In this document: positions 1-64,000 of the stretch, piece after piece
Position numbering within the stretch: the first letter of the stretch is position 1
Layout of the letters: every line of letters starts with the position of its first letter
Made by a program: the position numbers and the translations under genes
Notes under the pieces: generated by a model
Databases searched by the model: none
What the model was told of the DNA's origin: nothing
Seen by the model: only the letters and a program-made list of their open reading frames with translations
Assembly: GCF_015500095.1 (NCBI RefSeq)
Contig: NZ_CP062983.1
Location: forward strand, 1 to 64,000
Length of the DNA stretch: 64,000 bases
From: Phototrophicus methaneseepsis
Lineage (GTDB): Bacteria > Chloroflexota > Anaerolineae > Aggregatilineales > Phototrophicaceae
Direction: 5' to 3'

Positions 1-1401
1 GTGACGCCGCAAGATGCTTGGAACGCTGCATACCATCAATTGGAACTGCAATTGGACCGCGCCAGTTTTGATACCTGGCTGCGATCTGCTGTATTCCTGG
101 GCTATGAAGCTGGCATCTACCTGGTGGGTGTACCCAATGGGTATGCCCGCGATATGTTGCAGCATCGTCTTTACCGCAATATCCGCCGCGTCCTGAGCGA
201 TGTGGCTGGCGAAAATTGCGAACTCCGCTTTGAAATCTACAAAGGGGACGTCGGGGAACCAGAAGCGCCAGCAAGCGACGATATGCCGCTGTTTAAGTTC
301 ATGGCACAGCAGCCACCTGCCCCCGCGCCGGAACCCAAGTCGCTGCATCAGGCGGTAATTCCGCCGCAGCGCCCGGACCTACCGGAGAGTGAACTCAATG
401 CGCGTTATACGATAGACCGCTTCATCGTCAACCAGAGCAACAGCGTGGTTTACGAAGCAGCGCTCGCTGTCAGCGATTATCCGGCCACCGTTTATAACCC
501 CTTCCTGATTTATGGGGGTGTCGGCCTGGGTAAGACGCATTTGCTGCAATCTATCGCGCATCGCTGTGCAGAGCGGGGCCTGAAAACCGTCTATATCCCG
601 TCGGAGGTCTTTACCAATGACCTCATTGATGCCATCCGTAACCGTACAACCGCCATGTTCCGCGACAAGTACCGCACGGTCGATGTGCTGCTGGTCGATG
701 ATATTCAATTCATCGCCGGGAAGGAAACCACGCAGGAAGAGTTCTTCCATACATTTAATGCGCTGGTGAACTTCAATAAGCAGATCGTGCTGGCCTCAGA
801 CCGGCATCCGCGAGAGCTAGCAACGCTGGAAGATCGGCTGCGGTCGCGCTTCCAGGGTGGGCTGGTGGCTGATATTCAGCCGCCGGAATACGAGACACGA
901 ATCGCTATTTTGCAGATGTGGGCCCAGGAACGCGGCATGGAACTGTCTTCCAACGTTGTCGATATGATCGCCCACAAGGCACCTAATAACGTGCGCGAAC
1001 TGGAAGGTATCTTCAACCAGATTGCGGCCCAATCGCGCTTCAGCGGGGGCGCTGTCAACTTCAACAATGCCCGCGAAACTGTCGAGCGCTTCCGTCGCCC
1101 GCGTGAGCACGTCCAGTTGGATGACATCATCCAGATCACGGCAGATAAGCACGGCCTGACGATCGAAGAGCTAAAAGGCGCTCGCCGTACGGGCAAGATC
1201 AACCGTGCACGGCAAATCGCCATGTATATCGCCCGCGAGATGACCGAATACAGCCTGCCACAAATCGGCGAGGCGTTCGGAGGCCGCAGCCATACCACCG
1301 TGCTGCATGGCTGCAATAAGATCAACGATGAGCTGGAAAGTGACCCGATCTTAGGGAACCGCATCCAGAAGATCATGCATAGCATCCGGCGCGGCGGTTA
1401 A
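1..1401 (+). CDS. dnaA: Chromosomal replication initiator protein DnaA
   Basis: AAA+ ATPase that binds DnaA boxes at oriC and opens the origin. The 466-residue protein has the full domain order. Residues 1-80 form the helicase-loading domain I, followed by a short Pro-rich linker (about 100-128). The ATPase core carries Walker A GGVGLGKT (172-179) and Walker B LLVDDI (230-235). The C-terminal DNA-binding domain (about 370-466) carries the DnaA signature GGRSHTTVLHGCNK (427-440). The GTG start is the first base of the window, and its N-terminus (MTPQDAWNAAYHQLE) matches the usual start of the family, so the gene appears complete. The upstream region, where oriC could lie, is outside the window. 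A strong terminator follows. Confidence 0.97.
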   Translation: MTPQDAWNAAYHQLELQLDRASFDTWLRSAVFLGYEAGIYLVGVPNGYARDMLQHRLYRNIRRVLSDVAGENCELRFEIYKGDVGEPEAPASDDMPLFKFMAQQPPAPAPEPKSLHQAVIPPQRPDLPESELNARYTIDRFIVNQSNSVVYEAALAVSDYPATVYNPFLIYGGVGLGKTHLLQSIAHRCAERGLKTVYIPSEVFTNDLIDAIRNRTTAMFRDKYRTVDVLLVDDIQFIAGKETTQEEFFHTFNALVNFNKQIVLASDRHPRELATLEDRLRSRFQGGLVADIQPPEYETRIAILQMWAQERGMELSSNVVDMIAHKAPNNVRELEGIFNQIAAQSRFSGGAVNFNNARETVERFRRPREHVQLDDIIQITADKHGLTIEELKGARRTGKINRARQIAMYIAREMTEYSLPQIGEAFGGRSHTTVLHGCNKINDELESDPILGNRIQKIMHSIRRGG

Positions 1402-1426
1402 GCTGCCAACATAGGTAGAAGCGATC

Positions 1427-1458
1427 AAAAGGACACAGCCAATTCTGTGTCCTTTTTT
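1427..1458 (+). terminator. Intrinsic terminator after dnaA, probably bidirectional
   Basis: Perfect stem GGACACAG/CTGTGTCC with loop CCAATT, followed by six T on the plus strand. Four A precede it, which gives a T tract on the minus strand. It sits between the convergent dnaA and the reductase-like gene ending at 1478. Confidence 0.88.
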
Positions 1459-1477
1459 ATTTCTACCAATCATTGAT

Positions 1478-2092
1478 TTACACATCATAGCTAACGGCAT
1501 AAGAGGCCAGGATATTCCCTGAGCCTTGCCATGTGCGGGATTCTATCAGCTTGAGGAATACCCCCGGCTGACCGTCGAACAGCGGCGTTCCCCCACCTGC
1601 GATCATAGGGAAGATCGTCAGATGGAGTTCATCAATCAGCCCGTTTACGAGGAGATCATTCCAGAGAATACGGCCTGCGAAGATGAGGAGATCTTTGCCT
1701 GCTTGTTCTTTGAGCGCGGCAATAGCTTGATGTGCTTCCGCCTGCCTGACAATCCGCGTTTCATCCCAGGGGGCCAGGTCCTCATGGGCGATGCTATCCG
1801 AGATGACGACCTTGTTCATGGGCTGCATCAGGCGCGCGATCTCTTTACGAATTATGGTTGCATTGGGGTCATCGGGTAGCTTGGACCAGTAATCTTTAAA
1901 GCCTAAAAAAGAGGTGCGGCCACTGAATATAAGCGTATCCGCAGTTCGCAGGCGCTCCGCATTGAAGTGATCGAAGTTTTCATCGCCTGCATAATCTGGA
2001 TGATAATACGTAAATAAGGCCTCTAGATTTCTATCTTTGCCCTCATAATAACCATCTAATGACATCATATTGCTGACCACAACTTTACGCAT
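1478..2092 (-). CDS. Dihydrofolate reductase family protein (RibD C-terminal domain)
   Basis: A 204-residue single-domain protein of the RibD_C/DHFR-like fold, which in characterised members binds NADPH and reduces pterin- or pyrimidine-like substrates. The opening ([18 protein letters not shown]) is the family hallmark first strand with the MSLDG motif. Residues 130-170 ([21 protein letters not shown], then [16 protein letters not shown]) carry the conserved G-x-x-L-x-x-x-L-x-x-x-x-L-I-D-E and P-x-x-x-G-x-G-x-x-L-F patterns. No riboflavin genes adjoin it, so it is more likely one of the many stand-alone paralogues than the riboflavin enzyme RibD. It is convergent with dnaA. The substrate cannot be assigned from sequence. 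Confidence 0.85.
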
Positions 2093-2526
2093 CTTGCACC
2101 TCTTGTAGAAGTAAATAAGCGCTCAATAACAGCCATCTATTTATAAGCGTGACCCTATCATAGAACATGTGTTTCAAAAGTCAACAAGTCCATCTGTTTT
2201 CAGAGCGATTCTCAGCGCCATTCTGCGCGAATTTGGGACGAAAAGTGTCACATTCGAGGATATATCCTTCTGAGGATAGCACCACTGTTCGCCACTTTGT
2301 TTTCGCAGATAACGCAAATTTATACCCACTTTCTACCACTAACATGCCACCAAGCGGATTTTAAGCCATTTCAGGGCATTCGGACGCTATGGCAGCGCTC
2401 AAAAGTGTGCCCCAAAAACGTACCATATGGAAAACCATATGGTCGCCTATAAGGTCATCAATGGGTTTAGGCTGAAATCTGAAATCGTTTCAGAGGCGTC
2501 CTGATTGACGCAGAGGAGACTAACCC
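2093..2526. other. 434-bp intergenic region between divergent genes
   Basis: AT-rich spacer carrying the control regions of the reductase-like gene (leftward) and the portal-like gene (rightward). A 65-codon open frame on the plus strand (2167-2364) has no ribosome binding site or recognisable sequence and is not called. The only clear structure is the palindrome at 2422-2443. No clear DnaA-box cluster was seen by eye. Confidence 0.6.
2422..2443. repeat. Perfect 9-bp inverted repeat
   Basis: ACCATATGG, four A, CCATATGGT: a perfect hairpin or dyad 84 bp before the portal-protein start. Each arm is itself built around the palindrome CCATATGG. It lacks a T tract, so an operator or an RNA stem is more likely than a terminator. 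Confidence 0.6.
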
Positions 2527-4008
2527 ATGTTTAATTGGCTGAGCAGCCTTTTCACATCATCACAGAGTGGCCTACGCAGCGAGAGCCTACGCCAGGAGGC
2601 ACCGCACGTCCAGGCCGTCGCCATTCACAACAGCAGCCTGTTCAATGACTATATGCTCGCAGCTTCCCACAGCGAGATTTACCAGCAATCTCCGTGGGTC
2701 TATGTCGCTGTGAATCGGATCGCGGAGGCTGGGGCATTGGTACCGCTGCGTGTGATGCGGCTGCAGGGCGAGCGGCAAATCCAGGTAGAGCGCCACCCGT
2801 TGGAAGATTTGCTCGATGCCCCCAATCCATTTATGAGCCGCTTTGAGCTGCTGGAGCAAACCCTGGGCATGCTGGAGCTTACAGGCAATGCCTATTGGTT
2901 CCTTGTGGGCGATGCGACAGGCCAGCCAGCGCAAATCTGGCCGCTGCGCCCGGATCGCGTCAGCATTGTGCCGGACCCACAGGGCTATATTCGCGGCTAT
3001 GTCTACGAAGTCGATGGCAAGCGCATCCCCTATGAACCGCTGGAAATTGTGCATTTTAAGCGCTGGCACCCGGCCAATGATTACTATGGCCTTTCCGCTT
3101 TGAGTGCAGGGCATTTAGCTATCAGCAGCGACCGCGCCATGGCCCGATGGAATCACAACACCTTCGGCGAAGACAATGGTGTCCCGGCGGGTATCGTCTC
3201 GATTACCGATTTCGTCAGTGATGGCGATTTTGAGCGTATCAAACGAGAGTGGCGCAGCAGTTATGGCAGCGGCCAGCGTAAAACCGCATTTCTGCGCGGC
3301 GGGGCTGTGCAATGGCAGAATATCGGACTCAGCCACACCGACCTGGACTTCCTGAAGGGGCGGCAAGCCCATCGGGACGAAATCCTCAATATCTTCGGTA
3401 TCCCGGTCGGATTGGTGAGTGAAAATGCCACAGAAGCCAATGCCAAAGTCGCAGAAAGGCTCTTTATCGAGCGCACGTTGTGGCCCAAGCTTGTGCGTTT
3501 AGCCCAGAAGATCACCCAGGAGATGCTGCCTTTCTATCCGGGCGATCATATCGCGGCATTTGAGGACATCCGTCCCACCGATGTACAGGCCCGCCTGGAT
3601 GAAATTCGTACAGCTCAGGCCGTGCTCAGTATCAACGAAATTCGACAGCAGTACTATCACATGCCACCAGCGACGTGGGGTGATGTCCCCGTCGCGCTGG
3701 CAAAACAGAGCAATCTGGCGGCTGCACTCACAGATGCAGCACCGATAGCGCCGGAAGACGACAAGGAAGACGACGAAGCAGACAGCATCACCGGGACTAA
3801 AACCGCTGAAGAAGAATTGGCCCAATGGGAGCGATTCGCCTTGAATCGATTGGGACGCCCCCATACGCGCCCATTTGCGGTGCAGGTCCTGAGGGATGAA
3901 ATGGCCTTCGAGATCAGCGCCAGGTTACTCGCGGCAGAAGACAAAGATGCTGTAAAGGCCATCTTTAGCGAAGCTCAGGACCTGCTAGAAGCCGACAAAA
4001 CCGCTTAA
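2527..4008 (+). CDS. HK97-family phage portal protein, orphan
   Basis: Portal proteins form the dodecameric ring through which double-stranded DNA enters a tailed-phage capsid. This 493-residue protein has the family layout. The early WVYVAVNRIAEAGALVP segment (about 57-73) is the classic start of the conserved core. It is followed by LLDAPNPFMS (98-107), the ELTGNAYW segment (117-124), a long alpha/beta core and GIPVGLV (292-298) with NATEANAK (300-307), the typical portal sequence before the crown helices. The C-terminus is acidic and Lys-rich. AGGAG lies upstream of the ATG. No terminase, protease, capsid or tail gene flanks it: the neighbours are a reductase-like gene and a methyltransferase. 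It may be a prophage remnant, part of a gene-transfer-type particle whose other genes lie elsewhere, or a domesticated gene. Codon use looks like that of its neighbours. Confidence 0.9.
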   Translation: MFNWLSSLFTSSQSGLRSESLRQEAPHVQAVAIHNSSLFNDYMLAASHSEIYQQSPWVYVAVNRIAEAGALVPLRVMRLQGERQIQVERHPLEDLLDAPNPFMSRFELLEQTLGMLELTGNAYWFLVGDATGQPAQIWPLRPDRVSIVPDPQGYIRGYVYEVDGKRIPYEPLEIVHFKRWHPANDYYGLSALSAGHLAISSDRAMARWNHNTFGEDNGVPAGIVSITDFVSDGDFERIKREWRSSYGSGQRKTAFLRGGAVQWQNIGLSHTDLDFLKGRQAHRDEILNIFGIPVGLVSENATEANAKVAERLFIERTLWPKLVRLAQKITQEMLPFYPGDHIAAFEDIRPTDVQARLDEIRTAQAVLSINEIRQQYYHMPPATWGDVPVALAKQSNLAAALTDAAPIAPEDDKEDDEADSITGTKTAEEELAQWERFALNRLGRPHTRPFAVQVLRDEMAFEISARLLAAEDKDAVKAIFSEAQDLLEADKTA

Positions 4009-4022
4009 AGCAGCAGACTATA

Positions 4023-4064
4023 AAGCCAGCAGCCAATCGTTAAAATCGGCTGGCTAGCTGGCTT
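4023..4064. repeat. Inverted repeat downstream of portal gene
   Basis: AAGCCAGC-AGCC pairs with GGCT-A-GCTGGCTT (one bulged A) around an AT-rich loop. It could end transcription of the portal gene but lacks a clear T tract. Confidence 0.45.
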
Positions 4065-4140
4065 CTGGTCAACCTGCACGTTTACAGAAGGCAGGCTACA
4101 ATAACGTCATCAATAGCCGCATCATCATAAGGCGATATAG

Positions 4141-5319
4141 GTGTTCGCTCAGCTCGTAAAACCGCTTTTAAAAGATAGCCTGGAACCATCCCAGCAAGCC
4201 CTTCTGGATGAAATTGAACCGCTCATAGAGACCATTCACAACGAGTCGATTCAGGGCGATATTGTCTTCTATCAGCCGACGCTCCCCCATGCGCTGATAT
4301 TGAGTGCAGCTATCTTGCAGGCCCACGGAGACCATCACCGCCGCATTGCGCTATGGCAACCCCAATTCACGATCAGCACGTGTTTGACGTTATTCCAGAA
4401 ATACCAACTCGAACTTTCTAGGCTGGTCATCTACCAGGCGCCCGCTGTAGATGATACGCCAATCGCATTCCTGCACCTTTCCGCTGTACCCAAGCATTTA
4501 GCCACAATCACAGACGCCCTATCTCCAGGCGGCTACATCGTCTCTACACCACCAGAAGCCCACCCTCAGCTATCCCAGATAACCCGCCTGCAACAAACAG
4601 AGGGCCATATTTGGCGAGTACCTTATGATCCGCTGCAGGCGAAGGTTGCCCAGTATCGGGCCGAATATCGCCCACGATTGCAGCAGAGCTTACGTACATG
4701 GGCGCGCTATCATCAACGTGAACTCATCTTCCGTGATGTGCATTGGATGGGACAGCCTACGCTCAAAAACGTGATGGACTGCTGGATCTATCAGGAAGTC
4801 ATCTACGAAGTGCAGCCAGAAGTTATCGTCGAAATCGGGAGCTTTTCAGGCGGGAGCACGCTGTTCTTCGCCCATATGCTGGACCTGCTCGGCGCAGGTA
4901 AGGTGGTATCCGTCGATATCAACCGCCATGCCTATAACGTTTCTCATGATCGTATTATCGAGGTGACGGGCGATAGTACCACCCAGGAAGTCATGCAACA
5001 GGTCCGTCAGCACTGTGCTGGCAAACGCACGCTCGTCATCCATGATGGCGATCATCGGCACCACACTGTGTTGACAGACCTGAATCACTATGCGCCGCTT
5101 GTTACACCGGGTAGCTACCTCATCGTTGAAGATGGTATCGTAGACATCTACCCTTATGAAGAAACAGGGGCCGCTCTGGAACCCGATTTCCAGGATAAGG
5201 GGCCGTTATGGGCTGTCGCCACATTCATGGCTGAGAACCCACAATTTACGTATGATCGCACGCGAGAGCGTTACTGGCTGACCTATAACCCGTTCAGTTT
5301 CTTAAAGCGGCTGCCCTGA
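4141..5319 (+). CDS. CmcI/rhamnosyl O-methyltransferase-like protein with N-terminal extension
   Basis: A 392-residue protein whose C-terminal half (about 195-390) matches the CmcI-type class I methyltransferase family (cephalosporin hydroxylase/rhamnosyl O-methyltransferase). It has the SAM-binding glycine loop EIGSFSGGST (231-240), an acidic strand end SVDI (257-260), and the metal-binding style HDGDHRHH (301-308) with SYLIVEDG further on. Residues 1-165 are extra and resemble a decayed Rossmann methyltransferase half (DALSPGGYIVSTPPEA at 125-140), suggesting a duplicated-domain architecture. Start is GTG; no strong ribosome binding site is visible. Such enzymes usually methylate sugars of glycolipids or antibiotics; the substrate here is unknown and no biosynthetic cluster adjoins. 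Confidence 0.75.
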   Translation: MFAQLVKPLLKDSLEPSQQALLDEIEPLIETIHNESIQGDIVFYQPTLPHALILSAAILQAHGDHHRRIALWQPQFTISTCLTLFQKYQLELSRLVIYQAPAVDDTPIAFLHLSAVPKHLATITDALSPGGYIVSTPPEAHPQLSQITRLQQTEGHIWRVPYDPLQAKVAQYRAEYRPRLQQSLRTWARYHQRELIFRDVHWMGQPTLKNVMDCWIYQEVIYEVQPEVIVEIGSFSGGSTLFFAHMLDLLGAGKVVSVDINRHAYNVSHDRIIEVTGDSTTQEVMQQVRQHCAGKRTLVIHDGDHRHHTVLTDLNHYAPLVTPGSYLIVEDGIVDIYPYEETGAALEPDFQDKGPLWAVATFMAENPQFTYDRTRERYWLTYNPFSFLKRLP

Positions 5320-5373
5320 CGAGCCAGAAGCCTATGCCAGAATGCCTATGCGGCTATCCGATGTCTCTATCCT

Positions 5374-6180
5374 CTACCGGACCTGAAATTGATGAGTACG
5401 GATCGAGATGCCATCTGTCGTGACATGCACTACGTTAAAACCAGGCTGGGCTGTCGGGTCATGGGTGACCTCTGTATTTTCCGGCGTGGGGTAGCTCATA
5501 AACTGCGTCCAGGATGAGGCCGCAGACACATACAGCACACCATCTTTATAGTTCACTGTGTTCTGATGAATGTGGCCGTGCAGTACAGCGCGCAGACGCG
5601 GACCCGCTTGCATCAATAAGCCATGGACGGCCTCACCGTTATTGGTGCGCATCCAATCATCGAGCCAGGGCGCACCAACAGGCATCAGATTATGGTGAAC
5701 AGCCACCAACAGAGGGCGGGTATCCTCAGCGGAGACGATCTCCTCCAGCCAGAGCAACTGTTCATGAGGGATATTGCCTGTGGGGTCTTCCGCCGGGCCG
5801 TTGCTATCAAGTACCACAAGCTGCACGCCGTTGATCTCCATCTGGTAATACAGATAGGGCGTGACGACATCCTCAGTCCGGTTCAGCAAAATGCGCTGCA
5901 AGCCACCACAATCATCATGATTACCTGCCATGTAATACACCGGGGCCTTAAGCGGCTCAAAAGCGGCTTCTGCGGCGGAATAGGCCTCTGGATAAGGGTC
6001 GTACACCACATCCCCCGTATGCAGTATAAAATCCGGCTGGAACGGCAGCGCGTTCACAGCCTCAACCAGGGCCTTCGTCCCGGCAAGCGGCGTCGGCGCG
6101 CCATGTTTGATATAACTCGTATCGGGATTGATATGTGTATCGCTGATATGCACAAAGCGCAGCAGAGTAGTCATTCGCAA
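5374..6180 (-). CDS. Calcineurin-like metallophosphoesterase (CpdA/class III cyclic nucleotide phosphodiesterase type)
   Basis: A 268-residue protein with the complete dimetal phosphoesterase motif set in order: HISDTHINP, HTGDVVYD, MAGNHDD, AVHHNLMP and LHGHIHQN. These supply the two-metal centre that cleaves phosphomono- or diesters. The order and size match the CpdA-like family, which includes cAMP phosphodiesterases and phospholipid or other phosphodiesterases. No signal peptide is seen, so a cytoplasmic site is likely. The start could be either of two close Met codons (MRMTTLL); the first is used here. It is a single gene with the three-paralogue cluster further along the same strand. 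It is not SbcD, because the capping domain is absent. Confidence 0.87.
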   Translation of the reverse strand: MRMTTLLRFVHISDTHINPDTSYIKHGAPTPLAGTKALVEAVNALPFQPDFILHTGDVVYDPYPEAYSAAEAAFEPLKAPVYYMAGNHDDCGGLQRILLNRTEDVVTPYLYYQMEINGVQLVVLDSNGPAEDPTGNIPHEQLLWLEEIVSAEDTRPLLVAVHHNLMPVGAPWLDDWMRTNNGEAVHGLLMQAGPRLRAVLHGHIHQNTVNYKDGVLYVSAASSWTQFMSYPTPENTEVTHDPTAQPGFNVVHVTTDGISIRTHQFQVR

Positions 6181-6337
6181 ACCTCTTTTGACGGACCTTT
6201 TATCACATCACAGAACCAGCTTATAACTCTAGCGCAGCTATCCGCTACAGGCCATAACCGTCTCTGCGATTTAATGCGTTCTTACAGAATGTTCTTAGAG
6301 AAGAATCGCATAGGAGAGGCGCGCCAACCATGGCACG

Positions 6338-6748
6338 CTAGAGCTGTCCTAATTCTGGCACGTTCTCATTTGCTGCCTGCAACTGCTCGATAAGCGCTTC
6401 TGCTTCGTCATTGCTGCTAACGAGATAAAACGATTGATACAGGCCCATATTTATAAACCAGGATAAAATGGCCCTAACAAATTGACTGTTCACCACATTG
6501 ACCACTGCGAAAACATTCGGAGGCATTTTGCGGATAACATAGCGCAAGTGAGGGAAAGGATTACCCGGAGGCATAGCAACAGATCTTGGATCAAAGTAAG
6601 CGATCACAGGATGGTGAACTGTGCGTACAACTTGTATAGCGGCATCCATAGCCTGTCGATATTCTTGCCAATCTTTGACGCCTTCAGGCGTAAGGTAGAT
6701 GTGATAGATTGTTTTTTCTTCGTTATACCATTCGGAGATCATCACCAT
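6338..6748 (-). CDS. Small conserved protein, paralogue 1 of tandem family
   Basis: About 136 residues, not recognised as a named family. It shares a clear pattern with the next two genes: W-x-(N/D)-E-E-K-T near the start, W-Q-E-Y-x-x-A-x-D, H-P-V-I-x-x-F-D-P, P-P-G-N-P-x-P-H-L-R, N-x-x-F-V-x-x-x-x-x-W and G-L-Y-x-x-x-Y-x-V. The alternation of strands and helices (about 130 residues ending in an amphipathic helix EAEALIEQLQ) resembles a small alpha/beta sandwich such as STAS-like domains, but that is inference. The start was moved to the internal ATG at 6748 because homology to the sisters begins there; an upstream ATG at 6796 would add 16 unrelated residues. No catalytic motif or signal peptide is apparent. 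Confidence 0.7.
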   Translation of the reverse strand: MVMISEWYNEEKTIYHIYLTPEGVKDWQEYRQAMDAAIQVVRTVHHPVIAYFDPRSVAMPPGNPFPHLRYVIRKMPPNVFAVVNVVNSQFVRAILSWFINMGLYQSFYLVSSNDEAEALIEQLQAANENVPELGQL

Positions 6749-6868
6749 AAGAGCACAATCATTGATGCAATAAACAAAATGGCCTGCTAAAAACACTATT
6801 TTAAAACGCTATCTAAAGACACTATTTTGAATCGGTGGCCTAGGGCTGGGTAGCCACATCACGCACAC

Positions 6869-7279
6869 TTAATAGCCGTTTGCAATGCCATCGAGTTCTA
6901 TTGCATCGGCCTTAAGTTGGGCGATCAGTTCATCAGATTCTTTCTCTGTCGTCACGATGTAGAGCCATTGATATAGCCCCACTTTCTTGACCCATTCAAT
7001 GATCATGCTGATAAAGCGGTTGGTCGAGATTGTCACAATCGCGATGACGTGAGGGGGTTTTAAATTAATCGCTTTACGTAGATGTGGCAACGGATTGCCA
7101 GAAGGAATCGTAAAGCTGTATGGATCAAACAGAACAATCACAGGATGTTGGACTGTGTTAATCTCTCGCAGACCTTCTTCAATGGCATCCCAATATTCCT
7201 GCCAACTCGTTAGAGAAGTCGTGTAGTGAAAGAGGAAAACCGTTTTTTCTTCATCATGCCACTGCGGAATTAAAGCCAT
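6869..7279 (-). CDS. Small conserved protein, paralogue 2 of tandem family
   Basis: About 136 residues and homologous along its whole length to the genes on either side. It shares WHDEEKTVFLFHYT, the SWQEYWDAI segment, HPVIVLFDP, PSGNPLPHLR, RFISMIIEW and GLYQWLYIVTT. The start at 7279 (MALIPQW) aligns with its sisters, while a Met five codons upstream is possible. It lies 83 bp downstream of paralogue 3 and 120 bp upstream of paralogue 1 on the same strand, so a common transcript is plausible. Function unknown. Confidence 0.7.
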   Translation of the reverse strand: MALIPQWHDEEKTVFLFHYTTSLTSWQEYWDAIEEGLREINTVQHPVIVLFDPYSFTIPSGNPLPHLRKAINLKPPHVIAIVTISTNRFISMIIEWVKKVGLYQWLYIVTTEKESDELIAQLKADAIELDGIANGY

Positions 7280-7362
7280 AGGATTACCTAACAAAACAAC
7301 ATTCTCATTCTAGACTGGAAATACTTATTCTATAGTTGATCTTTCTATTATTTTGAATCTAA

Positions 7363-7755
7363 CTACAGCTGTTTTTCTCGTTCGGACATGAGTTCTATGA
7401 TGACTTCCTGGGCCTGTTCGCGCGTCTCAACGACGTATATCCAATGATAAAAGCCAATGCGCTTTAGCCAATTCATCATGGTGGCGGCAAAATGATTGTT
7501 CACGATGGCAACGGCAGCAATAACATGATCTGGCCTGGATTGGACCGCATAGCGTAAATGTGGCAGAGGATTACCCGCTGGCATGGCAATATCTTCAGGA
7601 TCAAAGATCATAATGACATCGTGATCCACCTGATTCATCATCTCCATGCCGTCGTCGATGGCACTCCGATATGACTGCCAATCACGCACGGGGTAAGTAA
7701 AATGAAACAGAAAGATGTGCTTTTCAGCATCATACCAGCCAGGAGTTATGGGCAT
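7363..7755 (-). CDS. Small conserved protein, paralogue 3 of tandem family
   Basis: A 130-residue protein and the promoter-proximal member of the three-gene array. It keeps the family pattern: WYDAEKHIFLFHFT, WQSYRSAIDDG, HDVIMIFDPEDIAMPAGNP, LPHLRYAV, VIAAVAIVNNHF and GFYHWIYVVET. The start at 7755 gives MPITPGWYDAEK, which aligns at once with the other copies. The FDP and GN(P)-PHLR blocks are the most conserved parts and probably mark the functional surface. No membrane segment is seen. Function not recognised. Confidence 0.72.
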   Translation of the reverse strand: MPITPGWYDAEKHIFLFHFTYPVRDWQSYRSAIDDGMEMMNQVDHDVIMIFDPEDIAMPAGNPLPHLRYAVQSRPDHVIAAVAIVNNHFAATMMNWLKRIGFYHWIYVVETREQAQEVIIELMSEREKQL

Positions 7756-7935
7756 ATAAGCCAGCCTATTACATTAGAGTGATTCTATTGTAGCTGAAAA
7801 AATAAACAGGATGTAGAAATAAGATAAGGATTCGTTTATAGATACGAGTATAACGAACCTTTACAGGGCGGCAATATCCCATTCTTAAATGGAGTAGAAT
7901 CCAATAGTAAGCAAAAGAGAAGTAAGTTATAGAAG

Positions 7936-7959
7936 TAAAAAGACCAGCTTTCGCTGGCC
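7936..7959 (-). terminator. Intrinsic terminator after lytic transglycosylase gene
   Basis: Read on the minus strand: GGCCAGC, GAAA tetraloop, GCTGGTC, then five T. It lies 34 bp beyond the stop codon at 7993. Confidence 0.9.
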
Positions 7960-7992
7960 TCTCCTGTATTCAGCATGATGAATGGTGCAAGG

Positions 7993-8619
7993 TTAGTTGA
8001 TGTTCAGTTCAGCAGCGGCCATGTTGCATAGGGTGCTGCCACCTGCATTCATCCATTGGTCTAAGGTGGGGCTATCTGCTAACTGATGATACGCATCATT
8101 GTAGATGCCCGCACCCCACAGATAGTATCGCTGTGTTTCCGCGGGCCAGTTGCCAAAGTCCTTGCGTGTAACGCTTGGGCCACCATTATAACAGGCCATG
8201 ATCATTCCCACGTTATCGCCTGCCCAATTGTGGCATTCGTTTAAGAAGTTCGCGCTGCGCATGGCGTTGGTATCCGGGTCCAGCATATCTTCCGTGGCGG
8301 AAAAGTGAAACGGCATCACCTGGAACAGGCCCTGCGCGCCAGCATGGCTGGCAATGGTCGGATGCCCGCAGCTTTCGATCTGCATGACGGTTGCGAGCAA
8401 GTTAGGGTCCAGGTTATATGTTTTACCCCAGGTAACGAGGTCATCTTCCCAATAGCGCACAGATGGCGCAAAGAAGCCAGCAATATCCCCCTGGGGTTTG
8501 AGTTGTCCCATCCAGCCATTCAAGCTCTGCAAGACTGCCGGGACAATCGTCGGCAGCAGTAACAGCGCAAGGATGACCAATGGCACATTGCGTGTGAGCA
8601 ATCTGCGAAGTCTTTGCAT
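7993..8619 (-). CDS. Membrane-anchored lytic transglycosylase (SLT domain)
   Basis: A 208-residue protein that cleaves the MurNAc-GlcNAc bond of peptidoglycan. An N-terminal basic stretch (RLRRLLTR) precedes a hydrophobic anchor (about 12-33), giving an extracytoplasmic catalytic domain. The SLT motif begins at LDPNLLATVMQIESCG, with the catalytic Glu in QIES. It is followed by the usual AQGLFQVMP block and the substrate-groove motif ACYNGGPS. The C-terminal Cys and the Cys after the catalytic Glu (ESCGHP) could form disulfides. A single gene, closed by a strong terminator. The palindrome cluster at 8701-8729 lies about 80 bp before its start. Confidence 0.88.
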   Translation of the reverse strand: MQRLRRLLTRNVPLVILALLLLPTIVPAVLQSLNGWMGQLKPQGDIAGFFAPSVRYWEDDLVTWGKTYNLDPNLLATVMQIESCGHPTIASHAGAQGLFQVMPFHFSATEDMLDPDTNAMRSANFLNECHNWAGDNVGMIMACYNGGPSVTRKDFGNWPAETQRYYLWGAGIYNDAYHQLADSPTLDQWMNAGGSTLCNMAAAELNIN

Positions 8620-8946
8620 GATTTGTCGTTTGAACCTATCTATCAGTTAACTTTACGACGAATTAGGTCTGAGGTTGCTTAAGACCGGGGATGTTCAGAT
8701 ATGTTCTAATTTTAGAACATAAGTTCTAAAAAGTCAAGTCAGAAATCCGTTTGAAATGGTATGCCATAATAACCTGATGCATGGAAAAAGCTATCCGTAA
8801 AGCGAGCTTTATGACTAGTTTTGTGGCAAGCTTGATGGCAACTGTATAGCAAGCTTTTAAGTAGCCCTCATCATCGATTGACCTGCTGATTAATTCGTCA
8901 TGTTAGGCTAACTTCAGCAGCAAACCAGCAAGCAGGAGAGCGCCCC
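8620..8946. other. 327-bp divergent intergenic region
   Basis: Spacer between the transglycosylase (leftward) and the fourth paralogue (rightward). It holds the overlapping palindromes at 8701-8729; nothing else recognisable. CAGGAG precedes the ATG at 8947. Confidence 0.6.
8701..8729. promoter_or_regulatory. Overlapping palindromes resembling a GAAC-N4-GTTC SOS box
   Basis: Three alternating half-sites make two overlapping dyads: ATGTTCTAA-TT-TTAGAACAT (8701-8720) and TTAGAAC-ATAA-GTTCTAA (8712-8729). The second contains GAAC-N4-GTTC, the core of LexA boxes known from Gram-positive bacteria. A LexA-type repressor site for the transglycosylase or the divergent gene is an inference. Confidence 0.5.
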
Positions 8947-9366
8947 ATGGCGATTGATCTATATTGGGATGATGATGCCCAAACCGTCATTTTAGCAGAA
9001 TTCCAGCCGGGATGGACCTGGGATGATCTGCACCGCGTGCTGGAAGCGATCAAGCGTATGAGCGCAGACCGTGAGCGTGTGTTTGGGGCTATCATCGACG
9101 TGCGCAAAGGCTTGCAAATCCCTGGGGGCAGCATCTTCAACCAGGAGACACTTTCGCAGTTCAAACGCATCACGCGCCTGGGTTCCGATGGCAAAGGCCC
9201 TGCCGTCATCGTCGGCATGAATGGCGTCCTTCAGCGTGTGATGGATGCGATTAAGATGGTCGACAGTCATGTGATGCAGGATGTCTATTTTGCGCCAGAT
9301 ATGGCACAGGCACGAGATGTCATTTACGCTCGTATGCAAAACTACGCTACACAAATAAACGTATAA
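8947..9366 (+). CDS. Small conserved protein, distant fourth member of the tandem family
   Basis: A 139-residue protein whose layout follows the three minus-strand paralogues, but more diverged. It has YWDDDAQTVIL at the start, W-x-W-D-D-L-x-x-V-L-E-A-I, then I-I-D-V-R-K-G-x-x-I-P-G-G-S in the place of F-D-P...P-x-G-N-P. A segment of predicted strand-helix follows (AVIVGMNGVLQRVMDAI), then a final helix AQARDVIYARM. CAGGAG lies before the ATG. It is separated from the others by the transglycosylase gene and faces the opposite way, so it may be an older duplication. Function unknown; relation to the array is by pattern only. Confidence 0.65.
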   Translation: MAIDLYWDDDAQTVILAEFQPGWTWDDLHRVLEAIKRMSADRERVFGAIIDVRKGLQIPGGSIFNQETLSQFKRITRLGSDGKGPAVIVGMNGVLQRVMDAIKMVDSHVMQDVYFAPDMAQARDVIYARMQNYATQINV

Positions 9367-9452
9367 ATATCATCGTACAAACATGATGAGGCCTTCGTCT
9401 CGTTAGAAACATCAAACGAGGCATCCCAAAATAAGGCATCTAGAAAAGAGGT

Positions 9453-9653
9453 ATGATGAATAAAAGCGATAGCTACATGACAGAAGGCATCGCAATTGGC
9501 GCGGCACTTGGGCTCATCTTTGGAACGTTGCTCTTCGCGGACAATATGGCGCTAGGAATCCCCTTTGGGCTGGCGATAGGAATGGCAATTGGGTCTGCCA
9601 TCAAAAAAGATAAGATCAAAAACAATGCGCCGTCCGACGACGATACGCTCTAA
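9453..9653 (+). CDS. Small glycine-zipper membrane protein
   Basis: A 66-residue protein with two hydrophobic segments (about 11-28 and 31-50) rich in G-x-x-x-G and A-x-x-x-G spacing (GIAIGAALGLIFG and GIPFGLAIGMAIGSAI), the pattern of tightly packed glycine-zipper helices. A charged tail follows (KKDKIKN...DDD). A good ribosome binding site (AGAGG) stands just before the ATG. It follows the 8947 gene by 86 bp and is closed by a terminator, so the two may share a transcript. No function assigned. Confidence 0.7.
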   Translation: MMNKSDSYMTEGIAIGAALGLIFGTLLFADNMALGIPFGLAIGMAIGSAIKKDKIKNNAPSDDDTL

Positions 9654-9707
9654 ATTAGTAAATTGCCTCACGATATACCACAAAAGTTATCAATCCATTG
9701 ATGAACG

Positions 9708-9735
9708 GCCCTGTTTGCCTTAAACGGGGCTTTTT
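9708..9735 (+). terminator. Intrinsic terminator after glycine-zipper gene
   Basis: GCCCTGTTT, loop GCCTT, AAACGGGGC (one G-T pair), then five T. Confidence 0.88.
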
Positions 9736-9843
9736 CGCTTGCGCCATACGATGAGATGCGTCATGCTAACAAGCGCTCGTGTCACCGTTATCTGGCGCCA
9801 TCATTATTTGATTCATTCACTTGCGAAATTGCCTGTTTGCCTG

Positions 9844-11724
9844 ATGAAGAACCCGCTCGCTAAACAATATGTGTCGCTCTTAATCGGACTTTATTTCATG
9901 GTCGCCTGTACGCCCGTATCAGAGCCACTCCCGACACTAGCGATCCTGCCGACCGAGGCAGCCTCTATCAGCATCTCAGTTAAGCCCCTGCCCGCCTGGG
10001 AAATTTTTAGCAGTTCATTGAGTGCCGGACAGATTGAGCACTGGCAGTTCACCGCCACAGCGGGCGACGCGATCCGCGTGCGGGTGGTTCCCGTCGGTAG
10101 CGTCACGCTTAGCCTGATGAATGCCAATGGCGATGTGCTGAGTACAGGTGATGAAGTCGCCCTTACGGTACCAGCAGACGATACTTATACAGTCGAAGTT
10201 CAGCCGAGTCGCAGCGAACTGACAAATTATGACATCGGACTAGCCTATACAGACCGTCCCAACCCGAATTTGCCCACCGCCCTACCAGAAGTCGTCGGGG
10301 TGCCCACGCCAACACCCGCCGATAACGATCTGGGTAGCTATCAGGGCGAGCTGCTGCCCCAGGCACCGATTAATGCGGAACTCAATGGCGAGACGCCTCA
10401 CATTTATACCCTGCGTGCCACAGAAGGCGACATCATGAGCATTGTGCTCAACGCCCCAGGGGACCCTATTCTGCGCCTGTTCGACCCGGCGGCACAACTC
10501 ATCGCCATGGATGACAACAGCGGCACAGGTAATGCCGCGCACATCCGCAACGTGCAGTTCGCACAGGGTGGCGTCTACAGTGTACAAGTCTCATTGCGAG
10601 AGGCCGGTCCCTATGAACTAGCCCTGATCCCAGGCGAACAAGCGCTCATTGCGGATTCCATCGTCACGCCCACACGTATGGTGCCGACACCTTATCTGAC
10701 GCCAACAGCAGGCCCCGTTCCCGCCGGGGAACGCTTACAAGACCATCTCCCAGCATTAGGCGAGCTAGAGAGCGCGTCGGATTTCAGCCGATATTCGTTT
10801 TATGCGCTGGCGGGGGAAGTCGTCACAATTGGATTGGCCCCTGCTGAAGATAGCTCGCTGCGGCCATCGCTGGAAGTCTTTGGCCCGGATGGGAGCCTGG
10901 TCGCCAATGCCACAGCACGGACGAGCGATGCTGTGGGTAAAGCGCTGGTGCGTAACCTCGTCATCCCAGAAGAAGGCGCTTATTTGCTGATTGTCACGGG
11001 GGAAGATGGCTCTTTCGGCGCTTATAGCATCGGCTATGGATACGGCCAGAGCTATCGTGAACATTATGCGGGGCAACCAGAACCTGACGTGCTGCTCAAC
11101 GATGAGATTGCAACGCATGGCACACGCAACGCGTATCAACTCACCCTGCGCGCCGGGGATGCGATCTCAGTGGCGGTGAACCCGGTGACGAACACCCTGC
11201 TGGACCCGGTAGTAGAAATTGCGGATAGCGACGGTCATGTGCTGTATCAGGATGATAACGGCGGGAGCAACCGAGCGGCACTACTCCGCTTCGCCCAGAT
11301 TAACGCTGATGGTACGTACTGGCTGCGCGTCTACGATGCCACCTCAGCACAGATTGGTAGCTATACGCTGCGGTGGCGCATTGTGGAATCCCAGGCGACA
11401 CCGACCGCCGTTCCTATGGCCTCTACGATTATGTCTATCCGTGATAGCGTCTCACAAGGCGAATACGGCTTTTACAGCTTTTATGGGCGTGCGGGCCAGC
11501 AAGTCCAAATCCGGGTGACAGCCACTAATGCAGCGACCTTCGACCCGGTGGCTGTGCTGCTCGACCCAAATGGGCAAGAAATTGCCGAGGGAGACGACAG
11601 CGACAGCTCAATGAATCCGCTTTTCTTCGCCACGTTGCCCGCAGATGGTACCTATACCGTGCGCGTCAACGGGTATCTCTCCGGTGGTGACTTCGAACTG
11701 AATGTGTCGCTCATTTTGCCCTAG
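9844..11724 (+). CDS. Lipoprotein with several PPC-type beta-sandwich domains
   Basis: A 626-residue exported lipoprotein. The start at 9844 gives a basic N-region, a hydrophobic stretch and a lipobox ending FMVAC (Cys22), so upstream in-frame Met codons were not used. A short Thr/Pro stalk is followed by about five repeats of the bacterial pre-peptidase C-terminal (PPC) fold. Each begins near a pattern such as H-W-x-F-x-A-x-A-G-D-x-I, continues through D-P-x-L-x-L-x-D-x-x-G and ends with A-D-G-T-Y-x-V-x-V. T-P-x-P linkers (near VPTPTPAD and VPTPYLTPTA) separate them. No peptidase domain is present, so it is probably a surface binding or structural protein. It stands alone between a terminator and the toxin-antitoxin pair. 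Confidence 0.82.
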   Translation: MKNPLAKQYVSLLIGLYFMVACTPVSEPLPTLAILPTEAASISISVKPLPAWEIFSSSLSAGQIEHWQFTATAGDAIRVRVVPVGSVTLSLMNANGDVLSTGDEVALTVPADDTYTVEVQPSRSELTNYDIGLAYTDRPNPNLPTALPEVVGVPTPTPADNDLGSYQGELLPQAPINAELNGETPHIYTLRATEGDIMSIVLNAPGDPILRLFDPAAQLIAMDDNSGTGNAAHIRNVQFAQGGVYSVQVSLREAGPYELALIPGEQALIADSIVTPTRMVPTPYLTPTAGPVPAGERLQDHLPALGELESASDFSRYSFYALAGEVVTIGLAPAEDSSLRPSLEVFGPDGSLVANATARTSDAVGKALVRNLVIPEEGAYLLIVTGEDGSFGAYSIGYGYGQSYREHYAGQPEPDVLLNDEIATHGTRNAYQLTLRAGDAISVAVNPVTNTLLDPVVEIADSDGHVLYQDDNGGSNRAALLRFAQINADGTYWLRVYDATSAQIGSYTLRWRIVESQATPTAVPMASTIMSIRDSVSQGEYGFYSFYGRAGQQVQIRVTATNAATFDPVAVLLDPNGQEIAEGDDSDSSMNPLFFATLPADGTYTVRVNGYLSGGDFELNVSLILP

Positions 11725-11760
11725 CAGTTGCCTTCGCGCCCGGCCCTCTGTTCGTGCAGG

Positions 11761-12147
11761 CTACCACTGACGATTGATGTCGTACTGGTCAAACACAGCA
11801 TCTTTGCTGACGATGCTGTAACCTTCGTGTATGGCCTGCGCGATAATAATTCGGTCAAATGGATCTCGATGATAAAAAGGTAATGTAGCGACGATACCAG
11901 TATGATCGGTCTTGATGTGTAACAAGCCGATACTGTTTTCGATAAGTTGATTTTCTATGAAATCGCTGAAAGGTGAGGGCATTTCCAGCTTATTGAGGCT
12001 GACTTTAATCGCCATCTCCCATACGCTAGCGATACTGAGATAGATAGCGTTATCTGATTGCTGGATAATCTCTTTAGCCGCCGAACTCAAAGAAACATGG
12101 TCGTTGATAAACCACAAAAAAGTATGTGTATCAATTATATAGCTCAT
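11761..12147 (-). CDS. PIN-domain toxin (VapC-like RNase)
   Basis: A 128-residue PIN domain, a Mg-dependent ribonuclease fold used as the toxin of type II modules. The acidic residues are in place: IDTHTFLWF (first Asp), SVWEMAIK (Glu), DPFDRIIIAQAI (two Asp around the FDR motif) and a final SKDAVFDQYD acidic cluster. The DTH-x-x-x-W start and DPFDR block are typical of the subgroup paired with Phd/DUF2281-type antitoxins. Its ATG overlaps the antitoxin stop by 4 bases (ATGA), the usual coupling. The toxin probably cuts a specific RNA; the target is unknown. Confidence 0.9.
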   Translation of the reverse strand: MSYIIDTHTFLWFINDHVSLSSAAKEIIQQSDNAIYLSIASVWEMAIKVSLNKLEMPSPFSDFIENQLIENSIGLLHIKTDHTGIVATLPFYHRDPFDRIIIAQAIHEGYSIVSKDAVFDQYDINRQW

Positions 12148-12371
12148 TTTGTGTAGCTATCAAAGTCATCTAAAGGCGCATCAAAATCCGGAGCCAGGCG
12201 GATTTTGCCACGTGCGCTACCAGGTTGACGCTGCTTCTTAGCTGTCGCCAGTGGAACAAGCTGCACCGCACGCTGTTGATCGTCCAGAATAACAATTAGC
12301 TTGCCATCCTGAGCCTCGTCGATCAGCTTGCCAAGTTGGTCTTGTGCCTCTCGTAAAGAATAGCGTTCCAT
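12144..12371 (-). CDS. Antitoxin of the PIN toxin (Phd/YefM or DUF2281 type)
   Basis: A 75-residue partner placed immediately upstream of the PIN toxin. The N-terminal half (MERYSLREAQDQLGKLIDEA) is the Phd-like DNA-binding dimer pattern. The C-terminal tail (GSARGKIRLAPDFDAPLDDF) is the family's toxin-binding segment, in which Asp/Phe residues insert into the toxin active site. A GAGG ribosome binding site lies 8 bases before the ATG. A possible -10 (TATAAT on the minus strand, 12412-12417) and the dyad at 12426-12447 lie upstream and could be the autoregulated promoter. Confidence 0.88.
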   Translation of the reverse strand: MERYSLREAQDQLGKLIDEAQDGKLIVILDDQQRAVQLVPLATAKKQRQPGSARGKIRLAPDFDAPLDDFDSYTK

Positions 12372-12425
12372 ATAGGGCCTCGTCTATAAGATTCGCTTGC
12401 TCATTCACCTTATTATATAGCGCAA

Positions 12426-12447
12426 AGGGCACGCCATAGCGTGCCCT
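12426..12447. repeat. Perfect 9-bp inverted repeat before the toxin-antitoxin pair
   Basis: AGGGCACGC, loop CATA, GCGTGCCCT. On the minus strand it is followed by TTT. It could be a terminator for the epimerase-like gene or an operator for the antitoxin; the T tract is short. Confidence 0.6.
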
Positions 12448-12522
12448 ACATTATAATTGAAGCAAGAGACACCCTGAAGCAGCCAAAGATACTAAAGGGC
12501 CCAGAGATACGGTTTTCAGTCG

Positions 12523-13557
12523 CTAAAATACCATCTTCGCCAGTTTCAGGATACCCTGGCTCCAGGGGACGCGGTGGCTGACGCCAGACTGATTTTCAAA
12601 GCTGGCTAAGTTATCCAGGTACCACTGATAATTACGGATCATAGCATCTTTGTTACTGTACTTAGGCTGCCAATCGAGCGCTTGCTGGGCTTTTTCGATG
12701 CTCACAAAGCTCTCTTTGTTGGCCGTCTCATAAACCCACTTATACAGCGGCGAGATGCCCAGCGCTTCTAAGAAGCGCAGCGTCCAGATGGCCGGCTCTG
12801 CGGGTAAGCCAATCATCTTCTTACCAAAGCCAGCGTAATCCAGCACAGCCTGATAATCTTCTCGGAAGGTGGTGTATTCTGCCGCGCCGATGTTGAAGGT
12901 ATCGTTCACGCGGTCTGCATCCAGCGTGGCACACAGATAAATCGCGTCGCACAGGTCTTCAACATCAAGGAGTTGATACGGGTTATTGCCGCCGCCCAAC
13001 ATCGGGAAGTTATGGCCGTCTTTAGCCCAATCGTAGAAGAGCGCGAACACGCCTAAGCGCTCCGGCCCAACAAAGGACTTGGGGCGAATGATGGGGACGC
13101 ACATGCGATCCCGATACGATGCGCAAATATTCTCCGCCTCAATCTTGCAGATGCCATAAGGGCCAACGCCATCAAGCTTATCATTTTCATAAAGGGGATG
13201 GTGATCCGGGATGCCATAGACCGCTGTGCTGCTGATATGGACGAAGCGCTGAACGCCATGTTCGAAGGCGGAATCAATGACATTGCGTGTGCCATCAATA
13301 TCTGTGCTATAAATATCTTCCGGCTTATAAAGCGGGAGCGCCGCCGCTGTGTGGATGACGACATCAACGCCTTCCATAGCGCGATCTACCGCAGCGCGGT
13401 CACGAATATCGCCAACAATTTCTGTAATCTGCTCTTTTTCAGGATAATCGAAGGGCGCAATATCCAGCGAGACAACATCGTGCTCGCGTTCGAGCAAGTA
13501 GCGCACCATATTGATGCCCAGGAAGCCCGCGCCGCCCGTAATTAAATAGCGTGCCAT
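12523..13557 (-). CDS. NAD-dependent epimerase/dehydratase (extended SDR)
   Basis: A 344-residue extended short-chain dehydrogenase. It has the NAD-binding Rossmann motif GGAGFLG (8-14) following MARYLIT, an acidic residue closing the second strand (VVSLDIAPFD), the HTAAALP cofactor motif, ISSTAVYG (catalytic Ser region) and the Y-x-x-x-K pair in YGICK. Length and motif order match nucleotide-sugar or 3-beta-hydroxysteroid-type epimerase/dehydratase enzymes. No sugar-pathway genes adjoin, so the substrate is open. The last 100 residues include the W-x-P-K-Y-S motif near the substrate-domain end. Start is well placed, the motif lying at residue 8. Confidence 0.88.
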   Translation of the reverse strand: MARYLITGGAGFLGINMVRYLLEREHDVVSLDIAPFDYPEKEQITEIVGDIRDRAAVDRAMEGVDVVIHTAAALPLYKPEDIYSTDIDGTRNVIDSAFEHGVQRFVHISSTAVYGIPDHHPLYENDKLDGVGPYGICKIEAENICASYRDRMCVPIIRPKSFVGPERLGVFALFYDWAKDGHNFPMLGGGNNPYQLLDVEDLCDAIYLCATLDADRVNDTFNIGAAEYTTFREDYQAVLDYAGFGKKMIGLPAEPAIWTLRFLEALGISPLYKWVYETANKESFVSIEKAQQALDWQPKYSNKDAMIRNYQWYLDNLASFENQSGVSHRVPWSQGILKLAKMVF

Positions 13558-13742
13558 AGTCTTTGTGACTCCTTACCGTGTGCAAGCCATAGTGATGACT
13601 ATTTTCAGTGATGACTGTTTCAATGACAGTGTTCGTAACTGCTCTAGAGCGTCACTATGTTTTTCATGCTCTCATAACCGTGTGATACAAATCACACTAT
13701 ACAATGCTAGCGGAAGTCACACGCTTAAGGAATAGTGGCGTT
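13558..13742. other. Gene-free spacer before the BtuF-like remnant
   Basis: Together with the remnant at 13743-13903 it forms a stretch of about 380 bases without an intact gene. The spacer has only short AT-rich repeats near the epimerase promoter. Confidence 0.5.
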
Positions 13743-13903
13743 CTACTGACTGAAGGCAGTAATAACAGGCCGTTGGGCCAAGCTGACGAGATAATCGTAC
13801 TCATGAGAAGCCCAACCAGAGCGCAACCCATACCCAGCGCACAGACAATTTTCGTACTATTAGGCAATAAAGAGACGAGCCGAGGGGGTATAGGCGATTT
13901 CAT
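13743..13903 (-). pseudogene. Remnant of BtuF-like ABC transporter substrate-binding protein
   Basis: The minus strand reads PPRLVSLLPNSTKIVCALG then MGCALVG, matching the start of BtuF-type cobalamin/metal-chelate binding proteins. After VG the frame shifts, and the next frame continues with the family hallmark SHEYDY (seen from GAGTACGATTAT), then LVSLAQRPVITAFSQ before a stop (TAG at 13743-13745). The rest of the roughly 300-residue protein is missing. A single-base indel plus truncation explains this. No permease or ATPase gene adjoins. Identification rests on these two motifs in adjacent frames. Confidence 0.62.
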
Positions 13904-13939
13904 CGGCTTTGGCGTTCTCAAAATGGGTCAATCATTGGG

Positions 13940-14203
13940 TCAATCGTAACGATGAGAGCCAGCAGTGTCTCCATGGATCCGGCTTTGCATTTGCTGCTCG
14001 ATGCGCTCTTGCAGGCAATATGGGCATAAACATGTGGCTGCGCCGTCTGATTCAGGCAATGGGATGATCATCGGCATCTGGAAGCACCAGCACTCACCCT
14101 TACCTGCGGCCACACCACAAACAAACGGTGTGCCACAACGTGGGCAAATTCGCTGGCCTTTACGGAGATCGACTGAGGAATGGGCGTGGGTATGCTGTGT
14201 CAT
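13940..14203 (-). CDS. Cysteine-rich CWC-type small protein
   Basis: About 87 residues with eight Cys in the CWC pattern: C-P-R-C-G-T-P-F-x-C, later G-E-C-W-C, then C-L-C-P-Y-C-L. This matches the Cys_rich_CWC family, thought to bind a metal such as zinc. The start at 14203 (MTQHTHAHSS) is chosen over upstream codons because the upstream 23 residues are low-complexity and unlike the family. The His-rich start (HTHAH) may add metal ligands. Function is not known. The gene stands alone. Confidence 0.75.
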   Translation of the reverse strand: MTQHTHAHSSVDLRKGQRICPRCGTPFVCGVAAGKGECWCFQMPMIIPLPESDGAATCLCPYCLQERIEQQMQSRIHGDTAGSHRYD

Positions 14204-14396
14204 GCAACGGATTGTAGTAGAGTGCCTATAAGGGGTCAATAGCATGGGGACATTGGTCCCAGACCAATCCACTCTTTAACTGCTGCCCCTAACAAAAAAG
14301 CGCACGAACCCGTAGCCCCTACGCTTTGAATAACACCTTGAACTTACTATGTGCCACGGTCATATCGCTATGAACTCATAGGCCTATGAGCGTGCC

Positions 14397-15269
14397 TCAA
14401 GCTTCCTCAATTGGTGCGACTTCAACCAACGTCAAATTTGTAACGAAGGCCACCAATGTACTGACTGTGTTCTGGTCAACACCTGTTGGGAAGTAAACAA
14501 CGGCGTTGCCATGGCTTTCATAGGCATATGTCATACCCAGCACATCCAGATATGTATCGCCTTCTCGGCCTGCAATATCGTCATAGACGAAAAGATACAC
14601 ATCATAATCCAGCGATTCATCTTCATTCTGGATGCGATACTGATAGGGGGCATTTGCTGCCATATAACCCGGTACGGAAATCAGCGTATAGCCGTTCTCC
14701 GCAAAAGAGGCTTCAAATTCTTCAGGGCTGAGGGCGACTTCCTGGTACTGCGGGGCCGCCACGGCTTCCGTAGGGACTACCTCTGGCTGGGGCGTGGGTG
14801 GGATTGCCGTTGGCTGTACAGCAACAGCCGTGGGCACCGCCGGGCTACTATGACTTAAGCCAAGGACCTGCATCACCACTACCAGCGCCACTGCCACGAT
14901 GATAACCAGCACACCAGCGACAAGTGAACCGCGCACATTGGGGTGCAACCCACCTAGCAGGCTGCTATCGCGGCCAAAATCCTGGAAGAAGCCAATGAAC
15001 TTATCGACAGCGGGTTCAACGCGGTTTTCCGTCTGGTGAGGCCGACCGCCCAACTCTATGAGATAGAGACGTGCTTGTTTATACTGGCTGTCATACACCA
15101 GGGCGCGTTTGCAATATTCAAGCGCCTTAGCACGATCCTGCGTCAGGCGTGACGCCAGATACCATGCTTCTGCGCTGGGGTGTTCCCGCAAGATTGGCCC
15201 AAGCAGGCGCATAGCCTGTTTACGATCATTATTTTTGATAGCGAGTTTGACCTCGACCAGATTTGCCAT
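14397..15269 (-). CDS. Single-pass membrane protein with TPR-like cytoplasmic domain
   Basis: A 290-residue protein in three parts. Residues 1-75 are a TPR-like helical repeat (AEAWYLASRL...ALEYCKRALVYDSQYKQARLYL). A linker leads to a single membrane helix (about 117-137, SLVAGVLVIIVAVALVVVMQ). A Pro/Thr stalk then leads to an extracytoplasmic domain of about 110 residues with no recognised family (QYQEVALSPEEFEAS to the end). The positive-inside arrangement supports cytoplasmic TPR and outer C-terminus. A bridging role between cytosol and envelope is an inference. Confidence 0.65.
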   Translation of the reverse strand: MANLVEVKLAIKNNDRKQAMRLLGPILREHPSAEAWYLASRLTQDRAKALEYCKRALVYDSQYKQARLYLIELGGRPHQTENRVEPAVDKFIGFFQDFGRDSSLLGGLHPNVRGSLVAGVLVIIVAVALVVVMQVLGLSHSSPAVPTAVAVQPTAIPPTPQPEVVPTEAVAAPQYQEVALSPEEFEASFAENGYTLISVPGYMAANAPYQYRIQNEDESLDYDVYLFVYDDIAGREGDTYLDVLGMTYAYESHGNAVVYFPTGVDQNTVSTLVAFVTNLTLVEVAPIEEA

Positions 15270-15424
15270 TTTTCTCCGTTAACCGCCGTTATAAAACAGG
15301 GATCCTATCCCTATTCTATACTTTATTCGATACTTTTATTTCTTATTGTTAATATAGCATGGGCCATTTATCAAAAATCGTTAAGGCGTGTGCATATCAC
15401 GACCAATTACGTATCGCTACCGAA

Positions 15425-15449
15425 ACAAAAACGCCCCTGAGGGCGTTTT
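15425..15449 (-). terminator. Intrinsic terminator, usable on both strands
   Basis: AACGCCC, loop TCAG, GGGCGTT with a T tract on the minus strand, and a plus-strand T tract as well. It ends the phosphatase-like gene at 15484. Confidence 0.82.
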
Positions 15450-15483
15450 GACGATGAAGCAGCCTTAGTTTGTAGGCGAGCGC

Positions 15484-15936
15484 TCAGGCGACGATGTCTG
15501 TATTTCTTTCAAGCAAAGCCCACCACAGGTCGCTGGGTTGCCAACCCGGTAAAACACACTGCTGCGCTTCTTCTAGCAGCAACCCCTGATGCATTAAGTA
15601 TAGGGCCATCAAGGTGGATGCACCGTAACCTGTGGCATCATGGACGTAAACTTTCTTACCCTGGTAAATCTCCATCACCTCAAAGAAATACCGGATATGC
15701 GCCTCCGTAGGCGCGGCATAAGCCATCTCGATGCAGATTGAAGTAACGCCCAGGGCCATCAGTTGCTTTTGTTCGTCATGGATCATGCTGCCCGTGTCGC
15801 GCATATTCAACCGAATGACGACTTCAAAGCCATCGTCTTTCAGCATCTTAAATTGGTCTAATTGGGGTTGCCCACCTATGGCGATACGTTCATCTATGGG
15901 GTGAAAATTCAATATATTGGCAGAATGCACTACCAT
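15484..15936 (-). CDS. Protein tyrosine phosphatase-like protein lacking the catalytic loop residues
   Basis: A 150-residue protein with the fold pattern of the short PTP/DUF442-type family: NILNFHPIDERIAIGGQP at the start, VVIRLNMRD, and a central helix DEQKQLMALGV. The loop that should read H-C-x-x-x-x-(x)-R-S reads HDATGYGAST (about 98-107). The nucleophilic Cys is Asp and no Arg remains in the loop. It therefore cannot use the usual cysteine-phosphate mechanism and is probably a pseudophosphatase or binding protein. AGGAG precedes the ATG. Stands alone with a terminator. Confidence 0.7.
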   Translation of the reverse strand: MVVHSANILNFHPIDERIAIGGQPQLDQFKMLKDDGFEVVIRLNMRDTGSMIHDEQKQLMALGVTSICIEMAYAAPTEAHIRYFFEVMEIYQGKKVYVHDATGYGASTLMALYLMHQGLLLEEAQQCVLPGWQPSDLWWALLERNTDIVA

Positions 15937-16255
15937 TTAAAAACTCCTATGACAATAAAAGGGCCAACCAACACCCGGTTTCTTTAGTATGGCGGGGCTG
16001 ATTGGTCTAAGTTGACTGATCTAAGTTGCATCACGAGATTCTGTTAACATTTGCCAAATCATAAGGCCGTAAACAAAGAGACTCGTCCCTACAAAAGACA
16101 TCTATACATCAGATGTGCATACAGCCTAGTTATGTTTATTAATAATGCGAGTATATCATGCCGAGTATACGAATAGTATTAATTTTGATTCCTGGCCCCA
16201 AGCCGATTACACTCGGCATGTTTTCCATATGCCAAAACACATCATCGGATACCCT
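15937..16255. other. 319-bp divergent intergenic region
   Basis: Between the phosphatase-like and HAD genes. It has a short near-direct repeat, TCTAAGTTG, around 16000-16028, and the spaced inverted repeat at 16158-16219. No gene is seen. An upstream in-frame start at 16145 is considered too early for the HAD protein. Confidence 0.5.
16158..16219. repeat. Spaced perfect 9-bp inverted repeat upstream of HAD gene
   Basis: ATGCCGAGT (16158-16166) and ACTCGGCAT (16211-16219) separated by 44 bp. It ends 36 bp before the HAD start, so it could form a leader stem or a regulator site. Confidence 0.45.
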
Positions 16256-17059
16256 ATGTCGACACCTGAAAACGCGATTGAAACGATTATTTTCTTCGAT
16301 ATTGATGCCACGTTGGTAGAAAATCGCTTTAGTACCCGCGTCATGGCGGATATTCTGCAAGAGATTGCTGATGCAAGCGGCCAACCGCGCGATGCCTTAG
16401 GGCGCGCCCTCGTCGCAGAAAATCAACGCCGCCAGCTCGAAACGCCTGACGACCCGCTGACGATGGATTGGGGCGATATTGCGCTTACAGTGGCACAGCA
16501 ATACGGCGTCAGCCTCTCCCAAAGCCTGGACGCCCTATGGGAAGCGTATGCCAATGTGGATGAAGTTGACTTGCTGGATGACAGCCCGGCAGTTGTGGCA
16601 AGCTTAAAAGCGCCCCATCGCCAATTAGTGATTGCGACTAAGGGGCTGAGCAAATATCAATATCCGGTCCTACGGGTCAGTGGCTTGCTGGATTTGTTCG
16701 ACGGCATCCTGGCACCAGATATTGCGGGATTGCATAAAGCATCCCCTGGCTACCACAACAGCTATACGCGTACCGCTCCTGATGCGCTGATCGTCCAGGT
16801 AGGCGACCATTACGAAGATGACGTCATGGCCCCGAAGCGCAACGGCTTCGTCAGCATCTTACGCGCCCCGATTGAAGAACTAGCCGTCCATGATGCTTTT
16901 GAGCGTCCGCAGTACTTCCCGGCTTATGCAGATCGGCTGCATACATACCCGAAAGAGGGCACAAACGTCCTACCAGATGCTATCGTGCTCAGCCTGCAAG
17001 AAGTACCCGCCCTCATCAACCAGCTAGAAGCTGAGAAAGGGATCCCCAAAAATGGGTGA
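16256..17059 (+). CDS. HAD-superfamily hydrolase
   Basis: About 267 residues. The start at 16256 gives MSTPENAIETIIFFDIDAT, placing motif I (FFDIDATLV, D-x-D) near the N-terminus. Other motifs follow: motif II VIATKG (Thr), the Lys of motif III in GLHKASPG and motif IV VGDHYEDDV. A helical cap lies between motifs I and II, as in phosphoglycolate-phosphatase-type enzymes. A longer start at 16145 would add 37 residues overlapping an inverted repeat and is disfavoured. Its stop overlaps the start of the GH16-like gene by 8 bases, suggesting one transcript. Substrate unknown. Confidence 0.84.
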   Translation: MSTPENAIETIIFFDIDATLVENRFSTRVMADILQEIADASGQPRDALGRALVAENQRRQLETPDDPLTMDWGDIALTVAQQYGVSLSQSLDALWEAYANVDEVDLLDDSPAVVASLKAPHRQLVIATKGLSKYQYPVLRVSGLLDLFDGILAPDIAGLHKASPGYHNSYTRTAPDALIVQVGDHYEDDVMAPKRNGFVSILRAPIEELAVHDAFERPQYFPAYADRLHTYPKEGTNVLPDAIVLSLQEVPALINQLEAEKGIPKNG

Positions 17060-17852
17060 CTTCCCACGCAATCCCCTTGTCAAACCCGGTTACGACCTGG
17101 TTTTTGAAGACGACTTCGATCAGGGCGTGCTTGACCTGGAAAAGTGGATTCCTGCTTATTTGCCGCAGTGGAGCACTCGTGAACAATCCAGGCCGCGCTA
17201 TACAGTCGCAGAGAGTGTCCTCGTCTTACAGATCGAAGCTGACCAGATGCCCTGGTGCCCGGAATACGATGGCAACATCCGGTGCAGTTCCATACAAACC
17301 GGCCTCTATGCGGGGCCTGTCGGCAGTCCGCTGGGCCAGCATCATTTTAAAGAGGGCTTGGTTGTACGCGAGGCACAGCCTACACAACGCACCTTCACAC
17401 CGCAGTACGGCTATTTTGAGGCGCGCGTCAAAGCCGACAACCGACCTGGCAGCTTGTCAACGATCTGGATGATTGGCTTTGAAGATGTGCCGGAGCATTC
17501 TGGGGAGATTGCAATGTTCGAGCTATTTGGCGATCCCATGAGCGCGACCACCGCAGAAATACGCTACGGCGTACATCCCTGGGGCGACGAGACGCTAGAA
17601 GATGATTATTTTCATGAGACATTATCAATCAACGCGGCGGATTATCATATCTATGCGGTTGAGTGGACACCGACACATATTGATTTTTACGTCGATAACG
17701 TCAAACAGCGGACGGTTGAGCAAGCCGTCGCCTACCCCATGCAGTTTATGATCGGCGTGTATGATCTGACGGGCACAGAGCGCCCACAGGAGCCACCTCG
17801 TCAGTTCCACATGGATTATTTCAGGGGATACCAGCCAGTCGACGGCTATTAA
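17052..17852 (+). CDS. GH16-like beta-jelly-roll protein, catalytic core altered
   Basis: A 266-residue protein with the laminarinase/endoglucanase GH16 layout: LVFEDDFD at the start, YTVAESVLVLQIE, YGYFEARVKA, and WMIGFE before the active site. Family members carry E-x-D-x-x-E at the active strand. Here it reads EIAMFE (152-157), so both Glu are present but the middle Asp is Ala154. Then follow YHIYAVEWTPTHIDFYVD and the final family strand FHMDYFRGY. It has no signal peptide, so it may act in the cytoplasm or may not be an exported glucanase at all. Activity on beta-glucans is uncertain. It overlaps the HAD gene by 8 bases. Confidence 0.7.
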   Translation: MGDFPRNPLVKPGYDLVFEDDFDQGVLDLEKWIPAYLPQWSTREQSRPRYTVAESVLVLQIEADQMPWCPEYDGNIRCSSIQTGLYAGPVGSPLGQHHFKEGLVVREAQPTQRTFTPQYGYFEARVKADNRPGSLSTIWMIGFEDVPEHSGEIAMFELFGDPMSATTAEIRYGVHPWGDETLEDDYFHETLSINAADYHIYAVEWTPTHIDFYVDNVKQRTVEQAVAYPMQFMIGVYDLTGTERPQEPPRQFHMDYFRGYQPVDGY

Positions 17853-17853
17853 A

Positions 17854-18792
17854 TTAAGCCGCCGACTGTTGAAGAAAACCAACGATACGTTCGATGACCT
17901 GATCATCGGCGACGATACGATGATGCCCCAGGCCGCTGGTAATATCGCACTCGGAAAGAGGCCACGCTGCCGCAGTCCGCATACTACTGGATATATGAAT
18001 GATGGGATCCGCTTTGTCGTGAATAATCAGGCCGGGGATGTGCAGAGAGCGTGCCGCTTGCGTCATATTACAATCAATAAGCCGCTTCCACATCCGCGCC
18101 TGGATCGCACCGCGCAGGTCCATGCGTTGATGGCTGTCGAGGTCAATCAAATCAGAGAAGACATCGACATGCTCAACGATGTTCCACATCGGCGCGACGA
18201 AAGCCACGCCCTGCACCTGGCGATGCAAATCTGCGTCTTGCGCCAACACTAAAGAAGTCGCCGCCGCGCCAAATGAGTGCGCTGCGATATGGGTCACGTT
18301 GTGCTGCTCGACAGCTGCCCGCACGGCATCACCAAAATCGACCATATCGGTTTCCTGTGCAGGCGATTCGCCATGACCGGGGCCATCAAAGGCCACCACA
18401 CTAAAACCCGCGTCCAGCAGCGGCTCAACCAGCGGCAGCATCCACCCCAGGTGGCTTTCCCAGCCATGAACGAGCAGCACGGTCTTTTGGCCGCCCTGCC
18501 AACGATAGCCTGTAAGCCGACGCAGCCCATGGTAAACCGCGATTTTCTGCGCGCCCTGGGGCAGCACATAATTGACTTTGCGGCGACGTGGACGACGAAA
18601 ATAATGTGCTGCCACGCTTGAAGCCATCGCAGGCGAGGCTGACCAGAGCGTCTTAAGCCCGGTCGCCATCACACGCTGGGAAAAGCTCAGGCGAAACCCC
18701 TTAAGCTTGCCCTCTCGCCTGTGCTGGTTAATAGGCATTGTTGAATATAGTCGCCGTGAAGCGGCTTTAGCAGGTGAACCGAACGAACTCAT
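17854..18792 (-). CDS. Alpha/beta hydrolase
   Basis: About 312 residues with the alpha/beta-hydrolase core: oxyanion-side HG motif VLLVHGWESH, DGPGHGES, nucleophile elbow AHSFGA (Ser as nucleophile), Asp in IIHDKADPIIH and His in GLGHHRIV. A basic N-terminal region (RRPRRRK) precedes the core, without a signal peptide. The start at 18792 is preferred over an upstream Met because a weak AGG lies ahead of it and the extra residues add nothing familiar. It is convergent with the GH16-like gene, whose stop is 1 base away. Substrate not predictable. Confidence 0.83.
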   Translation of the reverse strand: MSSFGSPAKAASRRLYSTMPINQHRREGKLKGFRLSFSQRVMATGLKTLWSASPAMASSVAAHYFRRPRRRKVNYVLPQGAQKIAVYHGLRRLTGYRWQGGQKTVLLVHGWESHLGWMLPLVEPLLDAGFSVVAFDGPGHGESPAQETDMVDFGDAVRAAVEQHNVTHIAAHSFGAAATSLVLAQDADLHRQVQGVAFVAPMWNIVEHVDVFSDLIDLDSHQRMDLRGAIQARMWKRLIDCNMTQAARSLHIPGLIIHDKADPIIHISSSMRTAAAWPLSECDITSGLGHHRIVADDQVIERIVGFLQQSAA

Positions 18793-18996
18793 GTTGTAGC
18801 AACCTATCGTCTGTTTGTGAGCTGATATATCGTCAGTGTGCGAGCCGTCTTCTCTCGAAACCACAGGCCAGCACCCCTAACCCTGGACGACGATACAGGA
18901 AAGCATGCTCAAAATGGAACAGACTATAAAAATGTGTTTGCGATCTTTTACAGGTGTTTATAATTAGCACTCAACCTGTGAGCACTCGACCTGTGG

Positions 18997-19548
18997 TTAT
19001 GCTTGCGGGTGCTGTCGCAGCCACATAGCCTTAAGCGCATAGATTTCGCCCATGTGCCGGATGTTATCGACAATAGCCATCTGAATGACGTTGTATTGGG
19101 TCAAACGGCCTTCAAAGCCAGCCGCTGGCGTATGCAGCTCGTCGATAGGCGTATTTTCGATGTAGGCGTGGGCACAATCATAGATATCATCCAGGTAGCC
19201 AAGTAATGTATCGGCGGACATCGGCGGGATAGCGGCGACTTCTTCCAGCGTGTAATCATTCACGGATCCCCAGCCATCACGGCCTATCCCACGCGGGTCA
19301 TAGCCTGTTTTTTCGGCCCAGCCGCTTTGCAACCAGGTTTCGCTCTCTGCTAACTGCCCCTGGATCATCCGAACCAGGAAGACATCCATCAAGCGCCCCA
19401 TATGCCATGCTGTGACCGCGATGCTGTTGGCCTCACCATCTGGCGACCAGTACAGGCTGCCCTCCGGCAGGCCCTCCATAAAACGCTTCATGCGCCGACG
19501 TGTATCTTCCAGCAAATCAATCAGAACATCGTTGGCTGTCGTAATCAT
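18997..19548 (-). CDS. DinB-superfamily protein
   Basis: A 183-residue four-helix bundle of the DinB/YfiT-type fold, many of which bind a divalent metal through three His. His residues appear in VTAWHMGRLMDV and in the final helical part (NIRHMGEIYALKAMW). The start (MITTANDVLIDLLEDTRRRM...) and W-S-P-D-G-E-A-N-S-I-A segment are typical for the family. It follows other minus-strand genes without overlap. Possible roles include mycothiol- or bacillithiol-type transferases, but nothing in the context supports a specific choice. Confidence 0.74.
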   Translation of the reverse strand: MITTANDVLIDLLEDTRRRMKRFMEGLPEGSLYWSPDGEANSIAVTAWHMGRLMDVFLVRMIQGQLAESETWLQSGWAEKTGYDPRGIGRDGWGSVNDYTLEEVAAIPPMSADTLLGYLDDIYDCAHAYIENTPIDELHTPAAGFEGRLTQYNVIQMAIVDNIRHMGEIYALKAMWLRQHPQA

Positions 19549-19609
19549 GACATACTCCTAAACAGAGCAAATCTGAATAAACGAATATGAGTCAAGCAGC
19601 GCTAACTGG

Positions 19610-22159
19610 CTAGCGCACGCTAATCATACTGCCGCTGTTGGTCTTCTCTACGATGACGTGGACCGGGAAGGCATCGCGCAATTCGTCAATATGCGTGATC
19701 ACCAGCACGAGGTCAAAATCATCCTGAATGGCTGTAATCGCTTCCACGAGCTTATTACGGCCCTGGTCATCTTGCGTGCCGAAGCCTTCATCAATGAAGA
19801 GCGTGCGCAGATGTGCCCCTGCACGACGTGCCAACATCTTACTGAGCGCCACGCGAATGGCGAAGTTAATGCGGAATGCCTCGCCGCCACTGTACATCTC
19901 ATAGGGGCGCGTGCCGAGTTCATCCGCAATTTCAATTTCCAGCGTTTCGCGCTGGCTGCCATCAACATTGGTCGTCAAGGTAGAGAGCCGCAGATGCATG
20001 CGGCCATCGGTCATGCGGCCCAGTAACTCATTAGCGGCTGTTTCCAGCTCAGGGATGGCCGCTTCAATGATCATCGTCGGCACGCCATTTTTACCGAAAG
20101 CGTATTCCAGTTCTTTATAGAGCGCCTGCTGCTGCTCGGCCTGCTCGCGCTGTTCTTCTATCGTCGCCCGGCGTGCGCGCAGTTGTTCCAGAGCGGCCAA
20201 TTGTTGATTGGCAGAGCCGAGCTTGCCACTGGCAGCGTTAAACAGCGCTCGCTGCTTGAGCACTTCTTCCCGCCGCTGGTTCTTGACGGCCACCTGAACA
20301 GAGAGCGCTTTGATTTCCTCATCCAGCCGCTTGAGGTCAGCGTCTTCGTCTGCGATGGCCTTCTCTAGCTGCTCCTGCCGTGCCAGCAGGTTATCGAGCG
20401 CGGTTTGCTCTGTTGGCAGGGCACTACGAGCGACCTGTAATTGCAAATGCTGCTGTTCATAGCTGCTGAACTCGGCCCGCTGCGTGCTGACGGCTTCATA
20501 TTCGTCCGTGTCATAGCCGATTGTGTTGCGCTCTTCGTCAAGCTGTTGGAGCTGTATACGCAAATCATGACCATAATCGCCTTCGGCCAGGGCCTTCTGT
20601 ACGATATCCAGCTCTGCCTGAGATTTTGTCAGGCGCACCTGCGCATCCTGCGCCTGGGTTGCCTGAGCTTGCAGCGTCCCGGCCTGCTGGCGTAAACGTG
20701 GCAAAACCGCGATCTTATCGCCCAGGGCCTGTATTTGCGCGTCGTGGTCTTTCACCTCATCGCCAATCGACTGAATGCGCTGGTTGGCTTCTTTATACTG
20801 CTCGCGCATGGTATCGCGGTCTGTGGTTAACTCATCAAGCACCTGTTCGCGGTGCACTTCATCTAATGGTTGGCCGCACAGCGGGCAAACGTCGCTGTCA
20901 CTGGTCCCTAAGCGGTCAATACGCTCATTGAGCTTTTTACCTTCGTTCGCCAGCGTCTTCAACATGCTCTTAAGGCCAGAATCATCTTGCTTGAGCTGGC
21001 TAATCGTCTCGCTGAGGGCTTCTCGCTGCTTCTCAAAACCTTCCATCTCAGCGATCTGGGCTTGTACATCGGCTAATTCCGTCTCATAAGCCCCGTTAAT
21101 CTGCCCTTTGAGCACAGCAATCGTGCCTTCAAGCTCGCTCTGCTGGTTTTCAAGCGCGGCCTGAGCATCGCGCAGTTGCTTTTCCAGGTTGCCATAACGC
21201 GCGTTGACGTCGGTCAGTTGGCTGAGCTTCTTACCCAATTCAGATTCTCGGTCGCGGGCTTCTTGCAGCGCGGCATATCCAGCTTCGATCTGTTCCGCTG
21301 TGGCGATGATCGTCTCATATTGAGCAATCGCCTCTCGCCGCTGGGTCATTTGCGTTTTCACAGTGCCGAGGTCATTTTCGTGGGTTTGTTTACGATGCGC
21401 ATGGGTGGCGCGCTGGCTTTCCGCATTACGCAGGTTGCTATCAGCATCCGCCACTTCTGCGAGTAGGACCTCGGCTGCATTGAGCGCCTGCTCCGCTTGG
21501 GCATACGCTTCTTCCGCCTGCTGTTTCTCTCGCAGATATTGCGGCTCTTTCGCCAGTTCCGCCTGAATTTCTTGCAGGCGACCATCGAAGTTGCTCAATT
21601 CTGTGCGGATCGTCTTCAACTGCCGTTTGACGCGATCTTCATAGACGCGCCATGCATCCAGCCCCAGGATTTCGCCCAGGATGCGTTTGCGCTCTGCCGG
21701 ATTTTTGACGGTGAAGGCGTCTGCTTTGCCCTGCTGTAAAAAGGCACTATTGACGAAAGTTTCGTAATCCAGACGTAGAATGCTGTCGATTTTAGTCTGC
21801 GTCTGGCGCATATTCGGCTCATTCATCGTGAGCAGATCGCCATTTTGCTGCACAACGAACAAATCGAGCGTCCCTACACCGCGCTTGCCCGCCTTACGCT
21901 GGCGTACCACACGATACATCAGGCCTTCCTGCTCAAAATCGAGCTGCACGTACATATCGCCCTGGCCCAGATGCACCAGATCATCATCGCGCTTGGCACG
22001 TGCACGGCCCCATAAAGCCCAGGTAATCGCATCCAACAGCGAGGACTTCCCCGCGCCATTTTCCCCCACCAGGCAAGCCAGATGGATGCCTTCAAAATAG
22101 AGTGCATCCGGCGAGCGATATGCTAGGAAATTCTTCAATTCCAGACGAACAGGAATCAT
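19610..22159 (-). CDS. sbcC: SbcC/Rad50-type exonuclease ATPase subunit
   Basis: An 849-residue SMC-like ATPase. Walker A is GENGAGKSS (32-40), preceded by FLAYRSPDALYFEGI. Long coiled coils meet at a zinc hook CPLC (about 425-428), and Walker B LFIDEGF with the downstream D-loop (GTQDDQGR) and VLVITHIDEL lie at about 787-825. The start was set at 22159 (MIPVRLELKNF), where family homology begins; a longer frame to 22264 would add 35 unrelated residues. SbcC pairs with the nuclease SbcD, which is not beside it in this window. It probably acts in double-strand-break processing. Confidence 0.9.
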   Translation of the reverse strand: MIPVRLELKNFLAYRSPDALYFEGIHLACLVGENGAGKSSLLDAITWALWGRARAKRDDDLVHLGQGDMYVQLDFEQEGLMYRVVRQRKAGKRGVGTLDLFVVQQNGDLLTMNEPNMRQTQTKIDSILRLDYETFVNSAFLQQGKADAFTVKNPAERKRILGEILGLDAWRVYEDRVKRQLKTIRTELSNFDGRLQEIQAELAKEPQYLREKQQAEEAYAQAEQALNAAEVLLAEVADADSNLRNAESQRATHAHRKQTHENDLGTVKTQMTQRREAIAQYETIIATAEQIEAGYAALQEARDRESELGKKLSQLTDVNARYGNLEKQLRDAQAALENQQSELEGTIAVLKGQINGAYETELADVQAQIAEMEGFEKQREALSETISQLKQDDSGLKSMLKTLANEGKKLNERIDRLGTSDSDVCPLCGQPLDEVHREQVLDELTTDRDTMREQYKEANQRIQSIGDEVKDHDAQIQALGDKIAVLPRLRQQAGTLQAQATQAQDAQVRLTKSQAELDIVQKALAEGDYGHDLRIQLQQLDEERNTIGYDTDEYEAVSTQRAEFSSYEQQHLQLQVARSALPTEQTALDNLLARQEQLEKAIADEDADLKRLDEEIKALSVQVAVKNQRREEVLKQRALFNAASGKLGSANQQLAALEQLRARRATIEEQREQAEQQQALYKELEYAFGKNGVPTMIIEAAIPELETAANELLGRMTDGRMHLRLSTLTTNVDGSQRETLEIEIADELGTRPYEMYSGGEAFRINFAIRVALSKMLARRAGAHLRTLFIDEGFGTQDDQGRNKLVEAITAIQDDFDLVLVITHIDELRDAFPVHVIVEKTNSGSMISVR

Positions 22160-22292
22160 AAAAAAGTGGCTCTCAAAAGCTTGAATTTTGTCATTATAGA
22201 ACAAGTGTGAGTCTAACGTCAGTGAGGGCACGTGTCTAGTTGGGAGTTCGGCGCAAAACAACATTGTGTTGTTAGAATCCCACTTCAGGACA

Positions 22293-22316
22293 ATAAAAAA
22301 GCCACCCGCAGGTGGC
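22293..22316 (-). terminator. Intrinsic terminator after P450 gene
   Basis: Minus strand: GGCCACC, loop TGC, GGGTGGC, then six T. It separates the P450 from sbcC. Confidence 0.9.
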
Positions 22317-22348
22317 CTTATAAGCGTCTCTATTCCTAGCGATTGGTG

Positions 22349-23587
22349 CTAGTCAACGGCGACGATGAAGTTGCGCAATTCATAACCCTTGGCAATTTCG
22401 CTGTAGGTAACGTCTGGCTCGCGCTCGATACGCAGGGTATCAATCGCCAGCAATTTACGCAGGAAAATATCGCTCTCCTGGATGGCAACAAACGCACCTG
22501 GGCAGCGATGCGGCCCATCGCCAAAGCTGAGCGCGAATTCAGCGACCTTTGGCTTACGTTCCGAAAGCGGGCGCATCGGGCAAACAGCGTTTGAATTTTC
22601 GCCAAAGACGCGCTCATCTGTATTGGAGACGCTGACGTGCAAATCCAACTTGCTGCCTTTGGGGATCGTCACTGTTTGGCCTTCCGTCTCAATGACGAGG
22701 TCTTCCGTCGCACGGCGTTGTAATTTACCGACGACAGGCTCCAGGCGGAGGATTTCGTGCAGGATCGCGTAGCGCTCTTCCTGGCTGCCAACGCGCATCC
22801 GCTGGGCAAGATGGGGGTTCTCCAGCAAATGCCAGAGCGCCACCGCAATGAACTCACGCGTTGTAACCATCCCCGCGACACCGTAAACGGTGCATTCTGT
22901 CAAAATCTCGAAAGCACTGTAATCACGATCAATGAGATAAGAAATCACGTCATTCTGTGGGTTCTTGCGGCGAGCACGGATCGCAGGCAAGACGTCCATC
23001 AGTAGGAATTGAAGGACATTCCATTGGCCCAGGAACATGGACTTCCATTTCGGGGCGTCTTCTGGCAAGTTGCCTGTTTCCAACATCGCATTCAGGCGAC
23101 CTTTAAAACCAGGCAGTACGCTGTTGGTCAGGCCGACGATCTGCGAAGCGACTTTAACGGCCATATCCATACTGAGATCGCTCAGATTCACACGACCGCG
23201 CTTCTTCAAGTTGCCAATGAGCTCATCCGCGAATTCGTCCATGAATTCACGATATTCACGGTCTGTGATGGACGGCGTGAAGAATTTATTCGTCTCGCGG
23301 CGCAGGCGGTTATGCTCAGGGCCATCAATATAGAGAATTGGCAGATTCTTGAGGACGCCGCCGGTGCTATTCACGAGGTCTTCTATACGGAAGCCACCCT
23401 GATAAGCCAAATCATTACGCAAGACCTGGCGCACTTCGTCATAGCCGTAGATATGCCAGATGCCGTCTTCCGTCTGGACAACAGGCTGTTCTGAGGTGCT
23501 GGTATCGAAACCCGTTTTACGCATATCACGGGCCGGGCATTTTTCTGTGGCTGTCGTCTCTTGAGCTTCTGGTGCGATGGTTGCCAT
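22349..23587 (-). CDS. Cytochrome P450
   Basis: About 413 residues with bacterial P450 hallmarks. The heme-binding loop FGDGPHRCPG carries the proximal Cys. The ExxR motif is EILR in ILHEILRLEP. The I-helix reads AGMVTTR, where the usual A-G-x-(D/E)-T-T has Val in the acidic position, while both Thr are kept. The start at 23587 (MATIAPE) has AAGGAA at a suitable distance; a Met 7 codons upstream lacks one. No ferredoxin or reductase gene adjoins. Substrate unknown. The missing acid may lower or alter oxygen activation. Confidence 0.9.
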   Translation of the reverse strand: MATIAPEAQETTATEKCPARDMRKTGFDTSTSEQPVVQTEDGIWHIYGYDEVRQVLRNDLAYQGGFRIEDLVNSTGGVLKNLPILYIDGPEHNRLRRETNKFFTPSITDREYREFMDEFADELIGNLKKRGRVNLSDLSMDMAVKVASQIVGLTNSVLPGFKGRLNAMLETGNLPEDAPKWKSMFLGQWNVLQFLLMDVLPAIRARRKNPQNDVISYLIDRDYSAFEILTECTVYGVAGMVTTREFIAVALWHLLENPHLAQRMRVGSQEERYAILHEILRLEPVVGKLQRRATEDLVIETEGQTVTIPKGSKLDLHVSVSNTDERVFGENSNAVCPMRPLSERKPKVAEFALSFGDGPHRCPGAFVAIQESDIFLRKLLAIDTLRIEREPDVTYSEIAKGYELRNFIVAVD

Positions 23588-23933
23588 ACGGACCGTTCCT
23601 TCTCTCATTGCAACGTGCTACTTGAACGTGCTACTTGAATGATGATGCAAACGCACCCACACGGCACCCCTGCACCTTTCATTTTTATTGGGAACTACGG
23701 GAACAAGTTGCTTGCCAACAACTTATTGAACAACCTGTTCGCTAATGTATTATTTCACAATTGTACATCAAAGACCATAGCTGTCGCATAAGAAAAGATG
23801 AGAATTAGCCAAAAGTTGTATCGAACGATAATAGACGTTTTACGGAGATTGACTGAGAAAAGGCAGCTTGCATGTATAGATTTAGCGCTCTTACGCTAGC
23901 ACACCCACGGATTAACAAGGGCCTATGCGCGGG
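23588..23933. other. 346-bp intergenic stretch with no recognised feature
   Basis: AT-rich region upstream of the P450 gene. It has some repeated words (ACTTGAACGTGCTACTTGAA near 23622) but no gene, clear promoter or RNA structure that can be supported. Confidence 0.45.
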
Positions 23934-24410
23934 TTAGTCGCCCAGGATGCGTTTGCGGCGCGTCATATGCTGGCGACGTTTGCGCTCAAAGGGGAGGAGT
24001 TCATCTTCATCGAGCGATTCTTCCTGCATGGCATAGTAACCTTTGCCAAGCGGGGCCACCACAAAGGCCGCCAGACGCTGTGCCGCCCACCCCAGGGCAA
24101 AGGCACCAATTGCCGCGATCAGGCCCATCTGAAATTCAGTCAGCCGCCCTTCTGGCACGATAGACTCCAACAGGAACGTTAGCCCCACGTTGCTTGCGGA
24201 TGCCACAAAAGCACCAACACTCATAGAAAGCAGGGTATTCTTCCAACTACTGGTCACACCCCAGAAGGCAGCCCCTGCCAGCGGAGCAATGATGAAGAAA
24301 AGCAACAGCCCGACGCTAAAGACGAGCATCACCTGTAGGCCCATATTGTTCATATCCAGGCCCAGGGCGTTGTTGACAACCTCAAGAGCAGATTCATTCA
24401 CCGGCATCAT
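23934..24410 (-). CDS. Four-helix-type membrane protein of unknown function
   Basis: A 158-residue protein with hydrophobic segments at about 25-48, 58-82 and 93-112, and a cytoplasm-facing, highly charged tail (DEDELLPFERKRRQH...RRKR). The opening part is a soluble amphipathic helix. No family was recognised. The basic C-terminal tail could interact with nucleic acid or membrane. It stands alone, with long spacers on both sides. Confidence 0.55.
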   Translation of the reverse strand: MMPVNESALEVVNNALGLDMNNMGLQVMLVFSVGLLLFFIIAPLAGAAFWGVTSSWKNTLLSMSVGAFVASASNVGLTFLLESIVPEGRLTEFQMGLIAAIGAFALGWAAQRLAAFVVAPLGKGYYAMQEESLDEDELLPFERKRRQHMTRRKRILGD

Positions 24411-24732
24411 CCCCCGGCTTTTCTATACTAAGTTAAGCATACTCATCGAGCGCTAAGTGCATTATATGCCAATTTTGACGCAGCCTGACTATAGTATGAA
24501 GAAGTGTTGCCAGCGCAGCCATCAGGGTTAGCACGGAATATGGTCATATATTACGCAGGCCATCCCCTATAAATGGCTTTCTTGTCTATCGCTTTGCGGG
24601 ACAAGAGATTGCTCGTTGTTAAGGGGATTCGTGGTTAAGGGTATTGTTTTAAGGACAATGCGCTTAATCGCGCCGCCTTGTCCGGCTTGTGCTCATCACG
24701 CACTGTAAATCAATTCGATAGGAGTGCACATT
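24411..24732. other. 322-bp region upstream of gap
   Basis: Contains a run of short GTTAAGGG-like repeats (around 24615-24645), then the ribosome binding site TAGGAG 8 bases before the gap ATG at 24733. No gene or clear -35/-10 pair could be supported. Confidence 0.4.
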
Positions 24733-25749
24733 ATGGCAAAAGTTGCGATTAATGGGCTGGGGCGCATCGGGCGCGCAACCCTGAAAACGATCCTCGAAAA
24801 AACCGACCTGGATCTCGTCGCCGTCAACGATATCGGCTCTCTGGATAACCTCGCATATCTACTCAGCCACGATACCGCTTATGGACGCTACAACAAATCC
24901 GTTGAGACAAACGAGAATAAGCTCATCATTGATGGGCACGAAATCGCCTTCTTACAGGAGCGCGATCCGGCCCAACTGCCCTGGGCAGATATGGGTATCG
25001 ACCTTGTTTTTGAATGTGTGGGCATCTTCACCACGATGGAAGGCGCATCCAAACATATCGAAGCAGGGGCCAAGTTCGTCATCATCAGCGCACCCACCAA
25101 GAGCGCGGATGTCCCCACAATCGTGCATGGCGTCAATACGCCAGATGGCAGCAAACGCGTCATTAGCTGTGCAAGCTGCACCACCAACAGCATCACCCCG
25201 GTTGTAGAAGTGCTGGACCGCCACATCGGCATTGAAAAAGCGATGCTGACGACCGTTCACGCGTATACCTCCACACAGGAATTAGTCGACACACCGCTGC
25301 AAAAAGACTTCCGGCGTGGGCGTGCCGCCGCGCAGAATATCATCCCGACCAGCACAGGGGCAGCCATCGCAACCACCAAGGCCCTGCCGCAGTTGGAAGA
25401 TAAATTCGATGGTATTGCAATCCGCGTGCCCGTCATCGTCGGTTCCATTTCGGACATGGTATTCGTCACCAAGCGCGATACCACCGTCGAAGAACTGAAT
25501 GACATCTTCCGCCAGGAAGCCACAAGCGAACGCTATGAAGGCATCATGGGCATCACGGAAGAACCGCTCGTTTCCAGCGATATTATTGGCGAGTCGCATG
25601 CTAGCGTCGTCGACCTGAGCATGACGCGCGTTGTGGATGGCAACCTCGTTAAGGTCATGGCTTGGTACGATAACGAGTGGAGCTATACGAACCAGATGGT
25701 TCGTCAAGGTGTTGCCGCTTTGAAAGATGCGGGCCTCATCCCAGCGTAA
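24733..25749 (+). CDS. gap: Glyceraldehyde-3-phosphate dehydrogenase, type I
   Basis: A 338-residue type I GAPDH that oxidises glyceraldehyde-3-phosphate to 1,3-bisphosphoglycerate with NAD(P) and phosphate in glycolysis or gluconeogenesis. NAD-binding MAKVAINGLGRIGR lies at the start, the catalytic Cys in SCASCTTN, the conserved HAYTSTQ and the final WYDNEWSYTNQ. GGAG precedes the ATG at 24733; an in-frame ATG three codons upstream lacks the proper spacing. It is a single gene, closed by a terminator. The class I fbp at 62441 provides a related carbon-flow function elsewhere in the window. Confidence 0.96.
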   Translation: MAKVAINGLGRIGRATLKTILEKTDLDLVAVNDIGSLDNLAYLLSHDTAYGRYNKSVETNENKLIIDGHEIAFLQERDPAQLPWADMGIDLVFECVGIFTTMEGASKHIEAGAKFVIISAPTKSADVPTIVHGVNTPDGSKRVISCASCTTNSITPVVEVLDRHIGIEKAMLTTVHAYTSTQELVDTPLQKDFRRGRAAAQNIIPTSTGAAIATTKALPQLEDKFDGIAIRVPVIVGSISDMVFVTKRDTTVEELNDIFRQEATSERYEGIMGITEEPLVSSDIIGESHASVVDLSMTRVVDGNLVKVMAWYDNEWSYTNQMVRQGVAALKDAGLIPA

Positions 25750-25811
25750 GCCACTTAGCATAAGCGACTTAGCATAAACATCCCAACCTAAGCACGATTT
25801 GATGTGCGATG

Positions 25812-25837
25812 ATAGCCGCCCTGGGGCGGCTATTTTG
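25812..25837 (+). terminator. Intrinsic terminator after gap
   Basis: ATAGCCGCCC, loop TG, GGGCGGCTAT, then TTTTG. Strong stem. Confidence 0.85.
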
Positions 25838-26074
25838 TTACCTCCATGTACCGATGCAGCATCAAAAGCTATACCCGCATTCATATACGCTTTAGTCAGG
25901 TATGGTATCGTGATGATACAAGGGAGGAACTTTCCATATCCAACTCAAACGCAAACATTTCTTGCAGTCATACCAGAATAGGGCTGGTAATGAACTTGCA
26001 AGATGTTGCCTCTATCGTGTGTCTAAATGACCCGAGAAATGGCGACAGAACGACAGATTTAAAAGGATGTTTTT
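25838..26074. other. Spacer between gap and the molybdoenzyme gene
   Basis: With the gap terminator it forms about 325 gene-free bases. AAGGATG lies just before the next ATG. Small frames inside it lack coding character. Confidence 0.4.
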
Positions 26075-27757
26075 ATGGAACAAATAGATCAGGCACACAG
26101 TAAGCCGCGTATTTTGACAGGCGCACTGGTCGGTGGGCTGGTCATGGCCCCCTTGATGGCGCTCCTTTACCTGGGGGATGTCTTTGCAGGCTTACCCTTC
26201 CTCCCCTTCGACTTATTCGATTGGATTTCTCGCACCCTACCGGGACCGCTCATCACGTTTGGCATTGATACGATGGTCGATCTCATCCGAGCACTGAACA
26301 TCGGCGAACTTGACGAGACAGCCAAATTAGCCGAGCAAACGATTGGTTTGACCACCTTCCTGATTTTGGGCATCATCGCAGGGATGATCTTATTCGCCAT
26401 TTTACGCCGCCGCCCCCAGCCGACGAACGTCATCACGGGCGTCATCTTCGGCATCGTGCTGGTTGTGCCTTTATTGGCAATCAGCAGCCTGGTGAATACG
26501 ACCGCGACGGCTTCGCCCATTGTCGGCTTCATCTGGTCGATTGTGCTGTTTGCTGGCTTCGGCGCGACGATCAACTGGGTTTATAACGTGCTCGCTGCGG
26601 AACGTGCAGCTTCGCCCGTTGTAGATACGCCAGCTCAGGCCAGTGCCAGCGCCCTGGACCGCCGCCAATTTCTGGTGCGCGTCGGGGGTGCCAGCGCCAC
26701 GCTGACAGTCATTGGTGCCGGGTTAGGCTCCTTTTTGAGCGGCGGCCTTGCCGGGCTGGGCAGCAGTGGCAGCAGCGTCCCCGCCTTCGACCCAGAGGAG
26801 GAAATCCTCACAGGGGCAGGCCAGCCGCTGCCAAACGCAGACGCCGCTGTGACACCGGCCCCAGGTACGCGCCGCGAATACACGCCGGTTGAAGATCACT
26901 ATCGCATTGATATTGCCAGTCGCCCGCCCGTCATCGAAGAAGAAAGCTACACGTTGCCGATTCATGGGTTGGTGGAAAATGAAGTCGCCTGGACGTTGGA
27001 TGAAATCCGCGCCATGCCCTCTGTCGAAGCGTTCATCACCATGTCATGCATTTCTAACCGCGTGGGTGGCTCTTTGATCAGCACCACGAAATGGACAGGC
27101 GTACCCATGCAGCACATCCTGGAGCAAGTTGGCCCGCTGCCAGAAGCTGGCGCGCTGTATATCATGGGTGCGGATGGCTTCGATGAATATGTGGACCTGG
27201 AACTGATCCGCGAGGACGAGCGCATTATCCTGGCGTATGCCTTTGATGATGCGCCGCTGCCACAGCAAAATGGCTTCCCGCTGCGCATCCACATCCCCAA
27301 TCACTACGGGATGAAGCAACCTAAGTGGATCACGGATATTGAAGTCGTGGAACAAGCAGGCGAAGGATACTGGGTGCGTCGTGGCTGGTCCCCAACCGCG
27401 ATTGTGAAGGCCACCAGCGTCATTGATACGGTGGCCGCAGATGCGGTCTATGAGCAAGATGGGCAGTCCTTTGTCCCGATTGGCGGGATCGCCTGGGCGG
27501 GTGACCGCACCATCACGAAGGTTGAAGTCAGCGTCGATGACGGCGAATGGCAAGAAGCCCTCCTGCGCGAGCCGATGTCTAAGCGCGCATGGACCATCTG
27601 GCGGTATGATTGGCCTTTCCAGGCTGGCAACCATACCTTCACCGTGCGCTGCACAGAAGAAGATGGCGACTTGCAAATCATGGACGAACAACCTGTACGT
27701 CCTGATGGCGCGACGGGCCTACACTCCGTCAGCGAAACGCTCAATCAACCCGCATAA
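26075..27757 (+). CDS. Membrane-fused molybdopterin-dependent oxidoreductase (sulfite oxidase type)
   Basis: A 560-residue protein in two parts. Residues 10-175 form four membrane helices (around 13-34, 90-110, 118-140, 150-170). Residues 196-220 carry an internal Tat-like stretch (DRRQFLVRVGGASATLTV) and another hydrophobic segment. The rest is a sulfite-oxidase-fold Moco domain: PIHGLVENEVAWTLDEI, the likely Moco-ligand Cys325 in SCISNRVGG, WTGVP, GADGFDEY, RIHIPNHYGMK and the C-terminal Ig-like dimer domain (TITKVEVSVDDGEWQEA). The Moco domain probably sits outside the cytoplasm, exported by Tat. Substrate may be a sulfoxide- or sulfite-like compound; no heme partner adjoins. Confidence 0.88.
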   Translation: MEQIDQAHSKPRILTGALVGGLVMAPLMALLYLGDVFAGLPFLPFDLFDWISRTLPGPLITFGIDTMVDLIRALNIGELDETAKLAEQTIGLTTFLILGIIAGMILFAILRRRPQPTNVITGVIFGIVLVVPLLAISSLVNTTATASPIVGFIWSIVLFAGFGATINWVYNVLAAERAASPVVDTPAQASASALDRRQFLVRVGGASATLTVIGAGLGSFLSGGLAGLGSSGSSVPAFDPEEEILTGAGQPLPNADAAVTPAPGTRREYTPVEDHYRIDIASRPPVIEEESYTLPIHGLVENEVAWTLDEIRAMPSVEAFITMSCISNRVGGSLISTTKWTGVPMQHILEQVGPLPEAGALYIMGADGFDEYVDLELIREDERIILAYAFDDAPLPQQNGFPLRIHIPNHYGMKQPKWITDIEVVEQAGEGYWVRRGWSPTAIVKATSVIDTVAADAVYEQDGQSFVPIGGIAWAGDRTITKVEVSVDDGEWQEALLREPMSKRAWTIWRYDWPFQAGNHTFTVRCTEEDGDLQIMDEQPVRPDGATGLHSVSETLNQPA

Positions 27758-27780
27758 GAGCACTACTCCCCTAAACACAC

Positions 27781-27808
27781 AAAGGGCACCTAGAAGGTGC
27801 CCTTTTTT
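27781..27808. terminator. Bidirectional intrinsic terminator
   Basis: AAAGGGCACC, loop TAGAA, GGTGCCCTTT, with T on the plus strand and A on the other side. It lies between the convergent molybdoenzyme and GH5-like genes. Confidence 0.88.
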
Positions 27809-27911
27809 GTCGCTATATCACTTCACCGCACGTTTTGCACGCTGTGCTGGTGCGAGATTTTAATTACCCGGAAAGATGCCCAGGGTGAGCACGTCAACCT
27901 AACTGTACCAC

Positions 27912-29921
27912 CTAGGCGTTGTCCTTCTTTTTACGTCCGCTCAATAACGCCATCAGTGCCAGGACCACGGCCCCGACGATCATCAGACGATTCCGCCAGA
28001 AAGCATTTTCATCCGGTTCATGACGGGGATTCAAAGGCCGGACGCGCACGAAATGCGGGACATCTTTACCACTATGGCGATAGATCAGACGCTGGTTCTC
28101 CAGGTCTTTTTCATACTCACCATCGCTGACATCAACATGATAGCCAAAGGGATAATGATAGCGTGGGATGAAGAACTCGGTTGGTTCTGTCACACGGCTA
28201 TCATGCCGGAAGGCATACTCAAAGATGACACGATTCACATCAAAGCTGATGCGCAGCGGCTCGCCAGCCGTGGCCTTCGCATAAGGACGCACTACCGCTT
28301 CTAAAGCGCGTCCGCCGCTGTTGATGTCCGACGGGTCAAGCTGTTGATCTTGACTGAAAATAGAGAGGTCTTCGCCATTCCACAGATCACCGCGTGCATT
28401 GGTATTGTCTGAGGTGTAGTTCCACAGCGTGTAATGCAGCAGATTTGCTTCCAGGGCGCGCATGGTGCGGTCCATCGCCTGCACATGTAAGCTAAAATTC
28501 CCGGTCTTATAGCCGATATTATCATCAAGATCGAAGGGGATGCCCGTTTCACCGATCAGTACAGGCGGATTACCCAGATAATTCTTCGCCCATAATTGAT
28601 GTAAGCCCAACTGCTTGGCGAACGATTTCGTCAGGTTGTTCTTGCCGATCACAGGCCGGGAGATGAATGCATTAAAGCCAACGTGGGGTAAATAGCGTTT
28701 GGTAAAGAGCAGCACCCCATCATACCAATGAGGCACATAGACGATATTCGGGATGTCGTCGTCCGTCCACATAGGCGGCTCATGCTGCAAAACCGGGTCT
28801 GCCTCAAGGAAGATTGTCGCTTCGGGGTCAATTTCGCGGATGCCATGCGCGAAGGCATTCACAAAGGGCCGCAGATAATCCTGCGCAAAGTGTGCCGGGT
28901 TACCATCCGGCCTGAAGCCGAAGTGATGCGGTCGCAGCAGATGCGGCAGGCCCCTGCTATCCGTATCCCAGACGCCGTTTTGCTGCCAGACGTCTTGATA
29001 GCCCTCGCAATAGACAGAATAGCCCTCTGCCGGGATGACGCGCGTCCCACGGAACAGCACGCCTAGCAGCGTCAGGTTATAGACGGCGACAGACTGCGAA
29101 AAGCCCGCGCCAAGCAGCATCGTCTGGTAAGGCGTGGGGACATCGCCCATCCGCAGTTGATGATCCGATGTGCGGATGTCCGGGTCGCCAATGAAACCGG
29201 GCGATGGCTCATTCATCGTATCAAAGCCCAGGACGTGATCCATACCCTTGAGGCGCTCAGCGACCTGCTTATAGGCATTGATATAGTGTGCTTGCAAGTA
29301 ATCCTGTATGGGCACACCGTTAACCTGTGTCTCCGGGGCGAAGTCGTTCCCACCGAAGAATAGGCTGAACATCGTCGCAGCAGCCAGCTTGTTGTAATTA
29401 CTGGACCATATCATCTGTGGGAACGGATCGCCGTAGGTCTGATGCGCGATAGCCGCGCCTGTCCCTTTAAAACGCGTAATATCCATGCCGATAAGGTCAA
29501 AGGTCCAGCCCGGTGCACCGTCGCCACCACTGAAGCGGCTCCATACATCCTGATGTGGATCGATAAACAGGTTGATACCATGATCGCGCGCTTTTTCCAC
29601 CACGGCCGTCAGGTAATCCAGGTAAGCTTCGTCATACTGGCCGGGGCCAGCATGTTCAATCGCTTCCCACGGGACCAATAAGCGGACTAAATCTAGCCCC
29701 CAGGACTTCAATCGTTCGAAGTGGCGGTCGGCTTCTTCTAGGGGAAATGGACGCCCTACAAAGCTGATGTTCTTATGATCGAAGAAATCTGTTGCGAGGT
29801 ATGTTGCGCCATTTGGCGTATAGGGCACTTTGCTGCTGCCGCCGAGGTTCACGCCGCGCAGCAGCAGCGTGCGGCCATGTTGGTCTTTGAACCAGGGGCC
29901 ATCTATATGAATGCGATTCAT
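27912..29921 (-). CDS. GH5-family glycoside hydrolase (endoglycoceramidase/sterol-glucosidase-like) with C-terminal membrane anchor
   Basis: A 669-residue protein. The TIM barrel has GVNLGGSSKVP at the start and PHQDVWSR; the acid/base Glu238 is in MNEPSPG and the nucleophile Glu458 in IGETGIP. This order resembles the GH5 branch of endoglycoceramidases and cytosolic sterol glucosidases. A C-terminal domain is followed by one membrane helix (about 645-662, LMIVGAVVLALMALL) and a basic tail RKKKDNA. There is no N-terminal signal peptide, so the catalytic part may be cytoplasmic. Probably cleaves glucolipids; substrate is inferred, not shown. Confidence 0.82.
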   Translation of the reverse strand: MNRIHIDGPWFKDQHGRTLLLRGVNLGGSSKVPYTPNGATYLATDFFDHKNISFVGRPFPLEEADRHFERLKSWGLDLVRLLVPWEAIEHAGPGQYDEAYLDYLTAVVEKARDHGINLFIDPHQDVWSRFSGGDGAPGWTFDLIGMDITRFKGTGAAIAHQTYGDPFPQMIWSSNYNKLAAATMFSLFFGGNDFAPETQVNGVPIQDYLQAHYINAYKQVAERLKGMDHVLGFDTMNEPSPGFIGDPDIRTSDHQLRMGDVPTPYQTMLLGAGFSQSVAVYNLTLLGVLFRGTRVIPAEGYSVYCEGYQDVWQQNGVWDTDSRGLPHLLRPHHFGFRPDGNPAHFAQDYLRPFVNAFAHGIREIDPEATIFLEADPVLQHEPPMWTDDDIPNIVYVPHWYDGVLLFTKRYLPHVGFNAFISRPVIGKNNLTKSFAKQLGLHQLWAKNYLGNPPVLIGETGIPFDLDDNIGYKTGNFSLHVQAMDRTMRALEANLLHYTLWNYTSDNTNARGDLWNGEDLSIFSQDQQLDPSDINSGGRALEAVVRPYAKATAGEPLRISFDVNRVIFEYAFRHDSRVTEPTEFFIPRYHYPFGYHVDVSDGEYEKDLENQRLIYRHSGKDVPHFVRVRPLNPRHEPDENAFWRNRLMIVGAVVLALMALLSGRKKKDNA

Positions 29922-30068
29922 GAGCGTGTGAAGTTGCTCCCCTACAAACGTAATGATTCAATTCACATGTATGATCTCATTGTACATCGCTGGCTAAAAT
30001 TGGTACAGGCATGTAGGGGCATCCTTATGACGCCCTCACGCTGTGTTTTGCATAGGCACACGGGCAGC

Positions 30069-30094
30069 AAAAAGCCGCACAAAGGCGGCTTTTC
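30069..30094. terminator. Intrinsic terminator downstream of HEAT/Yip1 gene
   Basis: AAGCCGC, loop ACAAAG, GCGGCTT flanked by A and T tracts, so it works in either direction. Confidence 0.85.
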
Positions 30095-30151
30095 ATAAGT
30101 TGGGGCCATGCTAGTTGCAAGCGATCTATCAGGCTAGAAGTCGGCACGCGG

Positions 30152-31516
30152 CTAGGCGAGGCTCGTCACCCAGGCTTCTACCAGGGGCGTTAACAACACA
30201 CCCACGCCCGCCGCAAGAATCGAAATTGCAACGACGCTAATCAATGTCGATGTATAGCCTTTACCCGTCCCAAATTCGTAGACTTTGCCTACAAGGCGTG
30301 AATACCAATACGAAATCACCAACGGCAGTAACGAGAGGACGATAACAAGCGGCATCATGTCGCCAAATTGTGCCATGAGGGCTGTTTCATCCAGCGCAGC
30401 GCCCCCTTCCACCAGGTAATCTGTTATGAAACTACTCTCGCTGCTGAATGTAAAGTATAGGAAGCCACCGGAGATAAGCGCCTGCAAAACCGTAACAATA
30501 GAGACCATCGGCGTGACGGCATGAACTAAATCACGGTAGGTGCCCAGGCCATTGAAAAAGTTCACCGCGACGAAGTGCTGCATACCGAACCAGATCGCCA
30601 GCACAACAGCGCCCCCAAATCCGCTTGCTAAGGCAAAGCCAAAGATGACAGGAATCTCAGCAGAGCTAATCTCTTCGATCACGTCATCCACTTCGCTCGC
30701 GTTATCCAGAAAGTCATTGAGTTCTGGGGTGAAGACAACGCGTGCCCCTGCTTCGCGGGCAATTTTCTGGATTTCAGAGATATAAAAATCCTCAAGGCTG
30801 GGCTGTGTATCCCGCAATATCTGGACGACAGCCAAGGAAGCCATAAAGACAAGCACCGTCACCACCAGGGCATAGGTCGTCAGGTCTGCCAGTGCTGTAA
30901 TCCAGTTAATTTTCTTGCGGTCGCTACCTCGCTTTGACTTATCTTCCCCACCTGGAAAGAGCAATTCTTCAGCAGCAGCGGCTTTGGGCAGGCCCAGCAC
31001 ATCACTCGCCAGCGTCACAGCATAATCATCATGGGCAAGGTTGGGGTTCAGCTTAAAAGCCTGTCGCAGCGCGGTCACAGCCCCTGTCTTGTTACCTGCA
31101 ATGGACATTTCCATCGCACGATCCACAAGGCCCTGAGCGCGTTTCTCAGTCGCTGAGGAAACAGAGACAGTTGGCACATTCTTCTTCTTGACAGGGGTCA
31201 GTTCCCCCAGAGAAGCAGAGGCTTCTGTCATTTCATAATGAGGGCCATCGCCACCTGTTCCCAGGTAACTTTCGTTGACTTCAATCGGGGCAGTGAAGGG
31301 CGCCTGCTTCGTCAGCTCTTCTTCCTGCTGCTTTTTACGAATGTACTGCCCCGCTTTGCGTGCTGCATTGCGCACGTCGGCGTCTTCATCACTCTTGTAG
31401 ATATATGCAAGATGCTTGAGAACAGCCGGGTCTTCCGTATGGGCAAGGTCAGTCACAGCCTGCATACGAACGCGCTTATCGCTACTCTTAAGCCTCGCTA
31501 AGATGTTATTGTACAT
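30152..31516 (-). CDS. HEAT-repeat plus Yip1-like membrane protein
   Basis: A 454-residue protein. Residues 1-65 form a HEAT-like repeat (VRMQAVTDLAHTEDPAVLKHLAYIYKS, then VRNAARKAG). A linker follows, then a TPR-like part (AGNKTGAVTALRQAFKLNPNLAHDD) at about 140-175. From 205 onward there are about five membrane helices resembling the Yip1 family, with a loop of 50 acidic residues between the first and second helix. The cytoplasmic repeats could serve as a docking platform. Function not known. A neighbouring gene (14397) has a similar TPR-plus-membrane plan. Confidence 0.7.
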   Translation of the reverse strand: MYNNILARLKSSDKRVRMQAVTDLAHTEDPAVLKHLAYIYKSDEDADVRNAARKAGQYIRKKQQEEELTKQAPFTAPIEVNESYLGTGGDGPHYEMTEASASLGELTPVKKKNVPTVSVSSATEKRAQGLVDRAMEMSIAGNKTGAVTALRQAFKLNPNLAHDDYAVTLASDVLGLPKAAAAEELLFPGGEDKSKRGSDRKKINWITALADLTTYALVVTVLVFMASLAVVQILRDTQPSLEDFYISEIQKIAREAGARVVFTPELNDFLDNASEVDDVIEEISSAEIPVIFGFALASGFGGAVVLAIWFGMQHFVAVNFFNGLGTYRDLVHAVTPMVSIVTVLQALISGGFLYFTFSSESSFITDYLVEGGAALDETALMAQFGDMMPLVIVLSLLPLVISYWYSRLVGKVYEFGTGKGYTSTLISVVAISILAAGVGVLLTPLVEAWVTSLA

Positions 31517-31587
31517 AATGCCTCAGCATAACCTAAACTTATCACTTAGTTTAGAAGGAAAAATAATTACGAAGAGTAAAGGAAAGT

Positions 31588-32115
31588 TTAAAGAGGAAAA
31601 TGACCCTGCACGCTATAAACAGCGCCATGCCTTTGCAGGTCACTCTGATAGAGGCGGTATTCATTGACGGGGAAGGAGGCTGTCTCAAACGATTGATGCG
31701 CTTGCAAGTAAGAATCCAGCAAGGCACGGGCGGGCGGTTGGTTAAAGCGCGCCAGGGTAATATGTGGATGGAAGGGACGCGTCTCCGGCTGATAGCCGAC
31801 CTGCCGCAGAGCATCCCCTACAGCCCGGTGCAAGGTCACCAGTGGCGCGCTGCGGGCAACCCCTGCCCATAGGACGCGCGCTTTGCCTGTCGGTGGGAAC
31901 GTCCCAATGCCAGAAAGGTGCAGCGAGAACGGCTCCGTGTGGATATTTTGCAGGGCCGCCTTAACGGGTGCGAGGTCACACTCCCCCAGGAAGTGAAGCG
32001 TCAGATGCATCTGCTGTGGCGTGGACCAGCGCGCACCGGGTAAGCCCGTCTGTAAGCTGGCTAATGCATCCCGGTCCGATTGAGGAAGGTCCAATGCAAC
32101 GAAGAGACGCGGCAT
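31588..32115 (-). CDS. thpR: RNA 2',3'-cyclic phosphodiesterase (2H family)
   Basis: A 175-residue 2H phosphoesterase. The two catalytic H-x-T motifs are HLTLHFLGE (37-45) and HITLARF, which cut 2',3'-cyclic phosphates; older annotations call it 2'-5' RNA ligase. MPRLFVALDLP is the typical start. It lies only 3 bases after the upstream GT39-like gene on the same strand, which suggests a shared transcript though not a shared function. Confidence 0.94.
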   Translation of the reverse strand: MPRLFVALDLPQSDRDALASLQTGLPGARWSTPQQMHLTLHFLGECDLAPVKAALQNIHTEPFSLHLSGIGTFPPTGKARVLWAGVARSAPLVTLHRAVGDALRQVGYQPETRPFHPHITLARFNQPPARALLDSYLQAHQSFETASFPVNEYRLYQSDLQRHGAVYSVQGHFPL

Positions 32116-32118
32116 GGT

Positions 32119-33168
32119 TTATGGCTCCTGATCGTAACGAGCGATGAGGACATCCAGCGCAGACTGCTCATAGGTCACCTGCCTGCCCGATGAAAGCACA
32201 CTCAGGACCTGTGAGCCAACATCATTTTGCTGCACAAAGGCCCATATTTGCGGCGCTTGCTGCATATGATCGACAATATCCGCCAGTTCAGACGCTGAAA
32301 AAGCTTGCCAGCCCACATTGACAGCAACCCCATTCAGCAAGCCCATCTGGCGATCATAATAAAGCAGGGGGTGATCTTCCGGCAGTGTATAGACAGCGGG
32401 GGATAGCGGCTCCCGCAGGGCCGCCGTTTCATCAGCAACGCGCTGCCAATCCGGCTCAGATAAGGTCATGACACCAAAGAACCAATCCGCCGTCACCATC
32501 AGCAGCAACGCGATAATCGTGATAATCGACGCCAGACGCCACCACTTTAACCGGAGCGCCACGCCGACCACATAGGCGCATATCATCGCCAGGTAGAGCC
32601 ATGCCGCGGCGGTGATCATCAGCAGCACAAGCAGGCTAAAAAGCACAAGCCGCCCCGTAGCGGGACGATCCCGCCAGCGCAAAAAGGCGACCATCGCCCA
32701 TAAAAACAGCGCCACATCCATCATGGCATACAGGCGCATCCCAAATGGCAGCAGCATCACCGCCGCTATAGAACCCATCACGATGAGGGCAATAGGTCGC
32801 CCGACATAAGCCCCTAGCCGGTATAACGCCGCAAAGGCCAATAAGCTCACGAGCAGGTTCAGCAAGCGCAAAATAACCTGAGACTCGCCAAAGAGCAGCG
32901 CCCAGCCATTGAGTAGCAATGTTTGTAATGGGCCTGTGCGCGCAAGCTGTATAGCCTGGGCAAAATCGCGCGCCATGGCCTTTACGAAGGCGGCAGCGCC
33001 TGCATCAAAATCCGGCAATGTGTGTGGATATACCGTCCAGATGTCACGGGCATCTTGCAGGCTGATGCTGGTATGGCGTGCCAGAACCAAGCCAACGCTG
33101 AAGATAACCCCCAGCGCCAGCCCGGCCCACAACCACGCAGTCTGATGCCATTTATGCCAGCGTGTCAT
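32119..33168 (-). CDS. GT39-like multi-pass membrane protein
   Basis: A 349-residue membrane protein with about eight helices. A motif ISLQDARDIW after the first helix contains an acid (Asp) in the position of the first-loop catalytic acid in the GT39/ArnT family. Another hallmark is the PLQTLLLNGWALLFGES region, resembling the P-x-x-x-x-L-x-x-x-x-x-F-G motif. The soluble C-terminal part is shorter than in true protein mannosyltransferases. It may transfer a lipid-linked sugar to an envelope acceptor. It precedes thpR by 3 bases. Identification is by motif and topology only. Confidence 0.6.
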   Translation of the reverse strand: MTRWHKWHQTAWLWAGLALGVIFSVGLVLARHTSISLQDARDIWTVYPHTLPDFDAGAAAFVKAMARDFAQAIQLARTGPLQTLLLNGWALLFGESQVILRLLNLLVSLLAFAALYRLGAYVGRPIALIVMGSIAAVMLLPFGMRLYAMMDVALFLWAMVAFLRWRDRPATGRLVLFSLLVLLMITAAAWLYLAMICAYVVGVALRLKWWRLASIITIIALLLMVTADWFFGVMTLSEPDWQRVADETAALREPLSPAVYTLPEDHPLLYYDRQMGLLNGVAVNVGWQAFSASELADIVDHMQQAPQIWAFVQQNDVGSQVLSVLSSGRQVTYEQSALDVLIARYDQEP

Positions 33169-33240
33169 CAGTTGCCATCAACATGAAGTAAGTTCGATTC
33201 GATATATCCAGGCCCATCAAGCCAACACCCCTATCTGAGA

Positions 33241-33831
33241 TTATTCTTTTTCAGGCGGGCTGCTATAAAGCCACCAGTATTTATCCATAGGGTAAATGGG
33301 CGCGAGCGCTTCATCCCACAAAAAATCGCTCTTGGTGATGAGTGAGCGCAGCATCCCATCCGTTTCTTTGACGAGCTTATCCACTGAATCGCTCTCGATG
33401 CGCAAATCCGGCATGGTCTGCACCAACTCTTCAACAATGGTGCGCTTGAGCGCCTCTGGCTTATACAGTTGCGGGCACTGGTCGGCATTTTCCCGGCATT
33501 CACGGAAGAAAGCGCGCATCGAATTCAAGCGAGATTCGATCTCCCACAGCAGCTTTTCTTCATAGTGAGCAAACCACTCGCGCTGAACCTGGTTATGTAA
33601 AGCCGTTGCCTTCTCCAGCCGCTGGCGCTGACTATCATTCATGCTGGTATCCAGTATGTTCAGGCGGTGCAGTCGCATCACCAGCGCGCCAATGGTCAGG
33701 CTTGGCATCCGGCTGAAGAAGCCGCCGCCCGTATTGCCATAAAGTTGATCCCCACGCACATAATCGGAAAGGCCCTGGGCCATTGCCTCAGCCTCTTTTA
33801 GGTCGGTTTCGATGCTATAATTCGCCGACAT
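33241..33831 (-). CDS. Conserved protein of unknown function
   Basis: A 196-residue mostly helical soluble protein. It contains a likely Gly-rich turn (GNTGGGFF), a long helix (QRQRLEKATALHNQVQ...) with a possible coiled coil, two Cys (CRENADQC) and the C-terminal W-D-E-A-L-A-P-I-Y-P-M-D-K-Y-W-W-L-Y-S segment rich in aromatics. No family was recognised. It has no signal peptide. It sits upstream of the GT39-like gene on the same strand (72 bp), so co-expression is possible. Confidence 0.6.
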   Translation of the reverse strand: MSANYSIETDLKEAEAMAQGLSDYVRGDQLYGNTGGGFFSRMPSLTIGALVMRLHRLNILDTSMNDSQRQRLEKATALHNQVQREWFAHYEEKLLWEIESRLNSMRAFFRECRENADQCPQLYKPEALKRTIVEELVQTMPDLRIESDSVDKLVKETDGMLRSLITKSDFLWDEALAPIYPMDKYWWLYSSPPEKE

Positions 33832-34078
33832 GATGACTCCTAATTGTTGGTTTGTTCAAATAAAGTCATGTTTTATCAACTCATGCCGAAAAGACAGCTC
33901 AACAGTCGCCATCTGCTTGACATGTTCGTCGGTTCTTATACCGCTATTGTATCAGACCTGCGTTGGCAATGGCGGACTGTTCAGGCTTTGTTCACAATTG
34001 GTGGGTATACTGGCGGAAAATCCTGACTATAGTCAAAAACATCGTCAAAGACACTTCCAAAAACATCATCAAAACGTT

Positions 34079-36145
34079 ATGAAAAGGTCTATCAGAATGT
34101 CGCGTTTATTTGCGCTTATGAGTGTTTTGCTACTTGGGGTTATCTTCGTGCCAGCCCTGGCCCAGGATGCAACCCCGGACCCACGTTACGTGGGCGAAGT
34201 CCCTGCCCCGGCCTTCCCAGATGACGTGGCATGGATCAATGTCGATGCGCCCCTGACCATTGATGGGCTACATGGCAAAATTATCCTGTTCGACTTCTGG
34301 ACGTATGGCTGCATCAACTGTATTCATATGATCCCTGTGCTGGAGCAAATCGAAGAGAAATACAGCGAAGAAGTGATTATCATCGGCGTGCACAGCGCGA
34401 AGTTTGAGAACGAAGGCGAGACGGATAATCTACGCCAGATTGTGCAGCGCTATAATTTGCATCACCCCGTCATTAATGATGATCAATTTGAAGTTTGGCG
34501 CAGTTATGGGGCCAACGCGTGGCCGACCTTCGTCATTGTCGACCCACGCGGCAATGTCGTCGCACGGCAGGCGGGCGAAGTCCCTTTTGAGGCCTTCGAC
34601 CAGTATATCAGCACAATGATCGACTATTATGACGGCCTGGGCACAGATGAAATTGACCGGACGCCGTTGGAATTGGCGTTGGAAGGGGCCAGTGACCCCG
34701 GTACAGCCTTACGTTTCCCTGGTAAAGTGCTGGCAGATACAGAAAATAACCGCCTCTTCATTGCAGATAGCAACCATCATCGCATCGTCGTCGCAGACCT
34801 GCAAAGCTACGAGGTGCTGAGCGTCATCGGCAGTGGGCAGCGCGGCTATCAGGATGGTGAAACCAGCACAGCACAATTTAATCAGCCACAGGGCATGGCC
34901 TATTACGATGGTACGCTCTTCGTCGCTGATGTGAACAATCACGTCATCCGTGCGGTAAACCTCAATGACGGGACTGTCCGGACGCTTGCAGGCGATGGCA
35001 CCATGGGCCGCACCATTGCCGCCTTCGATACGGTCTATAATGACCCGCTTGAAGTCGCTATTCGCAGTCCGTGGGATGTCGCCATCAGCCCGGATGGCGA
35101 TACACTCTACATCGCTATGGCTGGCACGCATCAGCTCTGGAAGATGAGCCTCTCCGGCAACACCTTACAGGCCCTCGTCGGCAGCGGGCGAGAAGGTCAG
35201 GTCAGCGCCGCCCTATCAACCAGCGAACTCGCCCAACCGAGCGGCCTATTCCTTGTCGATGATCTGCTCTATTTTGCAGATAGCGAGAGCAGCACAATCC
35301 GCGCAGCCGACCTTGTTGACGATAGTGTGCGCGTCATTGCAGGCACGACCGATAACAACTTGTTCGACTTTGGGGATGTCGATGGCGAACCAGGCATCAG
35401 CCGTTTACAGCATGCCCTGGGCGTCACGGGCACAGATGATGGCGCTGAAATCTATATTGCGGATACCTACAACAGCAAAATCAAGCTCTATGACCCCGCA
35501 GCCGATACGACCATGACGCTACTTGGGCAATCTGGCAACGGCGGCTATCGTGATGGCGGCCCGGATGTAGCCCAATTCGATGAACCGGGCGGCCTCGATT
35601 ACGCCGATGGCAAACTGTACGTTGCAGATACCAATAACCATGCGATCCGCGTAGTTGACCTGGAAACAGAGACGGTCAGCACTGTGACCTTCCCCAATCC
35701 AGAAGCGCTCATCATCGAAAGCAATGAAGTTACCGTCGTGGGTGGTAATGCCGCCGCGGGGGATGTGGTGCAGTTAGAGCCTCAGAGCGTCGCAGCGGGT
35801 GAAGGCGAGCTTGTGCTCAACTTGACGCTGCCAGAAGGCTATAAGATCAACGAGCTAACGTACAGCGCCCTAGAGCTCGCCAGCGACAGCGACGCCGTCC
35901 AATTCGGGCAGGATGAAACCGGCATTGAAGAGACGACCGTCACTGTACCCGTCACCTATACCGATGGCGAAGCCATAGTCTCTCTAGAGATGAACCTCTT
36001 CTATTGTGAGCAGGATAATGAAACCGTCTGCTTGATCGAACGAGCGGCGTTCGAACTGCCTGTAAGCGTGACGGACGAAGGCGACAGCACCCTCACGATT
36101 GATCGCACAGTCACACTGCCGGAGAATCTCGGCGGCGATTTGTAG
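34079..36145 (+). CDS. Exported thioredoxin-like/NHL-repeat protein (NHLRC2-like)
   Basis: About 688 residues. A signal peptide (SRLFALMSVLLLGVIFVPALAQD) leads to a thioredoxin-like domain with the redox motif TYGCINCIHM (C-x-x-C) and the cis-Pro region AWPTFV. Next is a long series of NHL propeller strands, each with a pattern such as L-F-I-A-D-S-N-H-H-R-I and L-Y-V-A-D-T-N-N-H-A-I-R-V, then a C-terminal immunoglobulin-like part. Start could be 34079 (MKRSIRM) or 34097 (MSRL), which has AAAAGG ahead. The mammalian NHLRC2 shares the C-x-N-C motif. A disulfide or scaffold role in the envelope is inferred. Confidence 0.85.
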   Translation: MKRSIRMSRLFALMSVLLLGVIFVPALAQDATPDPRYVGEVPAPAFPDDVAWINVDAPLTIDGLHGKIILFDFWTYGCINCIHMIPVLEQIEEKYSEEVIIIGVHSAKFENEGETDNLRQIVQRYNLHHPVINDDQFEVWRSYGANAWPTFVIVDPRGNVVARQAGEVPFEAFDQYISTMIDYYDGLGTDEIDRTPLELALEGASDPGTALRFPGKVLADTENNRLFIADSNHHRIVVADLQSYEVLSVIGSGQRGYQDGETSTAQFNQPQGMAYYDGTLFVADVNNHVIRAVNLNDGTVRTLAGDGTMGRTIAAFDTVYNDPLEVAIRSPWDVAISPDGDTLYIAMAGTHQLWKMSLSGNTLQALVGSGREGQVSAALSTSELAQPSGLFLVDDLLYFADSESSTIRAADLVDDSVRVIAGTTDNNLFDFGDVDGEPGISRLQHALGVTGTDDGAEIYIADTYNSKIKLYDPAADTTMTLLGQSGNGGYRDGGPDVAQFDEPGGLDYADGKLYVADTNNHAIRVVDLETETVSTVTFPNPEALIIESNEVTVVGGNAAAGDVVQLEPQSVAAGEGELVLNLTLPEGYKINELTYSALELASDSDAVQFGQDETGIEETTVTVPVTYTDGEAIVSLEMNLFYCEQDNETVCLIERAAFELPVSVTDEGDSTLTIDRTVTLPENLGGDL

Positions 36146-36174
36146 GCAGCATCAGGTCTAAAAAGTATTGTCGA

Positions 36175-36205
36175 AGTCCCCTCCCGGTATGAGAGGGGAC
36201 TTTTT
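36175..36205 (+). terminator. Intrinsic terminator after the NHL gene
   Basis: AGTCCCCTC, loop, GAGGGGACT, five T. Confidence 0.88.
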
Positions 36206-36215
36206 CTACAGGATT

Positions 36216-37550
36216 CTATTCTTGCGCCAACACAATGCGGTAGCTTAAATCAGGTTCACCATACGTCACAGCGTTGACGATAATGCGATATGTACCCGCT
36301 TCAGGTAATTCCAGCATGGTATTCACACTCAAGACATTCAAGCCCCCCATGCGCATCACATCATCACTAGGCCCGATGACATCCACGCCAAGGCCGGAAG
36401 GGCCGCCCGTATGCAGGACGTCTAACGTGATGATCTCGCCAGACTGCCCCTCATAGAGATACGTCACCGGACCAGATGCCGCTGTCACGTCGCCATCAAG
36501 CGCGATATCGGGCACCAGAGAACGTAAACTCACCGGGCGGAGCGTGACTGTACCTTCCGCAGGGACATCCAGGCCGCTGTAATCATAATAAAAGGCCAAC
36601 ACATAATATGTGCCATCTTGCGGGGCGACGAACGGCTCAATGCGGGCATTCCCATCTGGCCCACTACCCTGGTCACCCGCTAAGGTCGATTCATACAGAG
36701 GGCGCTGCGCATCGAAGGCCATCACACGCAGTTCTCGCCCACCTGTCGCAGGCAGCGAAGAAGCAATTTCCCAGGCTTTACCCCCCGCGCTCTCAAAAGC
36801 GAGGATCGTCGGCTGCAAACCCATTTCAATCGAGACAGGGGTTTCCGGCGCCAATATCAATGGTTCGATTTCTCGGTATGTCAGTTCATAGTCCATGCCC
36901 TGAGGGGGTGCTTCTACGATGAAGGTGTATTTACCACCCCAATGTAACTGGGCCAGATAGGCACCGGGATCACGATATAAACCTGCTGAATCGAAGATTT
37001 GACCATCCGGCTGAATCACGGTGATGCCGCATTCTTCACAACTGAGGCCATAACTGACGAGCTGGCCCTCGGCCACTTCAGCAACATACACACCCAGTTC
37101 ATTGCCTGTATCGAGATGGCGCGTCAGCACTTCATCCGTGATGAGGCCCCGAATAGACGCAACTTGCACAAGGATCGTCATCTCGCCGCCTGTGTCCACC
37201 CATTCCTGACGGCCCGCCCGGATCAATACATCTCCAAAATAGTTGCGTGGCAAAGAGAAGCTGCGACCATCCAGGTTATAAGAACGGCCTATTTCCGCGC
37301 CTTCGGCATCATAAACTATAAATTCCACAGCTATGTCACTGTCTGCGGGGAGCAAACTGATAATCAGTGCTGCTTCTGGCGGGCTGAACTTGAACAGCGT
37401 CAGATCATCGAAGGCGGCCCCTTCTTGCACTGAAAATGTATAAGGTTGACCGATTTCCAGCGTGATAGGCATATCCTGCGCCACCACACCCACACGGATT
37501 AGGACGCTTGTGAGCAAGAAAAAACAAAGGCAGATCACCACTCGGCGCAT
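36216..37550 (-). CDS. Exported PPC-like repeat protein
   Basis: About 444 residues. The start at 37550 has a good GGAGG and yields a signal peptide (RRVVICLCFFLLTSVLI). Three or four beta-sandwich parts follow, each showing the PPC-like pattern (FSVQEGAAFDDLTLFKFSPPEA, GVYVAEVAEGQLVSYGLS, DGTYYVLAFYYDYSG, EAGTYRIIVNAVTYG). The domain is related to that of the lipoprotein at 9844. Two Cys (SCEECG) may bond. No anchor or catalytic residue was seen, so it is a candidate surface-binding protein. It is convergent with the NHL gene. Confidence 0.7.
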   Translation of the reverse strand: MRRVVICLCFFLLTSVLIRVGVVAQDMPITLEIGQPYTFSVQEGAAFDDLTLFKFSPPEAALIISLLPADSDIAVEFIVYDAEGAEIGRSYNLDGRSFSLPRNYFGDVLIRAGRQEWVDTGGEMTILVQVASIRGLITDEVLTRHLDTGNELGVYVAEVAEGQLVSYGLSCEECGITVIQPDGQIFDSAGLYRDPGAYLAQLHWGGKYTFIVEAPPQGMDYELTYREIEPLILAPETPVSIEMGLQPTILAFESAGGKAWEIASSLPATGGRELRVMAFDAQRPLYESTLAGDQGSGPDGNARIEPFVAPQDGTYYVLAFYYDYSGLDVPAEGTVTLRPVSLRSLVPDIALDGDVTAASGPVTYLYEGQSGEIITLDVLHTGGPSGLGVDVIGPSDDVMRMGGLNVLSVNTMLELPEAGTYRIIVNAVTYGEPDLSYRIVLAQE

Positions 37551-37683
37551 AAGGCCTCCATCCTGTTCATCGTGAGCCAATTCATACGAAACCCATTCAT
37601 GATGATGTTGATGTCACCCGCTTATGACCCTATCAACTCATTAACCATATCACGAACAGCGGTGGCAAATATGCATTAAATGC

Positions 37684-37707
37684 AAAAGACCGCCTTTTGG
37701 GCGGCCC
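37684..37707 (-). terminator. Intrinsic terminator after glnA
   Basis: Minus strand: GGGCGGCC-type stem (GGCCGCC, loop CAAAA, GGCGGTC) followed by TTTTG. Confidence 0.82.
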
Positions 37708-37777
37708 TTTGCACACAACATATAGGAGGAGGAACGTCTGAGAATGCGATTTTGGGTGCTAAGAAAATCCAGGTACT

Positions 37778-39223
37778 TTAGAAGTCAAAGTACATATTGA
37801 ATTCGTATGGGTGCGGGCGCATCGCGACCTGATCGGCCTCTTGTGTCTGCTTGTAGTCGATGTACATTTCCAGATATTCTTTTGTGAAGACGCCACCTTC
37901 CAGCAAGAAGTCATGATCTTCTGCCAGAGCTTGCAGAGCGCCACCGAGGGTCGGCGGGGTGGTGGGTGTTTCCACATCTTCTGATTCGTACAGATCGATT
38001 TCGAATGGGTTGCCCGGGTCAATCTGGTTCTTGATACCGTCAATGCCTGCCATGAGCAGCGCCGGCAACGCCAGGTAGGGGTTCGCTGTGGGATCCGGGA
38101 AGCGTGTCTCGACGCGCTTGGCCTTGGGGCTGCTGCTGTACATCGGGATACGGATAGCAGCGGAACGATTACGTGCGCTGTAAACGAGGTTCACAGGGGC
38201 TTCATAACCGGGGACCAGACGACGGTAGCTGTTGGTGGTCGGGTTGGTGAGCGCCAGCAATGCCTGAGCATGCTTGAGGACACCACCGATGTACCACAGG
38301 GCCATATCGCTCAGGCCAGCATACTTATCGCCACCGAAGAGCGGCTTGCCGTCTTTCCAGATGGACTGGTGCACATGCATACCGGAGCCGTTATCGCCGA
38401 ACAGCGGCTTGGGCATGAAGGTAGCAATCAGGCCATACTTGGCAGCTACGTTCTTGACGATGTATTTGTAATCGAGGACTTTATCGCACATACGCAGCAA
38501 ACTATCGAAGCGCATGTCAATTTCTGCCTGACCTGCACCACCCACTTCGTGGTGATGAACTTCGATATCGATACCAGCGCCCATCAGGGTCTGGACCATA
38601 TCGGAACGCACGTCCTGGGTCTTATCCAGTGGCGGCAGCGGGAAGTAACCTTCCTTGACGCGGTTCAGGTAGTTCATTGCCGGGTCTTTACTGGCCGTGT
38701 TCCAGGATGCTTCGTGGCTGTCAACTTCGTAGTAGCTCTTGTTCGGACCCGTTTCGTAAGAAACGTTAGTGAAGAGGAAAAATTCCGCTTCTGGGCCGAA
38801 GTAAGCGACATCACCGATGCCTGTAGAAAGCAAGTATTCTTCTGCACGGCGTGCAATACCGCGAGGATCATTAGCGTAAGGTTCGCGCGAGATCGGATCG
38901 GACACGTCGCATTTAATCGCCAGGGTCGGCAGGGAGAAGAAAGGATCGACGATCGCTGTGCTCAGGTCTGGGAAGAGGATCATGTCGGAAACGTTGATCG
39001 TCTGGAAACCGCGCACGCTGGAACCATCAAAACCAAAGCCTTCTTCGAAGCTATCCGCATCAACCATTGAAAGAGGCATGCTAAAGTGTTGGACAATACC
39101 GCGAATGTCTGTAAAACGCAGGTCTAGTTCAACAAGGCCTTGTTCTTTGGCGAAAGCGAGTAATGCTTCGGGGGATTCTTTTGCGGAATCGACTATGGTG
39201 TGTGCGCCCGCTGTGTTCTTCAT
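37778..39223 (-). CDS. glnA: Glutamine synthetase, type I
   Basis: A 481-residue GSI. It catalyses ATP-dependent glutamate plus ammonia to glutamine. Landmarks are the substrate loop FGFDGSSVRGF, the metal/glutamate-binding GPEAEFFLF, HHHEVGGAGQAEID, GSGMHVHQSIW, the ATP-binding PTTNSYRRLVPG and FPDPTANPYLALPALLMAG. The motif IDLYESED carries a Tyr in the place of the adenylylated residue of GSI-beta enzymes, so covalent control is possible. The gene stands alone with a GGAG before the ATG and no glnB or nitrogen-regulator gene beside it. The C-terminus ends in YEFNMYFDF. Confidence 0.96.
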   Translation of the reverse strand: MKNTAGAHTIVDSAKESPEALLAFAKEQGLVELDLRFTDIRGIVQHFSMPLSMVDADSFEEGFGFDGSSVRGFQTINVSDMILFPDLSTAIVDPFFSLPTLAIKCDVSDPISREPYANDPRGIARRAEEYLLSTGIGDVAYFGPEAEFFLFTNVSYETGPNKSYYEVDSHEASWNTASKDPAMNYLNRVKEGYFPLPPLDKTQDVRSDMVQTLMGAGIDIEVHHHEVGGAGQAEIDMRFDSLLRMCDKVLDYKYIVKNVAAKYGLIATFMPKPLFGDNGSGMHVHQSIWKDGKPLFGGDKYAGLSDMALWYIGGVLKHAQALLALTNPTTNSYRRLVPGYEAPVNLVYSARNRSAAIRIPMYSSSPKAKRVETRFPDPTANPYLALPALLMAGIDGIKNQIDPGNPFEIDLYESEDVETPTTPPTLGGALQALAEDHDFLLEGGVFTKEYLEMYIDYKQTQEADQVAMRPHPYEFNMYFDF

Positions 39224-39633
39224 ATGGGGACTCCATCCAATTTGGTGATATTGGCTAAATAGGATGCATTAGGTGGGCATTATAAACCAGAGATAGGGGC
39301 ACTTTCTCCGACTATTTCCACAAAATACTGAAATTCTTTTTAGCGACTTTTACCAAATGACCTCTCATAATCCATTTATATTTGACTTGTGCCAATTTGC
39401 ACATGCAATGTATACAGTAGAAAATGCTCGCAGATGTGCTGGCGGCGCCCCTTTTAGTATCCAAGCGCTGCGAGTACGCGCCACATCATGGAAACACGCC
39501 CAGATACAATAAATCCTATAAAAGAACGCCGCGCCTGATTGTCAGCCACAGGGCCATGCGATACACTGAAATGTGCGAGATCGTTTTGAAAGAAGCCTTT
39601 GTCAGAAAGGCCTTTGCCAGAGTGGAGCATGCG
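39224..39633. other. 410-bp divergent region between glnA and the DUF3298/LysM gene
   Basis: Carries the promoters of both genes. The only clear sequence sign is a dyad TGTGC-N6-GCACA at 39388-39403. An open frame upstream of 39634 lacks a ribosome binding site. Confidence 0.5.
39388..39403. promoter_or_regulatory. TGTGC-N6-GCACA dyad
   Basis: A 16-bp palindrome in the glnA/LysM divergent region; may be bound by a dimeric regulator. Arms resemble those of CRP-like sites only in part. Confidence 0.4.
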
Positions 39634-40611
39634 ATGAAGCGCATAGGGGTTATGGCTTTAGTGAGCTTATTGTGGGTCGTCGGCACAGGGGCCGCAGCAG
39701 CCCAACAAGGAGAAATCTGTGCCGATGTCGGCGGGGTTTACCAGGACGACGTGTGCATTTACTCGTCGGACCCCACTGTGAGCCTGAGCTACCCTGTCGA
39801 AGCGGTCGAACTGGGCGGGCCAGCCCAGGCCTATACCGATGCGCTGCAACAAGCCATCGAAGATTACAGAGCTGCTTCTGCTGAATTGGGCTATGATGCC
39901 ACCCCCATCAACTGGTCGCTTGAAAACGGCTATGAGATCATCACCTACAATGATCACATTGTGACGGTGGTCTTCTCCTTCTGGATGTATACAGGCGGGG
40001 CTAATGGCAGCATCACCTACGATACCGTCACAGCAGCGACTGACGGCAGCGGCACAGTCTACAACCTGGGCGATATCGTCACAACATCACCACAAGCGCT
40101 AGGCCTGTTGGCGGATGTGGTACGCGTCGCTGTCGCGGAAGAATTGACGCGCATCACGGGCGAGGCCTATACTGCTGATGATGTCGCGGAGAGCCTGCCA
40201 GCCACTATTGAGAGCTTCCAGCATATCGCCCTGACACCCACCGTCGCCCATTTCTATTATGGACGGGGCGAAGTCGCAGGCGGGGCCGTAGGCCCGGTAG
40301 AAGTCAGCGTACGACTCAGCGATTTATCCGCCATTTTAAAGTCACCGTTCACAGTGCAGAACGTCTCCCCAGCGGGAACACCCACCACGAATCAGGCTGC
40401 AAACCCCACACCCGTCAATACGTGGACAGGTGAAACACGCCAGGTGACCGTTTTACAGGGCGACCACCTCGCCAAGCTCATCCGCCGCGAATATGGCATC
40501 ACGGACTACAGCCAGATTCAGATTATCATCAACGACATTATCGGCCTGAATGGGCTTGCGAATGCCAATGTCATCTATCCAGGCCAATTACTCACGGTTC
40601 CTGTGCGCTAA
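39634..40611 (+). CDS. Exported DUF3298-like protein with C-terminal LysM
   Basis: About 325 residues. The start at 39634 has GGAG 6 bases upstream and gives a signal peptide (KRIGVMALVSLLWVVGTGAAAAQQ). Next is a domain resembling the DUF3298/RsiV type: VSLSYPVEAVELGG, an FSFWMYTGGANG loop, DIVTTSPQAL and a final HFYYGRGEVAGGAVGPVEVSV. A Thr/Pro stalk leads to a LysM domain (VLQGDHLAKLIRREYGITDY to PGQLLTVPVR) for peptidoglycan or chitin binding. It probably sits in the cell wall. Function unknown. Confidence 0.82.
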   Translation: MKRIGVMALVSLLWVVGTGAAAAQQGEICADVGGVYQDDVCIYSSDPTVSLSYPVEAVELGGPAQAYTDALQQAIEDYRAASAELGYDATPINWSLENGYEIITYNDHIVTVVFSFWMYTGGANGSITYDTVTAATDGSGTVYNLGDIVTTSPQALGLLADVVRVAVAEELTRITGEAYTADDVAESLPATIESFQHIALTPTVAHFYYGRGEVAGGAVGPVEVSVRLSDLSAILKSPFTVQNVSPAGTPTTNQAANPTPVNTWTGETRQVTVLQGDHLAKLIRREYGITDYSQIQIIINDIIGLNGLANANVIYPGQLLTVPVR

Positions 40612-40674
40612 GCACTTAAGCCAGGTGACCCCATCCTCAAAATCGCGCCATTGAGGATGAAGCTAGGCAAGCTG

Positions 40675-40854
40675 ATGACAGAACCCGCCCCCACACCCCG
40701 GCACCGTTCGCTTTCCTTATATGGAGACGGCTATGAAGGTATTTATCGCTGGCTGTGGCGGCTGGCCGCGGGTTGCGTGGCGCTGCTTGTGTTGGGCTGC
40801 GTCGGCTACAGCCTCATGATCTTGCTACAAACCCTCTTAAGCAGCGGCATCTGA
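40675..40854 (+). CDS. Small one-helix membrane protein, coupled to next gene
   Basis: 59 residues (start at ATG 40675; an upstream TTG is possible). A basic N-terminal part (PAPTPRHRSLS) is followed by one hydrophobic helix (about 35-53, RLAAGCVALLVLGCVGYSL). Its TGA overlaps the ATG of the next gene (TGATG at 40852-40856), a strong sign of translational coupling. Probably a subunit of the same membrane complex. No family recognised. Confidence 0.65.
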   Translation: MTEPAPTPRHRSLSLYGDGYEGIYRWLWRLAAGCVALLVLGCVGYSLMILLQTLLSSGI

Positions 40855-41942
40855 TGACCACCACGCAAAAACGCGCCATCTATGGCCTGTTCACCCTCTC
40901 GCTGCTGCTGGCTCTCCTTGCTGCCGCCCTTGATCTCGTCGCTGCGACGCGCTATCTACCCGCCTCGCATCTCCCTATGGATGCCTTAACAACCTTACAG
41001 AGTATCGCTCATGGGCTGCGAGAAGTGACCCTGTTTATGGGCTTTCTGGCTGGGGGCGTGCATATCGTCATCCAGAATGACCCCCGACAAGCAGACATGC
41101 CTTTAATCAGGCGGCTCTCCCTCCAGATGCAGAAGGATAAGATGCTGCAAATCTGGGCTTTGGGGCTGCTCATCGTGGTAGTGAGCACGCTAGCTATGCT
41201 CATCATGCCGCCCGCAGCGCAGGCCATGCTGCAGACGCTGCGATTGTACGTGGGCTATCTGTTGGCAGGGCTAGCTATCGCTTTCTGGCTGATGACGCGC
41301 TTCAGCAATGTGGTCTATGCCTGGGCGCTGCGCGGCCTGCGCAGCACGGCTGTGATGCTTTCCGCGGCAGGGCTGCTGCTGAGTATCGCCCCAATGCAGC
41401 CACTCAACATCCTGCTCATTATCGGGGTACCGCTGGCTTATATGATCTTCGCCGCACATAGCTACCGGGCACTCAGCGACCCCAACCCGGCTAAGACGCT
41501 CGCTGCACACTGGTTGGCGCTGGGTGTGCTGCTGCTGGGTATAGGCGCAGTGCTGGCAACGATGCTCTCGCTATCGAGTGTGCAGCCTTACCTCACCGGG
41601 ACACCCTGGCGCGATTTACAATACGAGATGATGACAATGGGCCTGCTAGCCTGGGTGCTGAGCTTGCTCAACCAGGGCGTTGCAGAATTACGAGCACATA
41701 ACCGACGGGTGACAGGGTTCATCCCCTTGTGGATGCTGAGTGCAAGTATATTCGGCGGGGGCTTTGTGCTGGCACTCATCAGTGTGGTGATGTCTTATGG
41801 ACTGTATGTCTTTGGCTTCTCCGCTGCTGAAATACAACCCACTCTCGTCCCCCTTTACCTCTTATGGGTAGGGAGTAAGCTCGTCATCACCCTGGGCCTC
41901 AGCATCTACAGCCTGCAATTTTATGCTCGGCGGCTGCAATAA
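40854..41942 (+). CDS. Multi-pass membrane protein of unknown function
   Basis: 362 residues with about ten membrane helices. The start at 40854 (MTTTQKRAIYGLFT) is set by the TGATG overlap with the small membrane protein. A few His (e.g. AHGLREVTL, GGVHIVI, AAHWLALGVL) lie in helices, but there is no recognisable heme or transport motif. Nothing in the surroundings suggests a pathway. The fixed pairing with the one-helix gene suggests a two-component membrane complex. It could be a distant member of a transporter or oxidase group. Confidence 0.6.
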   Translation: MTTTQKRAIYGLFTLSLLLALLAAALDLVAATRYLPASHLPMDALTTLQSIAHGLREVTLFMGFLAGGVHIVIQNDPRQADMPLIRRLSLQMQKDKMLQIWALGLLIVVVSTLAMLIMPPAAQAMLQTLRLYVGYLLAGLAIAFWLMTRFSNVVYAWALRGLRSTAVMLSAAGLLLSIAPMQPLNILLIIGVPLAYMIFAAHSYRALSDPNPAKTLAAHWLALGVLLLGIGAVLATMLSLSSVQPYLTGTPWRDLQYEMMTMGLLAWVLSLLNQGVAELRAHNRRVTGFIPLWMLSASIFGGGFVLALISVVMSYGLYVFGFSAAEIQPTLVPLYLLWVGSKLVITLGLSIYSLQFYARRLQ

Positions 41943-42002
41943 AAACCAGCAATCTAAAGAAACACACACGCGACTACTACTAGAAAGTTCGCCAAGAACT
42001 GT

Positions 42003-42019
42003 TACACTTAGCAAGTGTA
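42003..42019. promoter_or_regulatory. TACACTT-AGC-AAGTGTA dyad
   Basis: A perfect 7-bp dyad with 3-bp centre, ending 24 bp before the GTG of the YWTD gene. It could be an operator. Confidence 0.45.
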
Positions 42020-42043
42020 TTACTCTATTTTCGGAGCAGCCTG

Positions 42044-43603
42044 GTGAAACAAATCTTTATCCTCGTTTTGTTGTTTTTTAGTGTGTTACCCTTATCAGCG
42101 CAAGATACAACACCGACCGCCCCTACTCCTACGCAAGAAGAAATTGAACAGATGGAGGCCGAAGGGATCGATTACACGGATCATCCCATACTGACGACAG
42201 CGCAGTTAGAAGGGCTGCAAGCCATCACACCACAGGCTGCCCCAACCAGCACGAGCCTGTATTGGACCGACCAGCTTACGGATAGTGTGGGTACAGTCTC
42301 ACTGGATGGCAGTACATTGGACATACTCGTCTCAGGCAGTGGCGGCACACCGCCAGACAATGCACGCAGTGTTGCGATTGATCCTGCTGGCGATGCAAAC
42401 GGCCCGAAAGTCTACTGGTCTTCTAGCAACAGCACACCCAGTGGCATTTTTCGTATGAACCTGGATGGCACGAATGTGGAACATATTATTGATCTGTCCT
42501 CACCATGGGCGATAGCTATCGACCCCGTGAATGACTTGCTCTATGTCAGCGACATCAACAACAATGCGCTTTACCGGGCCGATCTTTATGGCACTGCGAT
42601 AGGCAGCGGTGGCAGTATTAACACCAGCCTGCAACAAATCCACACAGGTACAAACGCCGATTTTATTGAGCATATCGAGCTTGATGTACCGAACAATACG
42701 ATTTACTGGGCCAGTTTTGCCGGCGATGACAATCTATTCAGTGCATCTTTAGCAGCAACGCCTCTGACAGGCATTACGACGCTCTGTACAGCCGTGAGTG
42801 CACCTCGCTACTTCTACCGAGACGTAACGCACGATACCATTTTCATCAGCAATGCCGACGGGTTATACCGCACAGATGATATTAACTGTACAGGGAATAC
42901 AACCACGACAATCATCAACGGTGTGAGCGGGCGAGGTATCGCTGTTGACCAATTGACAGGCGTTGGCTATATGCTTGAATCGACAAATGATGCACTCTGG
43001 TCATTTGATCCCGCTGGCGTAAACCCAACATCGATCTTACGGACGGACGCCACTACCTGGGACACGCCTATTGGCTTGGCCGTTCTCTATACGGATACGG
43101 CACCCGCCGTGACGAATGCCGCACCCATGGATGGCGCCAGCGGCGTCCCGCTAGAGGCTGCGATTACGCTCACGTTTGATGAATCCGTCGCGTTGCAGGC
43201 CGCAAGCGTGACACTGGAATGCCCGGTTGGTGCCAATGTGAGCTTCAGCATCAGCCCATTGACTGCCTCAGAAACGTTCACACTCACGCCGGATGCCGTA
43301 TTGCCAGATGCGACGACATGTACCCTGACAATCCCGGCTGCGAGCGTCACAGATACAGATAACTACGATACACCCAACACTTTGGCCGCTGATTTTGTCA
43401 TGAGCTTTACGACGTTGGCCCTACCGACACCAACGGTGCAGCCTACAGTACAACCAACATCTGTGCCGGGGCCAGCCGCAACGGCTCAGCCGGAAGTAAC
43501 AGCCGTCCCCTTAGAAGACCTGGGCGTTACGGAATTACCTTCCACAGGTGAGAGGCCGCTGTGGGCGCAGTGGTTGCGCGCGCTGCTGGGCTTATTGGAC
43601 TAG
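42044..43603 (+). CDS. Exported YWTD-type beta-propeller protein with C-terminal LPSTG
   Basis: 519 residues. GTG start with GGAG at good spacing. A signal peptide (QIFILVLLFFSVLPLSAQD) is followed by a Pro/Thr stalk. Propeller strands carry L-Y-W-T-D, K-V-Y-W-S-S, L-Y-V-S-D and I-Y-W-A-S patterns, as in LDL-receptor propellers. Next is a Big_5-like Ig domain (APMDGASGVPLEAAITLTFDE). The end has a T-P stalk and LPSTGE, the sortase motif, but only about 17 residues follow, with no full hydrophobic stretch or basic tail. A sortase gene is not seen. Surface role likely. Confidence 0.8.
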   Translation: MKQIFILVLLFFSVLPLSAQDTTPTAPTPTQEEIEQMEAEGIDYTDHPILTTAQLEGLQAITPQAAPTSTSLYWTDQLTDSVGTVSLDGSTLDILVSGSGGTPPDNARSVAIDPAGDANGPKVYWSSSNSTPSGIFRMNLDGTNVEHIIDLSSPWAIAIDPVNDLLYVSDINNNALYRADLYGTAIGSGGSINTSLQQIHTGTNADFIEHIELDVPNNTIYWASFAGDDNLFSASLAATPLTGITTLCTAVSAPRYFYRDVTHDTIFISNADGLYRTDDINCTGNTTTTIINGVSGRGIAVDQLTGVGYMLESTNDALWSFDPAGVNPTSILRTDATTWDTPIGLAVLYTDTAPAVTNAAPMDGASGVPLEAAITLTFDESVALQAASVTLECPVGANVSFSISPLTASETFTLTPDAVLPDATTCTLTIPAASVTDTDNYDTPNTLAADFVMSFTTLALPTPTVQPTVQPTSVPGPAATAQPEVTAVPLEDLGVTELPSTGERPLWAQWLRALLGLLD

Positions 43604-43638
43604 CTGAGCAAGTCGCCATAAAATAAAAGCCATAAAAC

Positions 43639-43677
43639 AAAAGAGGGCTTCCTCATATGAGGCAAGCCCTCTTTTTT
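43639..43677. terminator. Bidirectional intrinsic terminator
   Basis: AAGAGGGCTT and AAGCCCTCTT frame an inner CCTCATATGAGG palindrome, with T tracts on both strands. It lies between convergent genes. Confidence 0.88.
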
Positions 43678-43708
43678 GTCGCCAGATTTGTTCTCCGACG
43701 AGAAAGAA

Positions 43709-44926
43709 CTAGACAGAAGCCGCTATCCGCCCTGGGAAGACGTGCGCCAGCGCTTCGGGCAGGATGCTCTTAAAGGCCACGAAGCTCTGCCCACTGCCAA
43801 GCTCCACAAACTTATGATCCACGTCAATATCGCCTTCGTTATGTTCACGCTCTTGTAAAGCGCGGGCCAGGGCGACACCGGGTGCATAAGCCCGCTGGAA
43901 CTGCTCATAGCGCCCTACAGACTGGAAGATGTAGCGTGGCAGCACCGCCGCATTTTTAAAGCGGTCGGCATATTGGAGCAGCTTTTCCTGGGCGCGGCCT
44001 CGCCCAAGGGGCGGTGACAGCATAATCAGGTGGCGGAACACTTCCGGGTTGGATAATGCACAATGGGCGGCAGCAATTGCTCCGACGCCCATGCCCCCAA
44101 TGCCCAGGTCCTGGGCGTTGATGTTATAAGCATCATTCAATAAGGGGACGAGTTCCTCATAAATAGAGAGGTAGTGATTATCGTTGCTGACGTAATCGCT
44201 GATACGGGTGGATTGGTTACCACTCTGTTCCATCGCAATGACGACAGGCTCCATACGCCCATACTTAATGAGCGCATCGGCAATATAAGGCACCTGCAAA
44301 GGCGCGACCATGGATTGACCATCAAGCAGAATCAGGAGGGGGTAATCACGATCTTCATCGGGGTCATAACCGGGCGGGGTATAAACCCATATTTGCCGCC
44401 CCGTAAAGCCCATCCGGGCACTATCAAAGGTGTGCTCATAGACCTGCCCACGCGGCACGTCGGCCATATTGCGCCAATCCGGGAAGGGGCGCGCCCCAGG
44501 CATCCGCAGCACGCTCACGGTAATTTCCGCCGTGATCATACGCAGCGGGTTGCGCTCGTCGGGGTGCCAATAGCTCGTGCGCTTGATGAAATCCGTCTCT
44601 TCGCGCAGCGGCGTCATCGGGTCGTTGACGGCGAACAGATAGTCCAGTAAATCGTCGCGGCGGAAGGTCCGCTGAACATACCACAGGGATGTGTCTTCCA
44701 GGCGCTGGAGAGAATCAAAAGGTGGGTCTCGCTCGATAATATCCAGGTTGAGCGCGACTGAATTAACATTTTCCCCGGAGTAGACGAAGGTCACTTTGTT
44801 ACCTTCGATCCAGGGCCAGGTGTGGCGCTCATTAAGCAGTTCATTGACGAGCTGCTGCCGCGCCACCGGGTCCGGCGTTTGCATCGCTTCTTGTAAGAAG
44901 AAGTTAAACGATTCCCAGCGGGGCAT
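43709..44926 (-). CDS. Enterochelin-esterase-like protein lacking the catalytic Ser and His
   Basis: 405 residues. Residues 1-140 match the N-terminal beta domain of the Fes type (VTFVYSGENVNSVAL, W-Y-V-Q-R-T-F...DYLFAVNDP). The rest is the alpha/beta-hydrolase part (RQIWVYTPPGYDP, YPLLILLDGQ, SNPEVFRHLIMLSPPLG). The nucleophile elbow that should read G-x-S-x-G is GMGVG (278-282), placing Gly280 at the Ser. The terminal G-G-H-D-W motif reads LGSGQS (376-381), so the catalytic His is also lost. It probably does not hydrolyse siderophores. No signal peptide; it is a single gene. Confidence 0.78.
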   Translation of the reverse strand: MPRWESFNFFLQEAMQTPDPVARQQLVNELLNERHTWPWIEGNKVTFVYSGENVNSVALNLDIIERDPPFDSLQRLEDTSLWYVQRTFRRDDLLDYLFAVNDPMTPLREETDFIKRTSYWHPDERNPLRMITAEITVSVLRMPGARPFPDWRNMADVPRGQVYEHTFDSARMGFTGRQIWVYTPPGYDPDEDRDYPLLILLDGQSMVAPLQVPYIADALIKYGRMEPVVIAMEQSGNQSTRISDYVSNDNHYLSIYEELVPLLNDAYNINAQDLGIGGMGVGAIAAAHCALSNPEVFRHLIMLSPPLGRGRAQEKLLQYADRFKNAAVLPRYIFQSVGRYEQFQRAYAPGVALARALQEREHNEGDIDVDHKFVELGSGQSFVAFKSILPEALAHVFPGRIAASV

Positions 44927-44986
44927 AAAATCTGGCTCCTCACCGATACGGGTACACGTCTATTGTAACATCAGGCGTCAGATTTG

Positions 44987-45023
44987 GCATAGCAAGCGGT
45001 GCTTTGTCGCAGGCTTGCTATGC
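44987..45023. repeat. Perfect 11-bp inverted repeat
   Basis: GCATAGCAAGC and GCTTGCTATGC separated by 15 bases. A stem without a T tract. Confidence 0.6.
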
Positions 45024-45180
45024 GATTACTCATGCTGCTGACACCATCCGGCAGCCAGTATAGGCCAAAGGCAGGGCCTCATCCATCAAAATGCACGTCG
45101 CCCAATGCCCATAAAGCCGATGCACCATTATGATCTTTTGGCACGTATAATCGATAAGGAAAGGGTTCTTACATGCTTCT

Positions 45181-45198
45181 ATTAGAATTTATGTGCTA
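45181..45198 (+). promoter_or_regulatory. 18-bp element shared with the AraC-type promoter (copy 1)
   Basis: ATTAGAATTTATGTGCTA; it matches the copy at 50782-50799 in 17 of 18 positions. In the other copy the 3' part looks like an extended -10 (TGCTATAAA). Lies about 158 bp before ftsK. Confidence 0.5.
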
Positions 45199-45355
45199 AT
45201 TTTGATGTGTAAAACCCTAAAGTATGGTATGCTAATTAACGTGGGTGATTGTCACTATTTGCGGAAAGTGACCCAGATAGCGTGTTTTCCAGGTCACCCG
45301 CAAGCAATCAAGAATCCCCATGTGACATTTGCAAGCGTATAGAGGTTCGTCCGCT

Positions 45356-48300
45356 ATGGGTTTTAGCAGCGACTACGACGATTACGAGTACGAAGACGAC
45401 GAAGAATACTACGAATACGAAGACGAGGAAGATTACGTTGACCTCGATGATGAGGAAGACGATGATGATGAATCGACCTTCGGTAGTGGTGCTTCTGATG
45501 CTCGCAGCAAGATACGCCCATTTAGCAGCGGCAGTTCTTCCGGCAGCAGCACCTCTAGCACCCCATCGAGTAGTGCGTCAAATAATCCGTTCCGCACAGG
45601 GAGCAGCTCAGGCAGCAGCTTCAGGAGTGGGAGCAGCACATTTGGCTCCTCATCTGGCAGCACAAGCAGCGGCAGCACGAGCAGCCCTTCAACGCGCTCC
45701 GGCAGTACCTATACGTCCGGCAGCCGCAGCGACCTACGCGATCGTATGACGAAAGCAGAGGATGACAAATCGCCCGCACCGGGATTCCGGTCCGGGGGGT
45801 CATCATTCGGCAGTTCATCCAGCAGTGGATCATCAACTGGCAGCCGACCAAGCTCGCCATTTAGCCGTGGCAGCGATAGCTCCCCAAGCAGTGGGACTTC
45901 AAGCAGCGGCTCTTTCAGCGGCGGCTCATCGAGCAGCGGTTCGCGCACGTCATTTTCCGGTAGTTCGTCCGGCAGTTCATCTACCTCTGGCAGTTCGTCA
46001 TCGGGCAGTTCATCGAGCAGCCGCCTGCCAGGGAGCAGCAGTTCGCCCTTTAATCGCAGTTCATCATCCAACACGCCTAGCAGTTCATCGAGCAGCAGCT
46101 CGTCCTTCAATCGCAGTTCATCCAGCGATACGAGCAAAGACGACAAAAAAGATGATAAATCATCGGGCGGCGGTCGTTTTGGTGGCATCACAAGCCGCTT
46201 TAGCGGTGGAAGCAAAGACGATAAGAAGGATGATAAAAGCAGCGGCGAAAAATCATCGGGTGGCAGCCTGCTCGGTGGCATCACAAACCGCTTCAGCGGT
46301 GGCAGCAAAGACGACAAAAGCAGTTCATCAAGCAGCGGTTCGTCATCCAGCAGTCGGACGTCCCCCTTCAACCGCAGCAGTTCGTCTGGGTCGTCATCCT
46401 CGTCATCTTCTTCATCCAGTGGCGACAAATCTGCCGCTGGCGGGATTTTAGGTGGCATCACAAGCCGCTTCAGTGGTGGCAGTAAAGACGACAAGAGCAG
46501 CTCATCCAGCGGGGATAAATCCGCCGGTGGTGGGATTTTAGGCGGCATTACCAGCCGCTTCGGCGGTGGCAGCAAAGATGACAGCAGTTCATCAAGCAGC
46601 AGCTCTGGCAGCAGTTCACCATTTGGTGGCCGCAGCAGCACCACCTCAGCCACGAGCAGCGCCGCAAGCAGTTCATCCGGCGCGAGTGCACGGCCATCAC
46701 CCTTTGGCCGCAACCGAGATAAAGCCGATAGCGGGACATCATCCTCCCGCAGCCGCACCCAGAGCGATGGTGGCGGTGGCGGCATTTTTGGCCGTTTATT
46801 CGGTCGTGGCGAAGGCCAGAGCCAGCGGACACAACGCCCACAGCGCGGCAGTCGGGTCCCACAGGCTTCTGATGCTGAGGGGCTGACGCTCGATAACTGG
46901 CTCGACATTATCGGCGTAGGGCTTGTTTTCGGCTCGTTTGTCTTATTCTTCACCGCGTTGAGTAATGAGCAGGCCGCGATTAGCGGCATCCTGGAATTCA
47001 TCGGCGATATTTTCGGCTGGGGTGCCCTAGCCGTACCGATCACCATGTTCGCAATTGGGATGTGGCTGATCATCCGTCACTTTGGCGACCAGGCCCCAAC
47101 CGTCGATCCGATCCGGGTGACGGGTGTTGTGTTGGGCTTTGTGACGCTGTTGGTCTTCTTCCAATGGGTCGATTCCTTCAGCTATACGACAATTGCCACA
47201 CTGGATACCCAGCAAAATTTGCAAAATCTCTCCCAACGGCTGGATCAGGCCTGGAATGTTGACCATACTGGCGGCGGTTTCGTCGGGGCCAAGCTGTACC
47301 TGACGCTGGTCGCCAATGTGGGCGAAATTGGCGCGTTCTTCCTGATGCTCTTCTCGTTCATCATCGCGGGCATGTTGATGACACGCCTGACAATGAGCGA
47401 GATGCTCGGCTTTGCTGTGGGCATGTGGCGCAGTCTGCGCGATGTCACACGCCAGCAGGCTGTTCAGCAGCGGGCAAAACGGCTGGAACGTGAGCAGCGA
47501 CGTGCGCTGGAAGCCCAAAAGCCCAATATCACCGTCAGCGATCTGGCACAGCCTGTACTGCCGCAGGGGGCGACCAATGCCCTACCCGCTGGCGAAAGTA
47601 ATCCCAACCCCTTTGGGCAGGATATTCGGATTAACCTGGGCGGTCGTACACAGGACTCGCAGGAGCCCATGACCGCGAATGCCAATGCACAAACACAATC
47701 CGCATCCAGCGGCGGCCTGTTCTCGCGCTTGCTGGGCGGCAACAACGGCAATGACAATAACAGCAGCAATGATGGAAATGGCGATTCCAGCGGGATTGCC
47801 GCTGCGCTGACTGGTGGCCTGATTGGCGGATTATTCGGCGGGCGCAACAACGATAACAGCGAGAGCGTCAATAATAACGACGGTCAATCACTGCCTGCGA
47901 ATACGACATCGACACAGCAGCCTGCACAGCCCCCTGCACAACTCGCACAGGGTTTACCCGCACAGCAGCCGCTGCCATCGCAGCCAGCGACAGCGCCCCA
48001 GCAGCAGAGTAACGCGCTGCCAGCCAATGGCACGCAAAATATGCCAGCGGCATCCATGCCACCCGCCAATGGTCAGCAGGCACAGTACGCGGCCAATGGC
48101 AGCACAGCAGCAAATCCAAATGCGGCGTCTGCGAATACAACGCCGCTTACTGATAGTCCCTTCGGCCAGCAGAGCATACCGTCGCAGCCTCAGCAACCAG
48201 CGGCCCAACAACCGCCTTCGACGCGAGCTGATCGTCTGAATGAACTGCGCATGGGGCCAAGCAGCATCACGCCGCCTGCCCCAACACAGGGCGATGTGGA

Positions 48301-50176
48301 TGCGGTCGTGCCGGAGTCTTACAATGCCTTTGGGCGGCCTGCCGATATTCCTAAGCATCATACTGAAAAGCTGCCCTACGACGGTATGCAATCCGGGCAA
48401 CAAGGGCCAACACCTGCGTCTCGCTTGCCTTCTGCACAGGCCAATGCTAATGAAGCGCAACAGCCGCAGCAGCAGCGGCTGAACGTACAGCCGACGATCA
48501 ACCGTCCGCAGCCCATCAGCACGCCCGTGACGAATCAATCCCGGCCCAAGCCAGAATGGCGCTTGCCGGATTATCGCACGCTGCTGTCATCCGGTAGTGA
48601 ACAGGAATTCGACCGTGAACTGCTGCTGCGTCAGGCACGCATCATTGAGGAGACGCTCGACAGCTTCGGCGCGCCGGGACGCGTAGTTGAAGTCAACACG
48701 GGCCCTGTGATTACGCAGTTCGGCGTTGAGCCAGATTACATCAGTTCTCGTGGTGGCAAACGGCAACGCGTGAAGGTCGGCGCTATCGCCGCCCTGGACC
48801 GCGACTTGCAGCTCGCGCTGGGTGCCCGTTCCATCCGTGTAGAAGCGCCTGTGCCGGGTAAAGGTTATGTCGGTGTGGAAGTGCCAAATGAGGAAAGCTC
48901 ATTGGTGAGCCTGCGCGACGTGATGGAATCCGACACTTTCCAGAAGTCGTTTAAGAAGAACCCGCTGACAATCGCACTCGGACAGAGTGTTTCCGGTGCG
49001 CCTGTCGCGGCAGATCTCAGCGGCATGCCTCACCTGCTCATCGCAGGGGCGACAGGTTCCGGTAAGTCCGTCTGTGTGAACAGTATCATCACCAGTATCG
49101 TGGCGCTGAACGACCCCGATACGGTGAAGTTCATCATGGTTGACCCCAAGCGCGTTGAACTGACGGGCTATAATGGCATCCCGCATCTGATAGCCCCGGT
49201 TGTGACCGATGTCGAACGCATCATCGGCGTGCTGAAGTGGGTCACACGAGAGATGGACGACCGTTATAAGCGATTCAGCGAGAGCGGCGCACGTAACATC
49301 ACAGACTTCAACAAACATCGTGACCCAACCATCGAAAAGATGCCGTATATCGTCGTGATTATCGACGAATTGGCAGACTTGATGATGATTGCCCCGGATG
49401 AAACCGAGCGCACCATCACACGTATCGCGGCCCTGGCACGTGCGACAGGTATTCATCTGGTGATCGCCACACAGCGCCCATCCGTCGATGTTGTGACGGG
49501 CCTGATTAAAGCGAACTTCCCGGCGCGTATCGCCTTCGCTGTATCCGACGGTACCAACAGCCGTGTTATCCTGGATCAGCCGGGTGCTGAACGCTTGCTC
49601 GGTAAGGGTGATATGCTCTATATGAGCGGTAACGCACCCGCCCCGGTTCGTATGCAGGGTGTGTTTGTCTCCGATATGGAGATTAACAACATCGTTCGTT
49701 ACTGGAAGATGCAGGCCATCAACCAACCGGGTTCCGTCCAGCAGATGACCAATTTAGGCGTTTCTGCCAAGCCGGATACCACCACGCACGAAATCCGCCC
49801 ACGTGGCGACCGTGTCCGTCAGCAAGCCTTTTGGGATGCCGCAAATCAGGCTGAGGGTGCAGCAGAGCCAGCGCAGCCACCGCAACCCTATCGTGATGCG
49901 ACAATCGGCTTTGACCTGCCGGATGATTTCGGCACGAGTGATGTGGAGCTTGATGAAAACGCCATCACTGGCGATACGGATGAAGATGATGAACTCTATG
50001 AACAAGCTGTCGAACTGGTCCGCCGCTTGAATAAGGCAAGCGTCAGTTTATTGCAGCGGCGCCTGAGGATTGGGTATACACGCGCTGCACGTCTCATTGA
50101 TGTGATGGAAGCACGCGGCGTCGTCGGTGGGCCTAAAGAAGGCAGTAGCAAGCCACGCGACGTCCTGCCTGTGTAG
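45356..50176 (+). CDS. ftsK: DNA translocase FtsK/SpoIIIE with very long low-complexity regions
   Basis: 1606 residues (start ATG 45356 after AGAGG; a TTG 9 codons upstream is less likely). A hyperacidic Asp/Glu/Tyr N-terminus (about 6-40) leads to a Ser/Gly-rich region up to about 500, with four copies of a 14-residue module GGITSRFSGGSKDD. Then come four or five membrane helices (about 515-695), a Gln/Pro/Asn-rich linker up to about 1060, and the motor: GATGSGKS Walker A (1231-1238), VVIIDELADLMM Walker B, and the DNA-reading gamma winged helix (about 1546-1602). It moves chromosomal DNA at the septum during division. It is about twice the usual length. Confidence 0.93.
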   Translation: MGFSSDYDDYEYEDDEEYYEYEDEEDYVDLDDEEDDDDESTFGSGASDARSKIRPFSSGSSSGSSTSSTPSSSASNNPFRTGSSSGSSFRSGSSTFGSSSGSTSSGSTSSPSTRSGSTYTSGSRSDLRDRMTKAEDDKSPAPGFRSGGSSFGSSSSSGSSTGSRPSSPFSRGSDSSPSSGTSSSGSFSGGSSSSGSRTSFSGSSSGSSSTSGSSSSGSSSSSRLPGSSSSPFNRSSSSNTPSSSSSSSSSFNRSSSSDTSKDDKKDDKSSGGGRFGGITSRFSGGSKDDKKDDKSSGEKSSGGSLLGGITNRFSGGSKDDKSSSSSSGSSSSSRTSPFNRSSSSGSSSSSSSSSSGDKSAAGGILGGITSRFSGGSKDDKSSSSSGDKSAGGGILGGITSRFGGGSKDDSSSSSSSSGSSSPFGGRSSTTSATSSAASSSSGASARPSPFGRNRDKADSGTSSSRSRTQSDGGGGGIFGRLFGRGEGQSQRTQRPQRGSRVPQASDAEGLTLDNWLDIIGVGLVFGSFVLFFTALSNEQAAISGILEFIGDIFGWGALAVPITMFAIGMWLIIRHFGDQAPTVDPIRVTGVVLGFVTLLVFFQWVDSFSYTTIATLDTQQNLQNLSQRLDQAWNVDHTGGGFVGAKLYLTLVANVGEIGAFFLMLFSFIIAGMLMTRLTMSEMLGFAVGMWRSLRDVTRQQAVQQRAKRLEREQRRALEAQKPNITVSDLAQPVLPQGATNALPAGESNPNPFGQDIRINLGGRTQDSQEPMTANANAQTQSASSGGLFSRLLGGNNGNDNNSSNDGNGDSSGIAAALTGGLIGGLFGGRNNDNSESVNNNDGQSLPANTTSTQQPAQPPAQLAQGLPAQQPLPSQPATAPQQQSNALPANGTQNMPAASMPPANGQQAQYAANGSTAANPNAASANTTPLTDSPFGQQSIPSQPQQPAAQQPPSTRADRLNELRMGPSSITPPAPTQGDVDAVVPESYNAFGRPADIPKHHTEKLPYDGMQSGQQGPTPASRLPSAQANANEAQQPQQQRLNVQPTINRPQPISTPVTNQSRPKPEWRLPDYRTLLSSGSEQEFDRELLLRQARIIEETLDSFGAPGRVVEVNTGPVITQFGVEPDYISSRGGKRQRVKVGAIAALDRDLQLALGARSIRVEAPVPGKGYVGVEVPNEESSLVSLRDVMESDTFQKSFKKNPLTIALGQSVSGAPVAADLSGMPHLLIAGATGSGKSVCVNSIITSIVALNDPDTVKFIMVDPKRVELTGYNGIPHLIAPVVTDVERIIGVLKWVTREMDDRYKRFSESGARNITDFNKHRDPTIEKMPYIVVIIDELADLMMIAPDETERTITRIAALARATGIHLVIATQRPSVDVVTGLIKANFPARIAFAVSDGTNSRVILDQPGAERLLGKGDMLYMSGNAPAPVRMQGVFVSDMEINNIVRYWKMQAINQPGSVQQMTNLGVSAKPDTTTHEIRPRGDRVRQQAFWDAANQAEGAAEPAQPPQPYRDATIGFDLPDDFGTSDVELDENAITGDTDEDDELYEQAVELVRRLNKASVSLLQRRLRIGYTRAARLIDVMEARGVVGGPKEGSSKPRDVLPV
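46181..46582 (+). repeat. Four 42-bp in-frame repeats inside ftsK
   Basis: Copies at 46181-46222, 46274-46315, 46451-46492 and 46541-46582 encode GGIT(S/N)RF(S/G)GGSKDD, set in Ser-rich spacers. DNA copies differ at several codon third positions, so selection on the protein module is suggested. Confidence 0.8.
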
Positions 50177-50200
50177 CCCTGAGCAATGCAATCTCGCCTT

Positions 50201-50229
50201 ATCCCTCTCCGATAAGAGAGGGATTTTTT
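50201..50229 (+). terminator. Intrinsic terminator after ftsK
   Basis: ATCCCTCTC, loop CGATAA, GAGAGGGAT, then six T. Confidence 0.9.
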
Positions 50230-50303
50230 ATTTCATGCAGATGTCTGTTTAAGGGGCATCTTCTCAGAATAGTGCCGGGAATGGGGTTTATAGCCGGGTC
50301 CTA

Positions 50304-50702
50304 TTATCCCAACTCATAGGTGAAATCTGTGGGATACTGCTCCATATGGCCTGCCAAGTCGAGGGTACCACTGCCCCGCAAGCCGACCAATTCACCACTC
50401 CCGGAGCCTTCGATGACTTCCCAGGTGGTATGGACACCCGTCTGATCAAACGTGCCATCGTGCCGGATGACAAAGCTACCGTCTTTACCTGCCAGCTTGC
50501 CAACAATACGCTCCAGGCCGATCACATGGCCGCTTTCATCAGCGCGATAGTACATCAAGTATTCCAGGTTACTCTCGCCTTCGATGTCGCCTGTATACGT
50601 GTAGGTGATGGTACTTTTGGTCATTTTGGCCCCATCATCCATCTCAATATAGGGCTTCTCATCCCAACTTTTGAGAGCAAAAGCGGCTTTACCCTGTGTC
50701 AT
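50304..50702 (-). CDS. DUF3224-family protein
   Basis: 132 residues of the DUF3224 type, a small beta-barrel resembling avidin or lipocalin. The pattern includes KSWDEKPY at the start, TYTGDIEGES, LEYLMYYRADESGHVIGLERIVG, GSFVIRHDGTFD and GSGELVGLRGSGTL. Such proteins have no assigned enzyme activity. It diverges from an AraC-type regulator gene, so that regulator may control it. A 117-bp spacer lies between the two. Confidence 0.88.
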   Translation of the reverse strand: MTQGKAAFALKSWDEKPYIEMDDGAKMTKSTITYTYTGDIEGESNLEYLMYYRADESGHVIGLERIVGKLAGKDGSFVIRHDGTFDQTGVHTTWEVIEGSGSGELVGLRGSGTLDLAGHMEQYPTDFTYELG

Positions 50703-50781
50703 GGAGAACTCCGTCCGTTATGAACAAATGTCAATCAATCGTATCATATGGGCCCGTTAGATGATTGGAAAAACACGACAG

Positions 50782-50799
50782 ATTAGAATTTTTGTGCTA
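50782..50799 (+). promoter_or_regulatory. 18-bp element shared with ftsK upstream region (copy 2)
   Basis: ATTAGAATTTTTGTGCTA; the following bases give TG-C-TATAAA (50795-50803), a possible extended -10 for the AraC-type gene. See copy 1 at 45181. Confidence 0.5.
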
Positions 50800-50819
50800 T
50801 AAAGAGGGCAGTAACCCGG

Positions 50820-51650
50820 GTGGTCGCACTGAAAGAGGAACATGTTTTGGAGACTACGAATTATACCTCCAGAGGCATTTTATATCCTCAGCAGGCTGAG
50901 CAAGCCTTTAAACTCAGTCGGCATGCCCCTGCGCATGATTTAGCATTCTTCATTGATCGCTACTGGGTTGTCCAATGGGATTTACGCGGACAGGCACCCT
51001 ACCAACAGGAGAATATCCCCTCTCCTTATGTGAACCTCGTCTTTGACCCGACAGAAACGGCTGTTTTCGGTGTGAGCACGAAGCGCTTCACCTATCTGCT
51101 AGAGGGCACCTGCATGGTTTTCTCGGTTAAGTTCCGTATCGGGGCCTTTTACCCCTTCATTCAATCCCCTGTCTCCGACTTCACAGATGGTACCTTATCG
51201 CTGAATGTGGCATTTGGCCAGGATGCAGAAGCCACTGCCAGGCATGTCTTAGCGGAGAATACGATTGAAGGCAAAATCGCCCTTGTAGAGCCTTTCTTGA
51301 GGCAGCATCTCCCCGCAGAAGATCACAGCGTCACGCTCGTCAACGAAATTATGGATTCCGTCGCGCACAATAACAATGTGCGCCGTGTCGAGCAGCTTTC
51401 CGAGCATGTCAATATGAGCGTTCGCAGCTTACAGCGTCTGTTTCATCAGTATGTAGGGATCAGTCCGAAGTCGGTCATTCAACGCTATCGGTTGCAGGAT
51501 GCTGCCGCACGCATCGAAGCAGGGGATAGGCCCGATTGGGCCTTACTCGCCACTGAAATGGGCTACTTCGATCAAGCCCATTTTATCAATGACTTCAAAC
51601 GCGTTATCGGGCGTACACCCGCCGAATATGCCAGCCTGATTGAAGATTAG
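50820..51650 (+). CDS. AraC-family transcriptional regulator
   Basis: 276 residues. The N-terminal half (about 15-150) resembles the sensor of the DUF6597-type AraC group (LAFFIDRYWVVQWDLRG...VNLVFDPTETAVFG). The C-terminal half carries two HTH units: the first in VRRVEQLSEHVNMSVRSLQRLFHQYVGISPKSVIQ, the second with ALLATEMGYFDQAHFINDFKRVIGRTPAEY. The GTG at 50820 is used; a TTG at 50847 has GAGG at good spacing and may be the true start. It diverges from DUF3224, a probable target. Ligand unknown. Confidence 0.88.
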   Translation: MVALKEEHVLETTNYTSRGILYPQQAEQAFKLSRHAPAHDLAFFIDRYWVVQWDLRGQAPYQQENIPSPYVNLVFDPTETAVFGVSTKRFTYLLEGTCMVFSVKFRIGAFYPFIQSPVSDFTDGTLSLNVAFGQDAEATARHVLAENTIEGKIALVEPFLRQHLPAEDHSVTLVNEIMDSVAHNNNVRRVEQLSEHVNMSVRSLQRLFHQYVGISPKSVIQRYRLQDAAARIEAGDRPDWALLATEMGYFDQAHFINDFKRVIGRTPAEYASLIED

Positions 51651-51700
51651 CCAGCACCATAACGCAACTGCATTCAAAAAGTACGAATAAGCTGATAGAC

Positions 51701-54226
51701 CTAATTTTGGGGATTCAGCGGTAGGGTGGTGACAATGCGATTCGGTTGATTTGGCAAACTGCTGGCTACCATGATGCCACCATGTAAGCGTGCAATCGCA
51801 TAGGCGAGCGCAAGGCCCATCCCCGTATCGACTTGATCACCCAGGCCCGGACGACTAAACGGCTCAAAGATTGTTTCAAGGGTATGGCTATCCATCGGGT
51901 CGCCCGTATCTTCAAGCGTGATGCGCGCATGCTTCAACCCGGTCATCTCTACAACATCGAGTATCAGCCTGACCTCTGTTTGCCGCTGGCTAAAGCTGAT
52001 GGCATTGGTCATGAGCTTCTCGACCATTTTACCCATGCGCTCCGCGTCGAACTGGCCCTTCACAGGCCTATCTGGCATATCAACATGAAGCGTAATCCCA
52101 CGTTCCTGGGCAAACAACATCACAGAGTCCACCGTGCTCCTGATGATGTCTCGCAGATCCAGCGTGCCACGTACCAGTTCCATGCTGCCCTTTTCATAAC
52201 GGGTCAGGGCCAGCATATCTTCAACGAGGTCTTTCATATACCCGCTGACACGTTCCAATGAATCCAGATGATGATGCATGCGTTCTGGCTGCTTACGGAT
52301 CATATGCAGCCGCAGGGCAAAGCTCGTCAGCGGCGTGCGTAATTCATGGGCGGCATTGGTGATAAAGCGCATCCGCTGCTCCTGTAATGCGAGCTGACGG
52401 CTGACATCGCGCACTACACCCACCATACGCATACGTTCCGCACCCGGCCCCCCGACCAGGGTAAACGTAATATTGGCGTAAAATTCACTACCATCTTTAC
52501 GGCGCAACCGAGCGACATCGTTATGATCGCTAAAGTTCATCGTCCCGCTGAGCAAATTCGTAAAGACGTCGCCCGTGGCATTAGGTCGATTGTCTTCAAT
52601 CGGAATATGAATAAAATCCAGTTTTTGGCCGATTAACTCGGTTGCCAGGTAGCCTACCATGCGGCACAAGGCCGGGTTGACGTATTCGAACCGGAAATCT
52701 TCAATGTAGAAGATGCCTTCGCCCGTCGCATCCAGGATGGCGCGCAGCTTTTGCCGCTCTAAGCGCAGGTCCCGCACATGCTTATCGACAAGATGTTCCA
52801 GTCGAATATTGGACTGACGCATCTGAGCATACAAATTGGCATTTTCCAACGAGATTGCAAGCTGGCTGGTGCTCGCATCAAACAGGTCATAATCTTCTGC
52901 GCTGAAGTCGGGTGCGTCCGCAGGGCGCACCGCAACCAGTACCCCATACTGCTTAATAGCCCCGGCAATGGCCTTACGTCCATCCGGCAGTTGCTGGGAA
53001 TCACTTGTGTACTGCACCGTATACTGGGCCTCTTTCGGCTCCTGGTCGTCCACACTCGCGATGGTCTGTGCCAAAAGGCCAGCATACTCTCGTTCCAACC
53101 TATCTGGGTTGCCGACGCCATGCAGGTAGCGGCGTTTAATCTCCCCATTGACCGTCTCAAACGTCAGCAAGAAAACGGTCTCCGTCTCTAGAGACAAATC
53201 CAGGATATGCAGCACCTCATTCAGAACGCTATCCAGATTTTCTGTCTGCATCAACAAACGGGCAATCTGATAGAGGGCATCGGTCTTGATGAGCGTATCC
53301 AGCAGAACGTCCTGCGCCTTCTCGCGCTCCTGTAACTCGTATTTTGCCCGCTCATAGAGCCATGCGTTTGCCAGCGTCTGCGTCACCTGGTTGACAATCG
53401 CAGCCGTCAATTCCATATCGCTCGTGGAGAAACGATTACGTTCGCGATGCACCAGGTTGACAATACCAATCACCATATTGTGGTTGATAATCGGCACAGC
53501 GACCCAACTGCTCACATAGTTCAGGTCCATCCCTGAGCCTTGATGATCAAGGCTGTCCATATTCTGGATGAATAGAGGCGATTTATCGTTGACCACCCTC
53601 TCGGTGACAATATCGCTTGCCATGAACTGAGAGACTGAATTGACTTTGAGCATATCGCCGTGCAGTGTCGCGAGCACGTAACGGCCTTCTTCCAGCAAGC
53701 ACACGTTAGCGCTGGTATACACGACATAGCGCGCCAGATAGCGCAAAAGGCCGTCGAGCATTTCAGAAAGTGAACGCTGCTCTTCTAGGGTGGTTGTAAT
53801 CCCCCTGACCACGCTGGGGTGATCCGCCAATACGCCATTGGATGTTTCAGGGTTGGCATAGGCTTCTGAGACCATCCCCGTCATCGTAGCTGGCATCAGT
53901 GTCAACAGGATATTCGTTGAGCTACCCGGCAATCCCCGCACACTGCACGTCACATCGCAGGCCAGGTCATTACGCAATAATAATGTCATTGAAATAGGCG
54001 CAGCAGGGATATTTTCTGGCGAGAGGCGATCTATACGCGCGCGTTGATCAGGTACAACAAGATCTGAAATTTTCTTCGTGAGGAGATCATCAAGGATATA
54101 ACCTGTCTCTTGTAGGAATGCGTCATTGGCGGCGACAATTTGTCCCGCTTCTAGCACCAATACGGGTGCATCTATAGCATCTAATAGAGACTGCAAGATG
54201 TTAGGTGCCGTCATTGAGGTTACCAT
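51701..54226 (-). CDS. Soluble sensor histidine kinase with PAS and GAF domains
   Basis: 841 residues from 54226 (GGAGG about 11 bases upstream; other Met codons at 54256 and 54214). Order: PAS (about 10-100), GAF (about 155-285, ending LANAWLYERAKYE), second GAF (about 315-480), PAS (about 515-640), then HisKA with H in FITNAAHELRTPL and HATPase_c (N box MTNAISFSQ, DTGDPMDS, GMGLALAYAI). No membrane helix, so it senses a cytoplasmic signal. No response regulator adjoins. The signal is not known. Confidence 0.9.
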   Translation of the reverse strand: MVTSMTAPNILQSLLDAIDAPVLVLEAGQIVAANDAFLQETGYILDDLLTKKISDLVVPDQRARIDRLSPENIPAAPISMTLLLRNDLACDVTCSVRGLPGSSTNILLTLMPATMTGMVSEAYANPETSNGVLADHPSVVRGITTTLEEQRSLSEMLDGLLRYLARYVVYTSANVCLLEEGRYVLATLHGDMLKVNSVSQFMASDIVTERVVNDKSPLFIQNMDSLDHQGSGMDLNYVSSWVAVPIINHNMVIGIVNLVHRERNRFSTSDMELTAAIVNQVTQTLANAWLYERAKYELQEREKAQDVLLDTLIKTDALYQIARLLMQTENLDSVLNEVLHILDLSLETETVFLLTFETVNGEIKRRYLHGVGNPDRLEREYAGLLAQTIASVDDQEPKEAQYTVQYTSDSQQLPDGRKAIAGAIKQYGVLVAVRPADAPDFSAEDYDLFDASTSQLAISLENANLYAQMRQSNIRLEHLVDKHVRDLRLERQKLRAILDATGEGIFYIEDFRFEYVNPALCRMVGYLATELIGQKLDFIHIPIEDNRPNATGDVFTNLLSGTMNFSDHNDVARLRRKDGSEFYANITFTLVGGPGAERMRMVGVVRDVSRQLALQEQRMRFITNAAHELRTPLTSFALRLHMIRKQPERMHHHLDSLERVSGYMKDLVEDMLALTRYEKGSMELVRGTLDLRDIIRSTVDSVMLFAQERGITLHVDMPDRPVKGQFDAERMGKMVEKLMTNAISFSQRQTEVRLILDVVEMTGLKHARITLEDTGDPMDSHTLETIFEPFSRPGLGDQVDTGMGLALAYAIARLHGGIMVASSLPNQPNRIVTTLPLNPQN

Positions 54227-54339
54227 CAGGCTTATGGACCTCCCACATTTTAGCATACCGATAATCAGATCATTATTGCATTAAGAATAGTATTTCGTCT
54301 CTTACATTGTAAGAACATTAGATAGATGAATAACAACTC

Positions 54340-54380
54340 AATAAAACAGAGATAAACCTTCATAAAATCTCTGTTTTATT
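54340..54380 (-). terminator. Perfect 14-bp inverted repeat, likely terminator
   Basis: AATAAAACAGAGAT and its complement flank a 13-base loop. It follows the lipid kinase gene on the minus strand; T-rich arms form the U-rich end. Confidence 0.65.
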
Positions 54381-54452
54381 TATTTGTATAAATGTAAACT
54401 TTATCTTTAGTCGTTGGCCCTTCAACCTCTAAGCATATACCATAAGAGCAAA

Positions 54453-55349
54453 TCAGGCTTCTTCTTCTGGCCGCACAATGACATGTAAAGCCCCGGCCAG
54501 CGCTTTAATGGTACAGGGCGTTTCAGCAGCGGCTTCTTGTTCGCCATCCGCATAAATCTTCTGCGGTGGCTCCGCAGTAATCTTGATCTCATTGGCCTGC
54601 CAGTGCTGTAAGGGGACATCTTCTCGCCCGGTGATACTCCCGGCGATGCCTAGCGCTGTCTGCACATCCAGGTTCGCCACATAAACGTCCAGCAAGCCAT
54701 CATCAATCTTAATATCAGGCGACAGACGGATATTCAATGCACCAATGGCGTTGCCATTGCTGATCATACAGGCGGCCCCTTCTGTCTCGACAGTTTCGCC
54801 ATCTAACGTCAAGGTGTAACGCGTGTTCTTCGGGTCGCGGATTGCCTGTAAGCTGCCAATGATATAAGCGCCGACGCCAAAGCGATCTTTCATCTCTCGG
54901 CTGACGACTTCGCTAAAAGTAGCGATAACGCCGGTGCCAATGCGCAACAGGAAGTAACGCTCGCCAACCTGCCCCACATCAATCGAGCGGATTTGATGCG
55001 GCTCACAGACGAGGCGCAGGGCTTCTGGTAAGTTACGCGGCAGGCCAAGGTCGTCCGCAAGGGCATTAGCGGTGCCGCCGGGCAAAACGCCCATCGGCAC
55101 CTTCGTATTGATCATACCTTCCGCGACATCAAGCTGTGTGCCATCGCCCCCATAGGCCAGGATAGCCTGCGCCCCTTTAGCGATAGCCTCTTTCGCATGG
55201 GCAGCACCATCGCCCAGCGCCTTGGTAATAGAAACATCCCAAGATACACCGTACTCATTGAAAATATCATTCATCGTATTCAGAATAGGTTCATCCCCGC
55301 CGGACGCGGGATTGATGATGATATGGATACGCTCATAGGGCGCGTTCAA
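54453..55349 (-). CDS. Diacylglycerol/lipid kinase family protein (YegS/LCB5 type)
   Basis: 298 residues. The start IIINPASGG and the nucleotide-binding YGGDGTQLDVAEG (GGDGT) define the family, with the following GVLPGGTANALADDLG. The C-terminal half holds the beta-sandwich of the lipid-kinase fold. These enzymes phosphorylate diacylglycerol or sphingoid lipids with ATP. Its ATG overlaps the M42 peptidase stop by 4 bases, so they are co-transcribed, although the functional link is not obvious. Confidence 0.9.
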   Translation of the reverse strand: MNAPYERIHIIINPASGGDEPILNTMNDIFNEYGVSWDVSITKALGDGAAHAKEAIAKGAQAILAYGGDGTQLDVAEGMINTKVPMGVLPGGTANALADDLGLPRNLPEALRLVCEPHQIRSIDVGQVGERYFLLRIGTGVIATFSEVVSREMKDRFGVGAYIIGSLQAIRDPKNTRYTLTLDGETVETEGAACMISNGNAIGALNIRLSPDIKIDDGLLDVYVANLDVQTALGIAGSITGREDVPLQHWQANEIKITAEPPQKIYADGEQEAAAETPCTIKALAGALHVIVRPEEEA

Positions 55350-56413
55350 CGTACAGGCTCTCCTTGTACAATTTGCGGTGTTATGGCTGCAAGCGTCGCT
55401 TGTGCAAGCTGCAATGTACTATCATAGTCCTCACGGCGCATTTGTGCACGTGGCGCATGAATATAACGGCAGGGTATCGACATGACAATGGCAGGCACCC
55501 CCGCATTGCTGAGATGAATACTGCCGCCATCATTACCACCGCCGAGCGCGGTTTTGAGCTGGTAGGCAATGCCTTGCTCGTCCCCCAGTTGCCGCACAAA
55601 ATTCAGCAAATGCGGCGGTACAATGATGCTGCGGTCCATGACCGTCAGCGCCGGGCCAAAGCCCTGCTTACAAGCCGGGTTGGGCGTGTTTGGTTCATCT
55701 GGGTCAGCATCCGCCAGCGGCACATCGTGGGCTGTGGTGCCTTCCAGCACAATAGCCACATCCGGATTCAGCCGCTGTGCAGCGACACGTGCCCCACGCA
55801 GGCCAATTTCTTCCTGAACGGTGAAGGCCGCCACAATATCCACTGGATATGGGCCGCCACGTAACAGCTCAATCAATATGGCACAACCCGCTCGGTCATC
55901 AAAGGATTTGCCACGCAGCACATCCTGGCCGATTTCTTTAAATTCGCTGTCAAAGGCGATGCGTGTGCCCAGCTTGGCTTTATTTTCAGCAGCGCTCTTA
56001 CTCGTAACGCCAATATCAATGCGTAGATTGCTCTGTTTAACGACATTCTGGTCTTTACTGTGATGAATGGGCGTCCAGAGAATCACACCGGGGATTTGAT
56101 CAGGTCCGACTTTGAGGCGGAGAGCGGGCAAAATGCGCTCATCTACGCCGCCGACATTGGCGAATTTGATCAGGCCATTGCTATCGTGGCCCATCACCAT
56201 AAAACCGACTTCGTCCATATGTGCGGCGATCATCACGCGCAGGTTGCGCTCGCCAGTGCCTTTTTTGAAAGCCGTCAGGTTGCCGACAGCATCAATGTGC
56301 ATATCGGTCACGTGGTCTTTAATTTCGTTGATGATGATCTTACGGACAGCAGCCTCGTCGCCACTGACACCAATCGCTTCTGATAGTTGTTTGAGCAGGT
56401 CTATATCGGGCAT
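55346..56413 (-). CDS. M42-family metallopeptidase (first copy)
   Basis: 355 residues. A dinuclear-metal aminopeptidase of the M42 (tetrahedral aminopeptidase/glutamyl aminopeptidase) group. Ligand motifs are AHMDEVGF, SFDDRAGC (Asp), TVQEEIGLRG (catalytic Glu) and RYIHAPRAQ (His). Family members degrade peptides in large self-compartmentalised complexes. It overlaps the lipid kinase gene by 4 bases. A second M42 gene lies at 57541. Confidence 0.92.
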   Translation of the reverse strand: MPDIDLLKQLSEAIGVSGDEAAVRKIIINEIKDHVTDMHIDAVGNLTAFKKGTGERNLRVMIAAHMDEVGFMVMGHDSNGLIKFANVGGVDERILPALRLKVGPDQIPGVILWTPIHHSKDQNVVKQSNLRIDIGVTSKSAAENKAKLGTRIAFDSEFKEIGQDVLRGKSFDDRAGCAILIELLRGGPYPVDIVAAFTVQEEIGLRGARVAAQRLNPDVAIVLEGTTAHDVPLADADPDEPNTPNPACKQGFGPALTVMDRSIIVPPHLLNFVRQLGDEQGIAYQLKTALGGGNDGGSIHLSNAGVPAIVMSIPCRYIHAPRAQMRREDYDSTLQLAQATLAAITPQIVQGEPVR

Positions 56414-56450
56414 GATGCATTCTCAGTTTCATTGATTGATCAGTAAATTT

Positions 56451-57008
56451 TCAGCTTATGGCGGCAGTACGCCAGATACCTTCGTAAGTTTCCACAAGTC
56501 CGTGTTCGTCAATATCGAGCTGTGCCCGGAAACCGCCATTCTGGCTTTCATAGATATAGGTTTGCTCGCTCAGATGCGTGTAGCGCTGTGGCAAGCGCAC
56601 AAAAGCAAACCCAGGATACTGTAACCAGGCGGCCTCCACATCGGCGGAATGACCTACTTTCAGGCCTAAACGGCGGATTGGTAAGGTATTGGTCACAGGG
56701 CTAAAGCCCAAATCAATATCGATGCAGCCTCGATACGCAGGGATCTCCTGGCCGTTGACGTGCCAGTTATGGGATGCATCCGGCACGATGATAAAATCAC
56801 GGACGCCTTCACTGTTGGTCGTCGTGACCGACACGCTGGTCGTTTCCCACCTTGGATTGAGCAAAACATGGTAATCAATCCGCATAGGGCCATCAGACGG
56901 GCTGCAAATGACGACGCCACGTAATGTGAAGCCGTTAAGGTCCTCATCAAGCACTGCGTACTCCGTCGATGGGATTCGCTCGCTTGTCCATACAATGCTG
57001 CGTATCAT
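56451..57008 (-). CDS. Putative glycolipid-binding family protein
   Basis: About 185 residues. It matches the glycolipid-binding family (PF06475 type): VVICSPSDGPMRIDYHVLLN, WHVNGQEIP, GCIDIDLGFSPVTNTLPIRRLGL and FVRLPQRYTHLSEQTYIYES. The family was named from an E. coli-type protein with weak experimental support. The start at 57008 has AAGGA at a good distance and avoids overlap with the next gene. Function in the cell unknown. Confidence 0.85.
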   Translation of the reverse strand: MIRSIVWTSERIPSTEYAVLDEDLNGFTLRGVVICSPSDGPMRIDYHVLLNPRWETTSVSVTTTNSEGVRDFIIVPDASHNWHVNGQEIPAYRGCIDIDLGFSPVTNTLPIRRLGLKVGHSADVEAAWLQYPGFAFVRLPQRYTHLSEQTYIYESQNGGFRAQLDIDEHGLVETYEGIWRTAAIS

Positions 57009-57043
57009 GTGGTGTCCTTCCCAGAGCTGCGGCAAAAACGACT

Positions 57044-57409
57044 CTAACGGTATGGGCACCGTTCATATTCACAGGTAGCAGCATCAATGAGCATTTCCGG
57101 CTTACCACACATCGGGCAAGAACTCGCCGCCACAATATCGGCATCTGGGGCATCATCCGGCGCGCTGACAGCCGCCATCTCGTCTGTACGGCGGGTATAG
57201 TGGCTGAGCGCTGTCATGGCCGCCATGAGCACCATCGGGTCCGGGTCTGTCAGGGCTTCATTGAGGGCATTGGCGGCGATGTCATACTCATCTTCATTGA
57301 GGTCATCAACATAATCGCCGAGCATCTGGGCGGCCTCTGCCCGGATGCCAGGGTCTTCATTATGGCGAAGATGGTAAACCACATCATCAAATGTCAGTTC
57401 ATCGCTCAT
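57044..57409 (-). CDS. HEAT-repeat protein with C-terminal zinc ribbon
   Basis: 121 residues. One or two HEAT-like repeats (IRAEAAQMLGDYVDD and MVLMAAMTALSHYT) are followed by an acidic linker and a C-terminal metal-binding end with CPMCGKP and CEYERCPY. The four Cys fit a zinc ribbon. No family name. It precedes the glycolipid-binding gene by 35 bp. May be a protein-protein adaptor. Confidence 0.68.
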   Translation of the reverse strand: MSDELTFDDVVYHLRHNEDPGIRAEAAQMLGDYVDDLNEDEYDIAANALNEALTDPDPMVLMAAMTALSHYTRRTDEMAAVSAPDDAPDADIVAASSCPMCGKPEMLIDAATCEYERCPYR

Positions 57410-57540
57410 GCCTCATACCCTCCACAAGTCCTTGCACTTGTCGTGTATCCTGCCAAACAGGCTTGTTACGATATTCGTAACTCATATCATGCATATCGTA
57501 TCACGACTATGGGCCAGCGAAGCTATGCGTTGCCTGGTGG

Positions 57541-58614
57541 TTATGCGTTATCCAGCTCATTCCAATCGATCGCCTTCATAAAATCAGCATCCAGTGCCGC
57601 GATGAAGTGCGCCAACAAGCGCCCGGTACGCTCCATATCTTTGAGGCTGGCTGTCTCTACAGGCGAGTGCATATTGCGGATCGGCAGGCTGAGCAAGGCC
57701 GTGGGGATGCCTTCTCGCGCGACCTGGATAGCCCATGCGTCCGTACCTGTTGCACCAACGACGGGAGACGGCTGATAGCTAATCTCGTGCCGTTCCGCGA
57801 CTTCGATCAATTTATCGTACAGCTTGGGGTGGATATTCGCCCCCAGGGAAATTTCAGGCCCTTTGTCGATCTCGCTGGTGCCTTCGCTCGGGACGCCGGA
57901 CTGCGGCGCGAAGCCCACATCAAGGGCAATCGCGATATCTGGCTGAATATGGAAGGCTGCCGTGCCAGCGCCCAACAAGCCGCTTTCTTCCTGTACGGTC
58001 GCTGTAGCGTACACATCCCAGGTGTGTTGGAGGCTTTGCAGTTCGTTAAGCGCATAAGAGACAATCGCCACACAGGAGCGATCATCCAATGCTTTGCCAG
58101 CCACCAGATGCCCATTCAGGTCAATCAACTTCGCATCTGGCGTGATGAGGTCACCAATCTGGACCAGATCAGCCACTTCGTCTGCGGATAACCCCACATC
58201 AATCACCAATTGATCGAAGGAGGGGTACTTTTTACGATCAGCAGCGCTCAGCAAATGCGGCGGCACCGTCGCAACAACGCCGGAAAGCGGTTCTTTGCCA
58301 TGCACAATGACGGGCTGAGCCATCATCAGGCGATTATCCGCACCGCTGATGCGATGGACGAAGATAAAGCCATCGACAATATCGCGTACCATCATGCCGA
58401 TCTCGTCCATATGGGCGGCCAGCATAATTTTACGGGGTGGGTCAACAGGCCGGGTCGCGCGTTTGATGCCAATCAGGCTGCCGAGGCCATCGACTTCAAA
58501 ATCATCGACAAAATCTGCCCAGGCATCGCGGATAAGCTCTCGCACCGGGCCTTCATGGCCGGAGGGAGCATGTGCTTCTGTGATTTCTCTGAGGTGCTCT
58601 TTTAAGTCAAACAA
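57541..58614 (-). CDS. M42-family metallopeptidase (second copy)
   Basis: 357 residues. Same family as the gene at 55346 but clearly diverged. Metal and catalytic motifs are AAHMDEIGMMV, ALDDRSCVAIV, TVQEESGLLGAG (Glu) and NMHSPVE (His). It keeps the usual length. It lies upstream of the HEAT/zinc-ribbon gene by 131 bp on the same strand. Two different M42 enzymes in one neighbourhood suggest different peptide preference. Confidence 0.92.
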   Translation of the reverse strand: MFDLKEHLREITEAHAPSGHEGPVRELIRDAWADFVDDFEVDGLGSLIGIKRATRPVDPPRKIMLAAHMDEIGMMVRDIVDGFIFVHRISGADNRLMMAQPVIVHGKEPLSGVVATVPPHLLSAADRKKYPSFDQLVIDVGLSADEVADLVQIGDLITPDAKLIDLNGHLVAGKALDDRSCVAIVSYALNELQSLQHTWDVYATATVQEESGLLGAGTAAFHIQPDIAIALDVGFAPQSGVPSEGTSEIDKGPEISLGANIHPKLYDKLIEVAERHEISYQPSPVVGATGTDAWAIQVAREGIPTALLSLPIRNMHSPVETASLKDMERTGRLLAHFIAALDADFMKAIDWNELDNA

Positions 58615-58760
58615 GGTGACATCCTTGCCGGTTATGTGCAGCCATATGGGCCGCTTGCCAATTGAGCATTAAAGCTAACAAATTCGGCGGCGGATGCAAA
58701 ATAGTGGTTATGTCTGGTCTGGTCCGTAAAGGCGGCCTGAAGTCACAAGACTGAGATAGC

Positions 58761-58788
58761 AAAAGCGCCCCAGCAAAGCCGGAGCGCC
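58761..58788 (-). terminator. Intrinsic terminator after the TSP3-repeat gene
   Basis: Minus strand: GCGCTCC, loop, GGGGCGC (one G-T pair), then TTTT. Confidence 0.8.
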
Positions 58789-58830
58789 ATCCTATCATGA
58801 TCAGGTTGACCTGATGATCCAATCTAAAAA

Positions 58831-59907
58831 TCAGGTCCTATTGTGCAAACGTGGCAGCAACCCCACCATACTAACCACCTGTGGGGCTTGAACAGGACCG
58901 CTGGCAATATCAACAGGTCCCCCTGCATCGGTACTACCTGGGGCTTCGATCACAGGGCAGCCATCATTGCTGGCAGGGCCTGCGGATTGAGGGCATTCAT
59001 CAATATCATTCGGCACGCCATCCCCATCGTTATCGCCAACTTCAGGACAGCCGTTCAACAAGGGGATACCGAACTCACCAGGGCAAGCATCATTACTATC
59101 CGTGATGCCGTCGCCATCGCTATCCGGGTCTGTGACCGGGCAGCCATTGTTGCTGGCCGGGCCGGATTGGTTCGGGCAGGAGTCGCTGCTGTTCGGGATG
59201 CCATCCCCATCGTTATCCGGGTTCGTCTGTGGGCAACCGCTGCTGTTAGCGGGGCCAGGGGTGGAAGGACAAGCATCCTGGTTATCCGGCACACCGTCGC
59301 CATCGCTATCTGGGCAGCCGTTAAACTGAGAAGGACCGGATTGGTTCGGGCAGGCATCGCTGCTATCTGGGATACCATCGCCGTCACTATCTTGGACCTG
59401 TGGGCAGCCATTATTGCTCGCCGGGCCGCCTGCATCCGGGCAATTGTCGTCCTTATCCGCGATGCCATCTGCATCATTATCATGGCAGCCATTGACCGTG
59501 CCCCATTCATTCGGGCATTGATCCTGGTTGTTGGGCACACCGTCGCCATCGCTATCGGAAGGCGTGATAGTGGGCGCGGGGGTATCTGTCGGGAATACAA
59601 ACGGCGTCGACGTCGGGAAGCTGGGCGGGATATATTGCCAGGGCGTCGGGTCCAGGTCGCTGAGTGATGTCGCTGTGACATTGGGCGTGTTAGAAGGCGT
59701 CGGCGTCACTGTGCGCGTCACATCACCACCGAGCGGCGTAAATGTCGCCAGCCCTTCGCTAGTGAGCGTGAGCTCCACTTCTGGCGCGTCCGGGTCCGGC
59801 GCGAGTGCCCAGGCCGCAATCAGCAGCACATAAAATGGTAGCGTGCCCAGGATAATAAAAAACAACACGCTCCGTAGTACCGTTCGATTACGCCCTAAAA
59901 ATGACAT
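58831..59907 (-). CDS. Exported protein with thrombospondin type-3 calcium-binding repeats
   Basis: 358 residues. A hydrophobic N-terminal helix (about 12-35, [19 protein letters not shown]) is a signal or anchor. A Thr/Pro stalk leads to about seven repeats of D-x-D-x-D-G-x-x-D-x-x-D-x-C-P, each with a second Cys near its end (C-P...N-G-C-P), typical of type-3 thrombospondin repeats that bind calcium. The last 40 residues lack an anchor. It probably forms a stiff Ca-dependent stalk at the cell surface. Confidence 0.86.
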
Positions 59908-60255
59908 GGACCGTTCCTCATATGACTGTCACTTGCAGCCTCAACATACGTTTTGGGTCGATCATGACGCCAGCATGCGGCTGTTTTCAAAACACATCCC
60001 AACATAGGGACGTTGCGCCAGGGCTTTGTGCCCGATGAAGCATCCCTGCACCCATGAGCGTACAATCGCTTAAGCGCCCGCGCAAGTGATGCTATCACAA
60101 CGATTGCAATACGGTCACAAACGCGGACATAGCGTGTGTCTATATTAAGGCGTCAATATCACGCTGTCTATATCATGCTGACTATGATATCTCGCGCGGC
60201 CTCGCCACTGAAGTTACCCTGAGGCATACACCTATGATGTCGTTTATGATGTCGT
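59908..60255. other. 348-bp gap with no recognised feature
   Basis: Between the TSP3-repeat and histidine-phosphatase genes. Repeated words ATATCA(C/T)GCTG near 60150-60190 are the only pattern. Small frames have no coding signal. Confidence 0.4.
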
Positions 60256-60975
60256 TCAGGTCGTTTGCAGGCTCAGCGGTAGATGATTCATCCGGTTAAA
60301 GAACATCATGCGGGTGCGGCCACCAAATTCTGTCGTGAAGTCGAAGCGAGAGATCCCCGTATTGTAGTGCAGGTAAAACAGGTCACTCGGTGGTATAGGT
60401 GCCTGATTCAACAAAGCTTTCACCAGGGCATCCAGGAAGGCGGCATGCGATACCAGGCCAATGATGTCATCGCTCTGAGCACGGTCGCGCAGCGCCATCG
60501 CCACCCGTACCGCCCGTGTGACAAAATCCGGGATCGTCTCTTCGCCATTCTCAGGATTCCACCAGCCTGTATCTGTGATCGTCTCCGGCACAGTGTAATC
60601 CGCGAAGGTACTGGTTATCTCCGTCGATGACAGACCGCCAAAGCCCGTCGTCGTACCATCTTCATTCGCCAGGAAGATACCGCCATGTTCATGAATGTCA
60701 ATCCATACTTCCGGCTTGATGCCCACTGCTTTTGCCAGTGGCTGCGCGGTCTGTAGGGTACGCTTCATCGGGCTAACGTAAAGATGCGTAAACTGCCAGG
60801 GAGAGAGCGTCCGAGGCCATTCGCTGGTTAGTTCAACGGCGTTGGCAGCGTATTCACCTAATAACCGTGCCTGCTCAAAGCCAATGTCGGATAGATCAGG
60901 ATCAGCAACGCGATTACGGGGGTCTTCCAGAGCATTATTGTAGGATTGTGCGTGACGAATGAGATAAAGCTGCAT
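60256..60975 (-). CDS. Histidine phosphatase family protein
   Basis: 239 residues. The phosphohistidine-forming motif is LIRHAQS (R-H-A at 7-9), followed by VSPMKRTLQTAQPLA and the second catalytic His in IGLVSHAAFLDAL. The family covers phosphoglycerate mutases and many phosphatases. Residues in between, such as the GGIFLANEDGTTTGFGG stretch, suggest a phosphatase of unknown substrate rather than a mutase. Stands alone. Confidence 0.9.
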   Translation of the reverse strand: MQLYLIRHAQSYNNALEDPRNRVADPDLSDIGFEQARLLGEYAANAVELTSEWPRTLSPWQFTHLYVSPMKRTLQTAQPLAKAVGIKPEVWIDIHEHGGIFLANEDGTTTGFGGLSSTEITSTFADYTVPETITDTGWWNPENGEETIPDFVTRAVRVAMALRDRAQSDDIIGLVSHAAFLDALVKALLNQAPIPPSDLFYLHYNTGISRFDFTTEFGGRTRMMFFNRMNHLPLSLQTT

Positions 60976-61206
60976 TGAGTAACCTCAGTTTTGCTGGACA
61001 AAGGGTTGATTGTACATTGCAAAACGCGCGTCTCATACGGCCTTATCAGACCAGCCCAATTTCCCAGGTCGCTTTTATAAGCGCTTAGATAACGTCGGGG
61101 AAGCATTGCGTATGGGCCTATCATGCTGTGATAAGATGGCTGCCTGGATGATCAATCCACTTTATATCTAGTTTCTACATCTGGATAACCTATAACGAAG
61201 CCGCCT

Positions 61207-62313
61207 ATGACCCAACCATCGACAACACCCCAGCCAGCCTTAAAGCCAGTCCAGTCCACGAGGCTGATTCTAGGTACAATCGCCAGCTTCCTCAAAACCA
61301 TCATCGGGGCCTATGCCTTGAGCGTCATTTTACAGCTCGTGCTGCGCTTCCTGATTGGTGAGCAAGTCAATTGGATTGCTTTCTTCAATACGTTTGCTCA
61401 TCTGCTGTGGATCCCGGCCCTGATCTTATTACCTCTGTGCCTGCTGCTGCGGCAGTGGCTGCTGAGCGCGCTGTTGCTCCCAGCTGTTACGGCCTTCCTG
61501 CTGGCTTACGGACCACAATTCATCCCACGTGCGGAAGAACCGCCCCCAGGCGCTGAAACGCTGGAATTGCTGACGTATAACCTGTTCGCCCATCAGGGGG
61601 ACTTTAGCGTGATTGATGCCGTCATCCGCGATGCTGACGCCGACATTGTGGCCTTGCAGGAGATCAGCCTGCAGGCCCGCAACCGCTTCCCGGAGGCATT
61701 CAGCGACCTGTATCCATACACGGCCTTTTATGCCACAGGGCACGCCACAGCCGGTATGGGCCTGATGAGCCGCTATCCCATCACGGAAGAAACATTCTGG
61801 CAGTCGGATTATGTCCCCTTCCCGCTCGGCTTTTTACGCGCCACGCTCGATATAGACGGGACACCCATCACGCTCTATAACGCGCATCCGACGCACCCTG
61901 GCATGGCAGGTAGCTTCTTCGACCCAACCAATCGCGGGCGAGAAATCGCCGATTTGCTCAATCGCGCTGCACAGGATACGGGTATTGTGCTGCTAGCGGG
62001 CGACTTTAATATGCCGGACCAGAGCGAAGACTATGCCGAGATCACACGCCAGTACCAGGATGCTTACCATGAAGTCGGTTGGGGGATGGGCTGGACCTTC
62101 CCGGATAAAAACGGCGGCACGCCCGGCGTATACAACGTGACATCTCTAGCAGACCTTATCCCGATCTTCCCTATTCTGAGGTTGGATTACGTCTTCTACC
62201 GGGGCAGTATCCAGGCGCTACAGGCCGAAGTCTGGCCGACATCTGGCACCAGCGACCATCATCCCTTATGGGTGCAGTTAGAAATCAATCCGCCGCCAGA
62301 TCAGGCGCAATAA
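61207..62313 (+). CDS. Membrane-anchored endonuclease/exonuclease/phosphatase-family protein
   Basis: 368 residues. Three membrane helices (about 20-52, 57-78, 80-102) precede an EEP domain. The catalytic motifs are LLTYNLF, VALQEIS (Glu), LYNAHPTHP (His), AGDFNMP (Asp/Asn), the tyrosine-containing LDYVFYRG and the closing GTSDHHPLW. EEP enzymes cleave phosphodiester bonds of nucleic acid or phospholipid. By topology the domain lies outside the cytoplasm. Its partner genes are not seen. The start at 61207 lacks a strong ribosome binding site. Confidence 0.87.
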   Translation: MTQPSTTPQPALKPVQSTRLILGTIASFLKTIIGAYALSVILQLVLRFLIGEQVNWIAFFNTFAHLLWIPALILLPLCLLLRQWLLSALLLPAVTAFLLAYGPQFIPRAEEPPPGAETLELLTYNLFAHQGDFSVIDAVIRDADADIVALQEISLQARNRFPEAFSDLYPYTAFYATGHATAGMGLMSRYPITEETFWQSDYVPFPLGFLRATLDIDGTPITLYNAHPTHPGMAGSFFDPTNRGREIADLLNRAAQDTGIVLLAGDFNMPDQSEDYAEITRQYQDAYHEVGWGMGWTFPDKNGGTPGVYNVTSLADLIPIFPILRLDYVFYRGSIQALQAEVWPTSGTSDHHPLWVQLEINPPPDQAQ

Positions 62314-62440
62314 GCGCCTGTGACAGCGATCCACCACTTATCGTAATTTGTGACGCAAGGGTTTTACGCTTACGATAGAGGCATCCGTAAAACTAAATTT
62401 ATGAACAGCTTGCTGTTAATAACTTCCAGAGGATGCCTCC

Positions 62441-63538
62441 ATGTCACAAAAGTTGATTACGATTGAACGCCACATTCAAGAACAGCAAAGAGCATATCCG
62501 AATGCGACGGGCGTCTTCACCAGTATGCTGCAAGATATGGCCCTGGCTGCCAAGCTCATCTCACGAGAGACAAACCGCGCGGGATTAACGAGCATGCTCG
62601 GCGCGACGGATAGCGAAAACCCCACAGGCGACCGCCAACAAAAGCTGGATATGTTCGCGGATGAGGTCATCTTCCATATGAACGATCATACCGGGCGTTG
62701 TGCCGCTATGGTCAGCGAAGAGCACGACGAACTCATCGACATCCCGATGAACTACGATACAGGTAACTATGTGCTGCTCTATGATCCCCTGGATGGGTCG
62801 TCCAACATTGATGTAAACGTCTCTATCGGGACGATATTCAGCATTCATCGCAAGTTCACACGCGGCGAGCGCGGCACGATAGAAGATGTGCTGCAACGGG
62901 GTAAGCGGCTGGTGGCAGCGGGCTATGTCGTCTATGGTAGCAGCACGATGATGGTCTATACAGCCGGGAACGGTGTACATGGCTTCACGCTTGATATGGG
63001 CGTCGGGGAGTTCATCCTCAGCCATCCCAACATCACCATACCGCCCTACGCGCGCTATTACACGGTTAATCATGGTTATGAGCGTTACTGGACATCCGGC
63101 GTCAAGCAATATGTGGAATGGTTGCAAAACCAGGAGGATGACAGCAGCAAACCGTTAGGGCACCGCTATATTGGCTCGCTGGTGGCGGATTTCCATCGTA
63201 ATTTACTGAAGGGCGGCGTTTTCCTGTACCCTGGCGACCTGCGCGACGCAGATAAGCCCTATGGCAAAATCCGGCTGATGTACGAAGCCCAGGCGCTGGC
63301 CTTCATTGCAGAACAAGCTGGCGGCTATGCCAGTGATGGTGTTGGCGACATCCTGGAAGTGCGCCCACACAGCCTGCACCAGCGCGTACCGATCTTCATC
63401 GGCAACAAGGACCTTGTGCAGCAAGCAGAGTCCTTCATCCATACACACGACCAGGATTGGATCTCGGCCTATTTGCCATATCGCAATCGCAAAATCACGA
63501 TGGAGCAAGAACAGTCAAACGGCTCATCGGAGAGTTAG
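62441..63538 (+). CDS. fbp: Fructose-1,6-bisphosphatase, class I
   Basis: 365 residues. Removes the 1-phosphate of fructose-1,6-bisphosphate in gluconeogenesis and, in some bacteria, carbon fixation. Class I motifs are [33 protein letters not shown] (metal-binding PLDGSSN), [12 protein letters not shown] and the C-terminal [11 protein letters not shown] plus [25 protein letters not shown] stands ahead of the ATG. It is closed by a strong terminator. With gap at 24733 it supports central carbon metabolism. Confidence 0.96.
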
Positions 63539-63570
63539 CCAGCAAGCCCACGGACTAAAATCACAGACTA

Positions 63571-63598
63571 AAAAAGCCGCCCTTCGTGGGCGGCTTTT
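63571..63598. terminator. Bidirectional intrinsic terminator after fbp
   Basis: AAAAGCCGCCC, loop TTCGT, GGGCGGCTTTT. It serves fbp and the minus-strand gene ending at 63623. Confidence 0.9.
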
Positions 63599-63622
63599 CT
63601 GATGCAATCTGGCTAAGGGAGG

Positions 63623-64000
63623 TTATTGGCGAACCTGGACGTAATCGCCTGAGACATAGCCTTCCTGGCCGTTATAGCTGATGACATACCAGCCATTTTC
63701 TTCGCGGATGAGGGCATACCAGCGCCCAGGGGAGATCGCGCCCATGACATCGTAATCCGTACCGGGGCCATAACGCACATTCAAGCGCGAGTTAGCCTGC
63801 ACTGCCGGACCTTCAATATCGGGGGCGGCTTCTTCTGCTGGGGCGGATGTGCCGCCTGTGCTGCGCCATTCTTCAATCAGCGGACGCAGGACATCGAGCG
63901 ACTGCGTGCCATACTGCTGGCTCGGCTCGATGTGGGAGTTTTCCATATATTCGTTCCACGTGCCGACCAAGATAATATCCGCGCCAGAAGCCGCCGCACC
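63623..64000 (-). CDS. C-terminal part of a GH99-like TIM-barrel protein with SH3 domain (truncated by window end)
   Basis: The open frame runs to the end of the window, so only the last 125 or so residues are seen. The first part includes ADIILVGTWNEYMENSHIEP, whose W-N-E-Y-x-E-x-x-x-I-E-P-S pattern occurs near the C-terminus of GH99-like and related TIM-barrel glycosidases. After a linker (TGGTSAPAEEAAPDI), the last 60 residues form an SH3-like domain (NVRYGPGTDYDVMG, WYVISYNGQEGYVSGDYVQV), which often binds the cell wall. The start is outside the window. The enzyme name is tentative. Confidence 0.55.
   Translation of the reverse strand, partial: GAAASGADIILVGTWNEYMENSHIEPSQQYGTQSLDVLRPLIEEWRSTGGTSAPAEEAAPDIEGPAVQANSRLNVRYGPGTDYDVMGAISPGRWYALIREENGWYVISYNGQEGYVSGDYVQVRQ

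Follow-up and report, generated by a model that had tools for sequence, protein, structure and literature searches.

What does an intact phage portal gene do when it stands by itself beside dnaA? The gene in question lies within the first 64,000 nucleotides of the chromosome of Phototrophicus methaneseepsis (contig NZ_CP062983.1; this whole stretch is called the window below), and a preliminary description offered three explanations for it: a domesticated DNA-channel protein, part of a dispersed gene transfer agent (GTA)-like particle, or a very recent prophage leftover. The features of the window that bear on this question are as follows.

2419..2442, plus strand: operator-like tandem element CGTACCATATGGAAAACCATATGG, built as CGTACCATATGG-AAAA-CCATATGG, upstream of the portal gene
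2514..2518, plus strand: portal ribosome binding site AGGAG, by direct reading of the sequence
2527..4008, plus strand: HK97-type portal gene, assigned to the dispersed particle set; 493 aa, ATG start, intact open reading frame (ORF)
2695..3648, plus strand: conserved portal domain, residues 57-374, with the identical span in the genome-wide PF04860 search
7993..8619, minus strand: SLT-domain lytic transglycosylase, tentative release-lysin candidate (PF01464, 4.1e-18; PHROG endolysin, 4.1e-15)
8714..8727, plus strand: tentative LexA-box-like palindrome AGAACATAAGTTCT; the 677,308 bases scanned in this genome contain two AGAACNNNNGTTCT sites, of which this is one

The reading of the 493-residue ORF as an intact HK97-type portal was confirmed by PF04860 Phage_portal (E 2.9e-59; 201 bits, cut-off 39; residues 57-374), by TIGR01537 portal_HK97 (122 bits, cut-off 112) and by PHROG portal families (best 1e-62), and the good ribosome binding site claimed for it is the AGGAG listed above. 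Its closest solved structure was the portal of RcGTA, Rcc01684 (E 3.3e-33); by profile the RcGTA portal was matched at E 1.6e-52 and the next structure entry, 8cez, at 4.8e-26. The portal does begin close to dnaA, 1.1 kb behind that gene (window 1-1401), with one RibD/DHFR-like ORF, judged from sequence, between the two, and its G+C content (0.55-0.57) is similar to that of dnaA (0.54-0.56). Among 106 portal loci of relatives scanned with the DnaA of this genome, only L032 and L172, two loci of the same-genus genome G001, had DnaA beside the portal. The proximity to dnaA is incidental, an accident of the genus. Further along the window, on the minus strand at 6338-7755, three similar small tandem ORFs (152, 141 and 130 aa) have ...GNP(L/F)PHLR in common, in a stretch of low G+C (0.42-0.46).

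The claim that the portal is alone held for its surroundings and failed for the chromosome. Visual inspection of the ORFs in window 1-14,000 showed no further virion genes, and host-type genes flank the portal on both sides; a contiguous virion module of the kind that marks a resident prophage is absent around it. The portal ORF was also the sole PF04860 match on the 5,631,885-bp chromosome (one contig), with no second portal of this family found in a prophage. However, a genome-wide search for terminase, HK97 capsid and protease located partners at 244 to 1,350 kb, including a large terminase subunit (TerL) at 244 kb and a protease-capsid fusion at 1,350 kb. The partner genes on the chromosome are:

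244,088-244,702 (PF03237 match), plus strand: TerL, a 420-aa ORF
about 845,958-846,509, minus strand: tail fiber (PHROG tail fiber, 1.2e-26)
1,307,583-1,309,010, minus strand: hub-like protein, by homology to prophage hub genes
1,312,890-1,313,477, minus strand: head-tail adaptor, a relative of the adaptor of G025 (L064)
1,349,713-1,350,447, minus strand: capsid (PF05065 over cut-off)

The loci thus lie near 2.5, 244, 846, 1,307-1,313 and 1,350 kb of a single 5.63-Mb contig. All of the genes are open, and the set is single copy except for prophage-borne homologues of TerL, hub and fiber. In the TerL ORF both Terminase_6N and Terminase_6C scored over cut-off, and solved TerL ATPase and nuclease domains were matched; a second, weaker PF03237 match of this genome falls in the 4.83-Mb prophage. 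An interim reading that the set has no terminase came from PF03354, which matched only one of 61 genomes (G004); it was rejected because PF03237 finds TerL in 44 of the 61. An ORF overlapping the TerL start is TerS-like, as suggested by its position, its HTH and weak family matches. In the capsid ORF, Peptidase_S78 (PF04586) stands at the edge of its cut-off (21.0 and 18.0 bits versus 21), and His78, Ser131 and Glu153, which we take to be the catalytic residues of the prohead protease, are invariant in 21 sequences. The adaptor was first recognized in G025 (PHROG 442, 1.2e-8). The hub-like assignment derives from homology to the gene that immediately follows the tape measure in two prophages of this genome; its three further copies here all lie in prophages, and a fold model of it (pLDDT 44) was not used. 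A 153-aa tail terminator overlaps the hub start. For the model of its L253 homologue (pLDDT 79), lambda gpU was the nearest match (Z 12.0, 124 aligned, rmsd 3.0), with the RcGTA terminator at Z 9.9. The fiber, with two further copies in prophages, is followed by a 142-aa ORF and then by a 105-aa holin-like ORF with two hydrophobic segments, judged by eye. Family searches gave no match of note for these two ORFs (PF09636 versus the 142-aa ORF, E 0.04, below cut-off), and relatives of the holin-like protein adjoin fiber or hub in five other genomes. PADLOC returned no match for the 4 proteins submitted to it.

Such dispersal appears to be derived. We found that 6 of 8 genomes of families f3 and f4 have TerL immediately before the portal, and that capsid, adaptor and hub follow one another within a few kb in 7 of these 8. 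Capsid, adaptor, terminator, hub and fiber occupy 5.4 kb in G011; in the divergent G044 (family f2), portal, capsid, adaptor, terminator, hub and fiber form one block, with TerL elsewhere; and the IMG/VR contig L253 holds TerL, portal, capsid, adaptor, terminator, hub and fiber in 10.5 kb, with host-type genes around or inside the block by eye (a TnpB-like piece and a nucleotidyltransferase/HEPN-like pair). These compact blocks in relatives reveal the ancestral order TerL-portal-protease/capsid-adaptor-terminator-hub-fiber and suggest that a compact cluster probably broke up, its pieces in this genome now being up to 1.35 Mb apart. Portal neighborhoods are little conserved between genera, and the comparison of portal position in relatives gave a divided answer: the portal stands alone in most of 20 neighborhoods of 20 kb, but in f3 and f4 it usually has TerL beside it. 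In one f5 genome (L160, G040:C235), the portal adjoins a 540-aa TerL without a BLAST match to the usual TerL, an apparent terminase replacement in that family.

The same blocks bear on the tail. Between terminator and hub, no tube or tape measure was found in this genome, L134, L050 or L253, nor in the compact blocks of G011 and G044. Seven of 61 genomes have matches to the tape-measure family PF10145, and those of the present genome are confined to its prophages at 3.536 and 4.845 Mb. However, PF10145 misses a tape-measure-like 808-aa gene before the hub in another prophage of this genome (L130); a tube, or a tape measure from a different family, may therefore be encoded elsewhere.

The chromosome (G000:C1) contains three contiguous prophages, at 1.197-1.217 (L130), 3.529-3.549 (L129) and 4.838-4.858 Mb (L128). 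They resemble the scattered set in a homologous hub and partly in the fiber, whereas they differ from it in being contiguous, in possessing tape-measure-like genes and in lacking a PF04860 portal. Two proteins with a DnaA-like N-terminal part are encoded at 1215570-1215959 and 4861191-4861532 of G000:C1, one of them (465 aa) inside the L130 prophage and the other near the L128 prophage; over roughly their first 105-126 residues they share 57-65% identity with the N-terminal portion of host DnaA, and they could be DnaA decoys or helicase loaders. In another genome, the L079 prophage (G009:C7) encodes a protease-capsid with piecewise identity of 54-60% to its domesticated counterpart, beside the TerL of the prophage itself and a more distant portal. 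Exchange between prophages of this type and the scattered set is possible.

In our survey of 61 genomes, this one included, six components were searched. The protein search found the portal in 42 genomes and 29 of 41 genera, mostly at one locus each, along with capsid in 44, adaptor in 45, TerL in 44, hub in 51 and fiber in 47, several of these counts including prophage genes. Portal and capsid occurred together in 41 genomes and were both missing from 16; one genome had the portal only (G024), and three had a capsid without a portal match (G005, G047 and G056). A scan of public genomes with the portal yielded 99 relatives. Of the 80 kept, 78 carry Chloroflexi/Chloroflexota, Anaerolineae-type, Aggregatilineales or Ardenticatenia titles, and the remaining two (L234 and L238) are probably mistitled. 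In a class-wide sample, 54 of 396 genomes had portal matches at E<=1e-10, the strongest in the order of the host and the others weaker and scattered. Portal dN/dS was 0.05-0.27 in 12 same-genus pairs, several of them near synonymous saturation, which indicates purifying selection. Some copies are interrupted: inner stops were seen in the portal matches of G016 and G027 (protein search) and of G003, G016 and G030 (alignment model), and the capsid of the same-genus G001 has an open piece of only 303 aa. Either errors in metagenome-assembled genomes or decay would explain these. G022, of the same family (8.0 Mb, 98% complete), had no portal, capsid or adaptor match.

The single portal sequence had no match among viral contigs, and a portal alignment reached 37 loci; the terminator alignment found no relative there, and the hub of L253 matched only itself. 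Known phage records gave 1,073 portal matches, all below 60% identity; the 15 matches listed reached at most 34% identity over 65-76% of the portal. Ten capsid matches listed were at most 27% identical over about half of the protein. These are too distant for a recent phage source of portal or capsid, which was rejected.

Evidence for vertical inheritance came from trees and from distance comparisons. Trees of portal, TerL and capsid omitted G037 and G021 throughout, G001 for capsid and G016 for portal; the capsid tree was a quick tree, and genus pairs were judged by eye in all three. Of the same-genus sets that could be judged, 7 of 9 formed groups in the portal tree, all 8 in the TerL tree (one weakly) and 6 of 7 in the capsid tree. 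The portal exceptions were G006/G026 and the placement of G036 apart from G012/G029. Against genus labels, the portal tree joins G006 with G031 (98/88), whereas the TerL tree joins G006 with G026 and G031 with G014. Families f3 and f4 had high support in all three trees, and deep branches were mostly unresolved. Pairwise distances were also compared with those of DnaA in the 40 genomes with a fetched DnaA, minus G044, G037, G040, the G001 capsid and the G016 portal. The correlation r was 0.85 for portal (n = 29), 0.74 for TerL (23), 0.86 for capsid (24), 0.71 for adaptor (24), 0.87 for terminator (17) and 0.90 for hub (25), and none of 999 permutations reached any of these values; within family f1 alone, r was 0.60-0.80. 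TerL was loosest by rank (rho 0.49 with DnaA, 0.28-0.50 with the other genes). The component table was built from fetched loci, not from all 61 genomes. With regard to DnaA itself, no convincing orthologue was found in G017 and G033 (genus g17; 93-94% complete; best E 3e-8 and 6e-5) or in G018 (74% complete); the remaining genomes had a full or partial match. Since the portal is present in 42 of 61 genomes, tracks DnaA in its divergence and is under purifying selection, it is not a very recent prophage leftover.

Upstream regions suggested that the scattered genes may be regulated in common. Two motifs were noticed after inspecting these regions, and scans for them covered 677,308 bases of this genome. 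The tandem element upstream of the portal has an exact 20-base core (tandem CCATATGG) that recurs upstream of the fiber; one half, ACGTACCATATGGAACG, precedes the capsid, and a degenerate pair with 5 mismatches precedes TerS-TerL. Chance gives 1-3 such degenerate pairs in 277 kb; this one was counted in view of the corresponding position in G001, which bears a site with a single mismatch. The G001 copies of the element stand upstream of portal (1 mismatch), TerL (1) and fiber (2), and in G006 portal and fiber have in common a different, 35-base version; it was not seen in most other genomes examined. At <=3 mismatches, 557,504 other bases of this genome contained no site, and its fetched loci contained two extra ones: L289:6174 falls inside a gene, and L063:9700 precedes an M23/SH3/glycosyl-hydrolase gene that may encode a lysin. 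The latter gene (L063:9851-11764; M23 peptidase, SH3 and glycosyl hydrolase) has a triple CCANNNGG repeat about 150 bp upstream and is possibly a lysis gene of the particle regulon.

The second motif is a LexA-box-like palindrome, with AGAAC-N4-GT(T/G)CT sites enriched at TerL, capsid and portal. With up to 1 mismatch allowed, 660-bp start regions contained AGAACANNNGTGCT in 14 of 25 genomes for TerL, 18 of 30 for capsid and 1 of 33 for portal, compared with 64 of 3000 random 660-bp windows; no such site was found in the start regions of adaptor (0/28), terminator (0/21) or hub (0/25; 0/74 together). Nineteen of 20 distinct exact AGAACANNNGTGCT sites in 89 loci precede TerS-TerL or capsid; these loci were fetched for particle genes, which the random-window control allows for. 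The other 117 fetched loci had 17 exact sites: 3 repeat known ones, 5 are new and precede TerL or capsid (L239, two in L242, L249 and L252), 8 lie elsewhere (L215, L259, and three each in L271 and L274) and one (L251) is ambiguous. For portals of public genomes, AGAACNNNNGTKCT (<=1 mismatch) lay within 300 bp in 11 of 78 cases versus 67 of 3000. The viral contigs L271 and L274 each carry three exact AGAACACCTGTGCT copies on the minus strand at 126-bp spacing. In the window, the palindrome at 8714..8727 is our guess for a member of the particle set; the start of the lytic transglycosylase lies 94 bp from it, and this enzyme is a tentative candidate for the particle lysin. The LexA box of Dehalococcoides resembles AGAAC-N4-GTTCT. 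A passage of PMC3323433 gives the Gram-positive LexA box as GAAC-N4-GTTC, and the likeness in form makes damage-type (LexA) control of the predicted sites a fair guess. Our literature search turned up no publication about a LexA box of Chloroflexota, nor is one named in the relevant passages of PMC3323433.

How does this set compare with known GTAs? Four of the six GTA attributes given in the pertinent part of PMC9662315 were recognized here from genes alone; the other two, packing of largely random host DNA and its delivery to other cells, would be properties of the particle. The particle proteins are tailed-phage-derived by profile or fold (TerL, portal, protease-capsid, adaptor, terminator and fiber), and their genes are endogenized in the host chromosome at multiple loci. 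With portal and capsid 1.35 Mb apart, which to our knowledge exceeds any known tailed-phage head, the set is not packageable as a unit. Its inheritance is mostly vertical, with co-diversification with the host (r 0.71-0.90). RcGTA has TerL, portal, protease, capsid, adaptor, terminator and hub, as does the present set, and it is controlled by CtrA; GafA is another of its regulators. RcGTA and its family Rhodogtaviriformidae are likewise tailed-phage-derived, scattered over several loci (five, according to a passage of PMC9662315) and vertically inherited. In contrast, the present set belongs to another phylum, fuses protease to capsid, keeps TerL, portal and capsid each apart, has no tube or tape measure found with it and has LexA-box-like promoters. 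Its capsid is only distantly like that of RcGTA (E 3.9e-4), and we do not claim common descent since phage records match the portal about equally distantly. BhGTA/VSH-1 of Brachyspira (Brachygtaviriformidae) is described in part of PMC9662315 as an independent GTA with a "genome" that is probably spread over multiple loci. It is likened to the present set by that description only; both are dispersed, and the host phylum differs. PBSX is damage-induced and encoded in one gene block with a full contractile tail, in which the order is fiber-XkdW-holin. The order of fiber, 142-aa ORF and 105-aa holin-like ORF resembles this, whereas the single block and the contractile tail do not. A passage of PMC12946183 lists PBSX of Bacillus subtilis as a GTA-like element that packages 13.4-kb chromosomal fragments. 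Among the open-licence PMC titles and abstract openings listed, none concerned a GTA of Chloroflexota or Anaerolineae; passages with the term in some of these papers were general or reference-list mentions, and "Chloroflex" is absent from the passages on GTAs in PMC9662315 and PMC12946183.

We consider it likely that the portal belongs to a particle domesticated from a tailed phage, most probably a GTA, encoded at no fewer than five scattered loci and vertically inherited in this Chloroflexota order. The proposal of a dispersed GTA-like particle is supported by the partner genes at other loci, by their co-occurrence and by the operator-like motifs common to several of them; packaging and transfer of DNA by the particle are what we infer. 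An unlikely alternative, although one with several observations in its favor, is a domesticated particle without useful DNA transfer, which would serve damage-induced killing or competition like PBSX, whose particles pack host DNA and kill relatives, or would be a non-delivering shell. Damage induction would fit the LexA-box-like sites found at promoters of TerL, capsid and some portals, the apparent want of a tube or tape measure could impair delivery, and in most same-genus comparisons divergence is more rapid in hub and adaptor than in the capsid. However, DNA is probably packed because TerL keeps both its ATPase and nuclease domains, the neck of adaptor, terminator, hub and fiber suggests docking to a cell, and PBSX itself has a full contractile tail.

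That the genes are unrelated remnants of several old prophages, surviving at separate loci, seems very improbable. Remnants would decay, whereas this set recurs in dozens of genomes, with an identical ancestral order in compact loci, DnaA-like divergence, purifying selection and common upstream motifs; what speaks for remnants is that the prophages of this genome hold homologous hub and fiber genes, that portal neighborhoods are poorly conserved between genera, and that interrupted copies exist (G001, G003, G016, G027 and G030). Less credible still is recruitment of the portal alone by the host as a channel for DNA, in uptake or conjugation for instance, with the other genes irrelevant. The solitary position of the portal in the window and in most relatives would fit such a channel, but partner genes have been kept along with the portal, as its pairing with capsid and, in f3 and f4, its adjacency to TerL indicate, and the portal has a promoter element in common with capsid and fiber.

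For the domesticated particle, a working scheme can be proposed. One regulator, LexA or a LexA-like repressor, would activate the scattered loci jointly, possibly in response to DNA damage. The capsid would assemble on the portal and be matured by the protease, and TerL would fill it with host DNA; the particle genes could not travel as a unit because they lie up to 1.35 Mb apart. The adaptor-terminator-hub-fiber neck, beside which no tube or tape measure was found, would recognize a recipient, and the holin-like protein with a lysin would release the particles. A fuller version of this scheme is tentative, and we rate its odds somewhat below even, slightly reduced by the failure of PF10145 to detect the tape-measure-like gene of L130: an ancient dispersed GTA with shared operators (tandem CCANATGG and LexA-box-like) that has lost tube and tape measure, so that a neck of portal, adaptor and terminator is capped by hub and fiber in a minimal-tail, damage-induced delivery particle. 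Because of its host phylum, scatter, protease-capsid fusion and apparent lack of tube and tape measure, we regard the scattered set as a GTA-like viriform candidate and as a new variant.

According to a passage of PMC12946183, GTAs arose several times and few systems have been studied in detail; a vertically kept, widespread set in Chloroflexota would, if true, be a further case. Some Chloroflexota lineages are proposed, in a passage of PMC8941918, to have gained phototrophy by horizontal transfer. The same source describes P. methaneseepsis ZRK33 (CP051151) as a cultured deep-sea Chloroflexota isolate, and a cultured strain makes packaging, induction and transfer directly testable. A particle with neck and hub but neither tube nor tape measure would, if true, also show how small a tail suffices for DNA delivery.
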